DNA of 64,000 nucleotides from Faecalibacterium prausnitzii. GTDB lineage: Bacteria; Bacillota; Clostridia; Oscillospirales; Ruminococcaceae. Location of the stretch: assembly GCF_003287405.1 (NCBI RefSeq), contig NZ_PRLD01000002.1, forward strand, positions 186,001-250,000, given 5' to 3'. The translations under genes and the position numbers were made by a program. Below, piece by piece: positions 1-64,000 of this stretch; the stretch's first letter is position 1; the number at the start of each line of letters is the position of its first letter. Under the pieces are notes generated by a model. The model worked only from the letters and a program-made list of their open reading frames with translations, had not been told where the DNA came from and ran no database searches.

Positions 1-76
1 ATGAACTGCCCGGTTTTCAGCCTTATCATAGCACAATCGCGGCCATTTGTGTAGGGGGCGTGCGGGGCAAAACGCA

Positions 77-110
77 AAGAGGGGCAGCCCCAAATGGGAC
101 CGCCCCTCTT
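77..110 (-). terminator. Terminator of the flavoreductase gene
   Basis: A 9-bp stem (77-85 with 102-110) lies downstream of the minus-strand flavoreductase and is followed on that strand by a short T-rich stretch. Nothing else is recognisable in positions 1-167. Confidence 0.6.
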
Positions 111-167
111 CACATGAAAAAGAAGAAAAGAAGAAACGCTTAGAGTATGCCGGAGAACTGCGCTTTA

Positions 168-2207
168 TCAGGCGTTTTCCAGACCGGCCATCTGCTTGAT
201 GGCCTTCATGGCGAAGGTCAGGGTGCGGCCCATAGCCACACCGGCCATCAGGCAGGGGTAGTTGTTGGCAAAGAAGCTGCCGGACATATCACCGGTGATG
301 TACAGACCCTCCATGGGCTGGTTGTTGGTGTCCAGAGCCTGACCCTTTTCGTTGATGGCGATGCCCTGCTCAGTGGTCAGCAGGGAAGCACCCAGCCAGC
401 AGCCGTAGAAGGGCGCGGTGCGAATGGCGCTCAGGCGGTAAGCGGGCTTGCCGAAGTCCTCATCGTTCTGCTTATCGTACAGCTCATTGTAGCGCTCCAC
501 GGTAGCAAGGAAGGTATCCTTGGCAGCGCCGGTAAAGCCCATCTTGTCGGCCAGCTCGTCCAGAGTATCGCACTTGAACAGTGCACCGGCCTCGATAGCC
601 TCGTCCATCTTGCCCTGAATGTACTTTTCACCGCCGTTGCGGGTCTGGGCAGAGCAGCCGATGGTGTGGAAACGCTTTGCGTCCTCCAAAATGTTGGCAT
701 CGCAGATCTGTGCGTAGACGCGGCCCGGCTGGTGGGCGGCAGCGTAGACGATATCGTTGTAGGGGCAGCTCTCGTTGGCAAAGCGCTCGCCGTTGCGGTT
801 CACCTTCAGGAAGGGCTGGGTGCCGGGATTATACTGGCGGATTTTACCGGGGAAAGCCTTGCCGCCAAAGGCGGAGTCGCTGTCCACATAACCGGCATCC
901 ACACCGGGGGCTACGATGCCGCGGTCAAACAGCATGGGAGCGGCTTCCTTGTCCAGATTAGCGCCTGCCCACACAGCAGCGCGGATGCCGTAGCCCTTGT
1001 CGGCGGGGGAGTAGGAGCAGGCAGTGGTCACGCTGGTGCCCAGCGGGTCCAGCTGCTCCATCATGTAGGGGTTGCCGGGGAAGCCGCCGCAGGCCAGCAG
1101 CACGCCCTGATTGGCGTTGTAGCGGATGAAGTGGTCATCCTCGGTGCTCTGGGCGATGATGCCGGTAATGCGGCCATCGCTGTTCTTTTCCAGCTTGGCA
1201 AGGCTGGTCTTGAAGTCCACATCGTAGCCCAGCTCCTGAATGTACTGCAGCAGCAGCTCGTTGCGGGGTGTGCCGGAAGCGCTCTCGCTGGCCATGTAGT
1301 TGTGCTCCTGCACAGGGTAGAGGTAGTCGGTGTTGTGCTCGGCATTCTCTGCGGGCCATGCAGCCTCGCTGCCGGAGGTGAAATCGCACACCCAGCCGTA
1401 CTTATCCTCCAGAATGCTGCGCATGAAGTCGTGCATGGCGGCAGACTCGTTGATCCAGGTCTTGACCACGCGCTGGTCGCACTTGCCGGAGGCGTAGCGG
1501 GAGATCTCGCTCAGCAGCTTTGCCTTATCGGTGGCGGGTTCGCCAGCCTCCTTAGCGGCAGCAGAATCAACAGCGCCGTACCAGTGACGGGTGTCCTGCA
1601 CGTTGGCGTTCTGCTCGATAACACGGAAGTTCAGGCCGTTGGCAGCAGCATAGGCGGCAGCAAACATACCGCCGTTGCCTGCGCCCACGATCAGGATGTC
1701 GGTGTCCACGGTCTCGGTGATGGCAGCCTCGTCGATGTCGGGCTCTTTGCCCAGCCAGTCGTTCTCGTCACCGGTGGGCAGCTGCACGCTGGAGACCACG
1801 GTCTCGCCCTTGGCCTGTGCGTAGCAGCTCTTGGCGGCCTTCATCACGGCATCGGAGGTGATGGTGGAGCCGGAAACGCCGTCGATCTCGGCAGAACCGG
1901 CAGCCATCAGCTGCTCGCGCAGCTCGTCGGCAGCGGCAGCGCCGAAGGAAGCGGTCTCGCCGGAGGTGTCCACCACCACATCGGTCACAGCGCTGTCGGA
2001 GAAGGTCATGGTGACCTTGACGGTGGAGGAGATACCCTCGGCAGTGCCTTCGTAGGTGCCGGGAATGTACTGACCGGCAGCACCGGAAGTGGAAGCGGAA
2101 GCAGAGCCGGAGGCGGCATTGCAGGCTGCCAGAGCACCGGCGGTCACACCGCTCATGGCGGCGGCAGCGGCAATCTTGATAAAGCCCTTACGGGAGATCT
2201 TGTTCAT
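168..2207 (-). CDS. FMN- and FAD-binding lipoprotein reductase (fumarate/urocanate reductase-like)
   Basis: This 679-residue exported flavoprotein probably reduces a small organic acceptor outside the membrane. The N-terminus is basic and hydrophobic and ends in a lipobox with Cys29. An FMN-binding domain (about 45-130) carries DGVSGST at 109-115, the type of motif on which ApbE attaches FMN to Thr. An FAD domain begins at about 168 with the dinucleotide motif GAGNGG (175-180) and runs to the C-terminus, as in the flavoprotein subunits of fumarate and urocanate reductases. No haem motif is present, so electrons probably enter through the FMN domain. It is divergent from a LysR gene. The substrate cannot be told from the sequence. 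Confidence 0.85.
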   Translation of the reverse strand: MNKISRKGFIKIAAAAAMSGVTAGALAACNAASGSASASTSGAAGQYIPGTYEGTAEGISSTVKVTMTFSDSAVTDVVVDTSGETASFGAAAADELREQLMAAGSAEIDGVSGSTITSDAVMKAAKSCYAQAKGETVVSSVQLPTGDENDWLGKEPDIDEAAITETVDTDILIVGAGNGGMFAAAYAAANGLNFRVIEQNANVQDTRHWYGAVDSAAAKEAGEPATDKAKLLSEISRYASGKCDQRVVKTWINESAAMHDFMRSILEDKYGWVCDFTSGSEAAWPAENAEHNTDYLYPVQEHNYMASESASGTPRNELLLQYIQELGYDVDFKTSLAKLEKNSDGRITGIIAQSTEDDHFIRYNANQGVLLACGGFPGNPYMMEQLDPLGTSVTTACSYSPADKGYGIRAAVWAGANLDKEAAPMLFDRGIVAPGVDAGYVDSDSAFGGKAFPGKIRQYNPGTQPFLKVNRNGERFANESCPYNDIVYAAAHQPGRVYAQICDANILEDAKRFHTIGCSAQTRNGGEKYIQGKMDEAIEAGALFKCDTLDELADKMGFTGAAKDTFLATVERYNELYDKQNDEDFGKPAYRLSAIRTAPFYGCWLGASLLTTEQGIAINEKGQALDTNNQPMEGLYITGDMSGSFFANNYPCLMAGVAMGRTLTFAMKAIKQMAGLENA

Positions 2208-2292
2208 AGGTACGCTCTCTTTCTTTTTATTCTTCTTTGTGTTCCTTCTTATCCTGCAGCAAGGTGAAAGGTACTTTGCTGAATCCTTAACA

Positions 2293-2321
2293 ATTGTAGC
2301 GTAGAAGGGTGCTGTTTACAA
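2293..2321 (-). promoter_or_regulatory. Promoter of the flavoreductase gene
   Basis: On the minus strand there is a -35 TTGTAA (complement of 2316-2321), a 17-bp spacer and a -10 TACAAT (complement of 2293-2298). Its -35 shares five bases with the -35 of the divergent LysR promoter. Confidence 0.6.
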
Positions 2322-2357
2322 TTCATATTTTTTATATTATAATTTAGGGTAACCTAA
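2315..2357 (+). promoter_or_regulatory. lysR promoter with LysR-type box
   Basis: A -35 TTTACA (2315-2320), 17-bp spacer and perfect -10 TATAAT (2338-2343) precede the regulator. Directly after the -10 lies TTAGG-N4-CCTAA (2344-2357), which fits the T-N11-A rule of LysR boxes. It covers the expected start site, so autorepression is likely. Confidence 0.65.
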
Positions 2358-2380
2358 TGTATCGCGGGAGGGAGAAACGC

Positions 2381-3304
2381 ATGAACGAGAGCGCACTGGA
2401 AGGCTTTGTAAAGATCGTGGAAATGAACAGCTTTTCTGCGGCGGCAGAGGCACTGTATCTTTCCCAGTCGGCACTTTCGCAGCAGATCCGCACGCTGGAA
2501 GGGCAGCTGCAGTTTGAGCTGTTCCAGCATCTGCCCCGCCGGGTGGTGCTGACCCCGGCGGGGCAGGATTTTTACCCCAAGGCAAAGCAGCTGGTAGCCC
2601 TGTATCAGCAGGCGGTGCGCCATGCCCGCGCGGTGCAGCAGCAGGAAAACCCGCCGGAAAGACATCTGATCATCGCAGGGTGTCATGAGGCAATGCGGAT
2701 GTTCGCATACGACCTGTTTTCCCTGACGAGTGACTTGTGCCTGCGGTATACCCCCATTCTGGGGTGGTGTGCCAACCGCAGCGAGGTTTGGCGCAGCCTG
2801 AAAAAAGGGGAGATGGATCTTTCCTTCCAGCTGGAAAGCGCAGAATTTTACGCACAGGGGCTTACCTTTGTGCCGCTGCTTTATGTGCCGGAGCTTTGCA
2901 TCCCCATCCACCCGCCCGCCGATATGCCAGTGGGCAGGCTGACTTTAGAGCAGGCATTGCAGTACCGCTGGCTGCTTATCAAGGAAATGTACCAGACCGT
3001 TTACGAGACAAGTCTGGTACAGGAGGGGCTGGAACGCGGGGTGAGCTTTACGCCGGTGGGCGGCATCCGCAGTGCAGCCTACGGAGACCCGGCGCTCAAG
3101 ATGGTCCCGGCGGTCTATTACCGCAGACCCGACCTCAGCTTTGTACGGGTGCTGGACTGGGGCAGAGGACACCGGTTTGGCATCGTGCTGGGGCAAAAGC
3201 GCGAGGACCCGGTGGTAATGGCTTATGTCCGCGCGTTGCAGCAACAGCTGCCGTCCCTCTCGGAAAAGCTGTTCGGCCTGAAGCTGGAACCGGTGGAGGA
3301 ATAA
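2381..3304 (+). CDS. LysR family transcriptional regulator
   Basis: This 307-residue regulator has an N-terminal winged helix-turn-helix (about 1-60, including SQSALSQQIRTLE) and a LysR-type effector domain from about 90. The start at 2381 is chosen because GGGAGGGAG ends six bases upstream. An in-frame ATG at 2357 lies inside the putative operator and has no ribosome binding site. It is divergent from the flavoreductase and shares a 170-bp control region with it, so it probably regulates that gene in response to the reductase substrate. The effector is unknown. Confidence 0.88.
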   Translation: MNESALEGFVKIVEMNSFSAAAEALYLSQSALSQQIRTLEGQLQFELFQHLPRRVVLTPAGQDFYPKAKQLVALYQQAVRHARAVQQQENPPERHLIIAGCHEAMRMFAYDLFSLTSDLCLRYTPILGWCANRSEVWRSLKKGEMDLSFQLESAEFYAQGLTFVPLLYVPELCIPIHPPADMPVGRLTLEQALQYRWLLIKEMYQTVYETSLVQEGLERGVSFTPVGGIRSAAYGDPALKMVPAVYYRRPDLSFVRVLDWGRGHRFGIVLGQKREDPVVMAYVRALQQQLPSLSEKLFGLKLEPVEE

Positions 3305-3314
3305 AAAAACGGAA

Positions 3315-3437
3315 ACCCTCTCAGGCGCATTCGCGCCAGCTCTCCCGAGGTGAGAGCCCTATTGCAGCTGACCGACAGATGCTGAAAAGCTCCCCCTCTC
3401 GGGGGAGCTGGCATCGCGCAGCGATGACTGAGAGGGT
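3315..3437. repeat. REP/MITE-like palindromic intergenic element
   Basis: A 123-bp element is bounded by inverted ends ACCCTCTCAG (3315-3324) and CTGAGAGGGT (3428-3437), with internal CTC-rich hairpins around 3350 and 3390-3410. It holds no ORF. From memory, similar CTC(C/T)CC elements are scattered between genes in Faecalibacterium-type genomes; copy number cannot be judged here. Confidence 0.6.
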
Positions 3438-3444
3438 AAAACAA

Positions 3445-3486
3445 AATAGCACCTGCTGCCTTAAAAAGGCGACAGGTGCTATTTTT
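3445..3486. terminator. Bidirectional terminator between lysR and the ABC exporter
   Basis: A long stem (3445-3460 with 3468-3482, one mismatch) around an A/T-rich loop is flanked by A and T runs. It serves the converging lysR and ABC transporter genes. Confidence 0.75.
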
Positions 3487-3512
3487 GCAGTTATATTGCG
3501 ATAACAGGTGCT

Positions 3513-5333
3513 TTAATCCACAACATCCTCGAACTGGCTGTTGTACAGATCGGCGTAGAAGCCGCCGGCCTCGATCAGCTGGTCGTGGGTGCCCTGCTCC
3601 ACAATGTCGCCGTCCCGCATCACAAGAATGAGGTCGGCGTCCCGGATGGTGGAAAGGCGGTGGGCAATAACAAAGCTGGTGCGGCCCTCCATCAGACGAT
3701 CCATAGCGGTCTGGATACGCTGTTCGGTGCGGGTATCCACGCTGCTGGTAGCCTCGTCCAAAATCAGGATGCGGTTATCTGCCAGAATGGTGCGGGCGAT
3801 GGTAAGCAGCTGTTTCTGTCCCTGACTGACGTTGGAGGCGTCCTCGTTCAGCTCCATCTGGTAGCCGCCGGGCAGGGTGCGGATAAAGTGGTCGGCGTTG
3901 GCAGCCTTTGCGGCGGCGATCACCTCTTCATCGGTGGCGTCCAGCCGACCGTAACGGATGTTCTCCATGATGGTGCCCTTGAACAGCCATGTGTCCTGCA
4001 GCACCATGCCAAAGCCCTCGCGCAGAGCGCTGCGGTCAAAGTCCCGCACATTGTGGCCGTTCAGGGTGATGGAACCGGAATCCACATCGTAAAAGCGCAT
4101 CAGCAGCTTGACCATGGTGGTCTTGCCCGCGCCGGTGGGACCCACGATGGCTACCTTCTGGCCGGGCTGCACCGTGCAGCTGAAATCGTGGATAACAGTC
4201 TTGTCGGGGGTGTAGCCGAAGCGCACATGGTCAAAGGTGACCTGTCCGTCAATATCGGCGGGGTCGGCGCGGTGGGCGGGGTCTGCCAGCTGCTCTTCTT
4301 CCGGCTCGTTCAGGAATTCGAACACCCGCTCGGCGGCAGCGGCCATGCTTTGCAGCATATTGGACACCTGCGAAAGCTGCTGGATGGGCTGGGTAAAGTT
4401 TTTGACGTACTGGATAAAGGCCTGAATATCACCAATGGTGATAACCCCGTTTGCGGCAAAAATGCTGCCCACGATAGCCACCGCCACATAGCCCAAGTTG
4501 CCCACAAAGTTCATGATGGGCATCATCAGGCCGGAGAGGAACTGGCTCTTCCATGCGGATTCGTACAGCTTATCGTTGGCGGCGTTGAAGTCTGCCAGCA
4601 CCACGGCTTCACGGTTGAAGGCCTTGACCACGTTGTGGCCGGCGTAGACCTCCTCTACCTGACCGTTGACCACGCCCAGCGTGGCCTGCTGCGCTTTGAA
4701 GTACTTCTGGCTGAACTTGACAACCACCAGCACCAGCGCCAGCGACACCGGCAGGATCAGCAGGGCGATCAGGGTCATGCGGGGGCTGATGGAAAGCATC
4801 ATCACCAGCACACCGATCATGGTAGTCACGCTGGTGATCAGCTGGGTGATGCTCTGGTTCAGGCTCTGTCCCAGCGTGTCCACATCGTTGGTGATGCGGG
4901 AGAGCACCTCGCCCACGGTGCGCTTTTCAAAGTACGCCAGCGGCAGGCGGTTGATCTTTTCGCTGATCTGGCGGCGGAAGTCGTAGCAGACCTTCTGGGA
5001 AAGGCCGGTCATCAGCCAGCCCTGAATAAAGCTGAAAGCGCTGCTCAGCAGGTACATCCCCAGCAAAAACAGCAGGATGCGGCCGATATACACAAAATCG
5101 ATGCTGCCGGTGCCGCGCAGCCGGGCGATCCAGCCGGTGGCAAGGGCGGTGGTGGCCTTTGCCAGCACCTTGGGGCCTGCAATGTTGAAGATGGTGGACA
5201 GAACAGCAAACAGCATGGCTGCCGCAAGGGGCAGCTTGTAGTGGCTCATGGTGCGGATGATCTGCCGCAGCGTGCCTTTAAAGTCCTTGGCGCGCTCGGT
5301 GGTGGGACGTCCGGGTCTGGGCATATCACTCAC
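3513..5333 (-). CDS. ABC exporter half-transporter, catalytically canonical subunit
   Basis: This 606-residue protein is a transmembrane domain (about 25-340, six helices) fused to a nucleotide-binding domain. Walker A is GPTGAGKTT, Walker B ends LILDEATSS with the catalytic Glu, and the H-loop is VIAHRLST. The signature is SQGQ instead of SGGQ. Its start overlaps the end of the upstream 765-residue half-transporter by 8 bp, so the two are co-translated and probably form a heterodimer of the TM287/288, BmrCD or LmrCD kind. In such exporters one partner has a complete Walker B and a degraded signature, as here. Likely cargo is a drug, lipid or peptide; it cannot be assigned. Confidence 0.9.
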   Translation of the reverse strand: MSDMPRPGRPTTERAKDFKGTLRQIIRTMSHYKLPLAAAMLFAVLSTIFNIAGPKVLAKATTALATGWIARLRGTGSIDFVYIGRILLFLLGMYLLSSAFSFIQGWLMTGLSQKVCYDFRRQISEKINRLPLAYFEKRTVGEVLSRITNDVDTLGQSLNQSITQLITSVTTMIGVLVMMLSISPRMTLIALLILPVSLALVLVVVKFSQKYFKAQQATLGVVNGQVEEVYAGHNVVKAFNREAVVLADFNAANDKLYESAWKSQFLSGLMMPIMNFVGNLGYVAVAIVGSIFAANGVITIGDIQAFIQYVKNFTQPIQQLSQVSNMLQSMAAAAERVFEFLNEPEEEQLADPAHRADPADIDGQVTFDHVRFGYTPDKTVIHDFSCTVQPGQKVAIVGPTGAGKTTMVKLLMRFYDVDSGSITLNGHNVRDFDRSALREGFGMVLQDTWLFKGTIMENIRYGRLDATDEEVIAAAKAANADHFIRTLPGGYQMELNEDASNVSQGQKQLLTIARTILADNRILILDEATSSVDTRTEQRIQTAMDRLMEGRTSFVIAHRLSTIRDADLILVMRDGDIVEQGTHDQLIEAGGFYADLYNSQFEDVVD

Positions 5334-7623
5334 CCTCCTTTTCCGTATTCAAGGTATCCAGCGCCAGCTCTTTCTGGCTCAGCTGGCTGCGGGCGATCTC
5401 CTGATATTCCGGGCAGCTGACCATCAGCTGGGCGTGGGTGCCCTTGCCCACCAGCCTGCCTTCATCCAGTACAAGAATCTGGTTTGCGTGCAGCACGGTG
5501 GAGATGCGCTGTGCCACAATGATCACGGTGGCGTTGTCGGTCTGTGCCTTCAGGGCGCGGCGCAGGGCTACATCGGTCTTGTAGTCCAGCGCCGAGAAGC
5601 TGTCGTCAAACAGATAGACCTTGGGATTTTTGGCAATTGCCCGGGCAATGGAAAGCCGCTGCTTCTGGCCGCCCGATACGTTGGAGCCGCCCTGTGCGAT
5701 GGGGCTTTGGTAGCCCTCCGGCTTTGCTTCAATAAAATCAGTGGCCTGCGCAATGGCAGCAGCTTTTTGTACCTGCGCATCGGTGATATCTTCGCCGCCG
5801 AATTTCAGGTTGCTGTCGATGGTGCCGCTGAACAGCACACCCTTCTGGGGCACATAGCCCAGCAGGTCGTGCAGCTGTGCCTGCGGCATCTTGCGCACGT
5901 CAATGCCGTCCACAGTCACCTTGCCGCCGGTCACATCGTAAAAGCGGGGAATCAGGTTGAGCAGGGTGGATTTGCCGCAGCCGGTGGAGCCGATGATGGC
6001 GGTAGTCTCGCCGGGCTTTGCGGTAAAGCTGATGTGCTCCAGTGCATCGCTGTCCGCACCGGGGTAGCGGAAGCTCACATCCTCGAACTGCACAACGCCC
6101 TGCCAGTCGGTGTGTGCCTTTGCGGCCTTTGCGGCGGCTTCATCCGGGTCGTGGATGGTGGCTTTGGTGCGGATGACCTCGTCGATACGATCCGCAGCCA
6201 CACCGGCGCGGGGCAGCATGACGGCCACCATCGCCAGCATCAGGAAGGACATGACGATCTGCATGGTGTAGGTGATAAAGGCGATCATCTCGCCCACCTG
6301 CATGGTGCCGGCATCCATGGCTTTGCCGCCGAACCAGACGATGAGCAGGCTGGTACCGTTCATGATCAGGGTCATAAAGGGCATCATAGCCACCATGGCG
6401 CGGTTGGTGAACAGCTGGGTGCCCATCAGCTCCCGGTTGGCCTTGTCAAAGCGCTGCTCCTCAAACTTTTCGCGGCTGAAGGCGCGCACCGGCATGATGC
6501 CGGTCAAAATTTCGCGGCTGACCAGATTCAGCCGGTCCACCAGCTGCTGCATCACCTTGAATTTGGGCATGGCAACGCTCATCAGGAAAATGATGAGCAA
6601 CAGCAGGATGGCCACGTCCAGCACCACGATCCAGGAAAGGCCGGAGCTGCTGCCCACAACGTGCAGCACACCGCCAATGCCCAGAATGGGCGCATAGGCC
6701 ACCATGCGCAGCAGGATGACGCAGACGAACTGCACCTGCTGGATATCGTTGGTGGTGCGGGTGATGAGGGAGGCGGTGGAAAAATTCTCAATCTCTGCGT
6801 TGGAAAAGTCGATGACGCTGGAGAAGGTCTCCCGGCGCAGGTCACGACCGATGGCAGCGGACACCCGGGAGGCAAGGAAGCCCACGGCCACAGCCACGAC
6901 CACCATCAGCAGAGTAAGGGCAAGCATCTGGCCGCCCACCCGGAAGAGGTACTGCATCTGCACATTCCGTGCAACGCCCTGTGCCTCGTATTCCAGCTGC
7001 ACCAGCAGCAGGGACTGGCTTTTCAGGTTTTCCAGCAGGGTGCTGTCCATCTGGCTCATGGCTCCGTCCAGCTGCTTTTGCAGCATACTGCGGTCAAAGC
7101 CGGGCATCTGGCTCATGGCGGCAAACTGGCTGCAAACGGTGTCCAGATCCGCTGCCGTGGGGGTAATGGTCTCGGTGTCGGTGTCCGCAGCGGCAGAGGG
7201 CATCTCGGCAAGGCCGGTCATGCCCATGCTGTTCTGCCCAGCGGGGGTGTTGGCGGCCTGTGCGGCAGCCATATACAGCACGATGTCCGGGGTGGTCACG
7301 GCATCTTCCAGCGCGGTGCGCTCGTCCTCGGTCAGGTCAGAGCGCAGCTGCAACACGCCATCGTCCTGCAGGTAGTACTGGTAGGCGTTTTGCAGCTTTT
7401 GTGCATCCTCTTCGCTCATCAGCAGGCTCAGCGTGTCCAGCGTGCTCTGGCGCACCGTCTGGGGCAGGGGACTTTCAATGCCGCCCTGCTGGATGCCGGT
7501 GTCCACGATCTTGCTGGTGTAGTCCGGCAGTGCAAGGTCGCAGTACGCCTGCACGAACAGCAGCGCGAACACCACAAGGCAGACCGCCCAGTGCCGGGCC
7601 AGCTGCTTAAAGATCTTTGTCAT
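5326..7623 (-). CDS. ABC exporter half-transporter with degenerate site and large external insertion
   Basis: This 765-residue partner of the downstream half-transporter carries an insertion of about 190 residues between TM1 (about 12-30) and TM2 (about 220-245). It is polar, Ala/Gln/Asp-rich and predicted to lie outside the cell. The ATPase domain has Walker A GSTGCGKST and a proper SGGQ signature, but Walker B reads LFDDS (Glu to Asp) and the H-loop reads VAQRIST (His to Gln), so its own ATP site is degenerate. The start at 7623 is chosen for AAGGGAG nine bases upstream. The marR stop lies 17 bp inside this gene, so translation is coupled. Confidence 0.88.
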   Translation of the reverse strand: MTKIFKQLARHWAVCLVVFALLFVQAYCDLALPDYTSKIVDTGIQQGGIESPLPQTVRQSTLDTLSLLMSEEDAQKLQNAYQYYLQDDGVLQLRSDLTEDERTALEDAVTTPDIVLYMAAAQAANTPAGQNSMGMTGLAEMPSAAADTDTETITPTAADLDTVCSQFAAMSQMPGFDRSMLQKQLDGAMSQMDSTLLENLKSQSLLLVQLEYEAQGVARNVQMQYLFRVGGQMLALTLLMVVVAVAVGFLASRVSAAIGRDLRRETFSSVIDFSNAEIENFSTASLITRTTNDIQQVQFVCVILLRMVAYAPILGIGGVLHVVGSSSGLSWIVVLDVAILLLLIIFLMSVAMPKFKVMQQLVDRLNLVSREILTGIMPVRAFSREKFEEQRFDKANRELMGTQLFTNRAMVAMMPFMTLIMNGTSLLIVWFGGKAMDAGTMQVGEMIAFITYTMQIVMSFLMLAMVAVMLPRAGVAADRIDEVIRTKATIHDPDEAAAKAAKAHTDWQGVVQFEDVSFRYPGADSDALEHISFTAKPGETTAIIGSTGCGKSTLLNLIPRFYDVTGGKVTVDGIDVRKMPQAQLHDLLGYVPQKGVLFSGTIDSNLKFGGEDITDAQVQKAAAIAQATDFIEAKPEGYQSPIAQGGSNVSGGQKQRLSIARAIAKNPKVYLFDDSFSALDYKTDVALRRALKAQTDNATVIIVAQRISTVLHANQILVLDEGRLVGKGTHAQLMVSCPEYQEIARSQLSQKELALDTLNTEKEGE

Positions 7624-8116
7624 GGTTCGTTTCTCCCTTCGGGTCAATGTTGCGCGCGGCATTTTCCGCAAGAATGGCATCCATCAGCGCGCCGCGCAGC
7701 GCGTCCATCTGGGCTACCTGCTCCGGCTCTAACCGTGCTAGCACGCTGGCAAAGTAGTCGCGCAGAGCCTGCTCACACTGGTGGCACAGCTCATACCCTT
7801 TGGGGGTGACGCGCACCAGCGTTTTGCGGCGGTCGGCGGGGTCCGGTTCCCGCACCACAGTGCCGTCCTGCTCCATCAGCCGCAGCCCGCGCGAGACCGC
7901 CGGCAGCGGCTGACGGATCTCTCGGGCAAGGTCGGAGACATAGATAGCGCCGTCCTTGCCGTGGCAGTTGATGGAATGCAGCAGGCCTTCCAGCATATTA
8001 AAATGGCATTTGGGGCAATCAGCCAGCGCCGCCCGTATCCCGGCCTTGGATGCCTTGCTCAGCTGCCCGATATAGTGGCACATCCCCTGAAAGCTGGGGG
8101 TGCTTGGCTCGGACAT
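7607..8116 (-). CDS. MarR family regulator, cysteine-rich
   Basis: This 169-residue protein has the MarR winged helix (about 55-105; SDLAREIRQPLPAVSRGLRLME followed by a DPADRRKTL wing). It is first in an operon with the two ABC exporter genes and probably represses it. A perfect 24-bp palindrome lies about 30 bp upstream of its start. The ribosome binding site GAGGAGG is seven bases before the ATG. It has six cysteines, including C34-P-K-C37 and a second C-x2-C near 111-114, which is unusual for the family and could indicate metal or redox sensing (inference). Confidence 0.9.
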   Translation of the reverse strand: MSEPSTPSFQGMCHYIGQLSKASKAGIRAALADCPKCHFNMLEGLLHSINCHGKDGAIYVSDLAREIRQPLPAVSRGLRLMEQDGTVVREPDPADRRKTLVRVTPKGYELCHQCEQALRDYFASVLARLEPEQVAQMDALRGALMDAILAENAARNIDPKGETNHDKDL

Positions 8117-8144
8117 AACAGTTCCTCCTCGTTTGCATTTTTCA

Positions 8145-8168
8145 AATACTTAACAGTTGTTAAGTATT
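8145..8168. promoter_or_regulatory. Palindromic operator of the marR-ABC operon
   Basis: A perfect inverted repeat has 10-bp arms AATACTTAAC and GTTAAGTATT around AGTT. It sits between marR and the upstream Na/Pi transporter gene. A possible minus-strand promoter (TTGCAA, 17 bp, TATGCT) lies just upstream. Size and position fit a MarR dimer site. Confidence 0.7.
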
Positions 8169-8320
8169 AACGCCTGATAAGCATATTCCTTTTGCAGCGG
8201 GATTGCAAGAGAATAGGGAAATATTAAACAAAAATTCACAAAAAACTTGTAGGCTTTGTCAATGCGCAAACCGGCTCTCGCTGCATAAAAATAAAGGACA
8301 GGCAGAAACGGAGGGTGCGG

Positions 8321-9319
8321 ATGGAGCAGGGATTCCAAGTGTTGTTACAGGTATTCGGCGGATTGGCGCTGTTTTTATATGGGACGGACAGCCTGTGCAG
8401 GGCAGTACAGCAGGGGGCGGGCAGGCGGCTGCGCAGCCTGCTGGCGCGGTGCACCGCAAACCCGGTGGCGGGGCTGCTGACCGGGGCGGCGGTCACGGCG
8501 GTGCTGCAAAGCAGCTCGGCGGTCACGGTCATGGTTATTGCTTTTCTGGCAGCGGGGCTGCTGCAGCTGCGGCAGGCGGTGCCGGTGGTGTTCGGGGCAA
8601 ATATCGGTACAACGGTCACAGCACAGCTGCTGGCGTTCCGGGTGGAAAGCTGGCGGTATCTGCTGCTGTTTTGCGGGGTGCTGCTCTGTCTGGCCTGCAA
8701 AAACTGGCGGGGCCGCTGCGTGGGCGAGGCGGTGTTCGGCTTTGGACTGCTGTTCGAGGGCGTCACGGTGATGCGCAGCGCCATGGAGCCGCTGCTGCAA
8801 AGCCCGTTGCTCCGGTTGGAGCTTGCCCGGGTGCAGCAAAGCCCCTTGCATGGGCTGCTGACGGGCGTCTGCATGACCTTGACGGTGCAGAGCAGCTCTG
8901 CCACGGTGGCGCTGCTGCAAAGCATGGCGGCGCAGCCCGGGGCGGACGGCGTGCACAGCCTGCTGGGGCTGACCGCTGCCATTCCCATTCTGCTGGGGGA
9001 TAACATCGGCACCACCGTTACGGCGGTGCTTGCCGCCATCGGGCAGGGAAGAGACGCCAAGCGGGTGGCGGCAGCCCACGCCATCTTCAACCTGAGCGGC
9101 GCGGCGGTGTGCTGCGCACTGCTGCAGCCCTTTGCGGCGCTGGTGCAGCTGTGCTCGCCCACGGGGGCAGAGTGTGCCGTGATCGCCCGGCAGATCGCTA
9201 ACGCCCACACCCTGTTCAACGGGCTGTGTGCGCTGGTCTGGCTGCCCCTGACCGGGCAGATGGTGCGGCTGGTCTGCGCGCTGCTGCCCGATAAAAATCG
9301 CCCGAAAGAACGGTTGTAA
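8321..9319 (+). CDS. Na/Pi cotransporter family protein without PhoU domain
   Basis: This 332-residue polytopic membrane protein has the two inverted halves of the Na/Pi cotransporter (NptA/YjbB) family. The first half has AVLQSSSAVTVM and GANIGTTVTAQ; the second has LTVQSSSATVALL and GDNIGTTVTAVL. It probably co-imports or exports phosphate or another anion with sodium. It ends after the second repeat and lacks the C-terminal PhoU domain seen in the paralogue at 10906. GGAGGG five bases before 8321 supports that ATG over the GTG at 8315. The preceding 200 bp hold the MarR operator and no other gene. Confidence 0.85.
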   Translation: MEQGFQVLLQVFGGLALFLYGTDSLCRAVQQGAGRRLRSLLARCTANPVAGLLTGAAVTAVLQSSSAVTVMVIAFLAAGLLQLRQAVPVVFGANIGTTVTAQLLAFRVESWRYLLLFCGVLLCLACKNWRGRCVGEAVFGFGLLFEGVTVMRSAMEPLLQSPLLRLELARVQQSPLHGLLTGVCMTLTVQSSSATVALLQSMAAQPGADGVHSLLGLTAAIPILLGDNIGTTVTAVLAAIGQGRDAKRVAAAHAIFNLSGAAVCCALLQPFAALVQLCSPTGAECAVIARQIANAHTLFNGLCALVWLPLTGQMVRLVCALLPDKNRPKERL

Positions 9320-9380
9320 ACCGGAGCGGGGAATGGTATACTGAAGCAGACGGATACTATTATATAAAGGATGGAATGCA

Positions 9381-10037
9381 ATGAAACGGAAAATCGGCAG
9401 GCTGTGCATGGTGCTGGGTGCGGTGCTGATCTTGAGCGCCGCCGGGCTGCTGGGTTACAACCGGTGGGATGCCGCCCGGGCAGAAAAGGCTTCGCAGGAA
9501 GTATTGGGCGAACTGGAGCAGACCATGCAAAAGACCATTACGGAGCACCGGCAGGAAAACGAGACCGCAGCCCCGCAGCCGGTGCTGGACCCGGCGCAGG
9601 AGATGACCACCGTAGAGGTGGAGGGGCATGACTACATCGGGGTGCTTTCCATCCCGGCGGCAGGGCTGGAACTGCCGGTGATGGCGCAGTGGAGCTACGC
9701 CGGGCTGAAGGTCGCCCCCGGACGGTACAGCGGCACTACCTATGCCGATGATCTGGTGCTCTGCGGCCACAACTATGCAAAGCATTTCAGTCCCATCAAG
9801 TGGCTGGCGATCGGCAGCCCGGTCTACTTTACGGATGCGGATGGTCTGCGCTGGAGCTACGAGGTGGAGAGCGTGGAGACTTTGCACCCCACCCAGATCG
9901 AGGAGATGACCACCGCCACCGAGACAGACAGCTGGGATCTGACCCTGTTCACCTGCACCTCCGGCGGCAACGCTCGGTATGCGGTGCGCTGTGTGCGGAC
10001 GGGCTACCCCGTCCGGGTGACGGATGCGGCAGAGTGA
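9381..10037 (+). CDS. Class B/D-like sortase
   Basis: This 218-residue membrane-anchored transpeptidase has an N-terminal signal anchor (about 7-27), a charged linker to about 75, and a sortase beta-barrel. Catalytic residues are visible: His130 in LCGHNY, Cys192 in TLFTC and Arg203 or Arg206 in AVRCVR. The family cleaves LPxTG-like signals and joins proteins to peptidoglycan or pilin. No LPxTG substrate is encoded in the window, so the target is elsewhere. It follows the Na/Pi transporter by about 60 bp, with a weak AAAGGA site. Confidence 0.88.
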   Translation: MKRKIGRLCMVLGAVLILSAAGLLGYNRWDAARAEKASQEVLGELEQTMQKTITEHRQENETAAPQPVLDPAQEMTTVEVEGHDYIGVLSIPAAGLELPVMAQWSYAGLKVAPGRYSGTTYADDLVLCGHNYAKHFSPIKWLAIGSPVYFTDADGLRWSYEVESVETLHPTQIEEMTTATETDSWDLTLFTCTSGGNARYAVRCVRTGYPVRVTDAAE

Positions 10038-10183
10038 TGCCATCTTTTGCGGGGCGGGACGATTTGGAATGCCCGCCGCGTGTGCTTTGGGCATGATCAG
10101 CGGAAAATATATTTTTATCGCAATTTTCAAAAATAGTGCCAATCAAAACGGCAGCTTTGCGATATGCAGTTTGCGGATGTTGC

Positions 10184-10213
10184 TTGTGCATTAAAAACGC
10201 AAACTGCTATAAT
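10184..10213 (+). promoter_or_regulatory. Candidate promoter directly before a 16-bp hairpin
   Basis: A -35-like TTGTGC (10184-10189), 18-bp spacer and perfect -10 TATAAT (10208-10213). The expected start (about 10220) falls at the foot of the following hairpin. Confidence 0.5.
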
Positions 10214-10216
10214 TTC

Positions 10217-10252
10217 GGGATAGCGGAGCGTCTGCGGACGCTCCGCTATCCC
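10217..10252 (+). other. Perfect 16-bp hairpin at a predicted transcript 5' end
   Basis: GGGATAGCGGAGCGTC (10217-10232) pairs without mismatch with 10237-10252 around the loop TGCG. The following sequence is only weakly T-rich, so it could be a terminator, a 5' stabiliser or part of a small RNA. Confidence 0.55.
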
Positions 10253-10522
10253 ATTTTCACGGAAGGGGGTCGTGACGGAAAACGGCAGCTCCGGCACCTG
10301 TTTCCTGCGGAAATGCGGCGCTGCGGAGGGGAACTGCCAAAGCCCCGATTTCCGAGGGGGTGGCTGCGGACAGGGGGGAGCAGACCGTGGGGTATCATCC
10401 GATTTTTGCGCAAAAAGTCTGCAAAAACATTTGAAAGTCCTTTTTATAGTATCCCTATTGTGCGATACTGTGTTCACCGGGGAAGTCCCGGGAATAAAAC
10501 AGACACACAGGAGGGAAACACC

Positions 10523-10639
10523 ATGAAGGATTTTGAGTTGCGTTATGTGGGCAGTCATGTGGAGGTATACACCGGCAGTGGTGTGTTCCTGTTTTCGGCC
10601 GATACGGTGCGCGAGGCCATGGAGGAGCTGGCCGGGTAA
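10523..10639 (+). CDS. 38-residue conserved-looking microprotein
   Basis: The ATG at 10523 follows a strong GGAGGG site at a good distance. The predicted peptide (MKDFELRYVGSHVEVY at the start, ending EAMEELAG) has alternating hydrophobic residues suggesting two or three beta strands, then a short helix. It has no signal or membrane segment. I recall similar tiny proteins in related Clostridia, but no function is known to me. It stands alone between the structured leader and the promoter of the next transporter. Confidence 0.6.
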   Translation: MKDFELRYVGSHVEVYTGSGVFLFSADTVREAMEELAG

Positions 10640-10768
10640 GTGGGGATATCCTGCGCCCTGAGAAGGCACAATGTAAAATGTATGTAAAATAAAAGAAAGT
10701 TTTTGGTTTTACACCCGGAAATATGTTGCGGAATGTGTGGAAAAAGTGATTTTCGTGTAAAATAAACC

Positions 10769-10798
10769 TTGTTGAGACGCCCCCTTTGATGGTATAAT
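10769..10798 (+). promoter_or_regulatory. Promoter of the PhoU-domain Na/Pi transporter
   Basis: TTGTTG (10769-10774), 18-bp spacer, TATAAT (10793-10798), about 100 bp upstream of the start codon. The intervening leader has an imperfect hairpin. Confidence 0.55.
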
Positions 10799-10905
10799 AA
10801 AAATAAGCGGCTGCCGGAACAGGGCAAGTGCTGTGCACGTGCAAGGTTTCGGCAGCTGTGTGCTGTAAAGGATAAAAAGGGAAGTTTCATATTAGGAGTA
10901 TCGTT

Positions 10906-12684
10906 ATGGATATCACACACATTACCTCTCTGCTGGGCGGCGTTGCGCTGTTCTTGTACGGTATGTCCATCATGGGCGCCGGACTGGAAAAGCTGGCAGG
11001 CGGCAAGATGCAGGGCGTATTGCAAAAGCTTACCTCCTCTACCATCAAGGGCGTGATCTTCGGCACACTGATCACCGGCGTCATCCAGTCGTCGGCTGGT
11101 ACGGTGGTTATTTGTGTTGGTCTGGTCAACTCCGGTATCATGACACTGACGCAGTCGGTAGGCGTGATTATGGGTGCAAATATTGGTACTACGGTAACAG
11201 GTCAGTTGATCCGCATGGCGGATATCTCAGGCGACAGCCTGTGGCTGACCTTGATCCAGCCCAAGACCTTTGCCCCCGTGGTGGCGTTTATTGGCTGCAT
11301 TTTTTATGTGTTCCTCCGCAATGCCAAAAAGAAGAACATCGGCCAGATCATGCTGGGCTTCGGTATCCTGTTTACCGGCATGAGCCTGATGGATACCGGC
11401 GTAGCACCCCTGCGGGAGAGCGCAGTCTTTCAGAATCTGTTCGTCACCATGACCAACCCCATTCTGGGTGTTCTGGTGGGCGTGGTGGTCACCGTGATCA
11501 TCCAGTCCTCCTCCGCCTCCGTGGGTATTTTGCAGGCACTGTCCAGCACAGGGCTTGTCACCTTCAGCTCTGCTATTCCTATCATTCTGGGCGCGCATAT
11601 CGGTACGGCGTTCACCCCGCTGCTCACCATCGGCGGCTCTTCCAAGGATGGTAAGCGGGCAGCGCTCATCCACCTGTACTTCAACGTCATCGGCAGCGTG
11701 ATCCTGCTGGCGCTGATCTATGCGGTGCAGTTTACCATCGGCATCCCCATGTGGGGCGATGTGATGAACAAGAGCTCCATTGCAAACATCCATACCATGT
11801 CCAGCGTGTGCGCTATGCTGCTGTTCCTGCCTTGCAGCGGGGTGCTGAGCCGCTTGGCGATGCTCACAGTGCCCAGCAGCGTGGAGGAAGCACAGGAACT
11901 GAGTATGCCGGTGCTGGACGAGCGTCTGTACAAGAGCCCGGCTGTGGCTTTGCAGCAGGCTAAGAACGCGGTGATCAAGATGTCCCGCCGTGCTGCCCGC
12001 AATGTGGGTCTGGCCGCGCCGCTGCTTTTGAAGATGGACGAGGAGACCGTGAGCGCCATCAAGGTACGCGAAAACCTGATCGACCGCATGGAGGTGGAGA
12101 TCACCAACTACCTGATCAAGCTGACCGATCAGGAACTGGGCGATGACGAGAGCCACGCAGTGACCGAGCTGCTGAACTTTGTCACCGAGTTCGAGCGCAT
12201 CGGCGACTATGCCGTGAACATCATGGAAAAGGCCGAGGAGCTGTACGACAAGGAAGCCAGCTTCAGCGAAAGCGCCAAAAAGGAACTGCAATTGCTGGAT
12301 GCCGCATTGGAGCGCATTCTGGTTCTGACGGACGAGGCCTTTGAAAACGATGATACCCAGAAGGCTGCACAGGTGGAGCCGCTGGAGGAGATCATTGATG
12401 TAATGGTGGAGCGTCTGCGTGACCAGCACATCCGCCGCCTGAAGGACGGCATTTGCTCCATCGACACCGGCGTGGTGTTCCTCGATGTGCTGAACAACGC
12501 CGAGCGTATCTCCGACCACTGCTCCAACATTGCGGTGCGCATGGTGGGCATGGAGGCCGGCGATGATTACGACTCCCACACCCTGAAAAGCATTATGCAC
12601 CACAACCCCAGCAAGGACTATATGCTGGAATACGAGCAGTGCCGCAAGGAATACCTTGTGCCGCTGGAAGAAATGGAAGCTTGA
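10906..12684 (+). CDS. Na/Pi cotransporter with C-terminal PhoU domain
   Basis: This 592-residue protein has a membrane part (about 1-310) with both family repeats: GVIQSSAGTVV with GANIGTTVTGQ, and VIIQSSSASVGIL with GAHIGTAFTPLL. A cytoplasmic PhoU-like helical domain (about 350-570) with two helical bundles containing E-R-I-G/S-D-Y/H motifs follows. It likely moves phosphate with sodium, with the PhoU part sensing or gating. AGGAG lies before the ATG. A 21-bp-stem terminator closes the gene. It is longer than, and not adjacent in operon to, the PhoU-less paralogue at 8321. Confidence 0.9.
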   Translation: MDITHITSLLGGVALFLYGMSIMGAGLEKLAGGKMQGVLQKLTSSTIKGVIFGTLITGVIQSSAGTVVICVGLVNSGIMTLTQSVGVIMGANIGTTVTGQLIRMADISGDSLWLTLIQPKTFAPVVAFIGCIFYVFLRNAKKKNIGQIMLGFGILFTGMSLMDTGVAPLRESAVFQNLFVTMTNPILGVLVGVVVTVIIQSSSASVGILQALSSTGLVTFSSAIPIILGAHIGTAFTPLLTIGGSSKDGKRAALIHLYFNVIGSVILLALIYAVQFTIGIPMWGDVMNKSSIANIHTMSSVCAMLLFLPCSGVLSRLAMLTVPSSVEEAQELSMPVLDERLYKSPAVALQQAKNAVIKMSRRAARNVGLAAPLLLKMDEETVSAIKVRENLIDRMEVEITNYLIKLTDQELGDDESHAVTELLNFVTEFERIGDYAVNIMEKAEELYDKEASFSESAKKELQLLDAALERILVLTDEAFENDDTQKAAQVEPLEEIIDVMVERLRDQHIRRLKDGICSIDTGVVFLDVLNNAERISDHCSNIAVRMVGMEAGDDYDSHTLKSIMHHNPSKDYMLEYEQCRKEYLVPLEEMEA

Positions 12685-12691
12685 ATCCTAT

Positions 12692-12736
12692 AAATGCAAT
12701 AGGCCGCTGCACATCGTGCAGCGGCCTATTGCATTT
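12692..12736. terminator. Bidirectional terminator, 21-bp perfect stem
   Basis: Positions 12692-12712 pair perfectly with 12716-12736 around a 3-base loop. It lies between the converging transporter and the BofC-like gene, whose stop codon touches the stem. Confidence 0.8.
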
Positions 12737-13109
12737 ATTCCCCCAGATCCTCCAGCAGCAGGTCCAGCTCCCGGGGGCTGTTGACCACAAGCCCGCGCTT
12801 GATGCGCAAAGCGTCGTTTTCCGGCAGAAGATTGGTGTAGATGCCGGTCACGCGGATCAAAGTGCCCGGGGTGCCGTCGGCGCGGCAGGTGTACACCGCC
12901 ACCCGCCCGCCGCTGTCCCGCAGGCAGTAGCGGGCAGCATCCGTCTGGGGCGCAGCCTGTGCGGCAAGGCTCAGGGGAGAGGCGGGATCGGTCTCGGATC
13001 CGGCGGGGCTTTGGGACAGCGGCAGCTTTGGCAGCGCCATCCAGAACAGACTGAATACAATGGTGAATACGCAAAGCCCGTAGAACAGGCAGACAGACAG
13101 CTTGCGCAT
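12735..13109 (-). CDS. BofC C-terminal-like membrane-anchored protein
   Basis: This 124-residue protein has a single N-terminal membrane or signal segment (about 5-25), a short Ser/Pro/Ala linker and a C-terminal domain (about 60-124; YCLRDSGGRVAVYTC then TGIYTNLLPENDALRIKRG). This resembles the C-terminal domain of BofC and related small clostridial proteins. BofC controls the SpoIVB/SigK checkpoint in Bacillus, but a role here is unknown. The start at 13109 is set by AAGGGAG eight bases upstream; longer readings add a non-signal N-terminus. It is divergent from the PBP gene. Confidence 0.65.
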   Translation of the reverse strand: MRKLSVCLFYGLCVFTIVFSLFWMALPKLPLSQSPAGSETDPASPLSLAAQAAPQTDAARYCLRDSGGRVAVYTCRADGTPGTLIRVTGIYTNLLPENDALRIKRGLVVNSPRELDLLLEDLGE

Positions 13110-13243
13110 AAAAAACACTCCCTTCCCCGGTAAGTATGCCCCATTTGGGCGGATGGCAGACAATTTTCACACACGGGCACTGTACTTTCCGTGGCGGAGT
13201 GTGCTATACTATTTATATCTGCTCAGCGCGCAAAGATTGGTTC

Positions 13244-13272
13244 TTGCCCGGCTGGGGCGTGCGTGCTATAAT
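13244..13272 (+). promoter_or_regulatory. Promoter of the PBP1A gene
   Basis: TTGCCC (13244-13249), 17-bp spacer and an extended -10, TGC-TATAAT (hexamer 13267-13272). A second weaker TGC-TATACT lies at 13202-13210. Confidence 0.6.
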
Positions 13273-13386
13273 ATGGTATTGCAGTTTGAAGTTTCGTGTC
13301 ACAAACGATGTGGATAAAGCCCGGCGCAGCAATGCCCGGCAACAGTCTTGAAATGTCAGGAGGCGATCCCTATCTCCAACAATGAG

Positions 13387-15930
13387 ATGAGAAAGATCCA
13401 TCGGGGCGGCGAGGAGCAGCCTGCCCGCCCGATGGGACGTAAGGTCAATGTTTCCCAGAGCCGCCGCGAGGTACACTCCGCAGCGGAAAACCGTACCCGC
13501 GCACCCAAAGCACCCAAAACTCCCAAGCCGCCGAAGGAAAAGAGCAAACACCCCATCCTGCGGTTTATCGGCCGCACCATCGCTACGGTGCTCTGCCTTG
13601 GCATCATGCTGGGCAGCGTGGTGGCCGTGGGCATGGTGTTCTATGTGGTGCAGGCTACTGCCAACGACGGCGACCTGCTGGACTTGGACAACATCCAGTT
13701 GAGCCAGTCCAGTATGGTGGTGGCTACCGACCCGGATACCGGCGCACAGGTGGAGTATGCCACCCTGCGCTCTTCCAACAGCCACCGCGTGTGGGCAGAC
13801 CTTGAGCAGATCCCTTCCAACTTGCAGTATGCGTTCATCTGCACCGAGGATAAGGACTTCTACTCAGAGCCCGGCGTCAACTTCAAGCGCACCATCGGCG
13901 CAATGATCAACGAGTATCTGCTGCCTATTTACAGTTCCAAGCAGGGCGCATCCACGCTGGAGCAGCAGCTCATCAAGAACCTGACCGATGACAACAGCGC
14001 CAGCGGCATCGATGGTGCACTGCGCAAGGTGCGCGAGATCTACCGCGCCCTCTGCCTGAGCCGCAGCTACTCGAAAGAAACCATTCTGGAAGCTTATCTG
14101 AACACCATCAGCTTTACCGGCACCATTCAGGGTGTGCAGACGGCTGCCAACGAGTACTTCAACAAGGACGTCAGCCAGTTGAGCCTGTGGGAGTGCGCCA
14201 CCATTGCCTCCATTACCAAAAACCCCACCAACTATAACCCCTATACGAACCCCGAAAACCTGATCAACCGCCGCAACTTCATCATGTACAATATGTGGCA
14301 GCAGGGCGTGATCAGCGAGGAGGACTACCGCAACGGCGCTGCGCAGCCCCTTGTGCTGGCCGAAGAGGACAGCGGCAAAAAGCCCAGCACCGTCACCTCC
14401 TACTTCACCGATGCACTGTTCAACGAGGTCGTGCAGGACATCATGGTCAAGGAGGGCATCAGCGAGTCCGAGGCGCAGAAGCTGCTCTACACCGGCGGCT
14501 TTACCATCGAAGCCACTGTCAACACCAAGCTGCAGTCCCAGATGGAAAACCTGATGCTGAACACCGACGATGCCTACTTCCCGGCGGGCTGGCATGAGGA
14601 AGAGGTCACCTCCATTTCGGACGATGATGTGCAGGTGTTCAACGAGGACGGCACCCCCAAGACCCGCACCGGCGAGGACGGCACCGTCTACTACTACCGC
14701 AACGTGCGCACGCAGGCAGCCATGGTTACGCTGGACTATGACGGCAATGTGCTGGCCATTGTGGGCGGCTTGGGCGAAAAGACCAAGAGCCTTTCCCTGA
14801 ACCGCGCCTACAACGTGGAGCGGCAGACCGGTTCTACCATCAAGCCCATCGGCGCCTATGCACTGGGCATCGAGTACGGTCTGGTCAACTGGTCCACCAT
14901 GCTCAACAACTCCCCCCTGTACCAGAAGCAGGATATGATCATCCGGGATGAGGACTACTGCCGCAAGAACGGCCTGATGGGTCTTTCCGATAAGCAGCTC
15001 CGTGCTTACCCCAACGCATGGCGCAGCTGGCCGCGCAACTACGGCGGCAACTACGGCGACGGCAGCGATCTCCCGCTGTGGAATGGCCTTGCCCGCTCGC
15101 TGAACACCATCGCGATCCGCGTGGGCGACCTTGTGGGCGCAAGCAATATCTTCAACTTTGTCTACAACACCTTACAGCTGAATACGCTGGACCCCACCAA
15201 CGACGTGGGTCTGGCGCAGATGGTCATGGGCAGCCAGACCAAGGGCGTTACCCCCATGGCGCTGGCCGCAGCTTTCCAGATCTTCTATGATGGCGAGTAC
15301 ACCACCCCGCATCTGTACACCCGTGTGCTGGACCGGGACGGCAACATCTATCTGGAAAACAACGCCACCAGCTATCAGGCGCTGACCCCCGATACTGCCT
15401 ATGTCATGAACCGTCTGCTGAAGAACGTTCTGTTCTCCAGTGTGGGTACTGCCAGCGGCCGCTACCCCAACTCCAACGGCATGGAAGCCTTTGGTAAGAC
15501 CGGTACTGCCAGCGACGAAAAGGATCTGTGGTTTGTGGGCGGCACGCCTTACTATGTCACCGCTGTGTGGTGGGGCTACGATGCACCCTACGATATGACC
15601 AAGACCCTGTCCAAGCAGCAGGCCAAGACCCGCACCTGTGTGACCGCGTGGAAGGCGCTGATGGAGCAGGCACAGGCAGACCTGCCCTATAAGGCATTCC
15701 CCACCTCCGCAGGCGTGGTGGAGCGCCGCTACTGCACCCAGAGCGGCCTTCTGGCCGGTGCAGGCTGCCCGAGCACTGCTGTGGGCTACTACCGTGCCGA
15801 TGACCTGCCCGATACCTGCACCTACTCCCACGCAGCCCCGCAGGCTGCTGCCCCTACCGAGAACACAGATGGTGCTGTGCCCACCCAGCCGGTCATCCCC
15901 ACCGATACCAGTGCGCTGGATACGGAATAA
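13387..15930 (+). CDS. Bifunctional penicillin-binding protein 1A
   Basis: This class A PBP of about 850 residues polymerises lipid II and cross-links peptidoglycan. A basic cytoplasmic tail precedes one membrane helix (about 55-80). The GT51 glycosyltransferase has EDKDFYSEPGVN and GASTLEQQLIKNL. The transpeptidase has STIK (SxxK), SLN (SxN) and KTGT, followed by a Pro/Thr/Ala-rich tail. The start is uncertain. The only strong site, AGGAGG (13358-13363), is eight bases from an in-frame ATC (13372); the nearest ATG (13387, used here) is 23 bases away, and an in-frame TTG at 13348 has no site. Confidence 0.92.
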   Translation: MRKIHRGGEEQPARPMGRKVNVSQSRREVHSAAENRTRAPKAPKTPKPPKEKSKHPILRFIGRTIATVLCLGIMLGSVVAVGMVFYVVQATANDGDLLDLDNIQLSQSSMVVATDPDTGAQVEYATLRSSNSHRVWADLEQIPSNLQYAFICTEDKDFYSEPGVNFKRTIGAMINEYLLPIYSSKQGASTLEQQLIKNLTDDNSASGIDGALRKVREIYRALCLSRSYSKETILEAYLNTISFTGTIQGVQTAANEYFNKDVSQLSLWECATIASITKNPTNYNPYTNPENLINRRNFIMYNMWQQGVISEEDYRNGAAQPLVLAEEDSGKKPSTVTSYFTDALFNEVVQDIMVKEGISESEAQKLLYTGGFTIEATVNTKLQSQMENLMLNTDDAYFPAGWHEEEVTSISDDDVQVFNEDGTPKTRTGEDGTVYYYRNVRTQAAMVTLDYDGNVLAIVGGLGEKTKSLSLNRAYNVERQTGSTIKPIGAYALGIEYGLVNWSTMLNNSPLYQKQDMIIRDEDYCRKNGLMGLSDKQLRAYPNAWRSWPRNYGGNYGDGSDLPLWNGLARSLNTIAIRVGDLVGASNIFNFVYNTLQLNTLDPTNDVGLAQMVMGSQTKGVTPMALAAAFQIFYDGEYTTPHLYTRVLDRDGNIYLENNATSYQALTPDTAYVMNRLLKNVLFSSVGTASGRYPNSNGMEAFGKTGTASDEKDLWFVGGTPYYVTAVWWGYDAPYDMTKTLSKQQAKTRTCVTAWKALMEQAQADLPYKAFPTSAGVVERRYCTQSGLLAGAGCPSTAVGYYRADDLPDTCTYSHAAPQAAAPTENTDGAVPTQPVIPTDTSALDTE

Positions 15931-16019
15931 GGGTAAAAATCGTACTTTTTCGCCCCTTTGCTGAAAAATCCGGCAAGGACGGGGCGCACTTTACAAGACA
16001 AAACTGGACAAAGTGACAA

Positions 16020-16064
16020 AATAGCATCCGGGCTCTTGCATTGCAGGGGTTCGGATGCTATTAT
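16020..16064 (+). promoter_or_regulatory. Promoter inside an inverted repeat, upstream of the threonine operon
   Basis: TTGCAT (16036-16041), 17-bp spacer, TATTAT (16059-16064). Perfect 11-bp arms (16020-16030 and 16052-16062) flank the -35 and overlap the -10. The arms could be an operator or the PBP gene's terminator; the following T-run is weak. Confidence 0.5.
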
Positions 16065-16103
16065 ATTTTCTACAAGAACACTTGTGTTTGAGAGGTGAAC
16101 AAG

Positions 16104-16535
16104 TTGGAACGCCGTTTTTATCTGGTGGATGCGCAGGTGCTGCCGGAGGTCTTTCTCAAGGTGGTGCGCGCCAAGGAGCTGCTGGCCAGCGGAGAAGCCC
16201 GCAGTATTTCAGCTGCGACCCGTGCGGTAGAGCTTTCGCGCAGCGCATTTTATAAGTATAAGGATTGTATCTTTGATTCCGAGAACGGCCGTGAGGTCAT
16301 CACGGTCATGGCCACCCTGCGGGACGAGACCGGTGCGCTGCAAAGCCTTCTGGCAGGCATCAGCGCCGCAGGTGCCAGCATTGTAACCATCAACCAGTCC
16401 ACCCCGGAAAACGGAGCTGCGCTGGTGGCGGTCACCATCCGCACCGACACCATGCAGATGTCCCCGGAGGAGCTGACCGAAAAGCTTTCGCGCCAGCGCA
16501 TGGTCGTGGGTGTGCGCTGTGGGTATAACCTGTAA
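16104..16535 (+). CDS. ACT-domain protein with HTH-like N-terminus (PheB/YszB type)
   Basis: This 143-residue protein has an N-terminal part (about 20-55; SISAATRAVELSRSAFYKYK) that reads as a helix-turn-helix, and a C-terminal ACT domain (about 65-140), a fold that binds amino acids. Related proteins are annotated as ACT-domain or 'chorismate mutase-related' PheB proteins. It is first of a four-gene group with hom, thrB and lysC, 27 bp before hom, so an amino-acid-responsive regulator of that operon is plausible. The TTG at 16104 is chosen because AGAGG lies eight bases upstream; the GTG at 16095 overlaps that site. Confidence 0.8.
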   Translation: MERRFYLVDAQVLPEVFLKVVRAKELLASGEARSISAATRAVELSRSAFYKYKDCIFDSENGREVITVMATLRDETGALQSLLAGISAAGASIVTINQSTPENGAALVAVTIRTDTMQMSPEELTEKLSRQRMVVGVRCGYNL

Positions 16536-16562
16536 CAAAACAGGAAACGAGGGAAAGAGAGT

Positions 16563-17798
16563 ATGGCTAAAATTGCAATTCTGGGCTTTGGCACGGTGGG
16601 CAGCGGCGTGTACGAGGTGCTGCGCCGCAATGCCGCAAGCGTCTCCCGCCGGGCTGGCGAACCGGTGGAGGTAAAGTACATTCTGGACCCGAAGGACTTT
16701 ACAGGCAACCCGGTGGAGCCTTTGGTGGTCAAAAGCATTGATGTGATCCTGCAGGACCCGGAGATCCGGGTGGTGGTGGAGACCATCGGCGGCACCCGCT
16801 TTGCTTACCCCTATGTCAAGGCGTGTCTGGAGAGCGGCCGCAGCGTGTGCACCTCCAACAAGGAGATGGTGGCTACCTACGGCGCAGAGCTGCTGGCGCT
16901 GGCCAAGGAGCACGACTGTGCCTTCCTGTTCGAGGCTTCTGTGGGCGGCGGTACGCCCATCATCACCCCCATGCACCAGTGCCTGGCGGCTAACGTCATC
17001 ACCGAGGTGGAGGGCATCGTGAACGGCACCACCAACTTCATGCTCACCAAGATGGTGCGGGAGGGCCTTGACTTTGAGGATGCGCTGCACATTGCGCAGG
17101 AGCTGGGCTACGCCGAGACCAAGGACCCCAGCGATGATGTGGACGGCCGCGATGCCTGCCGCAAGATCGCCATCCTGTCCTCCATGGTGTGCGGCCACCA
17201 GATCTACCCCCAGAACATTCCCACCCGGGGCATCCGCGCCATTACCGCCGCCGATGTTGCCAGCGCCGAAAAGCTGGGCTGCGTCATCAAGCTGATCGCA
17301 TGGATGAAGCTTGGCAAGGACGGCAGTGTTGCCGCCGGTGTAGAGCCGTGTCTGGTGCCCAAGGCAAACCAGCTGGCCAGCGTGGACGATGTGTTCAACG
17401 CGGTGCTGGTCAAGGGCGATATGCTGGGCGATGTGGTGTTCTACGGCAAGGGCGCTGGCAAGCTGCCCACCGCCAGCGCTGTGGTGGCAGACGTGGTGGA
17501 TGCCCTGAAAAACGGCGCACAGGTGCACGACAGCCTGTTCTGGCAGCCCGCAGACCCGGTGGACGGAATGCTCACCGACCCGGCTCCCGCTGCATATTAT
17601 GTGCGTGTAGCGGGCATTGCACCCGCTGTGGTGGAAGCCATCTACGGCTACGGCAAGGTGGTGGATGAGCGGTACGAGGGCTGCGCCTACTTTGTGGAGC
17701 GCGCCGATGAGCGTGCGCTGGCAGAAGCCGCGCGCAAGGTGGAGGCCGTGGGCGGCAGCGTGAAGCTGGTGCTCAAGCGCCTGCCCGAAGAAGTGTAA
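16563..17798 (+). CDS. hom: Homoserine dehydrogenase
   Basis: This 411-residue enzyme reduces aspartate semialdehyde to homoserine with NAD(P)H, on the route to threonine and methionine. The Rossmann domain opens with GFGTVGSGVYE. The catalytic domain has the signature EVEGIVNGTTNF and the lysine-bearing segment around DVDGRDACRK. A C-terminal ACT-like segment (about 340-411) suggests threonine feedback. It sits between the ACT-domain protein and thrB, 18 bp before the latter. Confidence 0.95.
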   Translation: MAKIAILGFGTVGSGVYEVLRRNAASVSRRAGEPVEVKYILDPKDFTGNPVEPLVVKSIDVILQDPEIRVVVETIGGTRFAYPYVKACLESGRSVCTSNKEMVATYGAELLALAKEHDCAFLFEASVGGGTPIITPMHQCLAANVITEVEGIVNGTTNFMLTKMVREGLDFEDALHIAQELGYAETKDPSDDVDGRDACRKIAILSSMVCGHQIYPQNIPTRGIRAITAADVASAEKLGCVIKLIAWMKLGKDGSVAAGVEPCLVPKANQLASVDDVFNAVLVKGDMLGDVVFYGKGAGKLPTASAVVADVVDALKNGAQVHDSLFWQPADPVDGMLTDPAPAAYYVRVAGIAPAVVEAIYGYGKVVDERYEGCAYFVERADERALAEAARKVEAVGGSVKLVLKRLPEEV

Positions 17799-17816
17799 CG
17801 GAAAGGAACTGCGGCA

Positions 17817-18722
17817 ATGAAGATCAAGGTTTCGGTTCCTGCTACCAGCGCCAACGTAGGCTCCGGCTTCGATGCGCTGGGTCTGGCAGTTACGTTGTAC
17901 AACACAGTCACCTTTGAGGACAGCGAGGTGCTGGAGATCTCAGCATCGGACGGCACCCGCATCCCCCGGGGCGAGTCGAATCTCGTGTACCGCTCCGCCA
18001 AGGGTCTGTTCGAAAAAGTGGGCAAGCAGATCCCGCCCCTCAAGATCACCCAGACGAACCCCATCCCCATGGCGCGGGGTTTGGGTTCTTCTTCGGCCTG
18101 CATCATCGCAGGTCTGCTGGGCGCAAACCGGATGCTGGGCGATGTGCTCAACACGCAGGAGCTGCTCACGCTGGCAACTGCCATTGAGGGACACCCCGAT
18201 AACGTGGCTCCGGCCCTGCTGGGCGGCCTGACCAGCAGCGTGTTCGAGGACGGCAAGGTGTATTCGGTCAAGCGGAATGTGGACGAAAGTCTCTGCTTTG
18301 CCGCCATCGTGCCGGACTACAAGCTGCTGACCGAAGCAGCCCGCGCTGCCCTGCCCAAGGAGGTATCCCATAAGGACGCGGTGTATAACCTGTCCCGTGC
18401 GGCGCTGGTGCCCGCAGCTTTCTGCGAGGGACGGCACGACCTGCTGGCCATTGCCACTGAGGATAAGCTGCACCAGCAGTACCGGATGCCCCTGATGCCC
18501 GGCTCCCGCGAGGTGTTCGATATGGCGCGGCTGTGCGGCGCAAAAGCCGTGTATGTGTCCGGTGCAGGCAGCACGGTCATGGCAGTGGCCGAAAAGGCCG
18601 AGGCCGAAAAGTTCTATTCCAAGCTGGAAAAAGGTCTGGAGCTGCTGGAAGGTCTGGACGGATGTGAAGCATTTACACTGTTGCAGCTGGATGCCGATAA
18701 CACCGGCGCGACTGTGGAATGA
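17817..18722 (+). CDS. thrB: Homoserine kinase
   Basis: This 301-residue GHMP kinase phosphorylates homoserine. It starts with the family N-terminus VPATSANVGSGFDALG and has the ATP loop PMARGLGSSSA (about 82-92) and the C-terminal VSGAGSTVMA motif. Length is normal. It follows hom and precedes lysC by 82 bp of hairpin-forming sequence. Threonine synthase (thrC) is not in the window. Confidence 0.95.
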   Translation: MKIKVSVPATSANVGSGFDALGLAVTLYNTVTFEDSEVLEISASDGTRIPRGESNLVYRSAKGLFEKVGKQIPPLKITQTNPIPMARGLGSSSACIIAGLLGANRMLGDVLNTQELLTLATAIEGHPDNVAPALLGGLTSSVFEDGKVYSVKRNVDESLCFAAIVPDYKLLTEAARAALPKEVSHKDAVYNLSRAALVPAAFCEGRHDLLAIATEDKLHQQYRMPLMPGSREVFDMARLCGAKAVYVSGAGSTVMAVAEKAEAEKFYSKLEKGLELLEGLDGCEAFTLLQLDADNTGATVE

Positions 18723-18804
18723 TAAACGGGTAAGGGAAGTGAAAGAACGCTTCCGCCCGGTAAGCCCCCGCAAGCGCGGGGCGTAAAGAGGAGAGTGACA
18801 AGAT

Positions 18805-20004
18805 ATGGCGTTGATCGTACAGAAATTCGGCGGTTCCTCCGTAAAGGACCGTGACCGTATCTTCAACGTTGCGCGGATCGTGGCCAACACCCACAACGCG
18901 GGCAATGACGTAGTGGTGGTAGTTTCCGCACAGGGCGACACCACCGATGACCTGATCGCCAAGGCAGGGGAGATCACCCATAACCCCTCGGCGCGTGAGA
19001 TGGATATGCTGCTGGCCTCCGGCGAGCAGATCAGCATCGCACTGCTGGCCATGGCGCTGAACGAGCTGGGCTGCCATGCCATCAGCCTGACCGGCTGGCA
19101 GGCTGGCTTCCGCACCGACCGCGCCTACACCAAGGCGCGCATCACCCGGCTGGAGACCGAGCGGATCTCCTCGGAGCTGGAGCGCAACCGTGTGGTGGTG
19201 GTGGCAGGTTTCCAGGGTCTGAACAAGCTGGACGATATCACCACCCTGGGACGCGGCGGCTCCGACACCAGTGCTGTGGCCATTGCCGCTGCCCTGCACG
19301 CTGACCGCTGCCAGATCTATACGGATGTGGAGGGCGTTTACACCGCTGACCCGCGCAAGGTGCGCAACACCCGCAAGCTGGAGGAGATCACCTTTGACGA
19401 GATGCTGGAGCTGGCATCTCTGGGCGCACAGGTGCTGAACAACCGCAGCGTGGAGCTGGCCAAAAAGTACAATGTGGAGCTGGAGGTGCTCTCCAGCCTG
19501 AACCCCATCCCGGGTACGGTGGTTAAGGAGGTTACAAAGGACATGGAAGGTATGCTGATCAAGGGTGTTGCCAAGGACACCGATGTTGCTGTTATCACGA
19601 TTCTCAACGTTCCCGACGAGCCGGGCATGAGCTTTAAGATCTTTGGTCTGCTGGCACAGAAGAACATCAACGTGGACATCATCCTGCAGTCCACCGGCCG
19701 CGACGGCAAGAAGGACATCAGCTTTACCTGTGCCGAGGGCGAAGCCGAGGTGGCCATGCGTGTGCTGAAGGACAGCGCACACTTCAGCAATGTCAGCGTG
19801 GACACCACCTGCGCCAAGGTCTCCATCGTGGGTGCCGGTATGCAGAGCCACAGCGGCGTTGCTTCCAAGATGTTCGAGGCACTGTCCAACAACAATATCA
19901 ACATCAAGATGATCTCCACCAGCGAGATCAAGATCTCCTGCATCATCGACCGTGCAGACGCCGACAAGGCTGTCAGCGCCATCCACGATATGCTGTTTGA
20001 CTGA
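18805..20004 (+). CDS. lysC: Aspartate kinase
   Basis: This 399-residue enzyme catalyses the first step of the aspartate pathway. The N-terminal kinase domain has VQKFGGSSVKD and GRGGSDTSAVA (about 150-160). Two ACT domains (about 260-399) carry feedback control, with SIVGAGM in the second. Size fits a monofunctional, lysine- or threonine-regulated form. An internal start for a separate beta subunit, as in Bacillus, cannot be decided. It is last of the hom-thrB-lysC group and is followed by a terminator. Confidence 0.95.
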   Translation: MALIVQKFGGSSVKDRDRIFNVARIVANTHNAGNDVVVVVSAQGDTTDDLIAKAGEITHNPSAREMDMLLASGEQISIALLAMALNELGCHAISLTGWQAGFRTDRAYTKARITRLETERISSELERNRVVVVAGFQGLNKLDDITTLGRGGSDTSAVAIAAALHADRCQIYTDVEGVYTADPRKVRNTRKLEEITFDEMLELASLGAQVLNNRSVELAKKYNVELEVLSSLNPIPGTVVKEVTKDMEGMLIKGVAKDTDVAVITILNVPDEPGMSFKIFGLLAQKNINVDIILQSTGRDGKKDISFTCAEGEAEVAMRVLKDSAHFSNVSVDTTCAKVSIVGAGMQSHSGVASKMFEALSNNNINIKMISTSEIKISCIIDRADADKAVSAIHDMLFD

Positions 20005-20023
20005 TCTGCGTGAAATTTTCGGT

Positions 20024-20070
20024 TATGGCCTGTCTGCTCCTTGCCGGGGGCGGGCAGGTCATAATTTTTT
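20024..20070 (+). terminator. Terminator of the threonine operon
   Basis: An imperfect GC-rich stem with G-U pairs (about 20026-20060) is followed by a T-run at 20064-20071. Confidence 0.6.
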
Positions 20071-20084
20071 TACACACGGCGGCG

Positions 20085-20113
20085 TTTACACAAATTGCAA
20101 AGGGGTGTATAAT
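20085..20113 (+). promoter_or_regulatory. Promoter of the vanY-like gene
   Basis: TTTACA (20085-20090), 17-bp spacer, TATAAT (20108-20113), about 60 bp before the start codon. Confidence 0.65.
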
Positions 20114-20173
20114 ATAGTTTGAATCTGTGCGGCGCACCGGCGCTGCAACTATGCCGAAAAGGAGCCCCGCCGC

Positions 20174-20995
20174 ATGAGTGAACCCACCCGTACCTCCAGA
20201 GCGCCTGCTGATAAGCGCCTGACCTATCAACAATGGAAACGCCGCAAAATGCTGCGGCTGGCCCGCAACTGGGTGCTGTTTCTGGCCGGCTGCGCGGCAG
20301 TGGTGGCGCTGCTGACCGGCGGCATCCTGTGGCTGCTGCCCAAGGTGCATAGCCTGCTGGCCGGGCCAAAGGTATTTGCAGCCAGCGTGTACAACGGCGC
20401 AGACTATGTGTTCGACGCCGCAGACACGCGGCTTACGCTGGTAAATGCCAATCTGCCCTATACCGTCGAGCCGACCCCGCTGCTGGATATTGCCGACGAG
20501 ACCACCGGCCAGCAGCTGGAAGCCGAAGCCGCCATGCAGTACCGCAGCATGGCCGCCGCCGCGCAGGCAGATGGCGTCAGCCTGACCCTTGTGGCCGGTT
20601 ATCAGGACGCCGACACCCGGCAGGATGCCTATGAAGCCCGGGTGCAGACCTACCGCGATAAGCGCAAGAGCGAAGAGGAAGCCGCCCGTCTGGCGGCTAC
20701 CATCCAGCCCGCTGCCAACGCCAACGAGCACGGCACCGGCTACGCGGCAGATATCCTCAGCGCGGACGACCCGCAGCAGGACACTAGCTTTGCCGAGACC
20801 CGTGCCTACGAGTGGCTTACGGCCTATGCGGCGGAATACGGCTTTATCCTGCGCTACCCGCAGGACAGGCAGACCGCCACCGGCATCGTGTTCGAGCCGT
20901 GGCACTGGCGCTATGTAGGGGTGGAAAACGCCCTTGCCATCCGCGCCAACGGCCTGAGCTTGGAAGAGTTCATCGCCCTGCAGCGGGCAGACTGA
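20174..20995 (+). CDS. D-alanyl-D-alanine carboxypeptidase, VanY/M15B family
   Basis: This 273-residue zinc carboxypeptidase trims terminal D-Ala from peptidoglycan stems. A basic N-terminus and membrane anchor (about 33-56) place it outside the cell. Zinc and catalytic elements are visible: EHGTGYAADIL (His and Asp ligands) and EPWHWRYVG (Glu base and last His). No vancomycin-resistance genes are nearby, so routine wall maturation is more likely. AAAAGGAG precedes the ATG. The M16 pair follows about 40 bp downstream. Confidence 0.9.
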   Translation: MSEPTRTSRAPADKRLTYQQWKRRKMLRLARNWVLFLAGCAAVVALLTGGILWLLPKVHSLLAGPKVFAASVYNGADYVFDAADTRLTLVNANLPYTVEPTPLLDIADETTGQQLEAEAAMQYRSMAAAAQADGVSLTLVAGYQDADTRQDAYEARVQTYRDKRKSEEEAARLAATIQPAANANEHGTGYAADILSADDPQQDTSFAETRAYEWLTAYAAEYGFILRYPQDRQTATGIVFEPWHWRYVGVENALAIRANGLSLEEFIALQRAD

Positions 20996-21038
20996 ATCAA
21001 ATGCTCTGTGCTGCGGCGCAGAGAGAAGGGAACTATCA

Positions 21039-22340
21039 TTGGAACGTACTCTCATTGCACCGGGCGTGCATCTTTCCTGCGACCCGGCTTCTAAATTCAA
21101 CCGCTGCCGCATCAGCATCCACTTTGCCTTCCCGGCAGAGCGTAAAACAGCCACTGCCCATGCGCTTTTGCCGCTGGTGATGGAGCGCGGCTATGCGGAC
21201 TGCCCGGATATGACCCGGCTGACCAAAAAGCTGGCAAAGCTTTACGGCGCAGACCTGACCGTGGACGCCCGCCCCATGGGCTGCAACCACAACCTCTGCG
21301 TCAGCGTGACCGGCATTAAGGATGCCTTTGCGCTGGAAGGCGAGGCGCTGACCGCCGAGTATACCAAAATCGCGCTGGGTGCGGCTTTCCATCCGTATTT
21401 TGTGGACGGCTGCTTTGACCCGCAGGCCGTCAGCATTGAAAAGCAGATGCTGAAAAAAGGCCTTGAGGACGAGATCAACGATAAACGCATCTATTGCCTG
21501 CATCAGGCCAACCGGGAATTCTTTGGCGACAGCCCGGCGGGCGTGCGGCAGGAGGGTTATCTGGAAGAGGTGGACGGCCTTACCCCGGCTATGCTGACCG
21601 CCGCCTACCGGCAGATGCTGCGCACCGCCAATATCGAGCTGCTGGTGCTGGGCTGCGATGCCGCCCAGACCGCTGCCATCCGGGACGCTTTGCTGGCAGA
21701 GCTTGCCTGCATCGACCGCGCCCCGCTGCCGCTGGTGGAAAACATGGCCATGCCCGCCATTGCACCGGTGCACAAGACCGAAAACTACGATATGGTGCAG
21801 GCAAAGCTGTGTATGCTGTTCACGCTGGGGCAGCCCATGCAGCCGCAGCAGCTGGCAGCCGTGCGCCTTGCCATGGCGCTGTACGGCGGCAGCGTGACCA
21901 GCCGCCTGTTCCTCAATGTGCGGGAACGGGACCATCTGTGCTACTACTGCTCCTCCTCGTTCCAGAGCTTTACCGGCAGCATGGCGGTGAACAGCGGTGT
22001 GGAGCACGCCGATGCTGTCCGCGCAGAGCAGGCGATTTTGAAGGAGCTTGCCGACCTGTGCACCGGTCCCATTACCGACGAAGAATTTGAGGACTGCCGC
22101 CGGGGTTTGCTCAGCGGCATGAACGGGGTAGAGGACAGTCTTGGCGGCATCGAGAGCTGGTACTACATCGAGGTGCTGCGCGCCGGTGCCAACAGCGCTG
22201 CGCCTATCCAGAGCCCGGAGCAGGCACGGAATGCCCTGCGCGCCGTGACCAAGGACGAGGTGCGGAATATCCTGCGCCGCCTGACCCTCTCGGTCAGCTA
22301 TCTGCTTACAAAGGAGGATGCTGCCCATGCCGCAGAATAA
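21039..22340 (+). CDS. yfmF: M16-fold protein YfmF, non-catalytic partner
   Basis: This 433-residue protein has two M16 peptidase-like domains but no HxxEH zinc motif where active members have it (the region reads TAHALLPLVMERGY). It starts at a TTG (21039), eight bases after AGAAGGG. Its stop overlaps the start of the catalytic homologue yfmH by 14 bp. The pair matches Bacillus YfmF-YfmH, annotated as EF-P 5-aminopentanol modification-associated. The non-catalytic subunit probably shapes the proteolytic chamber (family inference). Confidence 0.85.
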   Translation: MERTLIAPGVHLSCDPASKFNRCRISIHFAFPAERKTATAHALLPLVMERGYADCPDMTRLTKKLAKLYGADLTVDARPMGCNHNLCVSVTGIKDAFALEGEALTAEYTKIALGAAFHPYFVDGCFDPQAVSIEKQMLKKGLEDEINDKRIYCLHQANREFFGDSPAGVRQEGYLEEVDGLTPAMLTAAYRQMLRTANIELLVLGCDAAQTAAIRDALLAELACIDRAPLPLVENMAMPAIAPVHKTENYDMVQAKLCMLFTLGQPMQPQQLAAVRLAMALYGGSVTSRLFLNVRERDHLCYYCSSSFQSFTGSMAVNSGVEHADAVRAEQAILKELADLCTGPITDEEFEDCRRGLLSGMNGVEDSLGGIESWYYIEVLRAGANSAAPIQSPEQARNALRAVTKDEVRNILRRLTLSVSYLLTKEDAAHAAE

Positions 22341-23640
22341 CCAGACCCTGCTGGAAAAGACCGTGGCCGACCAGTGGCAGACCCTGCCCTCCGGCCTGAC
22401 GGTGCTGGTGCGCCCCATGCCGGGCTATTCCAGCACCCATGTGATCTATGCCACCAAGTTCGGCTCCATCGACCGGGATTTCTGCCTGAACGGGCAAACG
22501 GTGCATCTGCCGGCGGGTGTGGCGCATTTTCTGGAACACAAGATGTTCGAGGACGAGGACGGCGATGCCTTTGCCAAGTACGCAAAGACCGGTGCCAACG
22601 CCAACGCATTTACCAGCTTTGACCGCACCTGCTACCTGTTCACCGCCACCCAGCAGCTGGACGAAAGCTTGGACGTGCTGCTGGGCATGGTAGGCCACCC
22701 CTACTTTACCGAGCAGACCATCGCCAAGGAGCAGGGCATCATCGGGCAGGAGATCAAAATGTACGATGACAGCCCGGACTGGCGGCTCATCACCGGTCTG
22801 TTCGAGTGCCTGTACCACAGCCACCCCATCCGCAGCGACATCGCGGGTACGGTGGAGAGCATTGCCGAGATCACGCCCGCCATGCTGTACGACAGCTGCA
22901 AGGCCTTTTATGCCCCGGGCAATATGGTGCTGGCTGCGGCCGGCAACACCACCATGGAGCAGATCTTGGCTGCCTGCAAGCGGCACGGCCTGATGGAGTC
23001 CCGCCCGGCACAGAAGGTGCAGCGGCTGTGGGCTTCGGAGCCCATGACCCTTGCCGCCACGGAAAAAACGCTGACCATGCCGGTTTCTAAGCCCTGCTTC
23101 GGCGTGGGCTTTAAGGAAGAGCCGCTGCCTGCGGACGATCTGCGCACCGAGGCGCTGTACGACCTTGTGCTCAGCTGCATCGTGGGCGGAATGTCGCCGC
23201 TGTACCGCCGCCTGTATGACGAAGGTCTTGTGAACCCCGGCTTTGGCGGCGAGGTGCTGCGGGTGGACGGCTGCTGCTGCATCCTGTTCACCGGCGAGAG
23301 CGATGTGCCGGATACCGTGCGCCAGCTGCTGCTGGACGAGATCGCCCGGGTGCGCGCCGCCGGTGTGGACAGGGAAGTGTTTACCCTGTGCAAGAACGAA
23401 AAGTACGGCCAGCTGATCGAAAATCTGGAAAATGTGGAGGACTCGGCCAGCCAGATGGCAGACTTTGCCCTCAGCGGCCAGACGGTGGCGCAGCAGATCT
23501 CCATGCTGGCTGGGCTGACCGCAGAGGATGCGGACGCTGCTTTGCAGCACATCCTGTGCACCGACCGCATGGCTACCATGTACATCCAGCCGGACGGCAC
23601 GGCGCAGGCGGCAGAAGAGGACGAGGAGGAAGAAGGATGA
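22327..23640 (+). CDS. yfmH: M16 zinc peptidase YfmH
   Basis: This 437-residue active partner has the inverted zinc motif HFLEH near residue 61 (GVAHFLEHKMFED), with a downstream Glu ligand likely in the GIIGQEIKMYDD region. The start at 22327 is chosen because AGGAGG (22312-22317) lies nine bases upstream; the ATG at 22318 touches that site. It overlaps yfmF by 14 bp and lgt by 4 bp (ATGA), so the three are translationally coupled. The acidic Glu/Asp C-terminus is unusual. The substrate is unknown. Confidence 0.88.
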   Translation: MPQNNQTLLEKTVADQWQTLPSGLTVLVRPMPGYSSTHVIYATKFGSIDRDFCLNGQTVHLPAGVAHFLEHKMFEDEDGDAFAKYAKTGANANAFTSFDRTCYLFTATQQLDESLDVLLGMVGHPYFTEQTIAKEQGIIGQEIKMYDDSPDWRLITGLFECLYHSHPIRSDIAGTVESIAEITPAMLYDSCKAFYAPGNMVLAAAGNTTMEQILAACKRHGLMESRPAQKVQRLWASEPMTLAATEKTLTMPVSKPCFGVGFKEEPLPADDLRTEALYDLVLSCIVGGMSPLYRRLYDEGLVNPGFGGEVLRVDGCCCILFTGESDVPDTVRQLLLDEIARVRAAGVDREVFTLCKNEKYGQLIENLENVEDSASQMADFALSGQTVAQQISMLAGLTAEDADAALQHILCTDRMATMYIQPDGTAQAAEEDEEEEG

Positions 23641-24686
23641 ACCATCTTACAAATCTGGTACAGTTCCCGGGTCTGGGGCTGAGCTTTCAGCTGAACCGTG
23701 TGGCCTTTACCATCGGCGGGGTCAGCATTTACTGGTACGGCGTGTGCATTGCGGTGGGTCTGTGTCTGGCACTGGTCTTTGCCTTCCGGCACAGCATCGA
23801 GTTTGGCGTAGACCCCGACAGTATGGTGGATGTGATCCTTATTGGCGTAGTGCTGGGCATCATCAGCGCCCGCGCCTACTATGTGGCTATGGCACCTTTT
23901 AAATATGAAAGCATCTGGGAGATGATCGCCATCCGCGATGGCGGCCTTGCCATCTACGGCGGCATCATTGGCGGCTTTTTGTTCGGTGGTCTGGCCTGCA
24001 AGTGGCGGGGCGTGCCGGTGCTGCCCATGTTTGACCTGACCGCTATGGGCTTTCTCCTCGGGCAGGGCTGCGGCCGCTGGGGCAACTTTTTCAATCAGGA
24101 AGCCTTTGGCTGCAACACCACCCTGCCGTGGGGAATGTACAGCGAGACGACCCGTGCTTACCTGATGAGCAGCACGGTCACGGTACCCAAGGGCGTGGTC
24201 ATCGACCCCAACCTGCCGGTGCACCCCACTTTTTTGTATGAGAGCATCTGGTGCTTTGTGGGCTTCTTCCTGCTGTTCCGCTACATCAAAAAGCGCAAGT
24301 TCAACGGCGACATTACCCTGCGGTATCTGGTATGGTACGGCGCAGGGCGTTTCTGGATCGAGGGCCTGCGCACCGACAGCCTGATGCTGGTGCCCTCCAT
24401 CGGGCTGCGGGCATCCCAGCTGGTGGCAGGCATCGCCGTGGTGGCGGGCATTGCGGCAGAGGTGTACTTCACCCGTAAGTGCAAGGGCAAGCCCCTGCTG
24501 GTGCCGCTGGCGCTGAACGCCGAGAATAAGGCAGCTCAAAAGAAGCTGGACGGCCCCATCTCCTTTGCAGGTAAGGACACCCAGCTGCTGGCTTCCAGCC
24601 CGCGCAAGCTGTTTTTGGAAAAGACGGAGGCCTATAATGCGCAGGTGAAAGCCGCCATAGAGCAGGCCGGGCAGAAAAAAGCGTAA
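23637..24686 (+). CDS. lgt: Prolipoprotein diacylglyceryl transferase
   Basis: This 349-residue membrane enzyme transfers diacylglycerol to the lipobox cysteine of prolipoproteins. It has seven or so helices and the signature GCGRWGNFFNQEAFG, with VHPTFLYES later. The C-terminal 70 residues (after about 280) are a charged, probably cytoplasmic extension longer than in most Lgt. The start ATG overlaps the yfmH stop. Substrates in this window include the flavoreductase and both TRAP binding lipoproteins. Confidence 0.95.
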   Translation: MNHLTNLVQFPGLGLSFQLNRVAFTIGGVSIYWYGVCIAVGLCLALVFAFRHSIEFGVDPDSMVDVILIGVVLGIISARAYYVAMAPFKYESIWEMIAIRDGGLAIYGGIIGGFLFGGLACKWRGVPVLPMFDLTAMGFLLGQGCGRWGNFFNQEAFGCNTTLPWGMYSETTRAYLMSSTVTVPKGVVIDPNLPVHPTFLYESIWCFVGFFLLFRYIKKRKFNGDITLRYLVWYGAGRFWIEGLRTDSLMLVPSIGLRASQLVAGIAVVAGIAAEVYFTRKCKGKPLLVPLALNAENKAAQKKLDGPISFAGKDTQLLASSPRKLFLEKTEAYNAQVKAAIEQAGQKKA

Positions 24687-24714
24687 AAATCTGCGCAAAA
24701 GGGGAAATTTCCTC

Positions 24715-24743
24715 TTGCAATCCGGTTTGGTTTTTGCTATAAT
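24715..24743 (+). promoter_or_regulatory. Promoter of rplU-rpmA
   Basis: TTGCAA (24715-24720), 17-bp spacer, TATAAT (24738-24743), about 90 bp upstream of rplU. Confidence 0.75.
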
Positions 24744-24749
24744 ATTCTA

Positions 24750-24816
24750 GCCGCATGGTGTGGGCGCCTGAAATGGCCCGCAGTAAGGGTCTGCCTTTAC
24801 GACCAGCGAGTACAAC
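24750..24816 (+). promoter_or_regulatory. Ribosomal protein L21 leader
   Basis: The rplU leader contains GGCGCCTGAAATGG and ACCAGCGAGTAC, which I recognise from the Firmicutes L21 leader family, around short paired segments. Such leaders allow autogenous control by L21. Confidence 0.7.
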
Positions 24817-24833
24817 GAAAAGGAATGAACAAA

Positions 24834-25145
24834 ATGTACGCAATCATTGTTACCGGCGGTAAGCAGTACCGCGTGGAGCAGGGCGACATCGTCTACATCG
24901 AAAAGCTGGACGTTGAGGCCGACTCCGAAGTGAAGTTTGATCAGGTTCTCGCTATTGGCGAGGAGGGTTCTGTGAAGGTTGGCGCTCCTGTTGTTGAGGG
25001 TGCTACCGTTTCTGCCAAGGTCATCAAGAATGGCAAGGGCAAGAAGCTGAACATCATCACCTATCGCGCAAAGAAGCACAGTGCTCGCCGTATGGGCCAT
25101 CGTCAGCCCTACACCAAGGTTGAGATCACTGCGATCAACGGCTAA
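24834..25145 (+). CDS. rplU: 50S ribosomal protein L21
   Basis: This 103-residue protein reads as a complete L21 ([18 protein letters not shown] to the KxxEI end). The start at 24834 is chosen for the AAAAGGA site ten bases upstream; the ATG at 24825 is only one base from that site. rpmA follows 14 bp downstream with no gene between. Confidence 0.97.
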
Positions 25146-25159
25146 GGAGGTAAATTACA

Positions 25160-25411
25160 ATGGCACATAAAAAGGGCGTAGGCAGCACCAAGAACGGCCG
25201 CGATTCCGCAGCACAGCGTCTGGGCACCAAGCGTGCAGACGGTCAGTTCGTTCTGGCCGGCAACATCCTGGTTCGTCAGCGTGGCACCCACATCATGCCG
25301 GGTGAGAACGTTGGCAAGGGCAGCGATGATACCCTGTTTGCTCTGGTGGACGGCACCGTCCGTTTCGAGCGCGTGGGCAAGAGCGGCAAGAAGTGCAGCG
25401 TTAAGCAGTAA
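25160..25411 (+). CDS. rpmA: 50S ribosomal protein L27
   Basis: This 83-residue L27 begins [16 protein letters not shown], directly with the basic N-terminus that reaches the peptidyl transferase centre. Many Firmicutes encode an N-terminal extension removed by the protease Prp, whose gene (ysxB) lies between rplU and rpmA. Here both are absent. AAGGAGG precedes the ATG and a terminator follows. Confidence 0.97.
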
Positions 25412-25436
25412 CTTCTTTCTGAATAACTGCAATCGT

Positions 25437-25467
25437 AGAGCCGGACCCTTGTGGCCCGGCTCTTTTT
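25437..25467 (+). terminator. Terminator of rplU-rpmA
   Basis: AGAGCCGG (25437-25444) pairs with 25456-25463, followed by five T's. Confidence 0.8.
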
Positions 25468-25553
25468 GATGAAATAAGGCTATGTGTTCGGGTGGCGCTG
25501 TCTCGGATGAGGGCGCTGAAACGCAATAGCCTATAAAGCTAAGGAGGGGCTGT

Positions 25554-26837
25554 ATGGCAGCACAGACTAACTTTATCGACATCGCCACGATATGGCTCCA
25601 TGCGGGCAAGGGCGGCGATGGCGCGGTGAGCTTCCACCGCGAAAAATTCGTGGCCGCAGGCGGCCCGGACGGCGGTGACGGCGGCCGGGGCGGCGATATC
25701 ATCTTTGTGGCGGATGACCATCTGTCCACCCTGATGGACTTCCGCTATAAACGCAAGTATGTGGCCCCGGAGGGCGGCAAGGGCGGCGCAAGCCTGTGCC
25801 ACGGCAAAAATGCCGAGAATCTGGTCATCAAGGTGCCGCTGGGCACCGTGATCAAGGACGCAGAGAGCGGCCTTGTCATCGCAGACCTGTCCGACCACAC
25901 CCCGGTCACCATTGCTAAGGGTGGTCGCGGCGGCTACGGCAACGCACACTTTGCCACCCCCACCCGCCAGATCCCCAAGTTTGCAAAGCCCGGTATGCCC
26001 GGCGAGGATCTGCAGGTGACCTTGGAACTGAAGCTGATCGCAGACGTGGGCCTGATCGGCTTCCCCAATGTGGGCAAGTCCACCCTCATCTCCACCATCA
26101 GCGCGGCAAAGCCCAAAATCGCAAACTACCACTTTACTACCCTTGTGCCCACGCTGGGCGTTGTGTCGGTGGGTGAGGGCGCAAGCTTTGTCTGCGCCGA
26201 CATTCCCGGCCTGATCGAGGGTGCCAGCGAGGGCGTCGGTCTGGGACACGATTTCCTGCGCCATGTGGAGCGCTGCCGCCTGCTGCTGCACGTTGTGGAT
26301 GTTTCCGGCAGCGAGTGCCGCGACCCCATCGAGGACTTTGAGAAGATCAACGAGGAGCTGGCAAAGTTCAGCCCCGTGCTGGCCGAGCGTCCGCAGATCG
26401 TGGTGGGCAACAAGTGCGACCTTGCCACTGAGGAGCAGATCGAGACCTTCCGTCAGTATGTGGAGGGCAAGGGTCTGACCTTCGTGCCCATCTCTGCCGC
26501 CACCATGCAGGGCGTCAAGCAGCTTCCGGGTCTGGTGTACAACCGTCTCAAGGATATCCCGCAGGTGCCGGTGTTCACCCCTGAGTACAAAAAGCCGGAG
26601 CCCAAGAAGAACGGCCGCGACTTCACCATCCAGCGCATGGAAGCCCATGTGTGGAGCGTGGATGCCCCGTGGCTGGAGTATATTCTGGCCGGCAGCAACG
26701 TGGACGACTACGAGAGCCTGCAGTTCTTCCAGCGTCAGCTGGGCGAGAGCGGCATTCTGGACGCGCTGGTGCAGAAGGGCGTGGAAGAGAACGATACCAT
26801 TCTCATCGGCGAGTATCAGTTCGATTATATCTTCTAA
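25554..26837 (+). CDS. obgE: GTPase Obg/CgtA
   Basis: This 427-residue ribosome-assembly GTPase has the glycine-rich Obg fold (1-160), a G domain with GFPNVGKST (P-loop), DIPGLIEGA (switch II) and NKCD, and a C-terminal OCT domain (about 350-427). The order rplU-rpmA-obg is conserved in bacteria, though here a terminator and a 140-bp gap separate them. AAGGAGG lies six bases before the start. mrnC follows 12 bp downstream. Confidence 0.97.
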   Translation: MAAQTNFIDIATIWLHAGKGGDGAVSFHREKFVAAGGPDGGDGGRGGDIIFVADDHLSTLMDFRYKRKYVAPEGGKGGASLCHGKNAENLVIKVPLGTVIKDAESGLVIADLSDHTPVTIAKGGRGGYGNAHFATPTRQIPKFAKPGMPGEDLQVTLELKLIADVGLIGFPNVGKSTLISTISAAKPKIANYHFTTLVPTLGVVSVGEGASFVCADIPGLIEGASEGVGLGHDFLRHVERCRLLLHVVDVSGSECRDPIEDFEKINEELAKFSPVLAERPQIVVGNKCDLATEEQIETFRQYVEGKGLTFVPISAATMQGVKQLPGLVYNRLKDIPQVPVFTPEYKKPEPKKNGRDFTIQRMEAHVWSVDAPWLEYILAGSNVDDYESLQFFQRQLGESGILDALVQKGVEENDTILIGEYQFDYIF

Positions 26838-26849
26838 GGATAAAGCATC

Positions 26850-27254
26850 ATGAACGAATCAGAAAAGATCGACCCGCGGGAGCTCAGCCCGCTGGCGCTG
26901 GCCTTTGTAGGGGACAGCGTGCTGGAACTGCTGGTGCGCCAGCGTCTGGTGGAGCACCACCGCCTTTCAGCCGGAAAGCTGAATGCCGAAAAGGTCAAGT
27001 ATGTCTCTGCCAAGGCGCAGTTCCGGGAGGAGCAGCTGCTGGAGCCGCTGTTCACCGAGGACGAGCTGGCTGTGTTCAAGCGCGGCCGCAACGCCAGCAA
27101 GGCCAGCGTCGCCAAGCACGCCTCCCCGGAGGAATACCGTGCCTCCACTGGCTTCGAGTGCCTGCTGGGCTGGCTGTACCTGAACGGACAGCTGGAGCGC
27201 GTGCACCAGCTGTTTGAGGTGCTGTGGCAGCAGTTTGATCCTGACCAGAAATAA
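26850..27254 (+). CDS. mrnC: Mini-ribonuclease 3
   Basis: This 134-residue protein is a lone RNase III catalytic domain without a dsRNA-binding domain, the Mini-III form that matures 23S rRNA in Firmicutes. The signature helix reads LALAFVGDSVLELLVR with the metal-binding Asp, and the second acidic site is near GFECLLGWLYL. It is probably co-transcribed with obgE. Confidence 0.93.
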   Translation: MNESEKIDPRELSPLALAFVGDSVLELLVRQRLVEHHRLSAGKLNAEKVKYVSAKAQFREEQLLEPLFTEDELAVFKRGRNASKASVAKHASPEEYRASTGFECLLGWLYLNGQLERVHQLFEVLWQQFDPDQK

Positions 27255-27261
27255 GAATGCG

Positions 27262-27313
27262 AAAGCCCGCTGCTTTCCGCACTGGAAACCAGTGGTGGAA
27301 GGCAGCGGGCTTT
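27262..27313. terminator. Bidirectional terminator after mrnC
   Basis: AAAGCCCGCTGC (27262-27273) pairs with 27302-27313, with an inner CACTGG/CCAGTG stem. It can end mrnC on the plus strand and the Asn/Ser/Thr-rich gene on the minus strand. Confidence 0.7.
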
Positions 27314-27354
27314 GCTTGTTGGCATCTGCGGTCCGTCAGATGCCGCTTACGCCA

Positions 27355-27543
27355 TCAGCGGCTGTTCTTCGCGTTGGTGGAACGGCTGTTGGTGGAGTTC
27401 TTGGCGCTTTCGTCATCGGCACCCTTGGTGTACTGGTTGGGGTGCTTGTGCTCGTTAGTGGCGCTGTTGGTGGTCTTGCTGCTGGTACGGTTAGAGGTCT
27501 GGTTCTTGCAATTGGTGCTGCGGTTCTCACTGCGGTTTTCCAT
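27355..27543 (-). CDS. 62-residue Asn/Ser/Thr-rich low-complexity protein
   Basis: The ATG at 27543 follows GAAAGGAG at nine bases on the minus strand. The protein has 12 Asn, 11 Ser and 9 Thr among 62 residues, with Arg/Lys spaced through (ENRSENRSTNCKNQTSNR at the start), one Cys and no signal peptide. Repeats of the N-x-x-N kind recall small clostridial proteins of unknown, sometimes spore-related, role; I cannot assign it. It lies alone, opposite in strand to its neighbours. Confidence 0.65.
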   Translation of the reverse strand: MENRSENRSTNCKNQTSNRTSSKTTNSATNEHKHPNQYTKGADDESAKNSTNSRSTNAKNSR

Positions 27544-27649
27544 GGTGTGAATGCTCCTTTCGGTCGTTGCTGTGGGGGCGGGGCCGCCCTCACAGTCCAT
27601 AGTGTGGCCGCAGCCGGCGGCTTTATACATCCCATGGGAGGAAAAGAAT

Positions 27650-29188
27650 ATGCCTACGGAATATTTTGAGCAGCGGGAGCGTGCCCTGCTGGGGCAGCGG
27701 TACGAGCAGCTGTATGCCGCTCCGCAGCAGACGGCAGAGCGCGGGGTCACCGTGTCGGCGTTGCGCACCACGCCGGAGCAGTTTGCGCAGCGGGCAGATT
27801 TCCCGCTGGAACCCTCGCCCTTCTGCAAGGCGGCTTTTGTGGTGCATCAGCCGGATTTTAAGCCCGGGCGGCATCCGTACCACCATGCGGGGGTGTTCTA
27901 CTCGCAGGAGCCTTCGGCTTCTTCGGCAGCGCCGCTGCTGGGAGTGCAGCCGGGGATGCGGGTGCTGGACCTGTGCGCCGCGCCCGGCGGCAAAAGCAGC
28001 CAGCTGGCGGCGGCACTGCAGGGGCGCGGTGTGCTGGTGAGCAACGAGTATGTGGCTGCGCGCGCCGAAATTTTAAAAAGCAATCTTGAGCGCATGGGCG
28101 TTTCCAACGCCGTGGTGCTCAACGAGACCCCCGCCCGCATTGCCGAGGCACTGCCGGAGTTTTTCGACCGGGTGCTGGTGGATGCGCCCTGCTCCGGTGA
28201 GGGAATGTTCCGCAAGGAACCAGTAGCGCTGCAGCAGCACTGCGAAGCACTGGTAAAGCAGTGCGCAGAGCTGGGCGCGCAGATTCTGGACTGCGCCGCA
28301 GCGGCACTGGCTCCCGGCGGGCAGCTGGTGTACTCCACCTGCACCTTTGCGCCGGAGGAGGACGAAGGACAGGTGGCGGCCTTTTTGCAGCGCCACCCGG
28401 AGTTTGCGCTGGCCGATGTGCTGGGCAACGTGGACTACACCTTTGGCAGCGCGGGTGAAGAGAACCGCACCGGCGGCCTGTCGCTGGACGTAAGCAAGGT
28501 GCGCCGCATCTGGCCCTGTCAGGGCGGCGAGGGGCATTTTATGGCACGGCTGGTCAAGGCGGGCACGCCCCGCACCCTGCCGCCGGAGGGGGAATACACC
28601 CCGGAGGAGCAGCTCTGGCTTGCCGCTGCTGCACAGGCGGGCAAAAAGGGCAAGGGTAAGGCAAAGCCTGCCAAGGCGGCAGATGCCCGCAGCACCCGCC
28701 GTGCGGACAGCCGTGCCTGCCGGGACGCTGTGCAGGGCACGAGCCGCCGCACCCGGGACACCGGGGCAGGGGAAGCCACTCCGGCGCAGAGCCTTGCCGC
28801 ATGGCAGGAGTTTGCCCGGCAGTATTTTCCCGCACTGGCGCAGCGCCCGGCTGTGGTGCATGGCGGCGGTGTGCTGCTGCCGGTGGCCTTTCCGCAGACG
28901 GGACTTCATGTGCTGCGGGCAGGGGTGTTCGTGGGCAGTGTGCAGAAGGGACGCTTTGTGCCGGAGCACCATCTGTTCACGGCCTTTGGCAGCCTGTGCA
29001 CGAACTGCGAGCAGCTGACCCTTGCCGACTGCCGCTGCACCGAGTATCTCTCCGGCCGTGAGGTGGAAGCCCGCACGGCAGCGGACGGCTGGTGCTGCGT
29101 GACCGTGGACGGCTGGCCGCTGGGCGGCGGCAAGGTGTCCGGCGGGCGGGTGAAAAATCACTACCCCAAGGCACTGCGGCTGCTGTAA
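27650..29188 (+). CDS. rRNA cytosine-C5 methyltransferase, RsmF/NOL1-NOP2-Sun family
   Basis: This 512-residue protein methylates cytosine in rRNA. Its SAM-binding core has LDLCAAPGGKSSQLA, the catalytic motif VDAPCSGEGMFRK and the second catalytic Cys in YSTCTF. An Ala/Lys/Arg-rich linker (about 340-400) leads to a C-terminal RNA-binding domain as in RsmF. The start at 27650 is chosen for GGGAGGA seven bases upstream; the frame continues upstream without a site. The linker is unusually basic and low in complexity. Confidence 0.9.
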   Translation: MPTEYFEQRERALLGQRYEQLYAAPQQTAERGVTVSALRTTPEQFAQRADFPLEPSPFCKAAFVVHQPDFKPGRHPYHHAGVFYSQEPSASSAAPLLGVQPGMRVLDLCAAPGGKSSQLAAALQGRGVLVSNEYVAARAEILKSNLERMGVSNAVVLNETPARIAEALPEFFDRVLVDAPCSGEGMFRKEPVALQQHCEALVKQCAELGAQILDCAAAALAPGGQLVYSTCTFAPEEDEGQVAAFLQRHPEFALADVLGNVDYTFGSAGEENRTGGLSLDVSKVRRIWPCQGGEGHFMARLVKAGTPRTLPPEGEYTPEEQLWLAAAAQAGKKGKGKAKPAKAADARSTRRADSRACRDAVQGTSRRTRDTGAGEATPAQSLAAWQEFARQYFPALAQRPAVVHGGGVLLPVAFPQTGLHVLRAGVFVGSVQKGRFVPEHHLFTAFGSLCTNCEQLTLADCRCTEYLSGREVEARTAADGWCCVTVDGWPLGGGKVSGGRVKNHYPKALRLL

Positions 29189-29233
29189 ACCGCAGATTTA
29201 CACGCATCCGGGCGAAAATCGGGCTTTTCAGGC

Positions 29234-29262
29234 TTGAACGTGCCGGTGGATTGTGATAAAAT
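29234..29262 (+). promoter_or_regulatory. Promoter of the yebC-like gene
   Basis: TTGAAC (29234-29239), 17-bp spacer, TAAAAT (29257-29262). Confidence 0.6.
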
Positions 29263-29356
29263 AACAGAGTTAGATTTTGTGTGCTGCCACAAGCGGGCGA
29301 CCACAGCCCGTCTGCCCGCAGGCGGAGATACCGATAAATTTAGGAGGCTCTTTCCC

Positions 29357-30094
29357 ATGTCTGGACATAGCAAATGGAACAACATTAAGCGCAAGAAGGA
29401 AAAGACTGACGGCGCCCGCGCCAAGGTCTTTACCAAGATCGGCCGCGAGATCAGCGTTGCCGTCCGTGACGGCGGCCCCAACCCGGCTTCCAACAGCAAG
29501 CTGGCAGACCTGATCGCCAAGGCAAAGCGCATGAGCGTGCCCAACGATAACATCCAGCGTATCATCAAAAAGGCCGAGGGCGGCGACAAGACCGAGTTCG
29601 AGGCCATCACCTACGAGGGCTACGGCCCCGGCGGCGTGGCAGTCATGGTGGAGACCCTGACCGACAACCGCAACCGTACCGCTGCCGACCTGCGCCACTA
29701 CTTCGACAAGAACGGCGGCAATCTGGGCGCTATGGGCTGCGTGGCTTTCCTGTTCAACCAGAAGGGCGTCATTGACATCTCTCTGGAGGATAAGGACGCC
29801 GACGAGGCCATGATGGACGCTCTGGATGCCGGTGCCGAGGACTTTGATGCCAGCGAGGACGCTGCCGAGGTCACCACCGATCCCGAGAACTACTCTGCCG
29901 TGGTCAAGGCTCTGGAAGAGAAGGGTTACGAGATCCTGTCCGACGATCTGGCTATGGTGCCCATGACCACCACCCGCCTGACCGACCCCGATCAGCTGAA
30001 GATGATGGGCAAGCTGCTGGATTCTCTGGAGGATAACGATGACGTCCAGAACGTCTGGCACTCTCTCGAGAACGAAGAGGATCTGCCGGAATAA
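29357..30094 (+). CDS. YebC/PmpR family protein
   Basis: This 245-residue protein has the typical start SGHSKWNNIKRKK and three-domain YebC length. Members act as transcription regulators (PmpR) or ease ribosome stalling at proline-rich stretches, as shown for some bacterial YebC. AGGAGG lies nine bases before the ATG at 29357; the upstream extension of the frame has no site. It is a single gene between its own promoter and terminator. Confidence 0.93.
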   Translation: MSGHSKWNNIKRKKEKTDGARAKVFTKIGREISVAVRDGGPNPASNSKLADLIAKAKRMSVPNDNIQRIIKKAEGGDKTEFEAITYEGYGPGGVAVMVETLTDNRNRTAADLRHYFDKNGGNLGAMGCVAFLFNQKGVIDISLEDKDADEAMMDALDAGAEDFDASEDAAEVTTDPENYSAVVKALEEKGYEILSDDLAMVPMTTTRLTDPDQLKMMGKLLDSLEDNDDVQNVWHSLENEEDLPE

Positions 30095-30131
30095 GCTTCC
30101 GCAAGGCTCCTTGCTCTTGAAATAAGACGAT

Positions 30132-30174
30132 AAAAAGCCGCTTTTTGTGCTGTTTGGCACGAAAGGCGGCTTTT
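30132..30174. terminator. Bidirectional terminator between yebC-like and dsdA genes
   Basis: AAAAAGCCGC at 30132 pairs with GGCGGCTTTT ending at 30174, with inner pairing GTGC/GGCAC. A and T runs flank both sides. Confidence 0.75.
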
Positions 30175-30176
30175 GT

Positions 30177-31547
30177 TTATTTCTGTGCCAGCGCCTTGCC
30201 TTTTGCGTAGTAGCGCTGCATTTCTTCCCGGGGGACCATATTCCCGCCGGTGGCCCAGACCAGATGGGTGGCGTTTGCCAGCGTACCGGCGGGCAGGGCA
30301 GCTTCGGTGTAAGCGCCAAGCAGCTGCCCGGGCTGGGTGAGCACCGGGCCATACATTCCCGCCAGAGCGCTGGGCTCAAGGTAAAGATCTTCGGCATCTG
30401 CCAGCTGTGCCAGAAGGGTATACATCCGCTCGTCCTGCAGGGTGTAGCAGCCGCTCATAAAGGGGCGCATCAGCCCGCCCACAAAGCCGGAAGCACGCCC
30501 CACGGCAAGACCATCGGCGGCGGTACGGTTGTCGATGCCAAAGTCCTGCACACAGACGCTGCTGTTTTCGCCGGTGGCCATGCCCAGCATCATGCAGGGG
30601 GAGTGGGTGGGCTCGGCAAAAAAGCAGTGTGCGGCATCGCCGAACAGCATCTTCAGGCCAAAGGCCACGCCGCCGGGGCCGCCGCCCACGCCGCAGGGCA
30701 GATAGGCAAAGAGGGGATGTTCTGCATCCACGGTGACGCCCTGCGCGTCCAGCTGCTTTTTCAGCCGCAGGGCGGCTACGGCATAGCCAAGAAAGAGTGT
30801 CTTGGAGTTTTCGTCATCCACAAAGTGGCAGTAGGGGTCGCCCGCCGCCAGCTTGCGCCCCTCGGTCACGGCGATGCTGTAATCGGAGGCGTATTCCACC
30901 ACCTTGACGCCCCGGCTGCGGAGCAGGTCTTTTTTCCACTGCCGCGCGTCAGCGGACATATGCACGGTGACCTGAAACCCCAGCTTTGCGCTCATGATGC
31001 CGATGGAAAGCCCCAGATTTCCGGTGGAACCCACCGCAATGGAATACTGCGAGAACAGCTTGCGGAAGTGCTCCTCTGCCAGAACGGCGTAGTTGTCGGT
31101 CAGGTGCAGCATTCCGCTGTGCAGGGCAATGTCCTCGGCGGTTTTCAGCACCTCGTAAATGCCGCCACGGGCTTTGATGGAACCGGAAATAGGCAGGTGG
31201 CTGTCCAGCTTGACCCATATCTGTCCGGCGATGGGGGTGCCGCTGCGCTCTTCCAGCACCTTTTGCATCCGGGGGATGGGTCGGACAGGGGATTCAATGA
31301 TGCCGCCGGTCGCAGCAGTTTCTGGAAAGACGGCGGCAAGGTAGGGGGCAAAACGCTCCAGCCGCGCGGCGGCGTCCTCGATGTCGGCAAGGGTCAGCGG
31401 ACAGGCAGCCGCAGCCTGTGCAAAGGGCAGCTTGTCCGGGTTTACCCATGCAGTCTCCTTCAGGGCGCAGAGGTCGGAGACCACGGGATATGCCGCGATC
31501 CAATCGGCAGCGGAACGCCCGGCGATGCACTTGTCAGGTGAAACCAT
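30177..31547 (-). CDS. dsdA: D-serine ammonia-lyase
   Basis: This 456-residue PLP enzyme converts D-serine to pyruvate and ammonia. The PLP lysine is K125 in [14 protein letters not shown], and a glycine-rich phosphate loop (GVGGGPGG) follows. It matches DsdA in length. The start at 31547 has AGGAGG seven bases upstream. It has its own near-consensus promoter and is divergent from uxuA-uxuB, an unusual partner; a role on another beta-hydroxy amino acid cannot be excluded. Confidence 0.92.
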
Positions 31548-31629
31548 AGCGGATCCTCCTTTATATATAGAAGTTTGGATAGAAGCGGATGAGTGCGCCC
31601 GGCAGGTTTCGCGGGCGCTGAATGTTTTG

Positions 31630-31658
31630 AATATAAAGGTTTTTATAGGAATTGTCAA
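31630..31658 (-). promoter_or_regulatory. Promoter of dsdA
   Basis: On the minus strand: consensus TTGACA (complement of 31653-31658), 17-bp spacer, TATATT (complement of 31630-31635). Confidence 0.75.
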
Positions 31659-31792
31659 CCGGAACAGACTGCGTTGCGCCGGGCGGGTCAGAGAACTACA
31701 TGCTTGGCGGTTACAAGCTATTGCTTGGGCAGCCCAGCGGCAGAGTAGGGAATTTATGGAAGGAAAGCAGCACACTGCCCAAAAACCTTGTT

Positions 31793-31892
31793 AAAAAACT
31801 GGCATTTTGCCGTTTTTGTGTAAAGTATACAAGAATAAACACAAAAAATTGGCATTGCGCGTATTGCTATTTTACAACTGATATATTAGAAT
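31793..31892 (+). promoter_or_regulatory. uxuA control region: repeats and promoter
   Basis: A promoter TTGCTA (31864-31869), 17 bp, TAGAAT (31887-31892) is preceded by two direct repeats AAAAAAyTGGCATT (31793-31806 and 31843-31856, start to start 50 bp). Between them is a near-palindrome, TTGTGTA-AAG-TATACAA (31816-31832, one mismatch), the size of a GntR-type site, and an inverted pair TTTTTGTGT/ACACAAAAA (31813-31821, 31839-31847). The rest of 31659-31792 holds no gene. Confidence 0.5.
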
Positions 31893-31961
31893 ATAAGCAA
31901 GAAGAGCGTGCAGGCGTTCTGCGCGTGCCACATGATAAATAACGACAGGAGGAACTTCTCT

Positions 31962-33059
31962 ATGCCTATGAAAATGGGTTGGCGCTGGTATGGCGAGGGC
32001 AACGACCCCGTCACCCTGAGCGACATCAAGCAGATCCCCGGCGTGACCAGCATCGTCTGGGCACTGCACAACAAGATGCCCGGCGAGATCTGGGAAATCG
32101 ACGAGATCCAGAAGGTTGCAGACCAGATCCACGCCTACGGCTTTGATATGGATGTTGTCGAGTCCGTCAACGTGCACGACGATATCAAGATCGGTCTGCC
32201 CACCCGCGACCAGTATATCGAGAACTACAAGCAGTGCATCCGCAACCTGTCCAAGTTTGGTGTCAAGGTCATCTGCTACAACTTCATGCCCATCTTCGAC
32301 TGGACTCGCACCGACCTGTTCCACCCGGTAGGCGACGGTTCTACCGCACTGTTCTACGAGAAGGACAAGATCAAGGGCGATTACAAGGCCATGGCTGAGT
32401 ATATCATGTCCTTCACCGAGAAGTATAACATGACCTTCCCCGGCTGGGAGCCGGAGCGCATGGCAAAGCTGGACGAGCTGTTCAAGGCCTACGCCCCTGT
32501 CACCAAGGAGAAGCTGTGGGAAAACCTGAAGTACTTCCTCGAAGCCCTGATGCCCACCTGCCGCGAGTGCGACATCAAGATGGCTATCCACATGGACGAT
32601 CCTCCTTGGGATATCTTCGGCCTGCCCCGCCTGCTGGTGGACGAGCCCAGCATCGACCGCTTCCTGAAGATGGTGGACGATCCGTACAACTGCCTGACCC
32701 TGTGCACCGGCAGCCTGAACGCAAACCCCAACAATAACTGTGCTGAGATCATCCGCAAGCACTGCGACCGTATTGCTTTCGGTCACGTCCGCAACATCCA
32801 CCACTTCCCCAACGGCGACTTCTCTGAGGCTGCGCACCGCGATTGCTGCGGCGAGACCGGCATCATTGAGGTGATGCGCGCTTACCATGACTGCGGCTTT
32901 GAGGGCTACATCCGCCCCGACCACGGCCGTCAGCTGTGGGAGGAAGGCCCCGGCGTCTGCCGCCCCGGCTATGGCAAGTATGACCGTGCTCTGGGCATCC
33001 AGTATATGCTGGGTATCTGGGATCTGCTGGACCGTCTGGATGAAGAAAAGAAGGGCTGA
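31962..33059 (+). CDS. uxuA: Mannonate dehydratase
   Basis: This 365-residue enzyme dehydrates D-mannonate to 2-keto-3-deoxygluconate. It opens with the family segment MGWRWYGEGNDPV and shows the metal-site stretches AIHMDDPP, FGHVRN and RPDHGRQLW. The start at 31962 lies nine bases after AGGAGG; the frame extends upstream without a site. It forms an operon with uxuB five bases downstream. Uronate isomerase and KDG kinase/aldolase are outside the window. Confidence 0.96.
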   Translation: MPMKMGWRWYGEGNDPVTLSDIKQIPGVTSIVWALHNKMPGEIWEIDEIQKVADQIHAYGFDMDVVESVNVHDDIKIGLPTRDQYIENYKQCIRNLSKFGVKVICYNFMPIFDWTRTDLFHPVGDGSTALFYEKDKIKGDYKAMAEYIMSFTEKYNMTFPGWEPERMAKLDELFKAYAPVTKEKLWENLKYFLEALMPTCRECDIKMAIHMDDPPWDIFGLPRLLVDEPSIDRFLKMVDDPYNCLTLCTGSLNANPNNNCAEIIRKHCDRIAFGHVRNIHHFPNGDFSEAAHRDCCGETGIIEVMRAYHDCGFEGYIRPDHGRQLWEEGPGVCRPGYGKYDRALGIQYMLGIWDLLDRLDEEKKG

Positions 33060-33064
33060 TTACT

Positions 33065-34651
33065 ATGAAGCTGTCTGATATCAAAAACGGCAATCTGTCC
33101 GCCGAGTGGGCAGAAAAGGGCTACGAGCTGCCCAAATTCGACATTGAGGCCGTCAAGGCCAAGACCCACGCCGAGCCCACTTGGGTGCACTTCGGTGCCG
33201 GCAACATCTTCCGCGCTTTCCCCGCTGCCGTGCTGAACGACGCACTGAACAGCGGCAAGTACGACCGCGGCGTCATCGTGGCCGAGAGCTTCGACTACGA
33301 GATCATCGACAAGGCTTACCAGCCCTACGATAACCTGAGCCTGCTGGTCTGCCTGAAGTCCACCGGCGAGATCGAGAAGAAGGTCATCGCTTCCGTTACC
33401 GAGAGCCTGAAGGCTGACTATTCCTTCGGCGCCGACTGGGCACGTCTGGTGGAGATCTTCCAGAACCCCAGCCTGCAGATGATCTCCTTTACCATCACTG
33501 AGAAGGGCTACGGCGTTGCTCCCGCTGACTTGGAGCGCGGCCTGACCCCCGTGCTGGCTATGGGCAAGGTCACCGTTCTGCTGTACGAGCGCTTCAAGGC
33601 CGGCAAGCTGCCCCTGACCGTCCAGAGCATGGATAACTGCTCTCACAACGGCGATAAGGTCAAGACTGCCGTCCACGCCTACGCTGCAAAGTGGGTGGAG
33701 CAGGGTTTGGTGCCCGCAGAGTTCCTGGCCTATGTGCAGGACGAGACCAAGATCACCTTCCCGTGGAGCATGATCGATAAGATCACCCCGCGCCCGGACG
33801 CAAAGGTGCAGGAGATGCTGGCAAAGGATGGCTTTGAGGATAACTACACCATCGTTACCGAGAAGCACACCTTCACCGCTCCCTTCGTCAACGCTGAGGA
33901 GACCCAGTACCTGTGCATCGAGGATCACTACACCAATGGCCGTCCTCCGCTGGAGCTGGGCGGTGTGCTGTACTGCGACCGCGAGACCGTGGACAAGATC
34001 GAGAAGATGAAGGTCTGCACCTGCCTGAACCCCCTGCACACTGCCATGTCTATCTATGGCTGTATGCTGGGCTACACCCTCATCTCTGCCGAGATGGCAG
34101 ACGAGGATCTGCGCTCCTTCATCCAGAAGGTCGGCTATATCGAGGCGATGCCCGTGGTCGTTGATCCCGGCGTGCTGAACCCCTACGAGTTCATCGGCGC
34201 TGTCATCAACCGCCGTCTGCCCAACCCCTTCATGCCTGATGCTCCCCAGCGTATCGCTACCGATACCTCCCAGAAGCTGGCGATCCGCTTCGGCGAGACC
34301 ATCAAGGCTTACGAGGAGCGCGGTCTGGACAAGTCCAACCTCGTGCTGATCCCGCTGGTGCTGGCAGGCTATGCCCGCTACCTGAAGGGCATCGACGACA
34401 ACGGCCAGCCCTTCGAGATCTCTCCCGATCCGCTGCTGGCTGAACTGCAGGCCATCGTCAGCCCCTTGCAGGTCAAGGAAGGCGAGCAGGACTTCAGCTG
34501 CCTGAAGGCTCTGTACAGCCGTGCCGATGTGTTCGGTGTGGATCTGTACGCCGTTGGTCTGGGCGAAAAGATCGAGGGCATGGTCAAGGAGCTGTACGCC
34601 GGTAACGGCGCAGTGCGCAAGACCCTGCACAAGTACACCCTCGCCCGCTAA
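33065..34651 (+). CDS. uxuB: Fructuronate reductase (mannitol dehydrogenase family)
   Basis: This 528-residue NAD-dependent long-chain dehydrogenase reduces D-fructuronate to D-mannonate, the substrate of the enzyme encoded just upstream. The nucleotide-binding start is VHFGAGNIFRAF and the C-terminal catalytic domain carries NPLHTAMS and the lysine/histidine elements of the mannitol dehydrogenase superfamily. At 528 residues it is slightly longer than the E. coli enzyme. Context favours fructuronate over tagaturonate as substrate. Confidence 0.92.
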   Translation: MKLSDIKNGNLSAEWAEKGYELPKFDIEAVKAKTHAEPTWVHFGAGNIFRAFPAAVLNDALNSGKYDRGVIVAESFDYEIIDKAYQPYDNLSLLVCLKSTGEIEKKVIASVTESLKADYSFGADWARLVEIFQNPSLQMISFTITEKGYGVAPADLERGLTPVLAMGKVTVLLYERFKAGKLPLTVQSMDNCSHNGDKVKTAVHAYAAKWVEQGLVPAEFLAYVQDETKITFPWSMIDKITPRPDAKVQEMLAKDGFEDNYTIVTEKHTFTAPFVNAEETQYLCIEDHYTNGRPPLELGGVLYCDRETVDKIEKMKVCTCLNPLHTAMSIYGCMLGYTLISAEMADEDLRSFIQKVGYIEAMPVVVDPGVLNPYEFIGAVINRRLPNPFMPDAPQRIATDTSQKLAIRFGETIKAYEERGLDKSNLVLIPLVLAGYARYLKGIDDNGQPFEISPDPLLAELQAIVSPLQVKEGEQDFSCLKALYSRADVFGVDLYAVGLGEKIEGMVKELYAGNGAVRKTLHKYTLAR

Positions 34652-34674
34652 AATGTTATAACGCTATTTCCGTA

Positions 34675-34713
34675 CCCACGCTGCGCTTTTGCTTTGCCGC
34701 AGCGTGGGTTTTT
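34675..34713 (+). terminator. Terminator of uxuA-uxuB
   Basis: CCCACGCTGCG (34675-34685) pairs with 34698-34708, followed by five T's. Confidence 0.85.
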
Positions 34714-34730
34714 GCTTTGTCCCTGCGTGA

Positions 34731-34772
34731 AAAAAAGCAGAACAGCCAAGCCTGTCGGCTTGGCTGTTCTGC
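34731..34772 (-). terminator. Terminator of the YcxB-like gene
   Basis: A perfect 16-bp stem (34737-34752 with 34757-34772) around TGTC is followed on the minus strand by six T's (34731-34736). Confidence 0.85.
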
Positions 34773-34791
34773 AAATTATAAAAAATCTTCC

Positions 34792-35322
34792 TTACTTCCG
34801 GCAGTCGTGCAGGCTGGCGGCGGGCAGGGCACTGCCCAGCAGGCTCCATGCGGCATCCATGCTCTCGTTCAGCAGATAGGCCTGATTCTTCTGGACGTAG
34901 ATGTACACCGCCTCTTTGGTGCGGTAGGCGCAGTACACGGTGTTCCAAGTGTAGCGGTTGGTGGGCTCGGTCTTGTTCTGCTCACCGGCCATCCAGACCG
35001 AAAGCCCGGCGGCGTCCAGCTCCAAACGGTAGAAGGGGCGGGGCAGACCCAGCTTTTTGATCTGCTTGGAGAGGTTAGCAAAGAAGGTACCGAAGTATAC
35101 GGCGGGCAGACCGATGGCTACGATGGCCAGCACGGCGGTCAGCAGCCCGGCACCCTCCCGTTTGCCGATCTGGCTCAGGCAGATCCCGGCGCACACCAGT
35201 AGAATGGCAGTGAACACCGCCGGGCGCTGCCAGCCCTTGTTGTGGCGCAGCAGGTCGAAAGATGCAAAATCGTGAAAGCTTTTTTCGTCCATCTGAACGG
35301 AAACGCAAACATTCTGGGTCAT
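34792..35322 (-). CDS. YcxB-like membrane protein of unknown function
   Basis: This 176-residue protein has two adjacent membrane helices (about 32-48 and 55-75) and a C-terminal beta-rich domain (YRLELDAAGLSVWMAGE, then YTWNTVYCAYRTKEAVYIYV). The arrangement matches YcxB-like proteins, which have no known function. The start at 35322 follows AAGGAGG at eight bases. It sits on the minus strand between uxuB and the sensor kinase, without an evident link to either. Confidence 0.75.
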   Translation of the reverse strand: MTQNVCVSVQMDEKSFHDFASFDLLRHNKGWQRPAVFTAILLVCAGICLSQIGKREGAGLLTAVLAIVAIGLPAVYFGTFFANLSKQIKKLGLPRPFYRLELDAAGLSVWMAGEQNKTEPTNRYTWNTVYCAYRTKEAVYIYVQKNQAYLLNESMDAAWSLLGSALPAASLHDCRK

Positions 35323-35405
35323 AAAGTTACCCTCCTTTTTGGGCATAGTACCACATTTATCAGCAAGAAGCAAGCAAAAGATGCACCGGCGGCGGTGCAT
35401 CCGGC

Positions 35406-35435
35406 TTGCAAACCGCCCGCAAAGCGTGGTAAAAT
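35406..35435 (+). promoter_or_regulatory. Promoter of the sensor kinase operon
   Basis: TTGCAA (35406-35411), 18-bp spacer, TAAAAT (35430-35435). Two near-identical 11-mers, ATTATCyAACG (35441-35451 and 35455-35465), follow in the leader. Confidence 0.6.
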
Positions 35436-35486
35436 AAGTTATTATCTAACGGATATTATCCAACGAAAAAAAGGGGGAAGCTTTGC

Positions 35487-37016
35487 ATGGAAAAGCGCAA
35501 CTGGAAGCGCAGCGTTACGCTCAAGCAGCGTATGGTGCTGTGTCTGGCGGCTTTTTTTGCGGCCTTTGCGTTGCAGCTTGCCCTGAACGGCTATCAGGCA
35601 CGGGCGGTGCAGCAGGTGCAGGACGACCAGATGGGCAACTTTAACGCCATCAGCCGGTTTCAGGGCGGTGTGGAAAGTTCCATCAGCATTCTGGAAGCGT
35701 ACCGCTGGGAGAACGGCGAGACCGAGGAAATGCTGGAAAAGCTCCGGGCAGCCTGCTCCACCAGCAACGCATGGCTGTGGCGCATCCGATCCAATATGGA
35801 TGGCTTGCAGAACGTCAGCGATGAGCAGTGGGTGCTGTACGGTGCGGTGGAGACCACCTACGGCAGCTATAACACCCTGCTGGAAGAGCTGGAAGGTTAC
35901 CTTACCAGCGGACAGGATGCAAAGGCATCCCAGCTGTACTATAACAAGGTCTCGGTCTGCGGCGGGTATCTGAGCCAGTACACCATGCAGCTGCTGAAAG
36001 CCTCGATTCTGGACGCCCAGATTACTTACACCGAGATCTCGGAGCTGGGCGAGCGGATCGCCCTGATGCAGATCGTGGTGGTGGCGCTGTGCGTGGCACT
36101 GGGCTGCGCTTCCGGTCTGATGGTCATGCGGCTGCTGACCCCAGTCTCCCAGATGATCGAGGCCTCCCGCGCCATCAGTCGCAGCCAGCTCGATACCCCG
36201 GACATCCCGCTGCCCAAGCAGCCGGAGATCGGGCAGCTGGCGGAGTCTTTCAACCGCATGAAGCACTCCATGGCGCAGCAGGTGAGTACCTTACAGGAGA
36301 AAAACGAGATCGAGCGGGAGCTGCACCGCCAAAAGACCGAAGCACTGGAATTGCAGAACCGCATGGAGCGCAGCCGGTTACAGCAGCTGCGCAGCCAGAT
36401 CGACCCGCATTTTCTGTTCAACACCCTGAACGTCATCCAGCAGATGGCGGGCACAGAGTCCGCCTACCGCACACAGGCACTCATTATGGCGCTTTCCCAT
36501 CTGCTGCGTTACAGCCTGATGAGCAACGATGAACAGGTGCCCCTCTCCCGGGAGGTGCGCATTGTGGACGAATACTACTCCATCTACCATGTGCGCTTTG
36601 GCGACCGGGTGCAGATGCAGTGGGCGTTCTCGGACTCGCTGGACCTGACCGAGACCATGGTGCCGTCCTTTATCTTGCAGCCCATCGTGGAAAACGCCTT
36701 CAAGCACGGCATCTGCCCCAAGGAAGAGGGCGGCGTGGTGCGCATCCGCATGATCCCCCTGCGGGAAAAAGGTCTGCTGTGCATCCGGGTGCTGGACAAC
36801 GGCGTAGGCATTGAGCCGGAGCAGCTGCAGCAGCTGCGCACGGCACTGGAACAGCCCGCACCCCGCTGGGAACATATCGGTATTTATAATGTGGCTGCCC
36901 GCTTGCGGCTGCTGGATGCCCGCTGCCGGGTGGTGGTGCGCTCCCGGCCGGGGCGGGGGACTGCGGTGATCCTGTATCTGCCGCTGGTGGAGAATGAGGA
37001 GGAATTTGAGGAATGA
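35487..37016 (+). CDS. YesM/LytS-type sensor histidine kinase
   Basis: This 509-residue kinase has TM1 (about 14-34), an extracytoplasmic helical sensor (about 40-188), TM2 (about 192-214), a HAMP linker (about 215-270), and the His_kinase domain with phospho-acceptor His308 in SQIDPHFLFNTLN. An HATPase domain follows, with its N box at IVENAFKHG and a G box at LDNGVGIEP. It overlaps the response regulator by 4 bp. Coupling to an AraC-type regulator and an extracellular binding lipoprotein is the YesMN-type arrangement used for sensing carbohydrates; a uronate-type ligand is inferred from the neighbours. Confidence 0.9.
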   Translation: MEKRNWKRSVTLKQRMVLCLAAFFAAFALQLALNGYQARAVQQVQDDQMGNFNAISRFQGGVESSISILEAYRWENGETEEMLEKLRAACSTSNAWLWRIRSNMDGLQNVSDEQWVLYGAVETTYGSYNTLLEELEGYLTSGQDAKASQLYYNKVSVCGGYLSQYTMQLLKASILDAQITYTEISELGERIALMQIVVVALCVALGCASGLMVMRLLTPVSQMIEASRAISRSQLDTPDIPLPKQPEIGQLAESFNRMKHSMAQQVSTLQEKNEIERELHRQKTEALELQNRMERSRLQQLRSQIDPHFLFNTLNVIQQMAGTESAYRTQALIMALSHLLRYSLMSNDEQVPLSREVRIVDEYYSIYHVRFGDRVQMQWAFSDSLDLTETMVPSFILQPIVENAFKHGICPKEEGGVVRIRMIPLREKGLLCIRVLDNGVGIEPEQLQQLRTALEQPAPRWEHIGIYNVAARLRLLDARCRVVVRSRPGRGTAVILYLPLVENEEEFEE

Positions 37017-37828
37017 TTCGTCTGTTGATCGCGGATGATGAGAAGATGGAACGGGAAGCGCTGGCGGATATCGTCATGCGCCGGTTCGAGCATGAGGTAA
37101 CAGTGGAAATGGCGGAAAACGGACGCAAAGCCGCCGATACCGCCGTGCTCTGGGGTGCAGACCTGATTTTGATGGACATCGAGATGCCGGGAATGAACGG
37201 CCTGGATGCCGCCCGCGCGGTGCTGGAGCAGCGCCCGGAGTGCAAGGTGATTTTTATCACGGCATACAGCCTGTTCCAGTACGCCCACGAGGCGGTGCAT
37301 CTGGGTGCCTGCGACTATCTGCTGAAGCCGGTGGACCCGGACGAGACCGAAGCTGCCATCCGCCGCGCCATCCGGCAGATCGAAGCCGGACGCCGTCTGG
37401 CAGAGCTGGCTGCGGAAGCCCCGGAGCAGGAAACCGCCCCGGAGCAGGAGACCGACCCCGCCGGGGAAGGGGAGAGTGACCGCAACGCACTGGTGATGGA
37501 TCATGTGCGCAAGTATATGGAAGATAACTATATGGCCGACCTCTCGCTGGACAGCGTGAGCGAAATTTTGCACATCAGCCCGGCGTACCTTTCGGCACAG
37601 TTCAAGAAGTACCAGAAGATGAACTTTCTGGACTGCCTGACCGAGCTGCGCATCAACGCCGCCAAGGAGCTGCTGGCCGACCCCTTCCGCTCCGCAGCGG
37701 AGGTGGCCTCTATGGTGGGCTACGAGGACGCCAGCTACTTTGCCCGCGCCTTTAAAAAGCGCACCGGCATGACCCCCACCCAGTACCGGAAGGAAGCGGC
37801 AAAGGCAGCCCGGGAGGCGCGGCTGTGA
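37013..37828 (+). CDS. YesN-type response regulator with AraC DNA-binding domain
   Basis: This 271-residue regulator has a receiver domain (1-125) with DD at 8-9, phospho-acceptor Asp55 in LILMDIEMPG and the conserved Lys in YLLKPVD. A Glu/Pro-rich linker (about 135-160) leads to an AraC-type double helix-turn-helix (about 165-265) ending in FKKRTGMTPTQYRK. Its start overlaps the kinase stop and its own stop overlaps the next GTG. It is the best candidate to bind the box shared by the promoters at 38974 and 42007. Confidence 0.93.
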   Translation: MIRLLIADDEKMEREALADIVMRRFEHEVTVEMAENGRKAADTAVLWGADLILMDIEMPGMNGLDAARAVLEQRPECKVIFITAYSLFQYAHEAVHLGACDYLLKPVDPDETEAAIRRAIRQIEAGRRLAELAAEAPEQETAPEQETDPAGEGESDRNALVMDHVRKYMEDNYMADLSLDSVSEILHISPAYLSAQFKKYQKMNFLDCLTELRINAAKELLADPFRSAAEVASMVGYEDASYFARAFKKRTGMTPTQYRKEAAKAAREARL

Positions 37829-38829
37829 CCCGCCGTCAGCTGCTGCGTCTGCTTGCGGCAGCTCCGGCGCTGGCAGTTACAGGCTGTACGGCGCAGTCTG
37901 CTTCTTCGCAGCAGGAGAAGCCGCTCATCCTGCGCTATGCGGAGAACCAGCCGGAGGACTACCCCACCAGCAAGGCGGCAAAGGCCTTTGCCGAGCTTGT
38001 GGCGCAGCGCACGGGCGGCCGGGTGAAGGTGCTGGTTTACAGCGGGGCGGAACTGGGCGCAGAGCAGAGCGTCATCCAGCAGATGCAGTTCGGCGGGGTG
38101 GATTTTTCCCGCGTGTCCCTGAGCCAGCTGGCAGAGTACGAGCCGGAGCTCAGCGTGTTGCAGCTGCCTTACCTGTACAGCGATGCCCAGCAGATGTGGC
38201 GGGTGCTGGACGGCAGCATCGGGGACGAGTTTCTGGCCATATTGGATGGGATGGACTTAGTAGGGCTTTCGTGGTTCGACGCCGGTGTGCGCAGCTTCTA
38301 CACCCGGGAAAAGGTGACCGGGCTGGATGATTTGCAGGGGCTGACCATCCGGGTGCAGGAGTCGGACATGATGAGCGACATGATCACCGCACTGGGCGCA
38401 AAGCCGGCGCAGGTGGTGTACAGCAAGGTGTATGCCGCCCTGCATAACGCCGAGATCGATGGGGCAGAGAACAACTGGCCCAGCTACGAAGTGATGGGAC
38501 ACTACGAGGTAGCACCCTTTTTCCTGAAGGACGAGCACACCCGGGTGCCGGAGGTGCAGCTGGCCAGCCCGGCGGTGATGGAAAAGCTTGCCGCGCTGGA
38601 CGAGAGCTTCCCGGAGGTGATCCGTGCCTGCGCCCGGGAGAGCGCGCAGACAGAGCGGGAGCTCTGGGCGCGGCGGGAGGCGAACGCAGAGCAGAATATG
38701 CGCAAGCGGGGCATCTGCGTCACCGAGCTGGACGAGGCCGAAAAAGCCCGCTTCCGCGCAGCGGTACAGCCCATGTACGACCGGTTCCACAGCCATGCAG
38801 ACCTGATCCAGCGGATCCGGGAGAGCTGA
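37825..38829 (+). CDS. Orphan TRAP-family substrate-binding lipoprotein (DctP)
   Basis: This 334-residue protein is a DctP-type binding protein without its own permeases. The N-terminus has Arg-Arg at 3-4, a hydrophobic stretch and a lipobox with Cys21. The ligand-arginine segment reads DLQGLTIRVQES, followed by the family motif region DGAENNWPSYE. It begins with GTG (37825), overlapping the regulator stop and seven bases after GGGAGG. Fusion into the kinase-regulator operon suggests it presents ligand to the sensor; it could instead share the DctQM permease encoded at 43331-45194. Confidence 0.9.
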   Translation: MTRRQLLRLLAAAPALAVTGCTAQSASSQQEKPLILRYAENQPEDYPTSKAAKAFAELVAQRTGGRVKVLVYSGAELGAEQSVIQQMQFGGVDFSRVSLSQLAEYEPELSVLQLPYLYSDAQQMWRVLDGSIGDEFLAILDGMDLVGLSWFDAGVRSFYTREKVTGLDDLQGLTIRVQESDMMSDMITALGAKPAQVVYSKVYAALHNAEIDGAENNWPSYEVMGHYEVAPFFLKDEHTRVPEVQLASPAVMEKLAALDESFPEVIRACARESAQTERELWARREANAEQNMRKRGICVTELDEAEKARFRAAVQPMYDRFHSHADLIQRIRES

Positions 38830-38850
38830 AGAACAGAATATACGAAATAG

Positions 38851-38892
38851 CTCGTCTCTATGTGATATATCAGTTTAGAGACGAGTTTTTTT
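38851..38892 (+). terminator. Terminator of the kinase-regulator-binding protein operon
   Basis: CTCGTCTCTA (38851-38860) pairs with 38876-38885, followed by a run of T's. Confidence 0.85.
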
Positions 38893-38973
38893 GCGAACAT
38901 TTTTCGGCATAATCGACAATGTCCCCCAAGTACGCTTGTTGAATATGCACAGCCGCATTTTCACTTTTTTGTA

Positions 38974-39028
38974 AAAAACAGGACATTTTATCAATCCCCT
39001 TGCTGGCTAAATTTTTTTGCACTACAAT
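38974..39028 (+). promoter_or_regulatory. Activator box and promoter of the GH28-like gene
   Basis: The box AAAAACAGGACATTTT (38974-38989) is followed by CCCTTG seven bases later, containing the start of the -35 TTGCTG (39000-39005), a 17-bp spacer and -10 TACAAT (39023-39028). An identical box at the same distance from -35 and -10 precedes dctP at 42007. Confidence 0.7.
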
Positions 39029-39121
39029 GAAGTCACCAAGCAATCGTGCCATACAAAAACGCCTGAAATGTACCCCATCGGGATTCAGATCGTGCAAAGC
39101 AAAAAAGGAGGAAATTGGGTT

Positions 39122-41824
39122 ATGTTTTCCAAAAAGATCTCGCGCCGCAGCTTTCTGAAGGTCAGTGCTGTGACCACCGCCATGGCCGCCATGGGCCTGC
39201 CTGCCTTTGCCGCAGAGGATACGGCAGAGGAAAACTGCTTCCAGACCCTGAACATCCCCCGGGCCACCGGCAGCACCGTGGACAAAAGCGTCCTGCTGAA
39301 CGAGAGCCGCCTGTACCTCATCACGGATTTTGGGGCTGTTTCGGAGGGAGACCCCGTCCAGAACACTAAAGCCATCAACGCCGCCATCCAGGCTGCCAGT
39401 GAGGCCGGCGGCGGCACCGTGGTGGTGCCGGCAGGTGACTTTAAGAGCTACACCATCCGTCTCCAGAGCGGCGTCAACCTCCGCATCGACGCCAACGGCA
39501 TCATCCGGGCTGCCCGGGCAGACCTGTACGACTGGTATGGCAACCAGACCATGGTAGGCGAGGGCGGAAACTACGATGAGCCGGAAGTGAACCTCTACGC
39601 CGGTCTCCAGGACCACGGCCACACCTACTTTGCCAACAGCCTGTTCTACGCCGCCGACAAGCACGACATCATGATCTACGGCGAGGGCCTCATCGACGGC
39701 AGCTACATGGACGACACCGGCACCCTCATCAATGTGCTGTCCGGCAACGACCCCTCCAACCCCAAAAACCGCACCGACCGGGGCTACAGCTCCACCTGGT
39801 ACGGCAACAAGGCCATTGCACTGGTGCGCTGCGAGAATGTGGTGCTGGACGGCATCCGCATCCTGAACGGCGGCCACTTTGCCATCATCGCTGAGGGCAC
39901 CCGGAACATGACCGTCAACGACCTGATCGTGGACACCAACCGGGACGCCTATAACATCGATTGCACCCAGGACGTTACCGTCCGCAACAGCCACTTCAAC
40001 TCCCTCACGGACGACGCCATCGTCATGAAGGCCTCCTACGGTGCCGGCGTGTTCATGCCCACCCAGAACGTTCTGATCGAGGACTGTGTGGTCAGCGGCT
40101 ACGATGCCGGTTCTGTGATCACCGGAGCCTGCACCACCGATAAGATCGTGGCCACCGACGCCTGCGGCCCCACCGCCCGTGTCAAGTTTGGCACTGAGTC
40201 CACCTGCGGCTACCACACCGTCACCATCACCCGGGTGCGGTTCGAGCGTTCCCGTGGCTTCTGCATGGAGGCCGTGGACGGCAGCTCCCTCACCAACATC
40301 GTGATGACCGACTGCACCATGGACACCGTCTCCTCCTCCCCCATCTTTATCCGGGTAGGCGATCGTGCCCGGTACCCTGTCACCGGCCACACCACTGAGC
40401 AGGCCATCAACGCCGCCAACGATGTGCGTCTGGACAATTCCGGCTGGGTGCTGCCCAACCGTGCCGAGTATCAGCTGTACCCCGTGGCCCGCTACAGCCC
40501 CTCCTATAATAAGAGCAAGACCGTCTCCATCGACGGCGTTTCCTCCTTTAAGGTGGTAGACCCTGCCAACCCCACTCGCATCAACAACGCCAACCTGGCA
40601 GAGATCGACGGCAAGCTGTACCTCTACCGCTGGGATGACGCCCAGCACCAGTATGTGCCGGATATGACCCGGGAGATCAGCCGGAAGGACGCTGTCTACT
40701 ACGCCAACGCTACCGCTGCCAAGGACCTGGCCAGCGTCAGCAACGTGGAGATCAGCAACATCCGCATCACCAACGTAGATCCCCGGTACCCCATCCTGCT
40801 GGAGGGCCTGGTGGACAGCAAGGTGAAGAACGTGATCCTGCGGAACATCTCGGTGCAGTACCGGGGCGGCCTGTCCCTCCAGGAGGCTGTGGAGCAGCGG
40901 CAGCTGGGCACCTACTGGGTCTACTCCCAGAGCGGCTCTGCCCCCACTGTGCAGAAGCTGCCCTGGCTGGTGAACACCTTCTTCAGCAAGTGCGAGGGCC
41001 TGCTGCCCCGTGTGGCCTGGAAGAACGGCACCTGGGTAGACGACCCCTACAATGTGCCGGAGATGGTAGCCGAGTACCCGGAGCCCTCCATCCTGGGCAT
41101 CCTGCCGGCCTACGGCATCTACGCCCGTCATATAGAGGGTCTGGTGCTGCAGAATGTGGCCCTGAACTATGTGATCCAGGATAAGCGTCCGGCCATCGTG
41201 CTGGATGACGTTTCCAACGCTGACCTGCGTACCGTGGCCGCCAAGACTGCCCTGGGCGTCAAGACGGTAGTCACCGTGACCAACCACTACAAGCGCCATG
41301 TGGGCAACGAGTATGTGCCTGAGGAGCCCTATTTCACCACCACCTGCGAGAACCTGAAGCTGGGCCTGCTGAGCCGTGAACAGGTCACCGTGGATACCCC
41401 GGCCCCCGGCACCCCGGCAGACAGCCTCTATGGCAACATCCGCCTGCCCATCCCGGAAAACGGCTATCAGTTCGCCATTCCGACCCAGGAGTACCCCCTG
41501 CCTCTGACGGTGCACCGCCCCTACTTCAGCCACATCGGAGACCAGACCGTCCAACTGGGCCAGACCCTGACCCTGACGGTCTCGGGCCGGAACCCGGCCA
41601 ACGGCGTCCGCACCACCCAGCCCCAGCCTGCTGCCGTCATCGAGGCTCTGGACGGCGGCCTGACCTACGGCACCGCCGGCCTGCTGCCTCTGGGCGCATC
41701 CTTTGACGCCGGTTCTCACACCCTCACCTTTACCCCCAAGGCCAAGGGCACCTACAAGGTCACCTTTACCCTGGACGACGGCGTCATCCCCGTAAGCAAG
41801 ACCGTTAAGATCACCGTGGCGTGA
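39122..41824 (+). CDS. Tat-exported GH28-like parallel beta-helix protein
   Basis: This 900-residue secreted protein has a twin-arginine signal (SRRSFLK, cleavage near AFA at 30). From about 60 it has a pectate-lyase/polygalacturonase-type beta-helix opening DFGAVSEGDPVQNTKAINAA. GH28-like acidic positions appear in NRDAYNID and TDDAIVMK. The usual GHG histidine segment reads GYDAGSVITG, so the enzyme is divergent or uses another mechanism. The last 100 residues form an Ig-like domain with no LPxTG anchor. Its start follows AAAGGAGG. Position beside uxuAB and a TRAP transporter suggests action on uronate-containing polysaccharide. Confidence 0.8.
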   Translation: MFSKKISRRSFLKVSAVTTAMAAMGLPAFAAEDTAEENCFQTLNIPRATGSTVDKSVLLNESRLYLITDFGAVSEGDPVQNTKAINAAIQAASEAGGGTVVVPAGDFKSYTIRLQSGVNLRIDANGIIRAARADLYDWYGNQTMVGEGGNYDEPEVNLYAGLQDHGHTYFANSLFYAADKHDIMIYGEGLIDGSYMDDTGTLINVLSGNDPSNPKNRTDRGYSSTWYGNKAIALVRCENVVLDGIRILNGGHFAIIAEGTRNMTVNDLIVDTNRDAYNIDCTQDVTVRNSHFNSLTDDAIVMKASYGAGVFMPTQNVLIEDCVVSGYDAGSVITGACTTDKIVATDACGPTARVKFGTESTCGYHTVTITRVRFERSRGFCMEAVDGSSLTNIVMTDCTMDTVSSSPIFIRVGDRARYPVTGHTTEQAINAANDVRLDNSGWVLPNRAEYQLYPVARYSPSYNKSKTVSIDGVSSFKVVDPANPTRINNANLAEIDGKLYLYRWDDAQHQYVPDMTREISRKDAVYYANATAAKDLASVSNVEISNIRITNVDPRYPILLEGLVDSKVKNVILRNISVQYRGGLSLQEAVEQRQLGTYWVYSQSGSAPTVQKLPWLVNTFFSKCEGLLPRVAWKNGTWVDDPYNVPEMVAEYPEPSILGILPAYGIYARHIEGLVLQNVALNYVIQDKRPAIVLDDVSNADLRTVAAKTALGVKTVVTVTNHYKRHVGNEYVPEEPYFTTTCENLKLGLLSREQVTVDTPAPGTPADSLYGNIRLPIPENGYQFAIPTQEYPLPLTVHRPYFSHIGDQTVQLGQTLTLTVSGRNPANGVRTTQPQPAAVIEALDGGLTYGTAGLLPLGASFDAGSHTLTFTPKAKGTYKVTFTLDDGVIPVSKTVKITVA

Positions 41825-42000
41825 TCCTGTCGGTTTTCTGCCTGCTCATAGGCCCCGGCTGGTCTGCCCCACAGCGGACCGGCCGGGGCCAGAGCAGTTT
41901 CGGAGCCACTTGGACCGCAAGTTGTATCCATCTGTACGTTAGTATTGCACAAATAAAACGGAAAACGGTTGTGCAAAATAGCAAAAACAATCTTGACATT

Positions 42001-42061
42001 CTTTCGAAAAACAGGACATTTTTCGAAAGCCCTTGTTTCATTTCGGAAAATTTGCTAAAGT
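42001..42061 (+). promoter_or_regulatory. Palindromic activator box and promoter of dctPQM
   Basis: Perfect 11-bp arms (42001-42011 and 42019-42029) surround CAGGACA; the core 42007-42022 is identical to the box at 38974. Then come the -35 TTGTTT (42033-42038), 17 bp, and -10 TAAAGT (42056-42061). The remainder of 41825-42138 shows no gene. Confidence 0.72.
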
Positions 42062-42138
42062 GTGTACAGTCAATGAACGAAAGCTCCGGCACCTGTGCGC
42101 CCGGAGAAGTTCACAATTATTTAAGGAGGACGATTCCT

Positions 42139-43233
42139 ATGAAAATGATCTCTCGTCGTAGCTTTATGGCTGTTGCCGGTGCAGCTACTGCTGCTGTTGC
42201 TCTGACCGCCTGCGGTGGTTCCAAGAGCGGCTCCACTTCTACCGCTGCTTCCACCTCTACCGCAGCTTCTGCTTCTGCTGCTGCCGGTGATGCAGCTGCT
42301 GCTGCCAGCGATCCCAAGGTGACTCTGGTCTACGCCGAGGTCAACCCGCTGGATACCATCGTTGGCCAGACCGGTTCTCACTTCAAGGAGAAGGTCGAGG
42401 AGCTGAGCGGCGGTTCTGTGGTCGTCGATGTGCAGGCTTCCGGTGTTCTGGGCTCTGAGAACGACGTTCTGGACGCTATTCTGGGCGGCTCTACCTCCAT
42501 TGATATCAGCCGTATCTCTGCTTTCGCTCTGACCAGCTACGGCTGCAACAAGTCCAAGCTGCTGTCCATCCCCTTCACCTTCAACAACCGCGCTCACTTC
42601 TGGAACTTTGCCAACAGCGATCTGGCTCCTGAGTTCCTGAACGAGCCCCAGGAGCTGGGCCTGCCCGTTCGCGGCCTGTTCTACGGCGAGGAGGGCTTCC
42701 GTCACTTCTTCACCGTCAAGCCCGTTGCTGCGATCGGCGACCTGAAGGGCATGAAGCTGCGTGTGTCCAACGACCCCGTTATGAACGGCATGGTCGAGGG
42801 TCTGGGCGCTAACCCCACCGTCGTTGCTTTCGGCGAGCTGTACAGCGCACTGCAGACCGGCGTTGTGGATGGCGCTGAGCAGCCCATCGCAAACTACAAG
42901 TCCAACGCCTTCCCCGAGGTTGCTAACAACCTGATTCTGGACGGCCACACTCTGGGCGCTGTTCAGGCTGTTATCACCGACAACGCATGGGGCAAGCTGA
43001 CCGCTAACCAGCAGGCTGCTGTCATGGCTGCTGCTGCCGACACCCAGAAGTTCAACGCTGATCTGTCCGAGACCGCTGAGAACAAGGTTTTGGAAGAGCT
43101 GCGCTCCTCCGGCTGCAACGTTGTGGATGTGGACGACAAGACTCCCTGGCAGGAAGCTTGCGCTAAGGTCATCAAGGACAACACCTCTGATCAGGCTGAG
43201 CTGTACCAGAAGCTGCTGGATATGAAGGCATAA
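42139..43233 (+). CDS. dctP: TRAP transporter substrate-binding lipoprotein DctP
   Basis: This 364-residue binding protein of a tripartite transporter captures an organic acid, probably a sugar acid, outside the membrane. Arg-Arg at 6-7, a hydrophobic segment and lipobox Cys25 are followed by an Ala/Ser-rich linker (about 28-55). The ligand-arginine motif is DLKGMKLRVSND and the downstream helix DGAEQPIANYKS. The start at 42139 follows AAGGAGG at nine bases. Both permeases follow, separated by a hairpin that may favour higher expression of this subunit. Confidence 0.93.
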   Translation: MKMISRRSFMAVAGAATAAVALTACGGSKSGSTSTAASTSTAASASAAAGDAAAAASDPKVTLVYAEVNPLDTIVGQTGSHFKEKVEELSGGSVVVDVQASGVLGSENDVLDAILGGSTSIDISRISAFALTSYGCNKSKLLSIPFTFNNRAHFWNFANSDLAPEFLNEPQELGLPVRGLFYGEEGFRHFFTVKPVAAIGDLKGMKLRVSNDPVMNGMVEGLGANPTVVAFGELYSALQTGVVDGAEQPIANYKSNAFPEVANNLILDGHTLGAVQAVITDNAWGKLTANQQAAVMAAAADTQKFNADLSETAENKVLEELRSSGCNVVDVDDKTPWQEACAKVIKDNTSDQAELYQKLLDMKA

Positions 43234-43265
43234 GCTGGCTTTCCATCCAATCTAAGTAGTACATT

Positions 43266-43314
43266 GCCCGGCGGGGGCCCACGGGAATACGCCCGCAGGC
43301 TTCGCCGGGCTTTT
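43266..43314 (+). terminator. Attenuator hairpin between dctP and dctQ
   Basis: GCCCGGCG (43266-43273) pairs with CGCCGGGC (43303-43310), followed by TTTT. Partial termination here would give more binding protein than permease. Confidence 0.6.
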
Positions 43315-43330
43315 ATATGGAGGAATTTCT

Positions 43331-43852
43331 ATGCCGAAAATCTTTACCACTCTGGATAAGATCAGACCGGCGTACGACATTACCTACAAGGTGGTTCTGT
43401 TCATCTGCAAGATCCTGCTGATTGCAGATATCCTCATTACCACGATGTCGGTCATCGGTCGTTACGTCCCCTTTATTCCGGACCCCTCCTGGTCTGAGGA
43501 GGTCGTTCTGACCTGCATGAGCTACATGGCTGTGCTGAGCGCTGCACTGGCCATCCGCCGCGGCGCACACATCCGCATGACTGCCTTTGATATGTACCTG
43601 CCCAAGAAAGTGGTCAAGGCGCTGGACATCCTGTCCGACGTGGCTGTGATGGTCCTTGGTGTGGTGATGATGGCGGTCGGCTGGAACTACGCCACCACGC
43701 TGGGCGGCCGTGGCTTCTATGTTTCCATGCCTTGGCTGAGCCGCTTCTGGATGTACTTCCCGGTGCCGCTGGCCGGTGTTGCCATGATCATCTTCGAGAT
43801 CGAGTCTCTGTATAACCATATCAAGAGCTTTTTTGTAAAGGAGGAAATGTAA
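43331..43852 (+). CDS. dctQ: TRAP transporter small permease DctQ
   Basis: This 173-residue protein has four predicted membrane helices (about 22-42, 58-76, 98-118 and 140-160) and the DctQ-family WSEEVVLTCMSYM region. It forms the membrane complex with the large permease, encoded two bases downstream. TGGAGGA precedes the ATG. Confidence 0.92.
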   Translation: MPKIFTTLDKIRPAYDITYKVVLFICKILLIADILITTMSVIGRYVPFIPDPSWSEEVVLTCMSYMAVLSAALAIRRGAHIRMTAFDMYLPKKVVKALDILSDVAVMVLGVVMMAVGWNYATTLGGRGFYVSMPWLSRFWMYFPVPLAGVAMIIFEIESLYNHIKSFFVKEEM

Positions 43853-43853
43853 T

Positions 43854-45194
43854 ATGACAGTTCAGACACTGGCAATCATTGTCCTTCTTGTCAGCTTCTT
43901 TGTTATGATCTTCCTGCGCTTCCCTATTGCATACGCCGTTGGTCTGTCCAGCGTGCTGTGCATGCTGGTGCAGGGACAGGCACTGACCGACGTCTGCCGC
44001 CTGATGGTCAAGGGTATCTCTTCCTTCAGTCTGATGGCAGTTCCGTTCTTCATCACCATGGGCGTGCTCATGGGCTCCGGCGGCATCTCTGAAAAGCTGA
44101 TCGCACTGGCTGACGCCTGCGTGGGCTGGATGCGCGGCGGCATGGCCATGGTCAACATCGTGGCTTCCTACTTCTTCGGCGGCATTTCCGGTTCCGCTTC
44201 CGCCGATACCGCCTCCATCGGCTCTATCATGATCCCCATGATGGTGGATCAGGGCTACGGTGCAGACTTCTCCACCGCTGTTACCATTACCTCCTCCTGC
44301 GAGGGTCTGCTGGTTCCCCCCAGCCATAACATGGTCATCTACGCTACCACCGCCGGTGGTATCTCCGTGGGCAGCCTGTTCCTGGCCGGCTACCTGCCCG
44401 GCGCTCTGCTGGCTATCGTGCTGATGATCGGCTCCTACATCATCTCGGTCAAGCGCAACTACCCCAAGGGCGATCCCTTCAGCATCAAGGCTTTTGTCAA
44501 GCAGTTGGGCACTTCTATCTGGGCACTGGCCGCTGTTATCATCGTGGTGTTCGGCGTTGTCGGCGGTGTGTTTACCGCTACCGAGTCTGCTGCTATCGCC
44601 GTTATCTACTCTCTGCTCGTTTCCGTGTTCGTCTATAAGGGTCTGGACTGGAAGGGCGTGTGGCACGCTCTGGACGAGTGCGTCAACACCCTGTCCATCG
44701 TGCTGATCCTGATCGCTACCTCTGCAGTGTTCGGCAACTGCCTGACCATGCTGCACGTTCCCGATCTGGCAGCAACCGCCATCACCGACCTCACCGATAA
44801 CCCCTACATCATTGCACTGCTCATCGACCTGATCCTGCTGGTGCTGGGCATGATCATGGATATGGCTCCCATCATCCTGATCGCTACCCCCATCCTGCTG
44901 CCCATCGCCACCTCCATCGGCATCGATCCCATCCAGTTCGGTATCATCGTGGTTCTGAACTGCGGCATCGGCCTGCTGACTCCTCCCGTTGGCTCCGTTC
45001 TGTTCATTGGCTCTGCCGTTGCAAAGCGCCCCATGGAGAAAGTGGTCAAGGCGACCCTGCCGTTCTACCTGTGTATGTTCGTTGCACTGCTGCTGCTGAC
45101 CTACGTCCCCGACATCAGCCTTGCTATCCCCAAGCTGCTGGGCGGCTATGTAAGCCCCATCACAAACCCGCTGGGTCCTGTGTTCATCCACTAA
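43854..45194 (+). CDS. dctM: TRAP transporter large permease DctM
   Basis: This 446-residue membrane protein with about twelve helices is the Na+-coupled transport subunit. Family segments are visible: PFFITMGVLMGSGGIS, SGSASADTASIGSIMIPMM and the late GLLTPPVGSVLF. It completes a full TRAP system with the genes upstream. Placement next to uxuAB and the GH28-like gene suggests hexuronate or oligouronate uptake, which is inference. Confidence 0.95.
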   Translation: MTVQTLAIIVLLVSFFVMIFLRFPIAYAVGLSSVLCMLVQGQALTDVCRLMVKGISSFSLMAVPFFITMGVLMGSGGISEKLIALADACVGWMRGGMAMVNIVASYFFGGISGSASADTASIGSIMIPMMVDQGYGADFSTAVTITSSCEGLLVPPSHNMVIYATTAGGISVGSLFLAGYLPGALLAIVLMIGSYIISVKRNYPKGDPFSIKAFVKQLGTSIWALAAVIIVVFGVVGGVFTATESAAIAVIYSLLVSVFVYKGLDWKGVWHALDECVNTLSIVLILIATSAVFGNCLTMLHVPDLAATAITDLTDNPYIIALLIDLILLVLGMIMDMAPIILIATPILLPIATSIGIDPIQFGIIVVLNCGIGLLTPPVGSVLFIGSAVAKRPMEKVVKATLPFYLCMFVALLLLTYVPDISLAIPKLLGGYVSPITNPLGPVFIH

Positions 45195-45226
45195 GCGCAG
45201 CATAAGGGAATACCCCTTACATCTAT

Positions 45227-45274
45227 AAGACCGGAGCCTGTCAGCCCTTTGGGCTGCGGGCCCCGGTCTTTTTT
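45227..45274 (+). terminator. Terminator of dctPQM
   Basis: AAGACCGG (45227-45234) pairs with CCGGTCTT (45263-45270), with an inner AGCC/GGCT stem, followed by T's to 45274. Confidence 0.82.
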
Positions 45275-45299
45275 GCGTTTGCACCAAAATGCGGACAGC

Positions 45300-45328
45300 T
45301 TGCACGGCGGGGAACACTATGATAAAAT
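45300..45328 (+). promoter_or_regulatory. Promoter of the PASTA pseudokinase gene
   Basis: TTGCAC (45300-45305), 17-bp spacer, TAAAAT (45323-45328). Confidence 0.6.
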
Positions 45329-45363
45329 AAAAAGCATAGAAGCTTGGAAGGGGAGAGAACACT

Positions 45364-47070
45364 ATGGAGCAAAAACGCCTGTGTCCGTTCTGCATTGGGG
45401 AACTGCCGCCTGCGGCAACCGTCTGCCCCCATTGCGGGAAGATCTTAGAGGGCTGCAACCCGGCGGGCTGCCTGCCGGTGGGCACGGTGCTGGCTGGGCG
45501 CTATACCGTGGGCGAGATGCGCAGTCTGGACGGCGAGGGTGTGCTGTACAGCGGTGTGGAGAATCTGGGCGGTTTCCGGGTGACCATCAAGGAGTACCTG
45601 CCCGTCACCCTTTCTGCGGAGCGGGGTGCGGACTGCATCCTGCGCCCCAAGCAGGGCAGCGAAGTGCTGTTCAAGACCACCCGCATGGACTTTGCAGACC
45701 TGTACCGCGCCATCCAGCGTATTACCCCCGCCAGCGGCTTGGAGGCCGTGCTGGACGTGGTGGAAGCCAACAACACCGTGTATGCGGTGCTGGAAAACCT
45801 AGGCGGCACCCCGCTGGAGCAATGGCTGGAAAACCGTCCTGCCCCGGTGCGGGCAGAGGAGGCCTGCGCCATGCTGCGCCCGGTGTTTGAGGGCGTGGCA
45901 GCCATGCACAAGGCAGGGCTGGTGCACCGCGGCATCTGCCCGGAGAATATCCGGGTGATGGCAGATGGCCGCTGCCGTCTGGCCGGGTACGCCACTGTGG
46001 GTCTGCGCACCGCAGGCAGCGGCCTGCACGAGCAGCTGTACGAGGGCTACTCTGCGCCGGAGCAGTACACCACCGCCGATTTTGAGGGGCGCTACACCGA
46101 CGAATACAGCCTTGCCGCCGTCTTTTACCGCATGGTGTGCGGGCAGGCACCCATGCCCGCTGCCCAGCGCGTGGTGTCGGACTCTAACCCCCGGGCACGC
46201 ACCGTAGAGCCTGCCGTGCCAGCCTACGTTTCCGATGTATTGCAGCTGGGGCTGCGGCTCAAGGTCATGGAGCGAATCCAGACCGTGCCGCAGCTGTATC
46301 AGGCGCTTTCTTCCAAGGAATATACCGCCGAGCTGACCCGCACCATGAAGCCGGAGACCCCGATGCATCCGGTGCGGGCAGAGCAGAGCGGGCAGGGCAG
46401 GGAACATCTGCTCAGTTTGAAGGGATTGCTGGCGGGCATCCTGATCCTGCTTTCCGTTCTGATCCTGCTCACCCTGTGGGGCATCGTGAGCAGCAAGGAG
46501 GAGCAGCCTGCAACCTCGGTGCCGAGTTCGGAAGCTGCCAGCAGCGAGGAAATGAAGCCACAGAACCTTGTGCCCAATTTTGTGGGCATCGACTACGAGC
46601 AGATCAAGAATAACCGCGAGTACACCAGTATGTACCTGTTCCGGGCGGTGCTGGAGTACAGCGATACTGTGCCCTCCGGGCAGGTCATCCGGCAGGAGCC
46701 GGAGGCTGGCGAGGTGATGGAGAACGGCGAGGTGATCCAGATCGTGGTCAGTCAGGGCCCGGAAAAGGTGGAGATGCCAAAGATCATCGGTGCATCGCAG
46801 GATAAGGCCATTGAGATCCTGAGCAGCCGGGGGCTTGTGGCCAGCTGTTTCATGGTGGTGAACGATGGCTCTTACGCTACGGGCTGCGTGGTCTCTGCCA
46901 GCGAGGAAGAGGGCGCCATGGTCACGGTGGGTACGGTGATCACCATATATATCGCCGCAGACCCCAGTGTGCAGATCACCGCCACCCCGGAAGAGCCTGC
47001 CGCTACCGAGCCTACCACCCCGGAAACGCCCCCGGAGGGCAGCACAGAGCCGGAATACGATACAGATTAA
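45364..47070 (+). CDS. Zinc-ribbon, kinase-like (pseudokinase) membrane protein with PASTA domains
   Basis: This 568-residue protein starts with a zinc ribbon (C7-x2-C10, C21-x2-C24). A Ser/Thr-kinase fold (about 45-320) follows, then one membrane helix (about 353-373) and two PASTA repeats outside (about 400-468 and 470-540), ending in a Pro/Thr/Glu tail. The kinase keeps the ATP lysine (K76 in VTIKEY) and N195 but has HRG for HRD (G190) and AGYA where DFG should be (about 207-210). It lacks both catalytic aspartates and is probably a pseudokinase that senses wall fragments. It is a single gene with its own promoter and terminator. Confidence 0.82.
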   Translation: MEQKRLCPFCIGELPPAATVCPHCGKILEGCNPAGCLPVGTVLAGRYTVGEMRSLDGEGVLYSGVENLGGFRVTIKEYLPVTLSAERGADCILRPKQGSEVLFKTTRMDFADLYRAIQRITPASGLEAVLDVVEANNTVYAVLENLGGTPLEQWLENRPAPVRAEEACAMLRPVFEGVAAMHKAGLVHRGICPENIRVMADGRCRLAGYATVGLRTAGSGLHEQLYEGYSAPEQYTTADFEGRYTDEYSLAAVFYRMVCGQAPMPAAQRVVSDSNPRARTVEPAVPAYVSDVLQLGLRLKVMERIQTVPQLYQALSSKEYTAELTRTMKPETPMHPVRAEQSGQGREHLLSLKGLLAGILILLSVLILLTLWGIVSSKEEQPATSVPSSEAASSEEMKPQNLVPNFVGIDYEQIKNNREYTSMYLFRAVLEYSDTVPSGQVIRQEPEAGEVMENGEVIQIVVSQGPEKVEMPKIIGASQDKAIEILSSRGLVASCFMVVNDGSYATGCVVSASEEEGAMVTVGTVITIYIAADPSVQITATPEEPAATEPTTPETPPEGSTEPEYDTD

Positions 47071-47077
47071 AAAATAA

Positions 47078-47119
47078 AAGCAGAAGCGGGAGCCTTGCAA
47101 CGGGCTCCCGCTTCTGCTT
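47078..47119. terminator. Bidirectional terminator after the pseudokinase and gltD
   Basis: A 17-bp stem (47078-47094 with 47103-47119) lies between the convergent genes. Confidence 0.78.
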
Positions 47120-47146
47120 GTTTAGGATAGGAAAGAGAATGGCAAA

Positions 47147-48625
47147 TTAAAGATTGGTGTAGCCCATCAGGCAGCGGTCTACCTCGGCGGCGCAATCGCG
47201 GCCCTCGCGCAGACCCCACACCACAAGGCTCTGGCCGCGGCGCATATCGCCGCAGACGAACACCTTGTCCACATTGGTCTTAAAGCTGTGGTCGGCTACA
47301 TTGCCCCGGGCGGTCAACTCCACCCCAAAGGCATCGGCTGTGTAGTTTTCGCAGCCGGTAAAGCCTGCGGCGATAAACGCCAGCTGGCAGTCGTAGGTAA
47401 ATTCCTTGCCGGTGGGCACCATGCTGGTGCGGCCAGTCTCGGGGTCGCGTTCCGGTTTCAGGCAGCTGATGACGGCACCGGTCAGATTGCCGGCCTCGTC
47501 CTTCAAAAACTCCTTCACGGTGGTCTGGTACACGCGCGGATCCTTGCCGAACTTTGCAATGCACTCGGTCTGGCCGTAGTCCACCTTCAGCACCCGGGGC
47601 CACTCCGGCCACGGGTTTGCAGCGGTGCGCTCGACAGGAGGCTGCGGCATCATTTCCAGTGCCATCAGGTCGGTGCAGCCCTGCCGCAGGGCAGTGCCCT
47701 GACAGTCGTTGCCTGTGTCGCCGCCGCCGATGACCAGCACGTTTTTACCGGCTGCGTTGATAGCTCTGCCGTCTGCAAAACCCGAGTCCAGCAGGCTCTT
47801 GGTCACGCTGGTCAGGTAGTCCACGGCAAAGTGCACGCCCTTGGCGTCCCGGCCGGGCACGTTCAAATCGCGGGGCTTTTTTGCGCCGCAGCACAGCACC
47901 ACGGCATCAAAATCTGCCAGCAGCTGCTCGGCGGGCACGGCACCGCCCACATCCATGCCGGTGCGGAACACCACACCCTCGGCCTGCATCAGCTGGACAC
48001 GGCGCTCGATGACCGCCTTGTCCAGCTTCATGTTGGGGATGCCGTACATCAGCAGACCGCCCACACGGTCGGCGCGCTCAAACACCGTAACGGCGTGGCC
48101 GCGCTTGTTCAGGTACTCGGCCACCGAAAGCCCCGCAGGGCCGCTGCCCACCACGGCAACGCTCTTGCCGGTGCGGGTCGGCGGCGGGGTGGCGGTCAGC
48201 CAGTTTTTGGCATAAGCCGTCTCGATGATGGCGTGCTCGTTTTCGCGCACGGTGACACTGCTGCCGGTCACATCCCCGCAGGTGCAGGCGGCCTCACACA
48301 AGGCGGGGCACACCCGGCTGGTAAACTCCGGGAAGCGGTTGGTGGCCATCAGGCGGTGGAGCGCAAGCTCCCACTTGCCGTGGTATACCAGATCGTTCCA
48401 CTCCGGGATGAGGTTGTTCAGCGGACAGCCGGAGGCCATGCCGCCGATCATCATGCCCGCCTGACAGAAGGGCACGCCGCAGTCCATGCAGCGGGCGGCC
48501 TGCGTCTGCTGCTGCTCCCGCGAGAGCCAGATGTGGAACTCGTTAAAATTTTCAAGGCGCTCCAGCGGCGCAACGTCCGTGCTGGTCTTGCGCGCATAAT
48601 CCATAAATCCTGTTGTCTTACCCAT
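47147..48625 (-). CDS. gltD: Glutamate synthase small subunit
   Basis: This 492-residue subunit passes electrons from NAD(P)H to the large subunit during glutamate formation from glutamine and 2-oxoglutarate. The N-terminal ferredoxin-like part has CMDCGVPFCQ and CPALCEAACTC. FAD (VVGSGPAGLSVAEYL) and NAD(P) (VIGGGDTGNDC) motifs follow. It lies 14 bp after gltB, and its AGGAGG overlaps the gltB stop. Confidence 0.95.
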   Translation of the reverse strand: MGKTTGFMDYARKTSTDVAPLERLENFNEFHIWLSREQQQTQAARCMDCGVPFCQAGMMIGGMASGCPLNNLIPEWNDLVYHGKWELALHRLMATNRFPEFTSRVCPALCEAACTCGDVTGSSVTVRENEHAIIETAYAKNWLTATPPPTRTGKSVAVVGSGPAGLSVAEYLNKRGHAVTVFERADRVGGLLMYGIPNMKLDKAVIERRVQLMQAEGVVFRTGMDVGGAVPAEQLLADFDAVVLCCGAKKPRDLNVPGRDAKGVHFAVDYLTSVTKSLLDSGFADGRAINAAGKNVLVIGGGDTGNDCQGTALRQGCTDLMALEMMPQPPVERTAANPWPEWPRVLKVDYGQTECIAKFGKDPRVYQTTVKEFLKDEAGNLTGAVISCLKPERDPETGRTSMVPTGKEFTYDCQLAFIAAGFTGCENYTADAFGVELTARGNVADHSFKTNVDKVFVCGDMRRGQSLVVWGLREGRDCAAEVDRCLMGYTNL

Positions 48626-48639
48626 GCTGCTGCCCCTCC

Positions 48640-51600
48640 TTACTTATGCTTCTGCACTGCATAGAATGCTTCGATCTGTGCCTGCTCGCCGTCCAGACCA
48701 CGCTCCTCTACCGAGGCGATGACCCGCAGCATCCGGTCGTAATCGTAAGGCAGCACCTTTTTGAATTTGGGCAGGAACGCACTGAAATTGTCCAGAATTT
48801 CTTTGCCGCGCGGAGAGCCGGTGGCCTCCACATGGGCGCGGATCAGCTCCTTCAGGGTGGCAACATCGTACTTATGCTCCACCGGCTCAAGGCTGACGGT
48901 CTCCTTGTTCACGCGCTGGTAGAAGTCCCAGTTCTCGTCCAGCACATAGGCAATGCCGCCGGTCATACCGGCTGCAAAGTTCTTGCCGGTCTGTCCCAGC
49001 ACCACCACGGTGCCGCCGGTCATGTACTCACAGCCGTGGTCGCCCACGCCCTCCACAACGGCGGTAGCGCCGCTGTTGCGCACGCAGAAGCGCTCACCGG
49101 CCACACCGGAGATGAACGCCTTGCCGCTGGTAGCGCCGTACAGCGCCACATTGCCGGTGATGATGTTCTCCTCGGGCTTGAAGTCGATGCCCTGCGGCGG
49201 ACGCACAACGATCTTGCCGCCGGAAAGACCCTTGCCCATGTAGTCGTTGCAGTCGCCCACCAGCTCCAGCGTCAGGCCGCTCGGGATAAAGGCACCAAAG
49301 CTCTGGCCGCCTGCGCCGGTGCAGTGCACGGTGTACACATCGTCCGGCAGGTCGTTGCCGTATTTGCGGGTGATCTCGCTGCCAAAGATGGCACCAAAGG
49401 CGCGGTCCACGTTGGAAACATTCAGGCTGACGCTCTGGGGAGCCTTGCTGCCCAGCTTGAACTTCTTCATCAGCACCTTCATATCCAGCGTGTTTTCCAG
49501 ATGGAAGTCGTAGCTGTCCTCTTTGATAAAGTGGACGTTACTGTTTGCAATGGCGGGGTTGTGCAGGATGCAGTCCAGATCCAGCTCCGCGGCGCGGCTG
49601 CCCGGGGCGGCGGGCTTGACCCGCAGCAGGTCGGTGCGACCTACCAGCTCGTCCACGGTGCGCACGCCCAGCTTTGCCATGTACTCCCGCAGCTCCTCGG
49701 CCACAAAGGTGAGGTAGTTGATGATGTACTCCGGCTTGCCCTTGAAGTTCTTGCGCAGCTCGGGGTTCTGGGTGCAGATGCCCATGGGGCAGGTGTCCAG
49801 ATTGCACACACGCATCATCACACAGCCCTCTGCCATCAGCAGGGTGGTGCCAAAGCCGAACTCCTCTGCGCCCAGCATACAGCTGATGGCCACATCCCGG
49901 CCGGACAGCAGCTTGGAGTCGCTCTCAATGCGCACGCGGGTGCGCAGACCGTTCAGGATCAGGGTCTGGTGGGTCTCGGCGATGCCCAGCTCCCAGGGCA
50001 GACCGGCGTGCTTGATGGAGGTGCGGGGTGCAGCACCGGTGCCGCCGTCATAGCCGGACACCAGAATGACCTGTGCGCCGCCCTTGGCAACACCGGCGGC
50101 AATGGTGCCGACACCCGCCTCGCTGACCAGCTTGACGTTGATGTTGGCGTTGCGGTTAGCGTTTTTCAGGTCGTAGATCAGCTCTGCCAGATCCTCGATG
50201 GAATAGATATCGTGGTGGGGCGGGGGAGAGATGAGTCCTACGCCGGTGGTGCTGTGGCGGGTCTTGGCGATCCACGGATATACCTTGGCACCGGGCAGGT
50301 TGCCGCCCTCGCCGGGCTTTGCGCCCTGTGCCAGCTTGATCTGGATCTCCTCAGCGCTTACCAGATACTTGCTGGTCACGCCAAAGCGGGCAGAAGCTAC
50401 CTGTTTGATCTTGGAATTGCTCTCGCTGTGGTAACGCTCCTCGGGCTCGCCGCCCTCGCCGGTATTGCTGCGGCCGCCCAGACGGTTCAGGGCGATGGCA
50501 ATGGTCTCGTGTGCTTCGCTGCTCAGTGCGCCGTAGCTCATGGCAGCGCCCTTGAACCGCTTGACGATGCTGGAGACCGGCTCTACCTCCTCCAGCGGGA
50601 TGCCGCCGTCTGCGGCGTAGTTGAAGTCCAGCAGGCTGCGCAGATGCACGCCCTCGGCACCCATGTTGTCCACAGTCTGGGTGAACTGCTTAAAGGTGTC
50701 GTAATCGCCGGTGCGGCAGGCCTTCTGGAACAGGTGGATGGTCTGGGGGTTGAACAGGTGCTCTTCCTTGCCGCTGCGGAACTTGTGGGCACCGCTGTCG
50801 GACAGCTCCATGTTGATATCCAGTCCCAGCGGGTCAAAGGCAGCGTTGTGCTGCGCTTCCACATCGGCCTGAATGTCTGCCATGCTCACACCGCCCACAC
50901 GGCTCACCGTGCCGGTAAAGTATTTGTCGATGACCTCTTTCGAGATGCCCACAGCCTCAAAGATCTGGCTGCTCTGGTAGCTCTGGATGGTGGAAATGCC
51001 CATCTTGGAGGCGATCTTCACGATGCCGCTGAGGATAGCGTTGTCGTAGTCCTGCACGGCGGCGTAATAGTCCTTGTCCAGCAGGCCTTCGTCGATCAGC
51101 TGCCCGATGGTCTCGTGTGCCAGATAGGGGTTGATGGCGCAGGCACCGTAGCCCAGCAGGGTGGCAAAGTGGTGCACCTCCCGGGGCTCGGCGCTCTCCA
51201 AAATCAGTGCCAGTGCGGTGCTCTTTTTGGTACGGATGAGGTACTGGGACACCGCCGAAACAGCCAGCAGGCTGGGGATGGTCACATGGTATTCATCCAC
51301 ATCCCGGTCGGACAGGATGATGATGTTTGCGCCCTCCTTGTAGGCGCGGTCGACCTCCAGAAATACCCGGTCGATGGCCTTTTCCAGACTGGTGTTCTTG
51401 TAGTAGTTGATGGACACCGTAGCAACCTTGAAGCCCGGCACGTTCATGTACTTGATTTTCAACAGGTCGGTGTTGGTCAGGATGGGGTTGTGCACCTTGA
51501 GCACCTTGCAGTTCTCGGGCTTATCCTCCAGCAGGTTGCCGTGGGCACCGATGTAAACGCTGGTGGAAGTGACCACCTTTTCCCGGATGGCGTCAATAGG

Positions 51601-53175
51601 GGGGTTCGTCACCTGTGCAAACCGCTGCTTAAAGTAGTTGAACAGCGGGGGATGCTGGCTGCTGAGCACAGCCAGCGGAGTGTCGGTACCCATGGCACCG
51701 GAAGGCTCTGCGCCCGCCCGCGCCATGGCAAGGATCATGGTGTTCACGTCCTCGTATTTGTAGCCGAATACCTTCTGCAGCCGGGTCAGCTGCTCGCCGG
51801 TGTAGCCCTCCACCTTCACGTTGGGAATCTTCAGCCCGCTCAGCTGCACCAGATTGCGGTCGATCCACTCGCCGTAGGGCTCGCGGCTGGCGTAAAGCTC
51901 CTTCAGCTTCTCATCGTCCACCACCTCGCCCTTTACGGTATCCACCAGCAGCATTTTGCCGGGGCGCAGGCGCTCCTTGACCAGAATGTTCTCCGGGTCG
52001 CATTCCAGCACGCCCACCTCAGAGGACAGGATCATGCGGCCGTCCTTGGTGATGTAGTAGCGGCTGGGACGCAGACCGTTGCGGTCCAGCACCGCGCCCA
52101 TCACGTCACCATCCGAGAACAGGATGGCGGCAGGGCCGTCCCAAGGCTCCAGCATGGTGGCGTAGTACTGGTAGAAATCCCGCTTTTTCTGGCTGATGTT
52201 CTTGTTGTTCTCCCACGGCTCGGGGATGGTAATCATCACAGCCAGCGGCAGATCCATGCCGTTCATCACCATAAATTCCAGAGTGTTGTCCAGCATGGCA
52301 GAGTCCGAACCGGAGGTGTTGATGATGGGCAGGATCTTGTTCATATCGTCCTGCAGAATGGGGCTGGAAATGCTCTCCTCGCGCGCCAGCATGGCATCGG
52401 TGTTGCCCTTGATGGTGTTGATCTCGCCGTTGTGCAGGATAAAGCGGTTGGGGTGTGCACGCATCCAGCTGGGGTTGGTGTTGGTAGAAAAACGGCTGTG
52501 CACCATGCCGATGGCGGATTCATAATCCGGGTCCTGCAGATCAGCGTAGAAGCGGCGCAGGTCGTGCACGAGGAACATACCCTTATACACGATGGTACGG
52601 CTGGACAGGCTGGGCACATAAGTGCCGTTGCTGGCCTGCTCGAACACGCGGCGCACGATGTACAAGCGGCGGTCAAACTCAATGCCCTTGCTTACCTTGG
52701 CGGGCTTTTTGATGAAGCACTGCCAGATGGCGGGCATACAGTCCCGCGCCTTCTGCCCCACGGCATCGGGGTCAACGGGCACTTCGCGCCATGCCAGAAA
52801 CTCCAGCCCCTCCTTGCGGGTGACCACCTCGAACAGCTTCATGGCCTGTGCCCGCAGGTGCTCGTTCTGGGGGAAGAAGAACATGCCCACGCCGTACTCC
52901 CGCTCGTTGCCCAGCCGGATGTTCAGCTCCTCGGCGACCTTGGAGAAGAACTTGTGGCTGATCTGCAGCAGGATGCCCACGCCGTCGCCGGTCTTGCCCT
53001 CGGCGTCCTTACCGGCGCGGTGCTCCAGCCGCTCCACGATGGACAGTGCATCGTCCACCGTCTGGTGGCTTTTACGTCCCTTGATGTCCACCACAGCGCC
53101 GATGCCGCAGGCATCGTGCTCGAACTGTGGGTCGTACAGACCAAGGGTGGTTTTCTGCTCTGTAAAGTTTTCCAT
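48640..53175 (-). CDS. gltB: Glutamate synthase large subunit
   Basis: This 1511-residue subunit hydrolyses glutamine and adds the ammonia to 2-oxoglutarate. Cys23 in FEHDACGIG is the nucleophile after removal of a short propeptide. Domains in order are class II amidotransferase, central domain, FMN-binding synthase domain (PPPHHDIYSIEDLA; 3Fe-4S cysteines around CMLGAEEFGFG and CNLDTCPMGIC) and the GxGxG beta-helix at the C-terminus. The start at 53175 gives standard length; the ATG at 53187 abuts an AAAGG. An attenuator-like leader precedes it. Confidence 0.96.
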   Translation of the reverse strand: MENFTEQKTTLGLYDPQFEHDACGIGAVVDIKGRKSHQTVDDALSIVERLEHRAGKDAEGKTGDGVGILLQISHKFFSKVAEELNIRLGNEREYGVGMFFFPQNEHLRAQAMKLFEVVTRKEGLEFLAWREVPVDPDAVGQKARDCMPAIWQCFIKKPAKVSKGIEFDRRLYIVRRVFEQASNGTYVPSLSSRTIVYKGMFLVHDLRRFYADLQDPDYESAIGMVHSRFSTNTNPSWMRAHPNRFILHNGEINTIKGNTDAMLAREESISSPILQDDMNKILPIINTSGSDSAMLDNTLEFMVMNGMDLPLAVMITIPEPWENNKNISQKKRDFYQYYATMLEPWDGPAAILFSDGDVMGAVLDRNGLRPSRYYITKDGRMILSSEVGVLECDPENILVKERLRPGKMLLVDTVKGEVVDDEKLKELYASREPYGEWIDRNLVQLSGLKIPNVKVEGYTGEQLTRLQKVFGYKYEDVNTMILAMARAGAEPSGAMGTDTPLAVLSSQHPPLFNYFKQRFAQVTNPPIDAIREKVVTSTSVYIGAHGNLLEDKPENCKVLKVHNPILTNTDLLKIKYMNVPGFKVATVSINYYKNTSLEKAIDRVFLEVDRAYKEGANIIILSDRDVDEYHVTIPSLLAVSAVSQYLIRTKKSTALALILESAEPREVHHFATLLGYGACAINPYLAHETIGQLIDEGLLDKDYYAAVQDYDNAILSGIVKIASKMGISTIQSYQSSQIFEAVGISKEVIDKYFTGTVSRVGGVSMADIQADVEAQHNAAFDPLGLDINMELSDSGAHKFRSGKEEHLFNPQTIHLFQKACRTGDYDTFKQFTQTVDNMGAEGVHLRSLLDFNYAADGGIPLEEVEPVSSIVKRFKGAAMSYGALSSEAHETIAIALNRLGGRSNTGEGGEPEERYHSESNSKIKQVASARFGVTSKYLVSAEEIQIKLAQGAKPGEGGNLPGAKVYPWIAKTRHSTTGVGLISPPPHHDIYSIEDLAELIYDLKNANRNANINVKLVSEAGVGTIAAGVAKGGAQVILVSGYDGGTGAAPRTSIKHAGLPWELGIAETHQTLILNGLRTRVRIESDSKLLSGRDVAISCMLGAEEFGFGTTLLMAEGCVMMRVCNLDTCPMGICTQNPELRKNFKGKPEYIINYLTFVAEELREYMAKLGVRTVDELVGRTDLLRVKPAAPGSRAAELDLDCILHNPAIANSNVHFIKEDSYDFHLENTLDMKVLMKKFKLGSKAPQSVSLNVSNVDRAFGAIFGSEITRKYGNDLPDDVYTVHCTGAGGQSFGAFIPSGLTLELVGDCNDYMGKGLSGGKIVVRPPQGIDFKPEENIITGNVALYGATSGKAFISGVAGERFCVRNSGATAVVEGVGDHGCEYMTGGTVVVLGQTGKNFAAGMTGGIAYVLDENWDFYQRVNKETVSLEPVEHKYDVATLKELIRAHVEATGSPRGKEILDNFSAFLPKFKKVLPYDYDRMLRVIASVEERGLDGEQAQIEAFYAVQKHK

Positions 53176-53260
53176 AGTCTTTCCCATCCTTTTTACTTGT
53201 TTGCTTACCGGGGGCTGCGGCACCCTCCGCAGCTTTTTATCCCCTGCAAAAAAGAAAAAA

Positions 53261-53306
53261 GCGCCCCGCAAGGGCACAGGGTGCCCCTGCGGAACGCCTT
53301 TGTTCC
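53261..53306 (-). promoter_or_regulatory. gltB leader: competing antiterminator and terminator hairpins
   Basis: On the minus strand a small hairpin GGAAC-AAAGGC-GTTCC (53291-53306) precedes a 17-pair terminator stem (53261-53297) followed by six T's. The 3' arm of the small hairpin is part of the terminator's 5' arm, so only one can form. The AAAGGC hexaloop has A at position 1 and G at 4, as in ANTAR-bound nitrogen leaders. Confidence 0.65.
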
Positions 53307-53316
53307 GATACCTGAT

Positions 53317-53344
53317 ATTATACAGATTCCTGAAAAAATTTCAA
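53317..53344 (-). promoter_or_regulatory. Promoter of gltB-gltD
   Basis: On the minus strand: TTGAAA (complement of 53339-53344), 16-bp spacer, TATAAT (complement of 53317-53322). The start would be about ten bases before the small leader hairpin. Confidence 0.7.
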
Positions 53345-53439
53345 GTGACAGCTGCACTAAATATGCTACACACATTGCGCCGCTTCTTGTGCGAAACGCC
53401 GCGAGCCCCCGCAGCTGTGCGCGGCATACAAGCAAAACC

Positions 53440-55017
53440 TCACCCGCCCAGAATGGCCTGCAGGTCGGCTTCCGGGGTGGCAATGGGCTTGAGGCCGTAC
53501 CGTTCCTGCAGGGTGCGCACCACCCCCGGCGAGAGGAACGGGGGCAGGGTAGGCCCCAGCCGGATGTTCCGGATGCCCAGCGCCAGCAGCGCGATGAGGA
53601 TGCACACGGCCTTCTGCTCAAACCAGCACAGCACCAGCGAGAGGGGCAGGTCGTTGACGCCGCAGCCAAAGGCGTCGGCCAGCGCCAATGCGATGCGGAT
53701 GGCGCTGTAGGCGTCGTTGCACTGGCCTACGTCCAGGATGCGGGGCAGGCCGGTGCCCGGCACGGTGCCAAGGGGCAGGTCGTTCAGGCGGAACTTGCCG
53801 CAGGCCAGGGTCAGCAGGATGGTGTCGGGCGGGGTAAGGCGGGCAAACTCGGTGTAGTAGCGGCGGCTGGGCCGGGTGCCGTCGCAGCCGCCCACCAGAA
53901 AGAAGTGCCGCAGCTTACCGTCCCGCACCGCCTGCACGATCTCGTCCGCGTGCTGCAGCACGGCGGTGCGGGCAAAACCGGTGGTCACCGTGGAGCCGCC
54001 GTTCAGGCCGGGCAGCAGGGTGTCCTGCGCGTAGCCGCCCAGCTCCAGCGCCTTTTCGATCACCGGGGAAAAGTCGCGCCCTTCGTCGATGTGGGGCACG
54101 CCGGGGTAAGCCACCACCGAGGTGGTGAACACCCGGTCGGCGTAGCTGGCGCGCAGGGGCATGATGCAGTTGGTGGTGAACAGGATGGGCGCGGGGATGT
54201 CCTCGAACTCCCGCTGCTGGTTCTGCCATGCGGTGCCAAAGTTGCCCTTGAGGTGGGGGTAGCGGCGCTTCAGCTCCGGGTAGCCGTGGGCGGGCAGCAT
54301 CTCCGAGTGGGTGTAGACGTTGACGCCCCGGCCTGCAGTCTGTTCCAGCAGCTGCTGTGCGTCGTAGAGGTCGTGGCCGGAAATCACGATGAACGGCCCC
54401 TTTTCAATGGTCAGGGGCACCTGCACCGGTTCCGGATCGCCAAACGCGCCGGTGTTGGCCGCGTCCAGCAGCTCCATGCAGCGGTAGCTGGCTTCTCCTG
54501 TGGCCTGCACCAGCTGCCACAGGGCGTCGGTGGTCTGGCCGGGGTCGCCCACGGCCTGCAGGGCGGTACAGAAGAACCGGTCCAGCTCCGGGTCGATGCG
54601 GCCCAGCACTCGGGCGTGGTAGTTGTAGGCGGCCATGCCCCGCAGGCTGAACAGCACAAAGCATTTCAGGCTGCGCCGGTCGGCATCCGGTTCCCGCCAG
54701 AGGGCCTGCATGTCGTAGTCCGGGCCGGTGCCGGGGCTGGCGTCGTGCACCCGGCGGGTCAGCGCGTCCACGGCGGCGGGGTCAAAGTTCACGTTGGTAA
54801 TGGTGGTGAACAGCCCCTGCATCAGCAGCCGGGCCTGTTCCGGGGCCGGGCCGCGCCCCGCCGCGATGAGCTGCCCGGCAAACGCGATGAGCGCCCCGGT
54901 GAGCCGGTCCTGTGCGGCGGCTGTCTCGGCCGACTTGCCGCACACCCCCGCTGCGCCGGTGCAGGCGGTGCAGCCCGCCGCCTGCTCACACTGAAAACAA
55001 AACATCTGCTCGTCCAT
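53440..55017 (-). CDS. hcp: Hydroxylamine reductase (hybrid-cluster protein)
   Basis: This 525-residue Hcp reduces hydroxylamine or, in vivo, nitric oxide. The N-terminal cluster ligands are C7-x2-C10-x8-C19-x6-C26. Hybrid-cluster ligand regions are visible as TTNCIMPL, VGGCDGTR, LTLACGKFRLN and DVGQCNDAYS. The start at 55017 follows AAGGGAG at six bases; the ATG at 55038 lacks a site. It lies between gdhA and gltB on the same strand. No clear promoter was found for it. Confidence 0.94.
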   Translation of the reverse strand: MDEQMFCFQCEQAAGCTACTGAAGVCGKSAETAAAQDRLTGALIAFAGQLIAAGRGPAPEQARLLMQGLFTTITNVNFDPAAVDALTRRVHDASPGTGPDYDMQALWREPDADRRSLKCFVLFSLRGMAAYNYHARVLGRIDPELDRFFCTALQAVGDPGQTTDALWQLVQATGEASYRCMELLDAANTGAFGDPEPVQVPLTIEKGPFIVISGHDLYDAQQLLEQTAGRGVNVYTHSEMLPAHGYPELKRRYPHLKGNFGTAWQNQQREFEDIPAPILFTTNCIMPLRASYADRVFTTSVVAYPGVPHIDEGRDFSPVIEKALELGGYAQDTLLPGLNGGSTVTTGFARTAVLQHADEIVQAVRDGKLRHFFLVGGCDGTRPSRRYYTEFARLTPPDTILLTLACGKFRLNDLPLGTVPGTGLPRILDVGQCNDAYSAIRIALALADAFGCGVNDLPLSLVLCWFEQKAVCILIALLALGIRNIRLGPTLPPFLSPGVVRTLQERYGLKPIATPEADLQAILGG

Positions 55018-55083
55018 ACAAAACTCCCTTTCTGCCATAAGATACTGCCAGTGTGGGCAGAGCGGGGCGGGGTTATACCCAAA

Positions 55084-55113
55084 AAGAGCCGCACCCCTGC
55101 GGGCGCGGCTCTT
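55084..55113 (-). terminator. Terminator of gdhA
   Basis: AAGAGCCGC (55084-55092) pairs with 55105-55113, with T's following on the minus strand. Confidence 0.75.
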
Positions 55114-55130
55114 GGACGATGCAGTATGAC

Positions 55131-56876
<1,746 letters not shown>

Positions 56877-57710
56877 TTACTTCTTCAGCAGCTTTTCGCA
56901 GGCGTCTGCTGCGCCTTCCAAGAATTCGCCGCCGTAGGTCTCGATCATGCCGGCGTCGGAAAGCTCGGCCAGTTTGGGGTCGATGGGGCACTTGGCCAGC
57001 ACGGGCAGGTTGTGCTTTGCGGCCACCTCGTCCACATGGCTGTTGCCAAACACATTGATGTGCTTGCCGCAGTCCGGGCAGACGATGTAGCTCATGTTCT
57101 CCACGATGCCCAGCATGGGCACCTTCATCATCTCGGCCATGTTCACAGCCTTTGCCACGATCATGCTTACCAGCTCCTGCGGGCTTGCCACCACAACGAT
57201 GCCATCCACCGGCAGGCTCTGGAACACGGTCAGGGGCACATCACCGGTGCCCGGGGGCATATCCACGAACAGGAAATCCACGTCCTTCCAGACCACATCG
57301 GTCCAGAACTGCTTGACCGCGCCGGCAATGACCGGGCCGCGCCACACAACGGGATCTTCCTCATTCTCCACCAGCAGATTGATGCTCATCACATCAATGC
57401 CCATACGGCTCTGGATAGGCCAGCAGCCCTTGTCGTCCGCCATGGCACGGCCGTGAATGCCGAACAGCTTGGGGATGGACGGGCCGGTGATATCGGCATC
57501 CAGAATGCCGCAGTGGTAGCCGCGGCGGGCCATGGCACAGGCCAGCAGGGCGCTGGTCATGCTCTTGCCCACGCCGCCCTTGCCGGAAACAACGCCGATG
57601 ACCTTTTTCACACTGCTATTAGGGTTGGGGGCATCGTGCTGCGGAGCGGCATCGCGGGAAGAACAGGCTGCACTGCAATTAGAGCAGTCATGGGTACATT
57701 CTTCGCTCAT
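56877..57710 (-). CDS. Mrp/ApbC/NBP35-type P-loop ATPase, Fe-S carrier
   Basis: This 277-residue ATPase delivers iron-sulfur clusters to apoproteins. A Cys-rich head (C5, C9, C12, C16) recalls NBP35. The deviant Walker A is GKGGVGKS, followed by DADITGPSIPKLFG and VDMPPGTGD. The C-x2-C of VCPDCGK (about 225-228) holds a bridging cluster. It has an extended -10 promoter upstream. It suits a cell with Hcp, glutamate synthase and other Fe-S enzymes. Confidence 0.9.
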   Translation of the reverse strand: MSEECTHDCSNCSAACSSRDAAPQHDAPNPNSSVKKVIGVVSGKGGVGKSMTSALLACAMARRGYHCGILDADITGPSIPKLFGIHGRAMADDKGCWPIQSRMGIDVMSINLLVENEEDPVVWRGPVIAGAVKQFWTDVVWKDVDFLFVDMPPGTGDVPLTVFQSLPVDGIVVVASPQELVSMIVAKAVNMAEMMKVPMLGIVENMSYIVCPDCGKHINVFGNSHVDEVAAKHNLPVLAKCPIDPKLAELSDAGMIETYGGEFLEGAADACEKLLKK

Positions 57711-57807
57711 TCTCTTTGTCGCGCACGGCAGGGGCAGGACCCGGGCGGTGCGCTTCCTCCTTGCTCAAAATACAGGCGCGGGCTTGCGCCCTGCCTGACC
57801 ACTGTTA

Positions 57808-57836
57808 ACTATACCATAAAAAGTGCGCAGAAACAA
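57808..57836 (-). promoter_or_regulatory. Promoter of the Mrp-type ATPase gene
   Basis: On the minus strand: TTGTTT (complement of 57831-57836), 17 bp, extended -10 TGG-TATAGT (hexamer complement of 57808-57813). Confidence 0.55.
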
Positions 57837-57918
57837 CCCATAGCGCCGCTCATGTTTTGCAAAGCCGCTGCATAGGCTGAACCGTGAACGCCCGTTCCGG
57901 GGCAGGGGGAGGTGCAGG

Positions 57919-59484
57919 GTGCGGCAGAATTACTTTAAAAATGCGGCGCTGCTTACCGGCTCGGACGTGGTGCTGCGGCTGGCAGGCATGGGGCTGCGCA
58001 TCTGGCTGGCTAACGCCTTGGGCGGGGCGGGTATGGGGCTGTACCAGCTGGTGCTGGCGGTGTACGGGCTGTTTGTCACGCTGGCTACGGCGGGCATCTC
58101 GGTGGCGGCTACCCGGCTGCTGACCGAGGAGCTCAGCCGGGACAAGGCCGCTGCGCGCGGGATGCTGGTGCGGCTGGTGCTGGCAGGGCTTACGCTGGGC
58201 GGGCTTGCCATGGTCGCCCAGCTTGCCACCGCAGGCCTTGCGGCAAAATGGTGGCTGGGGGATGTCCGCGCCGCTGCCGCGCTGCGCACCTCGGCGCTGG
58301 GGCTGCCGTGGATGGCAATCTCGGCGGTGCTGCGCGGCTTTTTTCTGGCACGGCGGCGGGTGGAGCCGAACGTGCTCAGCCAGCTGGCAGAGCAGACGGT
58401 GCGTATTGCCGCCGTGGTGTGGGCGCTTTCCCGCACGCAGGGCTGGCCGGACGGCAGCCGCTGCGCGCTGGTGCTGGCGGCTACTGCCCTGAGCGAGGCC
58501 GTATCCACCGCCCTGATGGCATTGTTTTACCGGCGGGAGGCGGCACGCTGCTTCGGCAGCACAGCGCCGCGCCCGCCAAGGGAGGTGTCCCGGCGGCTGT
58601 GGGACATCCTTTGGCCGGTGGAGGGCGGCAGGGCGCTTTCCAGCGCGCTGCACACGGCCGAGAATATGCTGGTGCCCACCTGCCTTGCGGTATATCTGGC
58701 GGCTTCCGGCGGGCGCACCGCCGCGCTGGAGCAGTACGGTACCTTAAAAGGCATGGCGCTGCCGCTGATCAATTTCCCCTTTGGGCTGCTGGGCAGTCTG
58801 GCGGTTTTGCTGATGCCGGAGATCACACAGGCGCATATCGAGGGACAGACCGCCCGGCTGAACGCACTGCTGGACCGGATGCTGCGGCTCACGGGGTATT
58901 TCTCCGCGCTGGCGGGCACGCTGTTCTGGGTGTGGGGCAGGCCGCTGGCGCAGCTGCTCTACCATAGCCCGGAGGCCGGGTTCTATCTGGAGACCCTTGC
59001 CCCGGCCATGCCGCTGATGTACTTGGAAAGCATGGTGGACGGTGCCATGAAGGGCATCGGGGAGCAGAAAGCCGCTTTCCGGTACAGCGTATGGGACGCC
59101 GTGCTGCGCATTGGCGGGGTGGCGGTGCTGCTGCCCCGGTACGGGATGCGGGGCTTTCTGGCGGTGATCCTGCTTTCCAGCTTCTACACCTGTGCGGCCA
59201 ACACCGGGTGGCTGCTGCTTTCCAGCGGCACAGGGCACGCCTTCCGGCGCTGGCTGGGTGCACCGCTGCTGGCTGCTGCCGCCGCCGGGGCGGCAGGGCG
59301 GGGCGTGCGCCGGGTGCTGGCGGGCTTTCCGACACAGGAATTGGCGGGGCAGCTGGCAGTGCTGACGGCGGGCGGTACGGTGACGGCCATCGTGTTTTTA
59401 CTGGCGGCGCTGCCGCTGGGGCTTTGGGAGGAAGTGCGGGCGGTGCTGCGGCAGGCAAAGACCGGGAAAAACAGGGGAAAGTGA
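57919..59484 (+). CDS. MurJ/SpoVB-family oligosaccharide flippase
   Basis: This 521-residue MOP-superfamily membrane protein with about fourteen helices flips lipid-linked sugars. The N-terminal pattern (NAALLTGSDVVLRLAGMGLRIWLANALG) and overall size match the SpoVB/putative polysaccharide flippase branch. It begins at GTG 57919, six bases after GGGGAGG. It lies ahead of a nucleotide-sugar dehydratase gene, suggesting surface-glycan or peptidoglycan-precursor export, but a promoter separates the two. Confidence 0.85.
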   Translation: MRQNYFKNAALLTGSDVVLRLAGMGLRIWLANALGGAGMGLYQLVLAVYGLFVTLATAGISVAATRLLTEELSRDKAAARGMLVRLVLAGLTLGGLAMVAQLATAGLAAKWWLGDVRAAAALRTSALGLPWMAISAVLRGFFLARRRVEPNVLSQLAEQTVRIAAVVWALSRTQGWPDGSRCALVLAATALSEAVSTALMALFYRREAARCFGSTAPRPPREVSRRLWDILWPVEGGRALSSALHTAENMLVPTCLAVYLAASGGRTAALEQYGTLKGMALPLINFPFGLLGSLAVLLMPEITQAHIEGQTARLNALLDRMLRLTGYFSALAGTLFWVWGRPLAQLLYHSPEAGFYLETLAPAMPLMYLESMVDGAMKGIGEQKAAFRYSVWDAVLRIGGVAVLLPRYGMRGFLAVILLSSFYTCAANTGWLLLSSGTGHAFRRWLGAPLLAAAAAGAAGRGVRRVLAGFPTQELAGQLAVLTAGGTVTAIVFLLAALPLGLWEEVRAVLRQAKTGKNRGK

Positions 59485-59524
59485 TAAAAACGTAAATTTT
59501 CTGGACACAGGCGGGGATTGTGAG

Positions 59525-59530
59525 TATAAT
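59525..59530 (+). promoter_or_regulatory. -10 element upstream of the dehydratase gene
   Basis: A perfect TATAAT lies about 105 bp before the GTG start; the -35 is not clear. Confidence 0.4.
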
Positions 59531-59633
59531 ACAAACGTGTAGTTGTATCCTTCCGGCACTGCCGGGGAACACTGCCGAAAAAGCAGCGCTGGGCAAAAGC
59601 CTTTGGCGCTGAGAGGAAAAAAGAGGATCGTAA

Positions 59634-61532
59634 GTGAAAGATAAAACCAAGAATACCCCGCAGGTGCTGCTGCGCCGTGCGCTGCTGGTGCTGATGGATG
59701 CTGCCATTGTGGCATTCAGCTTTTATTTTGCCTTGCTGCTGCGGGCAGACGGTGCGGTAGATGCCGTGTGGTGGCCCCACAACCGCGCTCTGCTGTACGA
59801 AAATCTGCCGTGGATCGTGGCGGTGTATATCGTCTGCTTTCTGGCGGGCGGGCTGTACTCGGTGCTGTGGAAGTACGCCGGTGAGCGGGATCTGATCCGT
59901 CTTGCCGGGATGATCGCCGTGCCCACCGCTGTGGTGTATGTGGTGAACCGCCACTTTATCCACGGTGTGCTGTTCAATTCCGCCAACTGCATGGCATCCG
60001 TGCTCATCTTTTTGTTCATCGGCGGCAGCCGTCTGGCATGGCGGCTGTTTTTGAACCACCCGCTGGGCGAGCAGCTGCGCAAGGTACCCGCCAAAGACCC
60101 CAACCGCCCTGTAATGATCGTGGGCGCGGGCGAAGCCGGTGCATGGGCCATCAACGTGTGTAAATCCAACAAGGAATACGGCCACGCCGTGGTGGCGGTG
60201 GACGATGACCCCGCAAAGCTGAACCAGACCATCCACGGTGTGCCGGTGAAGGGCACGCTGGAGGATATCCCGGAGTTGTGCACACGCTACGGCATCCACA
60301 GCATCATCATTGCCATCCCCACCTTAAAGGGCAGCCGCCTGAGCCACGTCATCGACCTGTGCGTCAGCACCCACTGCGCGGTGCAGGTGCTCAGCGATCC
60401 GCAGCTGGTGGGCAGCGGTGCACCCCAGCAGGAGGTGTTCCGCGAGCTGAACCCCGCCGACTTCCTCTCCCGCGAGGAGGTCACGCTGGATACCGACAAA
60501 ATTTCCGGCTACCTTACCGGCAAAACGGTGCTGGTAACGGGCGGCGGCGGCTCTATCGGCAGCGAGCTGTGCCGTCAGGTCATGCGCTTTAAGCCCGGCA
60601 AGCTGCTCATCTTTGATATCTACGAAAACTGCGCCTACGAGCTGCTGATGGAATTGCAGCAGAAGTACGGCCGCGATATCCCGGTTACGGTGCTTATCGG
60701 CTCTATCCGGGATAAAAAGCGTCTGGACGAGGTATTTGATACCTACCACCCCACGGTGGTGTTCCATGCTGCGGCGCACAAGCACGTGCCGCTGATGGAG
60801 GTAAGCCCTGCCGAAGCCGTAAAGAACAACGTGCTGGGCACCAAAAACCTGTTGGTCAGCGCCAGCGAGCACGGGGTGGAGCGCTTTGTGCAGCTTTCCA
60901 CCGATAAGGCCGTGAACCCCACCAGCGTCATGGGCTGCACCAAGCGCATCTGCGAGATGCTTATCCAGACCTTTGCGGGCAACACGGACATGAAGTGTGT
61001 GGCGGTGCGGTTCGGCAACGTTCTGGGCAGCCACGGCAGCGTTATCCCGCTGTTTGAAGCCCAGATCAAAAAGGGCGGGCCGGTCACCCTGACCGACCCC
61101 AACATCGTGCGCTACTTTATGACCATCCCGGAGGCAGCCCAGCTGGTGCTGCAGGCGGGCGCATTGGCCGAGAGCGGCAATATCTATGTGCTGGACATGG
61201 GCGAGCCGGTGCGCATTATGGATCTGGCCAAGCAGCTCATCCGCTTTTACGGCTATGAGCCGGGCGTGAATATGGAGATAAAAATCGTGGGTCTGCGCCC
61301 CGGTGAAAAGCTTTACGAAGAGCTGATGATGGACGAGGAGCAGGACAAGATGCGCCGCACCCAGCACAACAAGATCTTTGTGGCAAGCCCCCGCACCATT
61401 GATCTTGCCGAGTTCTACGGGCAGCTGCAGGCGCTGGAAGCCGCTGCCGCCCACAACGATGAGGGCGTGGTGCGCCAGCTGGCGGCTATGATCCCCACCT
61501 TTACCCCCACCCGGGAGAACCTGAAACTGTAA
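59634..61532 (+). CDS. Membrane UDP-sugar 4,6-dehydratase, WbpM/PglF/CapD type
   Basis: This 632-residue protein probably makes a UDP-4-keto-6-deoxy sugar for glycans. Four N-terminal helices (about 15-135) precede a first Rossmann-like domain (IVGAGEAGAWAINV) and a C-terminal SDR domain with VTGGGGSIGSELCRQ. The catalytic triad reads QLSTDK ... SVMGCTK: Met replaces the usual SDR Tyr, as in WbpM and PglF. It starts at GTG 59634 after AGAGGA. Substrate is inferred from the family. Confidence 0.88.
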   Translation: MKDKTKNTPQVLLRRALLVLMDAAIVAFSFYFALLLRADGAVDAVWWPHNRALLYENLPWIVAVYIVCFLAGGLYSVLWKYAGERDLIRLAGMIAVPTAVVYVVNRHFIHGVLFNSANCMASVLIFLFIGGSRLAWRLFLNHPLGEQLRKVPAKDPNRPVMIVGAGEAGAWAINVCKSNKEYGHAVVAVDDDPAKLNQTIHGVPVKGTLEDIPELCTRYGIHSIIIAIPTLKGSRLSHVIDLCVSTHCAVQVLSDPQLVGSGAPQQEVFRELNPADFLSREEVTLDTDKISGYLTGKTVLVTGGGGSIGSELCRQVMRFKPGKLLIFDIYENCAYELLMELQQKYGRDIPVTVLIGSIRDKKRLDEVFDTYHPTVVFHAAAHKHVPLMEVSPAEAVKNNVLGTKNLLVSASEHGVERFVQLSTDKAVNPTSVMGCTKRICEMLIQTFAGNTDMKCVAVRFGNVLGSHGSVIPLFEAQIKKGGPVTLTDPNIVRYFMTIPEAAQLVLQAGALAESGNIYVLDMGEPVRIMDLAKQLIRFYGYEPGVNMEIKIVGLRPGEKLYEELMMDEEQDKMRRTQHNKIFVASPRTIDLAEFYGQLQALEAAAAHNDEGVVRQLAAMIPTFTPTRENLKL

Positions 61533-61616
61533 CAGCTTGAACTGCGGCACTGGGCCGCATGGGATAGACCGCAGGCCGGAAAATGCCGGGCTGCGCAAAA
61601 CGAGAGGGATGTTATT

Positions 61617-62903
61617 ATGGAAAAGAAACCGTTTCTGACCGAGGCGATGGCACAGCAGATCATCGAGGATGTGCCCACGCCGTTCCACGTCTACGACGAA
61701 AAGGGCATCCGGGAGAATGTCCGCCGCATCAACAAAGCCTTCAGCTGGAACAAGGGCTTCAAGGAGTATTTTGCGGTCAAGGCACTGCCCAACCCCGTCA
61801 TCCTGCAGATCCTCAAGGAAGAGGGCTGCGGCGTGGACTGCTCTTCCCTGACCGAGCTGATGCTCAGCGAGGCCTGCGGCTTTACCGGCCACGACATCAT
61901 GTTCTCCTCCAACCAGACCCCTGTGGAGGATATGAAGAAGGCTTACGAGCTGGGCGCCTACATCAATCTGGACGATGCCACCATGGTGGAGTTTCTGGAG
62001 CGGGTGGCCGGTGTGCCGCAGGAGATCTTCTGCCGCTATAACCCCGGCGGAACCTTCCAGCTGGGCGAGAGCGAAGAGGGCTTTCAGGTCATGGACAAGC
62101 CCGGCGATGCCAAGTACGGCATGACCGAGCAGCAGATGATCGACAGCTACAAAAAGCTGATGCAGAAGGGCGCAAAGCAGTTCGGCATCCATGCCTTCTT
62201 AGCCTCCAACACCATCTCGGACGCCTACTACCCGGAGCTGGCAGGCATCCTGTTCCAGCTGGCTGTCCGGGTGCAGCAGGCTACCGGTGCGCACATCAGT
62301 TACATCAACCTGTCCGGCGGTGTGGGTATCCCTTACCGCCCGGAGCAGACCGAGAACGACATCATGGCCATCGGCGAGGGTGTGCGCCAGAAGTTTGAAG
62401 AGATCCTTGTGCCTGCCGGCATGGGGGATGTAGCCATCTTCAGCGAGATGGGCCGCTTTACTACCGGCCCCTACGGCGCGCTGGTGTCCACCGTCATCCA
62501 CGAAAAGCACATCTATAAGGAGTACATCGGTCTGGACGCCTGCGCCGCAAACCTGATGCGCCCCGCCATGTACGGTGCTTACCACCACATCACCGTGCTG
62601 GGCAAGGAGAACGCCCCCTGCGACCACAAGTACGACGTGGTGGGTGGTCTGTGCGAGAATAACGACAAGTTTGCCGTTGACCGGATGCTGCCCAAGATCG
62701 ACATCGGGGATATCCTTTACATCCACGATACCGGTGCCCACGGCTCTGCTATGGGCTACAACTACAACGGCAAGCTGCACTGCGCCGAGGTGCTGCTGTG
62801 CGAGGACGGCTCTCACCGGCTGATCCGCCGCGCCCAGACCCCCCGCGATTACTTTGCAACGCTGGACTTTTTGCCCTTTATGAAGCCCCTGTTTGAGGAC
62901 TGA
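61617..62903 (+). CDS. lysA: Diaminopimelate decarboxylase
   Basis: This 428-residue fold-III PLP enzyme turns meso-diaminopimelate into lysine. PLP Lys55 lies in EYFAVKALPNP, the glycine loop is NLSGGVGIPYRP and the catalytic Cys is in GGLCENNDKF. It has the length of LysA and differs from arginine/ornithine relatives by these segments. AGAGGG precedes the ATG. A small membrane protein follows 25 bp downstream. Confidence 0.92.
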   Translation: MEKKPFLTEAMAQQIIEDVPTPFHVYDEKGIRENVRRINKAFSWNKGFKEYFAVKALPNPVILQILKEEGCGVDCSSLTELMLSEACGFTGHDIMFSSNQTPVEDMKKAYELGAYINLDDATMVEFLERVAGVPQEIFCRYNPGGTFQLGESEEGFQVMDKPGDAKYGMTEQQMIDSYKKLMQKGAKQFGIHAFLASNTISDAYYPELAGILFQLAVRVQQATGAHISYINLSGGVGIPYRPEQTENDIMAIGEGVRQKFEEILVPAGMGDVAIFSEMGRFTTGPYGALVSTVIHEKHIYKEYIGLDACAANLMRPAMYGAYHHITVLGKENAPCDHKYDVVGGLCENNDKFAVDRMLPKIDIGDILYIHDTGAHGSAMGYNYNGKLHCAEVLLCEDGSHRLIRRAQTPRDYFATLDFLPFMKPLFED

Positions 62904-62928
62904 TTCTGATAAAAACGAGGTATGAACC

Positions 62929-63327
62929 ATGTTTTTTGGCTTTCAGCTTACCCTTGGCCTGATGATGGCCTTTTACGGTTTTTCGGTGATCAAAAATCCC
63001 CGCGTGTGGGGCGATCAGGGGCGCAGGGCGGTCAAGGCCGAAAACTTTGAGGAATACTGCCGTCAGAACGGCCAGTTCTTTTTAAAGGCGGGCTGTGTTG
63101 TGGCGGTGATCGGTGCACTGGATGCGCTGGTCACGCTGGATGCCCTGCTGTACGCGCTGCTGTACATTTTTGGTCTGGCCTTTGCCTTCTACCCCCTTAC
63201 CCGCTGGTGCAAGCAGAACGAGGGCTTCTTATGGCCGTGGCCCCACGTCCAGAGCGAGAAAAAGCGCATTAAAGAACTGCGCCGCGAACAGCAGGCACAG
63301 GAGAACGAGGAAAAAGGGGAGAAGTGA
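62929..63327 (+). CDS. Small membrane protein of unknown function
   Basis: This 132-residue protein has an N-terminal hydrophobic helix (about 3-20) and two more (about 51-66 and 70-90), then a charged Lys/Arg/Glu/Gln tail (about 108-132) that may form a coiled helix. Its middle resembles the DUF6199-like small membrane proteins, weakly. It probably shares the lysA transcript and ends before a strong terminator. Confidence 0.7.
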   Translation: MFFGFQLTLGLMMAFYGFSVIKNPRVWGDQGRRAVKAENFEEYCRQNGQFFLKAGCVVAVIGALDALVTLDALLYALLYIFGLAFAFYPLTRWCKQNEGFLWPWPHVQSEKKRIKELRREQQAQENEEKGEK

Positions 63328-63356
63328 TCCCCCGGATAAAGCATAGATCGCAAAAG

Positions 63357-63397
63357 AACAACTCCCGGTCACGCCGCTAACGTGACCGGGAGTTGTT
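63357..63397. terminator. Bidirectional terminator, 17-bp stem
   Basis: Positions 63357-63373 pair with 63381-63397 around CCGCTAA, between the converging small membrane protein and SPFH genes. Confidence 0.82.
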
Positions 63398-63423
63398 TTA
63401 GTTTACTGCTTGTGGATGAGCGT

Positions 63424-64000
63424 TTACTCGGCGTCCTTCGGGTCGGTCATCAGTTCCTTGATGCTGGGCACAACGCCGCCCAGATTCTGCAGCTCAGAGG
63501 GGATGATGATCTTGGTAGCCTTGCCGTTGGCAACCTTCGCCAGCGCTTCAAGGCTGCGGATGGCCAGCACTTTGTCGCTGGGCATGGCCTCGTTCAGCAG
63601 ACGGATGGCATCAGCGTTGGCCTTCTGCACAGCCAGAATGGCCTGCGCTTCGCCCTCAGCCTCCAGAATGCGCTGCTGCTTCACAGCATCGGCGCGCAGG
63701 ATGGCAGATTCCTTTTCGCCCTCGGCGGCGGTAATGGCGGCCTGCTTTTCACCGTCTGCCTTCAGGATGACGGCGCGCTTCTCGCGTTCAGCCTTCATCT
63801 GCTTCTCCATGGCTTCCTGAATTTCCCGCGGCGGGATGATGTTCTTCACCTCCACGCGGTTCACCTTGATGCCCCACTTGTCGGTGGCTTCGTCAAGGAT
63901 AGCGGTGATCTTGCCGTTGATGACATCGCGGCTGGTCAGGGTATGATCCAGCTCCATCTCACCAATGATGTTGCGCAGGGTGGTGGCAGAAAGGCTCTCG
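63424..64000 (-). CDS. SPFH/Band 7 protein (stomatin/QmcA-like), cut by the window edge
   Basis: Only the C-terminal 191 residues are present; the frame is still open at the right edge. They begin ESLSATTLRNIIGEMELD and include the end of the SPFH domain (IKVNRVEVKNIIPPREIQ). A long Ala/Glu/Lys helix (about AEREKRAVILKADGEKQAA), typical of membrane-scaffold stomatins, follows, then a short tail. The N-terminal membrane anchor must lie beyond 64000. Confidence 0.88.
   Translation of the reverse strand, partial: ESLSATTLRNIIGEMELDHTLTSRDVINGKITAILDEATDKWGIKVNRVEVKNIIPPREIQEAMEKQMKAEREKRAVILKADGEKQAAITAAEGEKESAILRADAVKQQRILEAEGEAQAILAVQKANADAIRLLNEAMPSDKVLAIRSLEALAKVANGKATKIIIPSELQNLGGVVPSIKELMTDPKDAE

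Follow-up and report, generated by a model that had tools for sequence, protein, structure and literature searches.

GanS of Geobacillus stearothermophilus belongs to a galactan system that also includes a sugar-binding protein, of the ABC type, and an AraC-type regulator, and DctB of Bacillus subtilis is a TRAP-type binding protein whose partners, DctS and DctR, are not known to be of the YesM/YesN type. In the parts of its published account available to us, the CuaDSR system of Ruminiclostridium cellulolyticum comprises a lipoprotein binding protein, a sensor kinase, and a YesN/AraC regulator encoded in one operon, which adjoins a transporter operon and activates it, the transporter having a different binding protein of its own (PMC10384115). 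The available text on DctB-DctS-DctR presents an accessory membrane co-receptor and a kinase that serve a carboxylate transporter (PMC6978683). CuaDSR appears to be the nearest described system to a locus that we have analyzed in a 64,000-nucleotide stretch of DNA from Faecalibacterium prausnitzii, here called the window, and we would call the locus a further member of that kind. The two have in common the same three protein kinds, with a regulator of the YesN/AraC type, and a neighboring transporter with a separate binding protein; as far as the available account of CuaDSR goes, they differ in that the compound sensed by CuaD is cellobiose and its transporter is of the ABC type, whereas here sensor and transporter both belong to the TRAP type (DctP family) and the compound is likely a hexuronate, and in that CuaR has 538 amino acids with a long middle stretch, compared with 271 amino acids for the regulator of the window (PMC10384115). 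DctB-DctS-DctR resembles the locus in having a membrane co-receptor that works with the kinase but, in the text available, is concerned with C4 compounds and the transporter DctA. No published account of this locus was found in a literature search judged by titles and the beginnings of abstracts.

The sensor genes lie on the forward strand at 35487-38829. Pfam matches identify a membrane histidine kinase of the YesM/LytS type (35487-37016; PF06580, HATPase_c, and HAMP), and a response regulator of the YesN type with a receiver and an AraC-type helix-turn-helix (HTH) domain (37013-37828) is recognized from Pfam, its orthologues, and an HTH alignment; it is the proposed binder of the sequence box discussed below. 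The third gene (37825-38829) encodes, on Pfam and PDB matches, an orphan solute-binding protein of the DctP family, a predicted lipoprotein and our candidate for the ligand sensor; its start overlaps the stop of the regulator gene by 4 bases. Because the reading frames overlap, the three genes probably form one operon. The kinase and regulator had been described beforehand as a YesM/YesN two-component system; that pairing stands, but the third gene makes the system a three-component sensor with a binding protein. A cysteine follows the signal in the nine sensor-protein orthologues displayed (lipobox judged by eye), and the sensor protein is 26 to 31% identical to the transport DctP. The closest solved kinase domain is that of GanS (PDB 6swk/6swj; 38% identity over about 210 columns), and in the structural model of the kinase, which is of moderate confidence, everything that precedes HAMP is helical (residues 12 to 231; pLDDT mostly 70 to 90, pTM 0.38).

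Downstream, also on the forward strand, lie the TRAP transporter genes dctP (42139-43233; the transport binding protein), dctQ (43331-43852), and dctM (43854-45194), and these Pfam calls bear out the complete TRAP transporter that had been named as a target. The DNA after dctM (45364-47070) holds a gene that by eye resembles a protein kinase with PASTA-like repeats. We put at roughly 0.8 the probability that the locus is a three-component nutrient switch, in which the regulator binds a site shared by two promoters and activates both dctPQM and an enzyme gene (39122-41824). The membrane-anchored TRAP-type binding protein would capture a hexuronate, most likely D-glucuronate, and would signal to the histidine kinase at its outer, helical portion; the kinase would then phosphorylate the AraC-type response regulator, which would bind, immediately in front of two weak promoters, a 43-bp site that combines the box with a half-site lying 20 bp upstream. 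The bound regulator would activate the importer and, in the genome of the window and that of one relative, a captured gene for an exported beta-helix enzyme. We infer regulator binding, activation, the ligand, and the contact between binding protein and kinase from the evidence assembled below.

The box AAAAACAGGACATTTT (16 bp) is present in two exact copies, at 38974-38989 and 42007-42022, where the preliminary description had placed them, and no third place in the window matches it within 3 mismatches; the chance expectation at that level averages 0.21 matches, and 2 matches were reached in 3 of 100 shuffles. In both copies the distance from the start of the box is 23 bases to the beginning of CCCTTG and 49 bases to that of the -10 hexamer, again as first reported. 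The reported 17-bp spacer holds if the -35 hexamers are taken to be TTGCTG and TTGTTT, which begin three bases into CCCTTG, but becomes 20 if counted from CCCTTG itself. The promoter predicted for the enzyme gene (39000-39028, forward strand) was read from the sequence as TTGCTG, 17 bp, and TACAAT, and that for dctP (42033-42061, forward strand) as TTGTTT, 17 bp, and TAAAGT, with TGC ahead of the -10 hexamer and a -10 region that is conserved in the footprint. Both predicted promoters are weak, and neither appears in a consensus promoter scan that called for 9 of 12 letters. With its flanks, each box forms part of an extended 43-bp candidate regulatory site on the forward strand, the first (38960-39002) preceding the beta-helix enzyme gene and the second (41993-42035) preceding dctPQM. 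Across the genome (3.03 Mb in 70 contigs, 99.64% complete), AAAAACAGGACATTTT has 2 exact copies, no copy with 1 mismatch, and 4 with 2 mismatches; the total within 3 mismatches is 46, compared with 56 for a reversed control pattern, and therefore only the exact copies stand out.

The box lies upstream of dctP and downstream of the sensor operon in 13 genomes of the genus. Across these 13 dctP promoters its columns are 99.5% identical to the consensus and those of the 43-bp extended site 93%, compared with 65% upstream of the extended site, where 52 of the 60 columns entered the average, and 76% in the leader, gap columns being ignored; when the set is reduced to the 9 distinct dctP sites, the corresponding figures are 99.3, 92.8, 64.3, and 75.1%. 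A sequence model of 11 distinct sites, including those of the enzyme genes, was scored on 31 genus genomes, with 150 first-look candidates per genome. It gave 15 strong matches, at 46 to 57 bits, all of which are the model's own source sites or copies of them: the promoters of dctP in the 13 genomes and those of the enzyme gene in G000, the genome of the window, and in G013. The site of G016, which is outside the model, scored 26.5 bits, and the remainder lay at 22.4 bits and below; the weak match at G002:C1:483298-483328, with 22.4 bits, is barely over background. Because this model contained the enzyme sites, a held-out model was built from the 9 distinct dctP sites only. At E values of 0.01 or less it found in its own genome the dctP promoter (57.4 bits) and the enzyme promoter (27.8 bits, E = 6.7e-6) and no others, and its best match in 195 other genomes of the family reached 21.8 bits (E = 2.6e-4), G000 being set apart from this background together with G015, which carries the site. 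With this model, matches at E = 0.01 or better turned up in 46 of 197 genomes. The E values of both models are thus on the generous side, and it is the difference in bits alone that should be weighed; the held-out search used stricter filters, with 32 candidates per genome, and weak sites could escape it.

Searches of the genome and its relatives thus confine the site nearly to the dctP and enzyme promoters. Boxes with one mismatch (L033, L035, and L036) occur near a peptidase-like gene in G011, in the gap between uxaC and uxaB in G014, and, in G030, with an ABC binding protein on one side and an RpiR-type regulator on the other, the gene names being taken from translations; a wider regulon built on them was considered and dropped, as was the uxaC-uxaB box of G014 in particular, which by eye is not kept in other uxaB promoters. 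A further sequence on the uxuA side of the window, AAAAACTGGCATTTT (31794-31808), was found in 4 of the 24 uxuA promoters scanned and was also dropped. The site is not consistently present in the promoters of the neighboring uxuA and the distant uxaB.

The enzyme gene (39122-41824, forward strand) encodes, on Pfam and PDB matches, a right-handed beta-helix protein with a Tat signal that is related to pectin-type enzymes. It had been proposed to be a Tat-exported, GH28-like protein; the Tat signal was recovered, but its GH28 score of 20.3 bits falls below the Pfam gathering cutoff of 22.9. Its best PDB match, a partial one, is the pectate lyase 5olp, and the second is the exo-polygalacturonosidase 3jur. 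The gene is present at the locus in G000 and G013, where it intervenes between the sensor binding-protein gene and dctP, and absent from the 11 other box genomes, in which those two genes are adjacent. No relatives at E = 1e-60 were detected in 395 other genomes of the family and 390 other genomes of the class drawn for the search, in which at most 2 first-look candidates per genome were scored and from whose draw G013 was evidently missing. By blastn against the dctP promoter of G029, the DNA ahead of the enzyme gene is unrelated to that upstream of dctP save for 29 to 43 bp around the box, and the box of the enzyme gene therefore does not stem from duplication of the entire dctP promoter; it may either have arrived with the gene or have arisen in place. 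The enzyme-gene box is the best independent evidence for a putative shared regulator.

Site and regulator were compared across the same 31 genomes, in which the regulator has an orthologue in 15 and dctP is present in 21. All 13 genomes whose regulator is at least 80% identical (80 to 100%) carry the box, 12 of them in identical form and G008 with one change; in G016 (67% regulator identity) the box has diverged, and in G009 (56%) no box could be recognized in the DNA ahead of the dctP start, which is readable in that genome. In the HTH alignment the stretch SPAYLSAQFKKYQ does not vary among the 13 box genomes but differs in both G016 and G009. The 16 regulator-free genomes gave no match to the 11-site model above 22 bits, the highest being 17.9, and 6 of them (G001, G004, G005, G007, G010, and G018, the last with a distant dctP) have dctP. 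Some regulator-free genomes are incomplete (G004, 84%; G005, 83%), so the absence of the regulator is weaker evidence there. Co-occurrence may partly reflect linkage, in that the sensor operon adjoins the dctP promoter and the two may pass on together as a single block; the genomes, too, are related to one another. Several assemblies have peculiarities: the last approximately 25 bases of L260, at a contig end, resemble an adapter and read like what we take to be a sequencing transposase adapter, presumably a sign of untrimmed ends in that assembly, and in L039 (G077), which was left out of the promoter counts, the gene for the sensor protein seems to continue into dctP, probably through an assembly join of two related genes. 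Two loci labeled Spirochaetales (L094 and L095; about 6485 to 12934) have the same order of kinase, regulator, sensor, and dctPQM, with proteins about 41 to 82% identical to those of the window (DctM, 82%) and no box seen in the DNA upstream of dctP; transfer or mislabeled bins are possible.

The identity of the bound factor and the shape of its operator have to be weighed together. The second box is the core of a perfect 29-bp palindrome (42001-42029, forward strand; 11-bp arms and a 7-base center), and a different transcription factor, such as a palindrome-binding dimer encoded elsewhere, might bind the box while the sensor controls something else; the arms pair somewhat better over the 9 distinct dctP sites than permutation would give (84 compared with a mean of 80.1; P = 0.038). 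The palindrome is, however, perfect in only 1 of those 9 sites, with 8 to 10 of 11 pairs in the others and 6 of 11 in both enzyme-gene sites (G000 and G013), so that the element found at copy 2 is real but is not kept as such, and its standing as a conserved core was rejected. The site, moreover, tracks the regulator, including in the matched pair G016 and G010 described below, and we regard a factor from elsewhere as unlikely. AraC-type proteins are expected to use direct-repeat operators, with half-sites spaced some two helical turns from each other beside the -35 hexamer. Shifting the 43 columns by 20 positions against themselves gives a match of 53% overall and of 84.8% in the best 9-column window (ACATTYTTT and ACATTTTTY). 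By permutation of columns with the best offset taken, this repeat is only moderately significant (P = 0.025 over 11 related sites), and it is not significant in the two sites of the window taken singly or together (P = 0.11, 0.75, and 0.14); in the dctP site of the window taken alone, an offset of 30 scores slightly above one of 20. We favor the 20-bp direct repeat over the palindrome as the operator candidate.

Conservation of the box without any regulator, as the stem of an RNA terminator or an AT-rich promoter element, we consider scarcely credible. The palindrome does score as terminator-like in a consensus scan, but its stem has 3 G-C pairs followed by CCCTTGTTTC, with no clean T-run, is not conserved, and lies upstream of both promoters, and separate hairpins and T-rich stretches can be read by eye after the binding-protein gene; the terminator reading was rejected on the weak, unconserved stem and these hairpins elsewhere, and an AT-rich element would have no need of an invariant CAGGACA. 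That the regulator, once on the site, lowers transcription or acts in both directions is improbable in our judgment, though slightly less so: the transcription start is predicted rather than mapped, which leaves room for it, but the site is just upstream of the -35 hexamers of weak promoters, the layout expected for an AraC-type activator. The available account of the related CuaR, moreover, has it up-regulating its transporter operon (PMC10384115). Activation by the adjacent regulator is thus the reading that we retain. Of the single regulon proposed in the preliminary description, two promoters that share a site beside a YesM/YesN-type operon, and a site that tracks the regulator, survive; the palindromic core, the GH28 assignment, and the two-component description have been set aside.

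Upstream of the sensor operon, Pfam matches place uxuA and a gene of the mannitol dehydrogenase family (31908-34651), the latter of which we have taken for uxuB; together they presumably account for the steps of glucuronate breakdown that involve fructuronate and mannonate. The best solved relatives of the sensor protein, whose model has a mean pLDDT of 74.6, are TRAP binding proteins. For the D-glucuronate TRAP binding proteins STM3169, Apre_1383, and Bpro_3107, the available text gives the residues of the glucuronate site, in STM3169 numbering, as N35, Q36, E74, R150, R170, N210, and D237 (PMC7660916). The sensor shares with these proteins N, Q, E, R, R, and N and differs from STM3169 in having E for D at the seventh position. 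This pattern is found in 10 of 10 aligned sensor proteins (that of the window and those of 9 further loci, which include the two labeled Spirochaetales but not G016 or G009), the correspondence resting on a constant offset of +6, with STM3169 itself outside the alignment. Of these residues, only E, R, and R are shared by the transport DctP. The ligand of the sensor would accordingly be a hexuronate, most likely D-glucuronate; the sensor is encoded with a kinase, whereas the proteins of the published study are, in the text available, encoded with a transporter (PMC7660916).

A second motif, centered on GTATAC, occurs in the window at 31825-31830, upstream of uxaB at L197 to L216, and upstream of dctP at L080, L081, L083, L084, and L085. 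Of the 6 regulator-free dctP promoters, 5 have it no more than 200 bases from the gene, compared with none of the 14 regulator-bearing promoters scanned, and it precedes uxaB in 20 of 23 genomes and uxuA in 15 of 24; this distribution suggests an operator that serves a separate hexuronate regulator. In the matched pair G016 and G010, DctM is 100% identical over the stretch compared and DctP 92%, yet G016 carries the regulator together with a box-like site and lacks GTATAC, whereas G010 has GTATAC without regulator or box. A homologue of the gene that flanks the kinase (34792-35400, reverse strand) lies directly upstream of dctP in G001 and G010, the two genomes inspected for this (33% identity; E = 3e-26 and 2e-21), and the sensor block is therefore absent there; genomes appear either to have the block whole or to lack it. 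It is possible, though we hold the view only tentatively and think it somewhat less probable than not, that the sensor block and its operator form a movable cassette that replaces a GTATAC-type operator at the same transporter operon, so that hexuronate uptake would have shifted from control shared with the catabolic genes to a dedicated outside sensor, and that the same operator also came to govern an inserted, unrelated enzyme gene. Our confidence in this reading is lowered because, in the regulator-free genomes G001, G004, G007, and G010, GTATAC precedes dctP and uxaB but is absent before uxuA.

In summary, a sensor in a member of Faecalibacterium, which we take to be a butyrate producer of the human gut, now has a precise candidate operator, candidate target genes, and a guess at its ligand. 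Pairs of genomes with and without the sensor block offer a natural test of a transporter changing regulatory hands, and the possible exchange of the operator together with the sensor block is the most interesting point about this locus.
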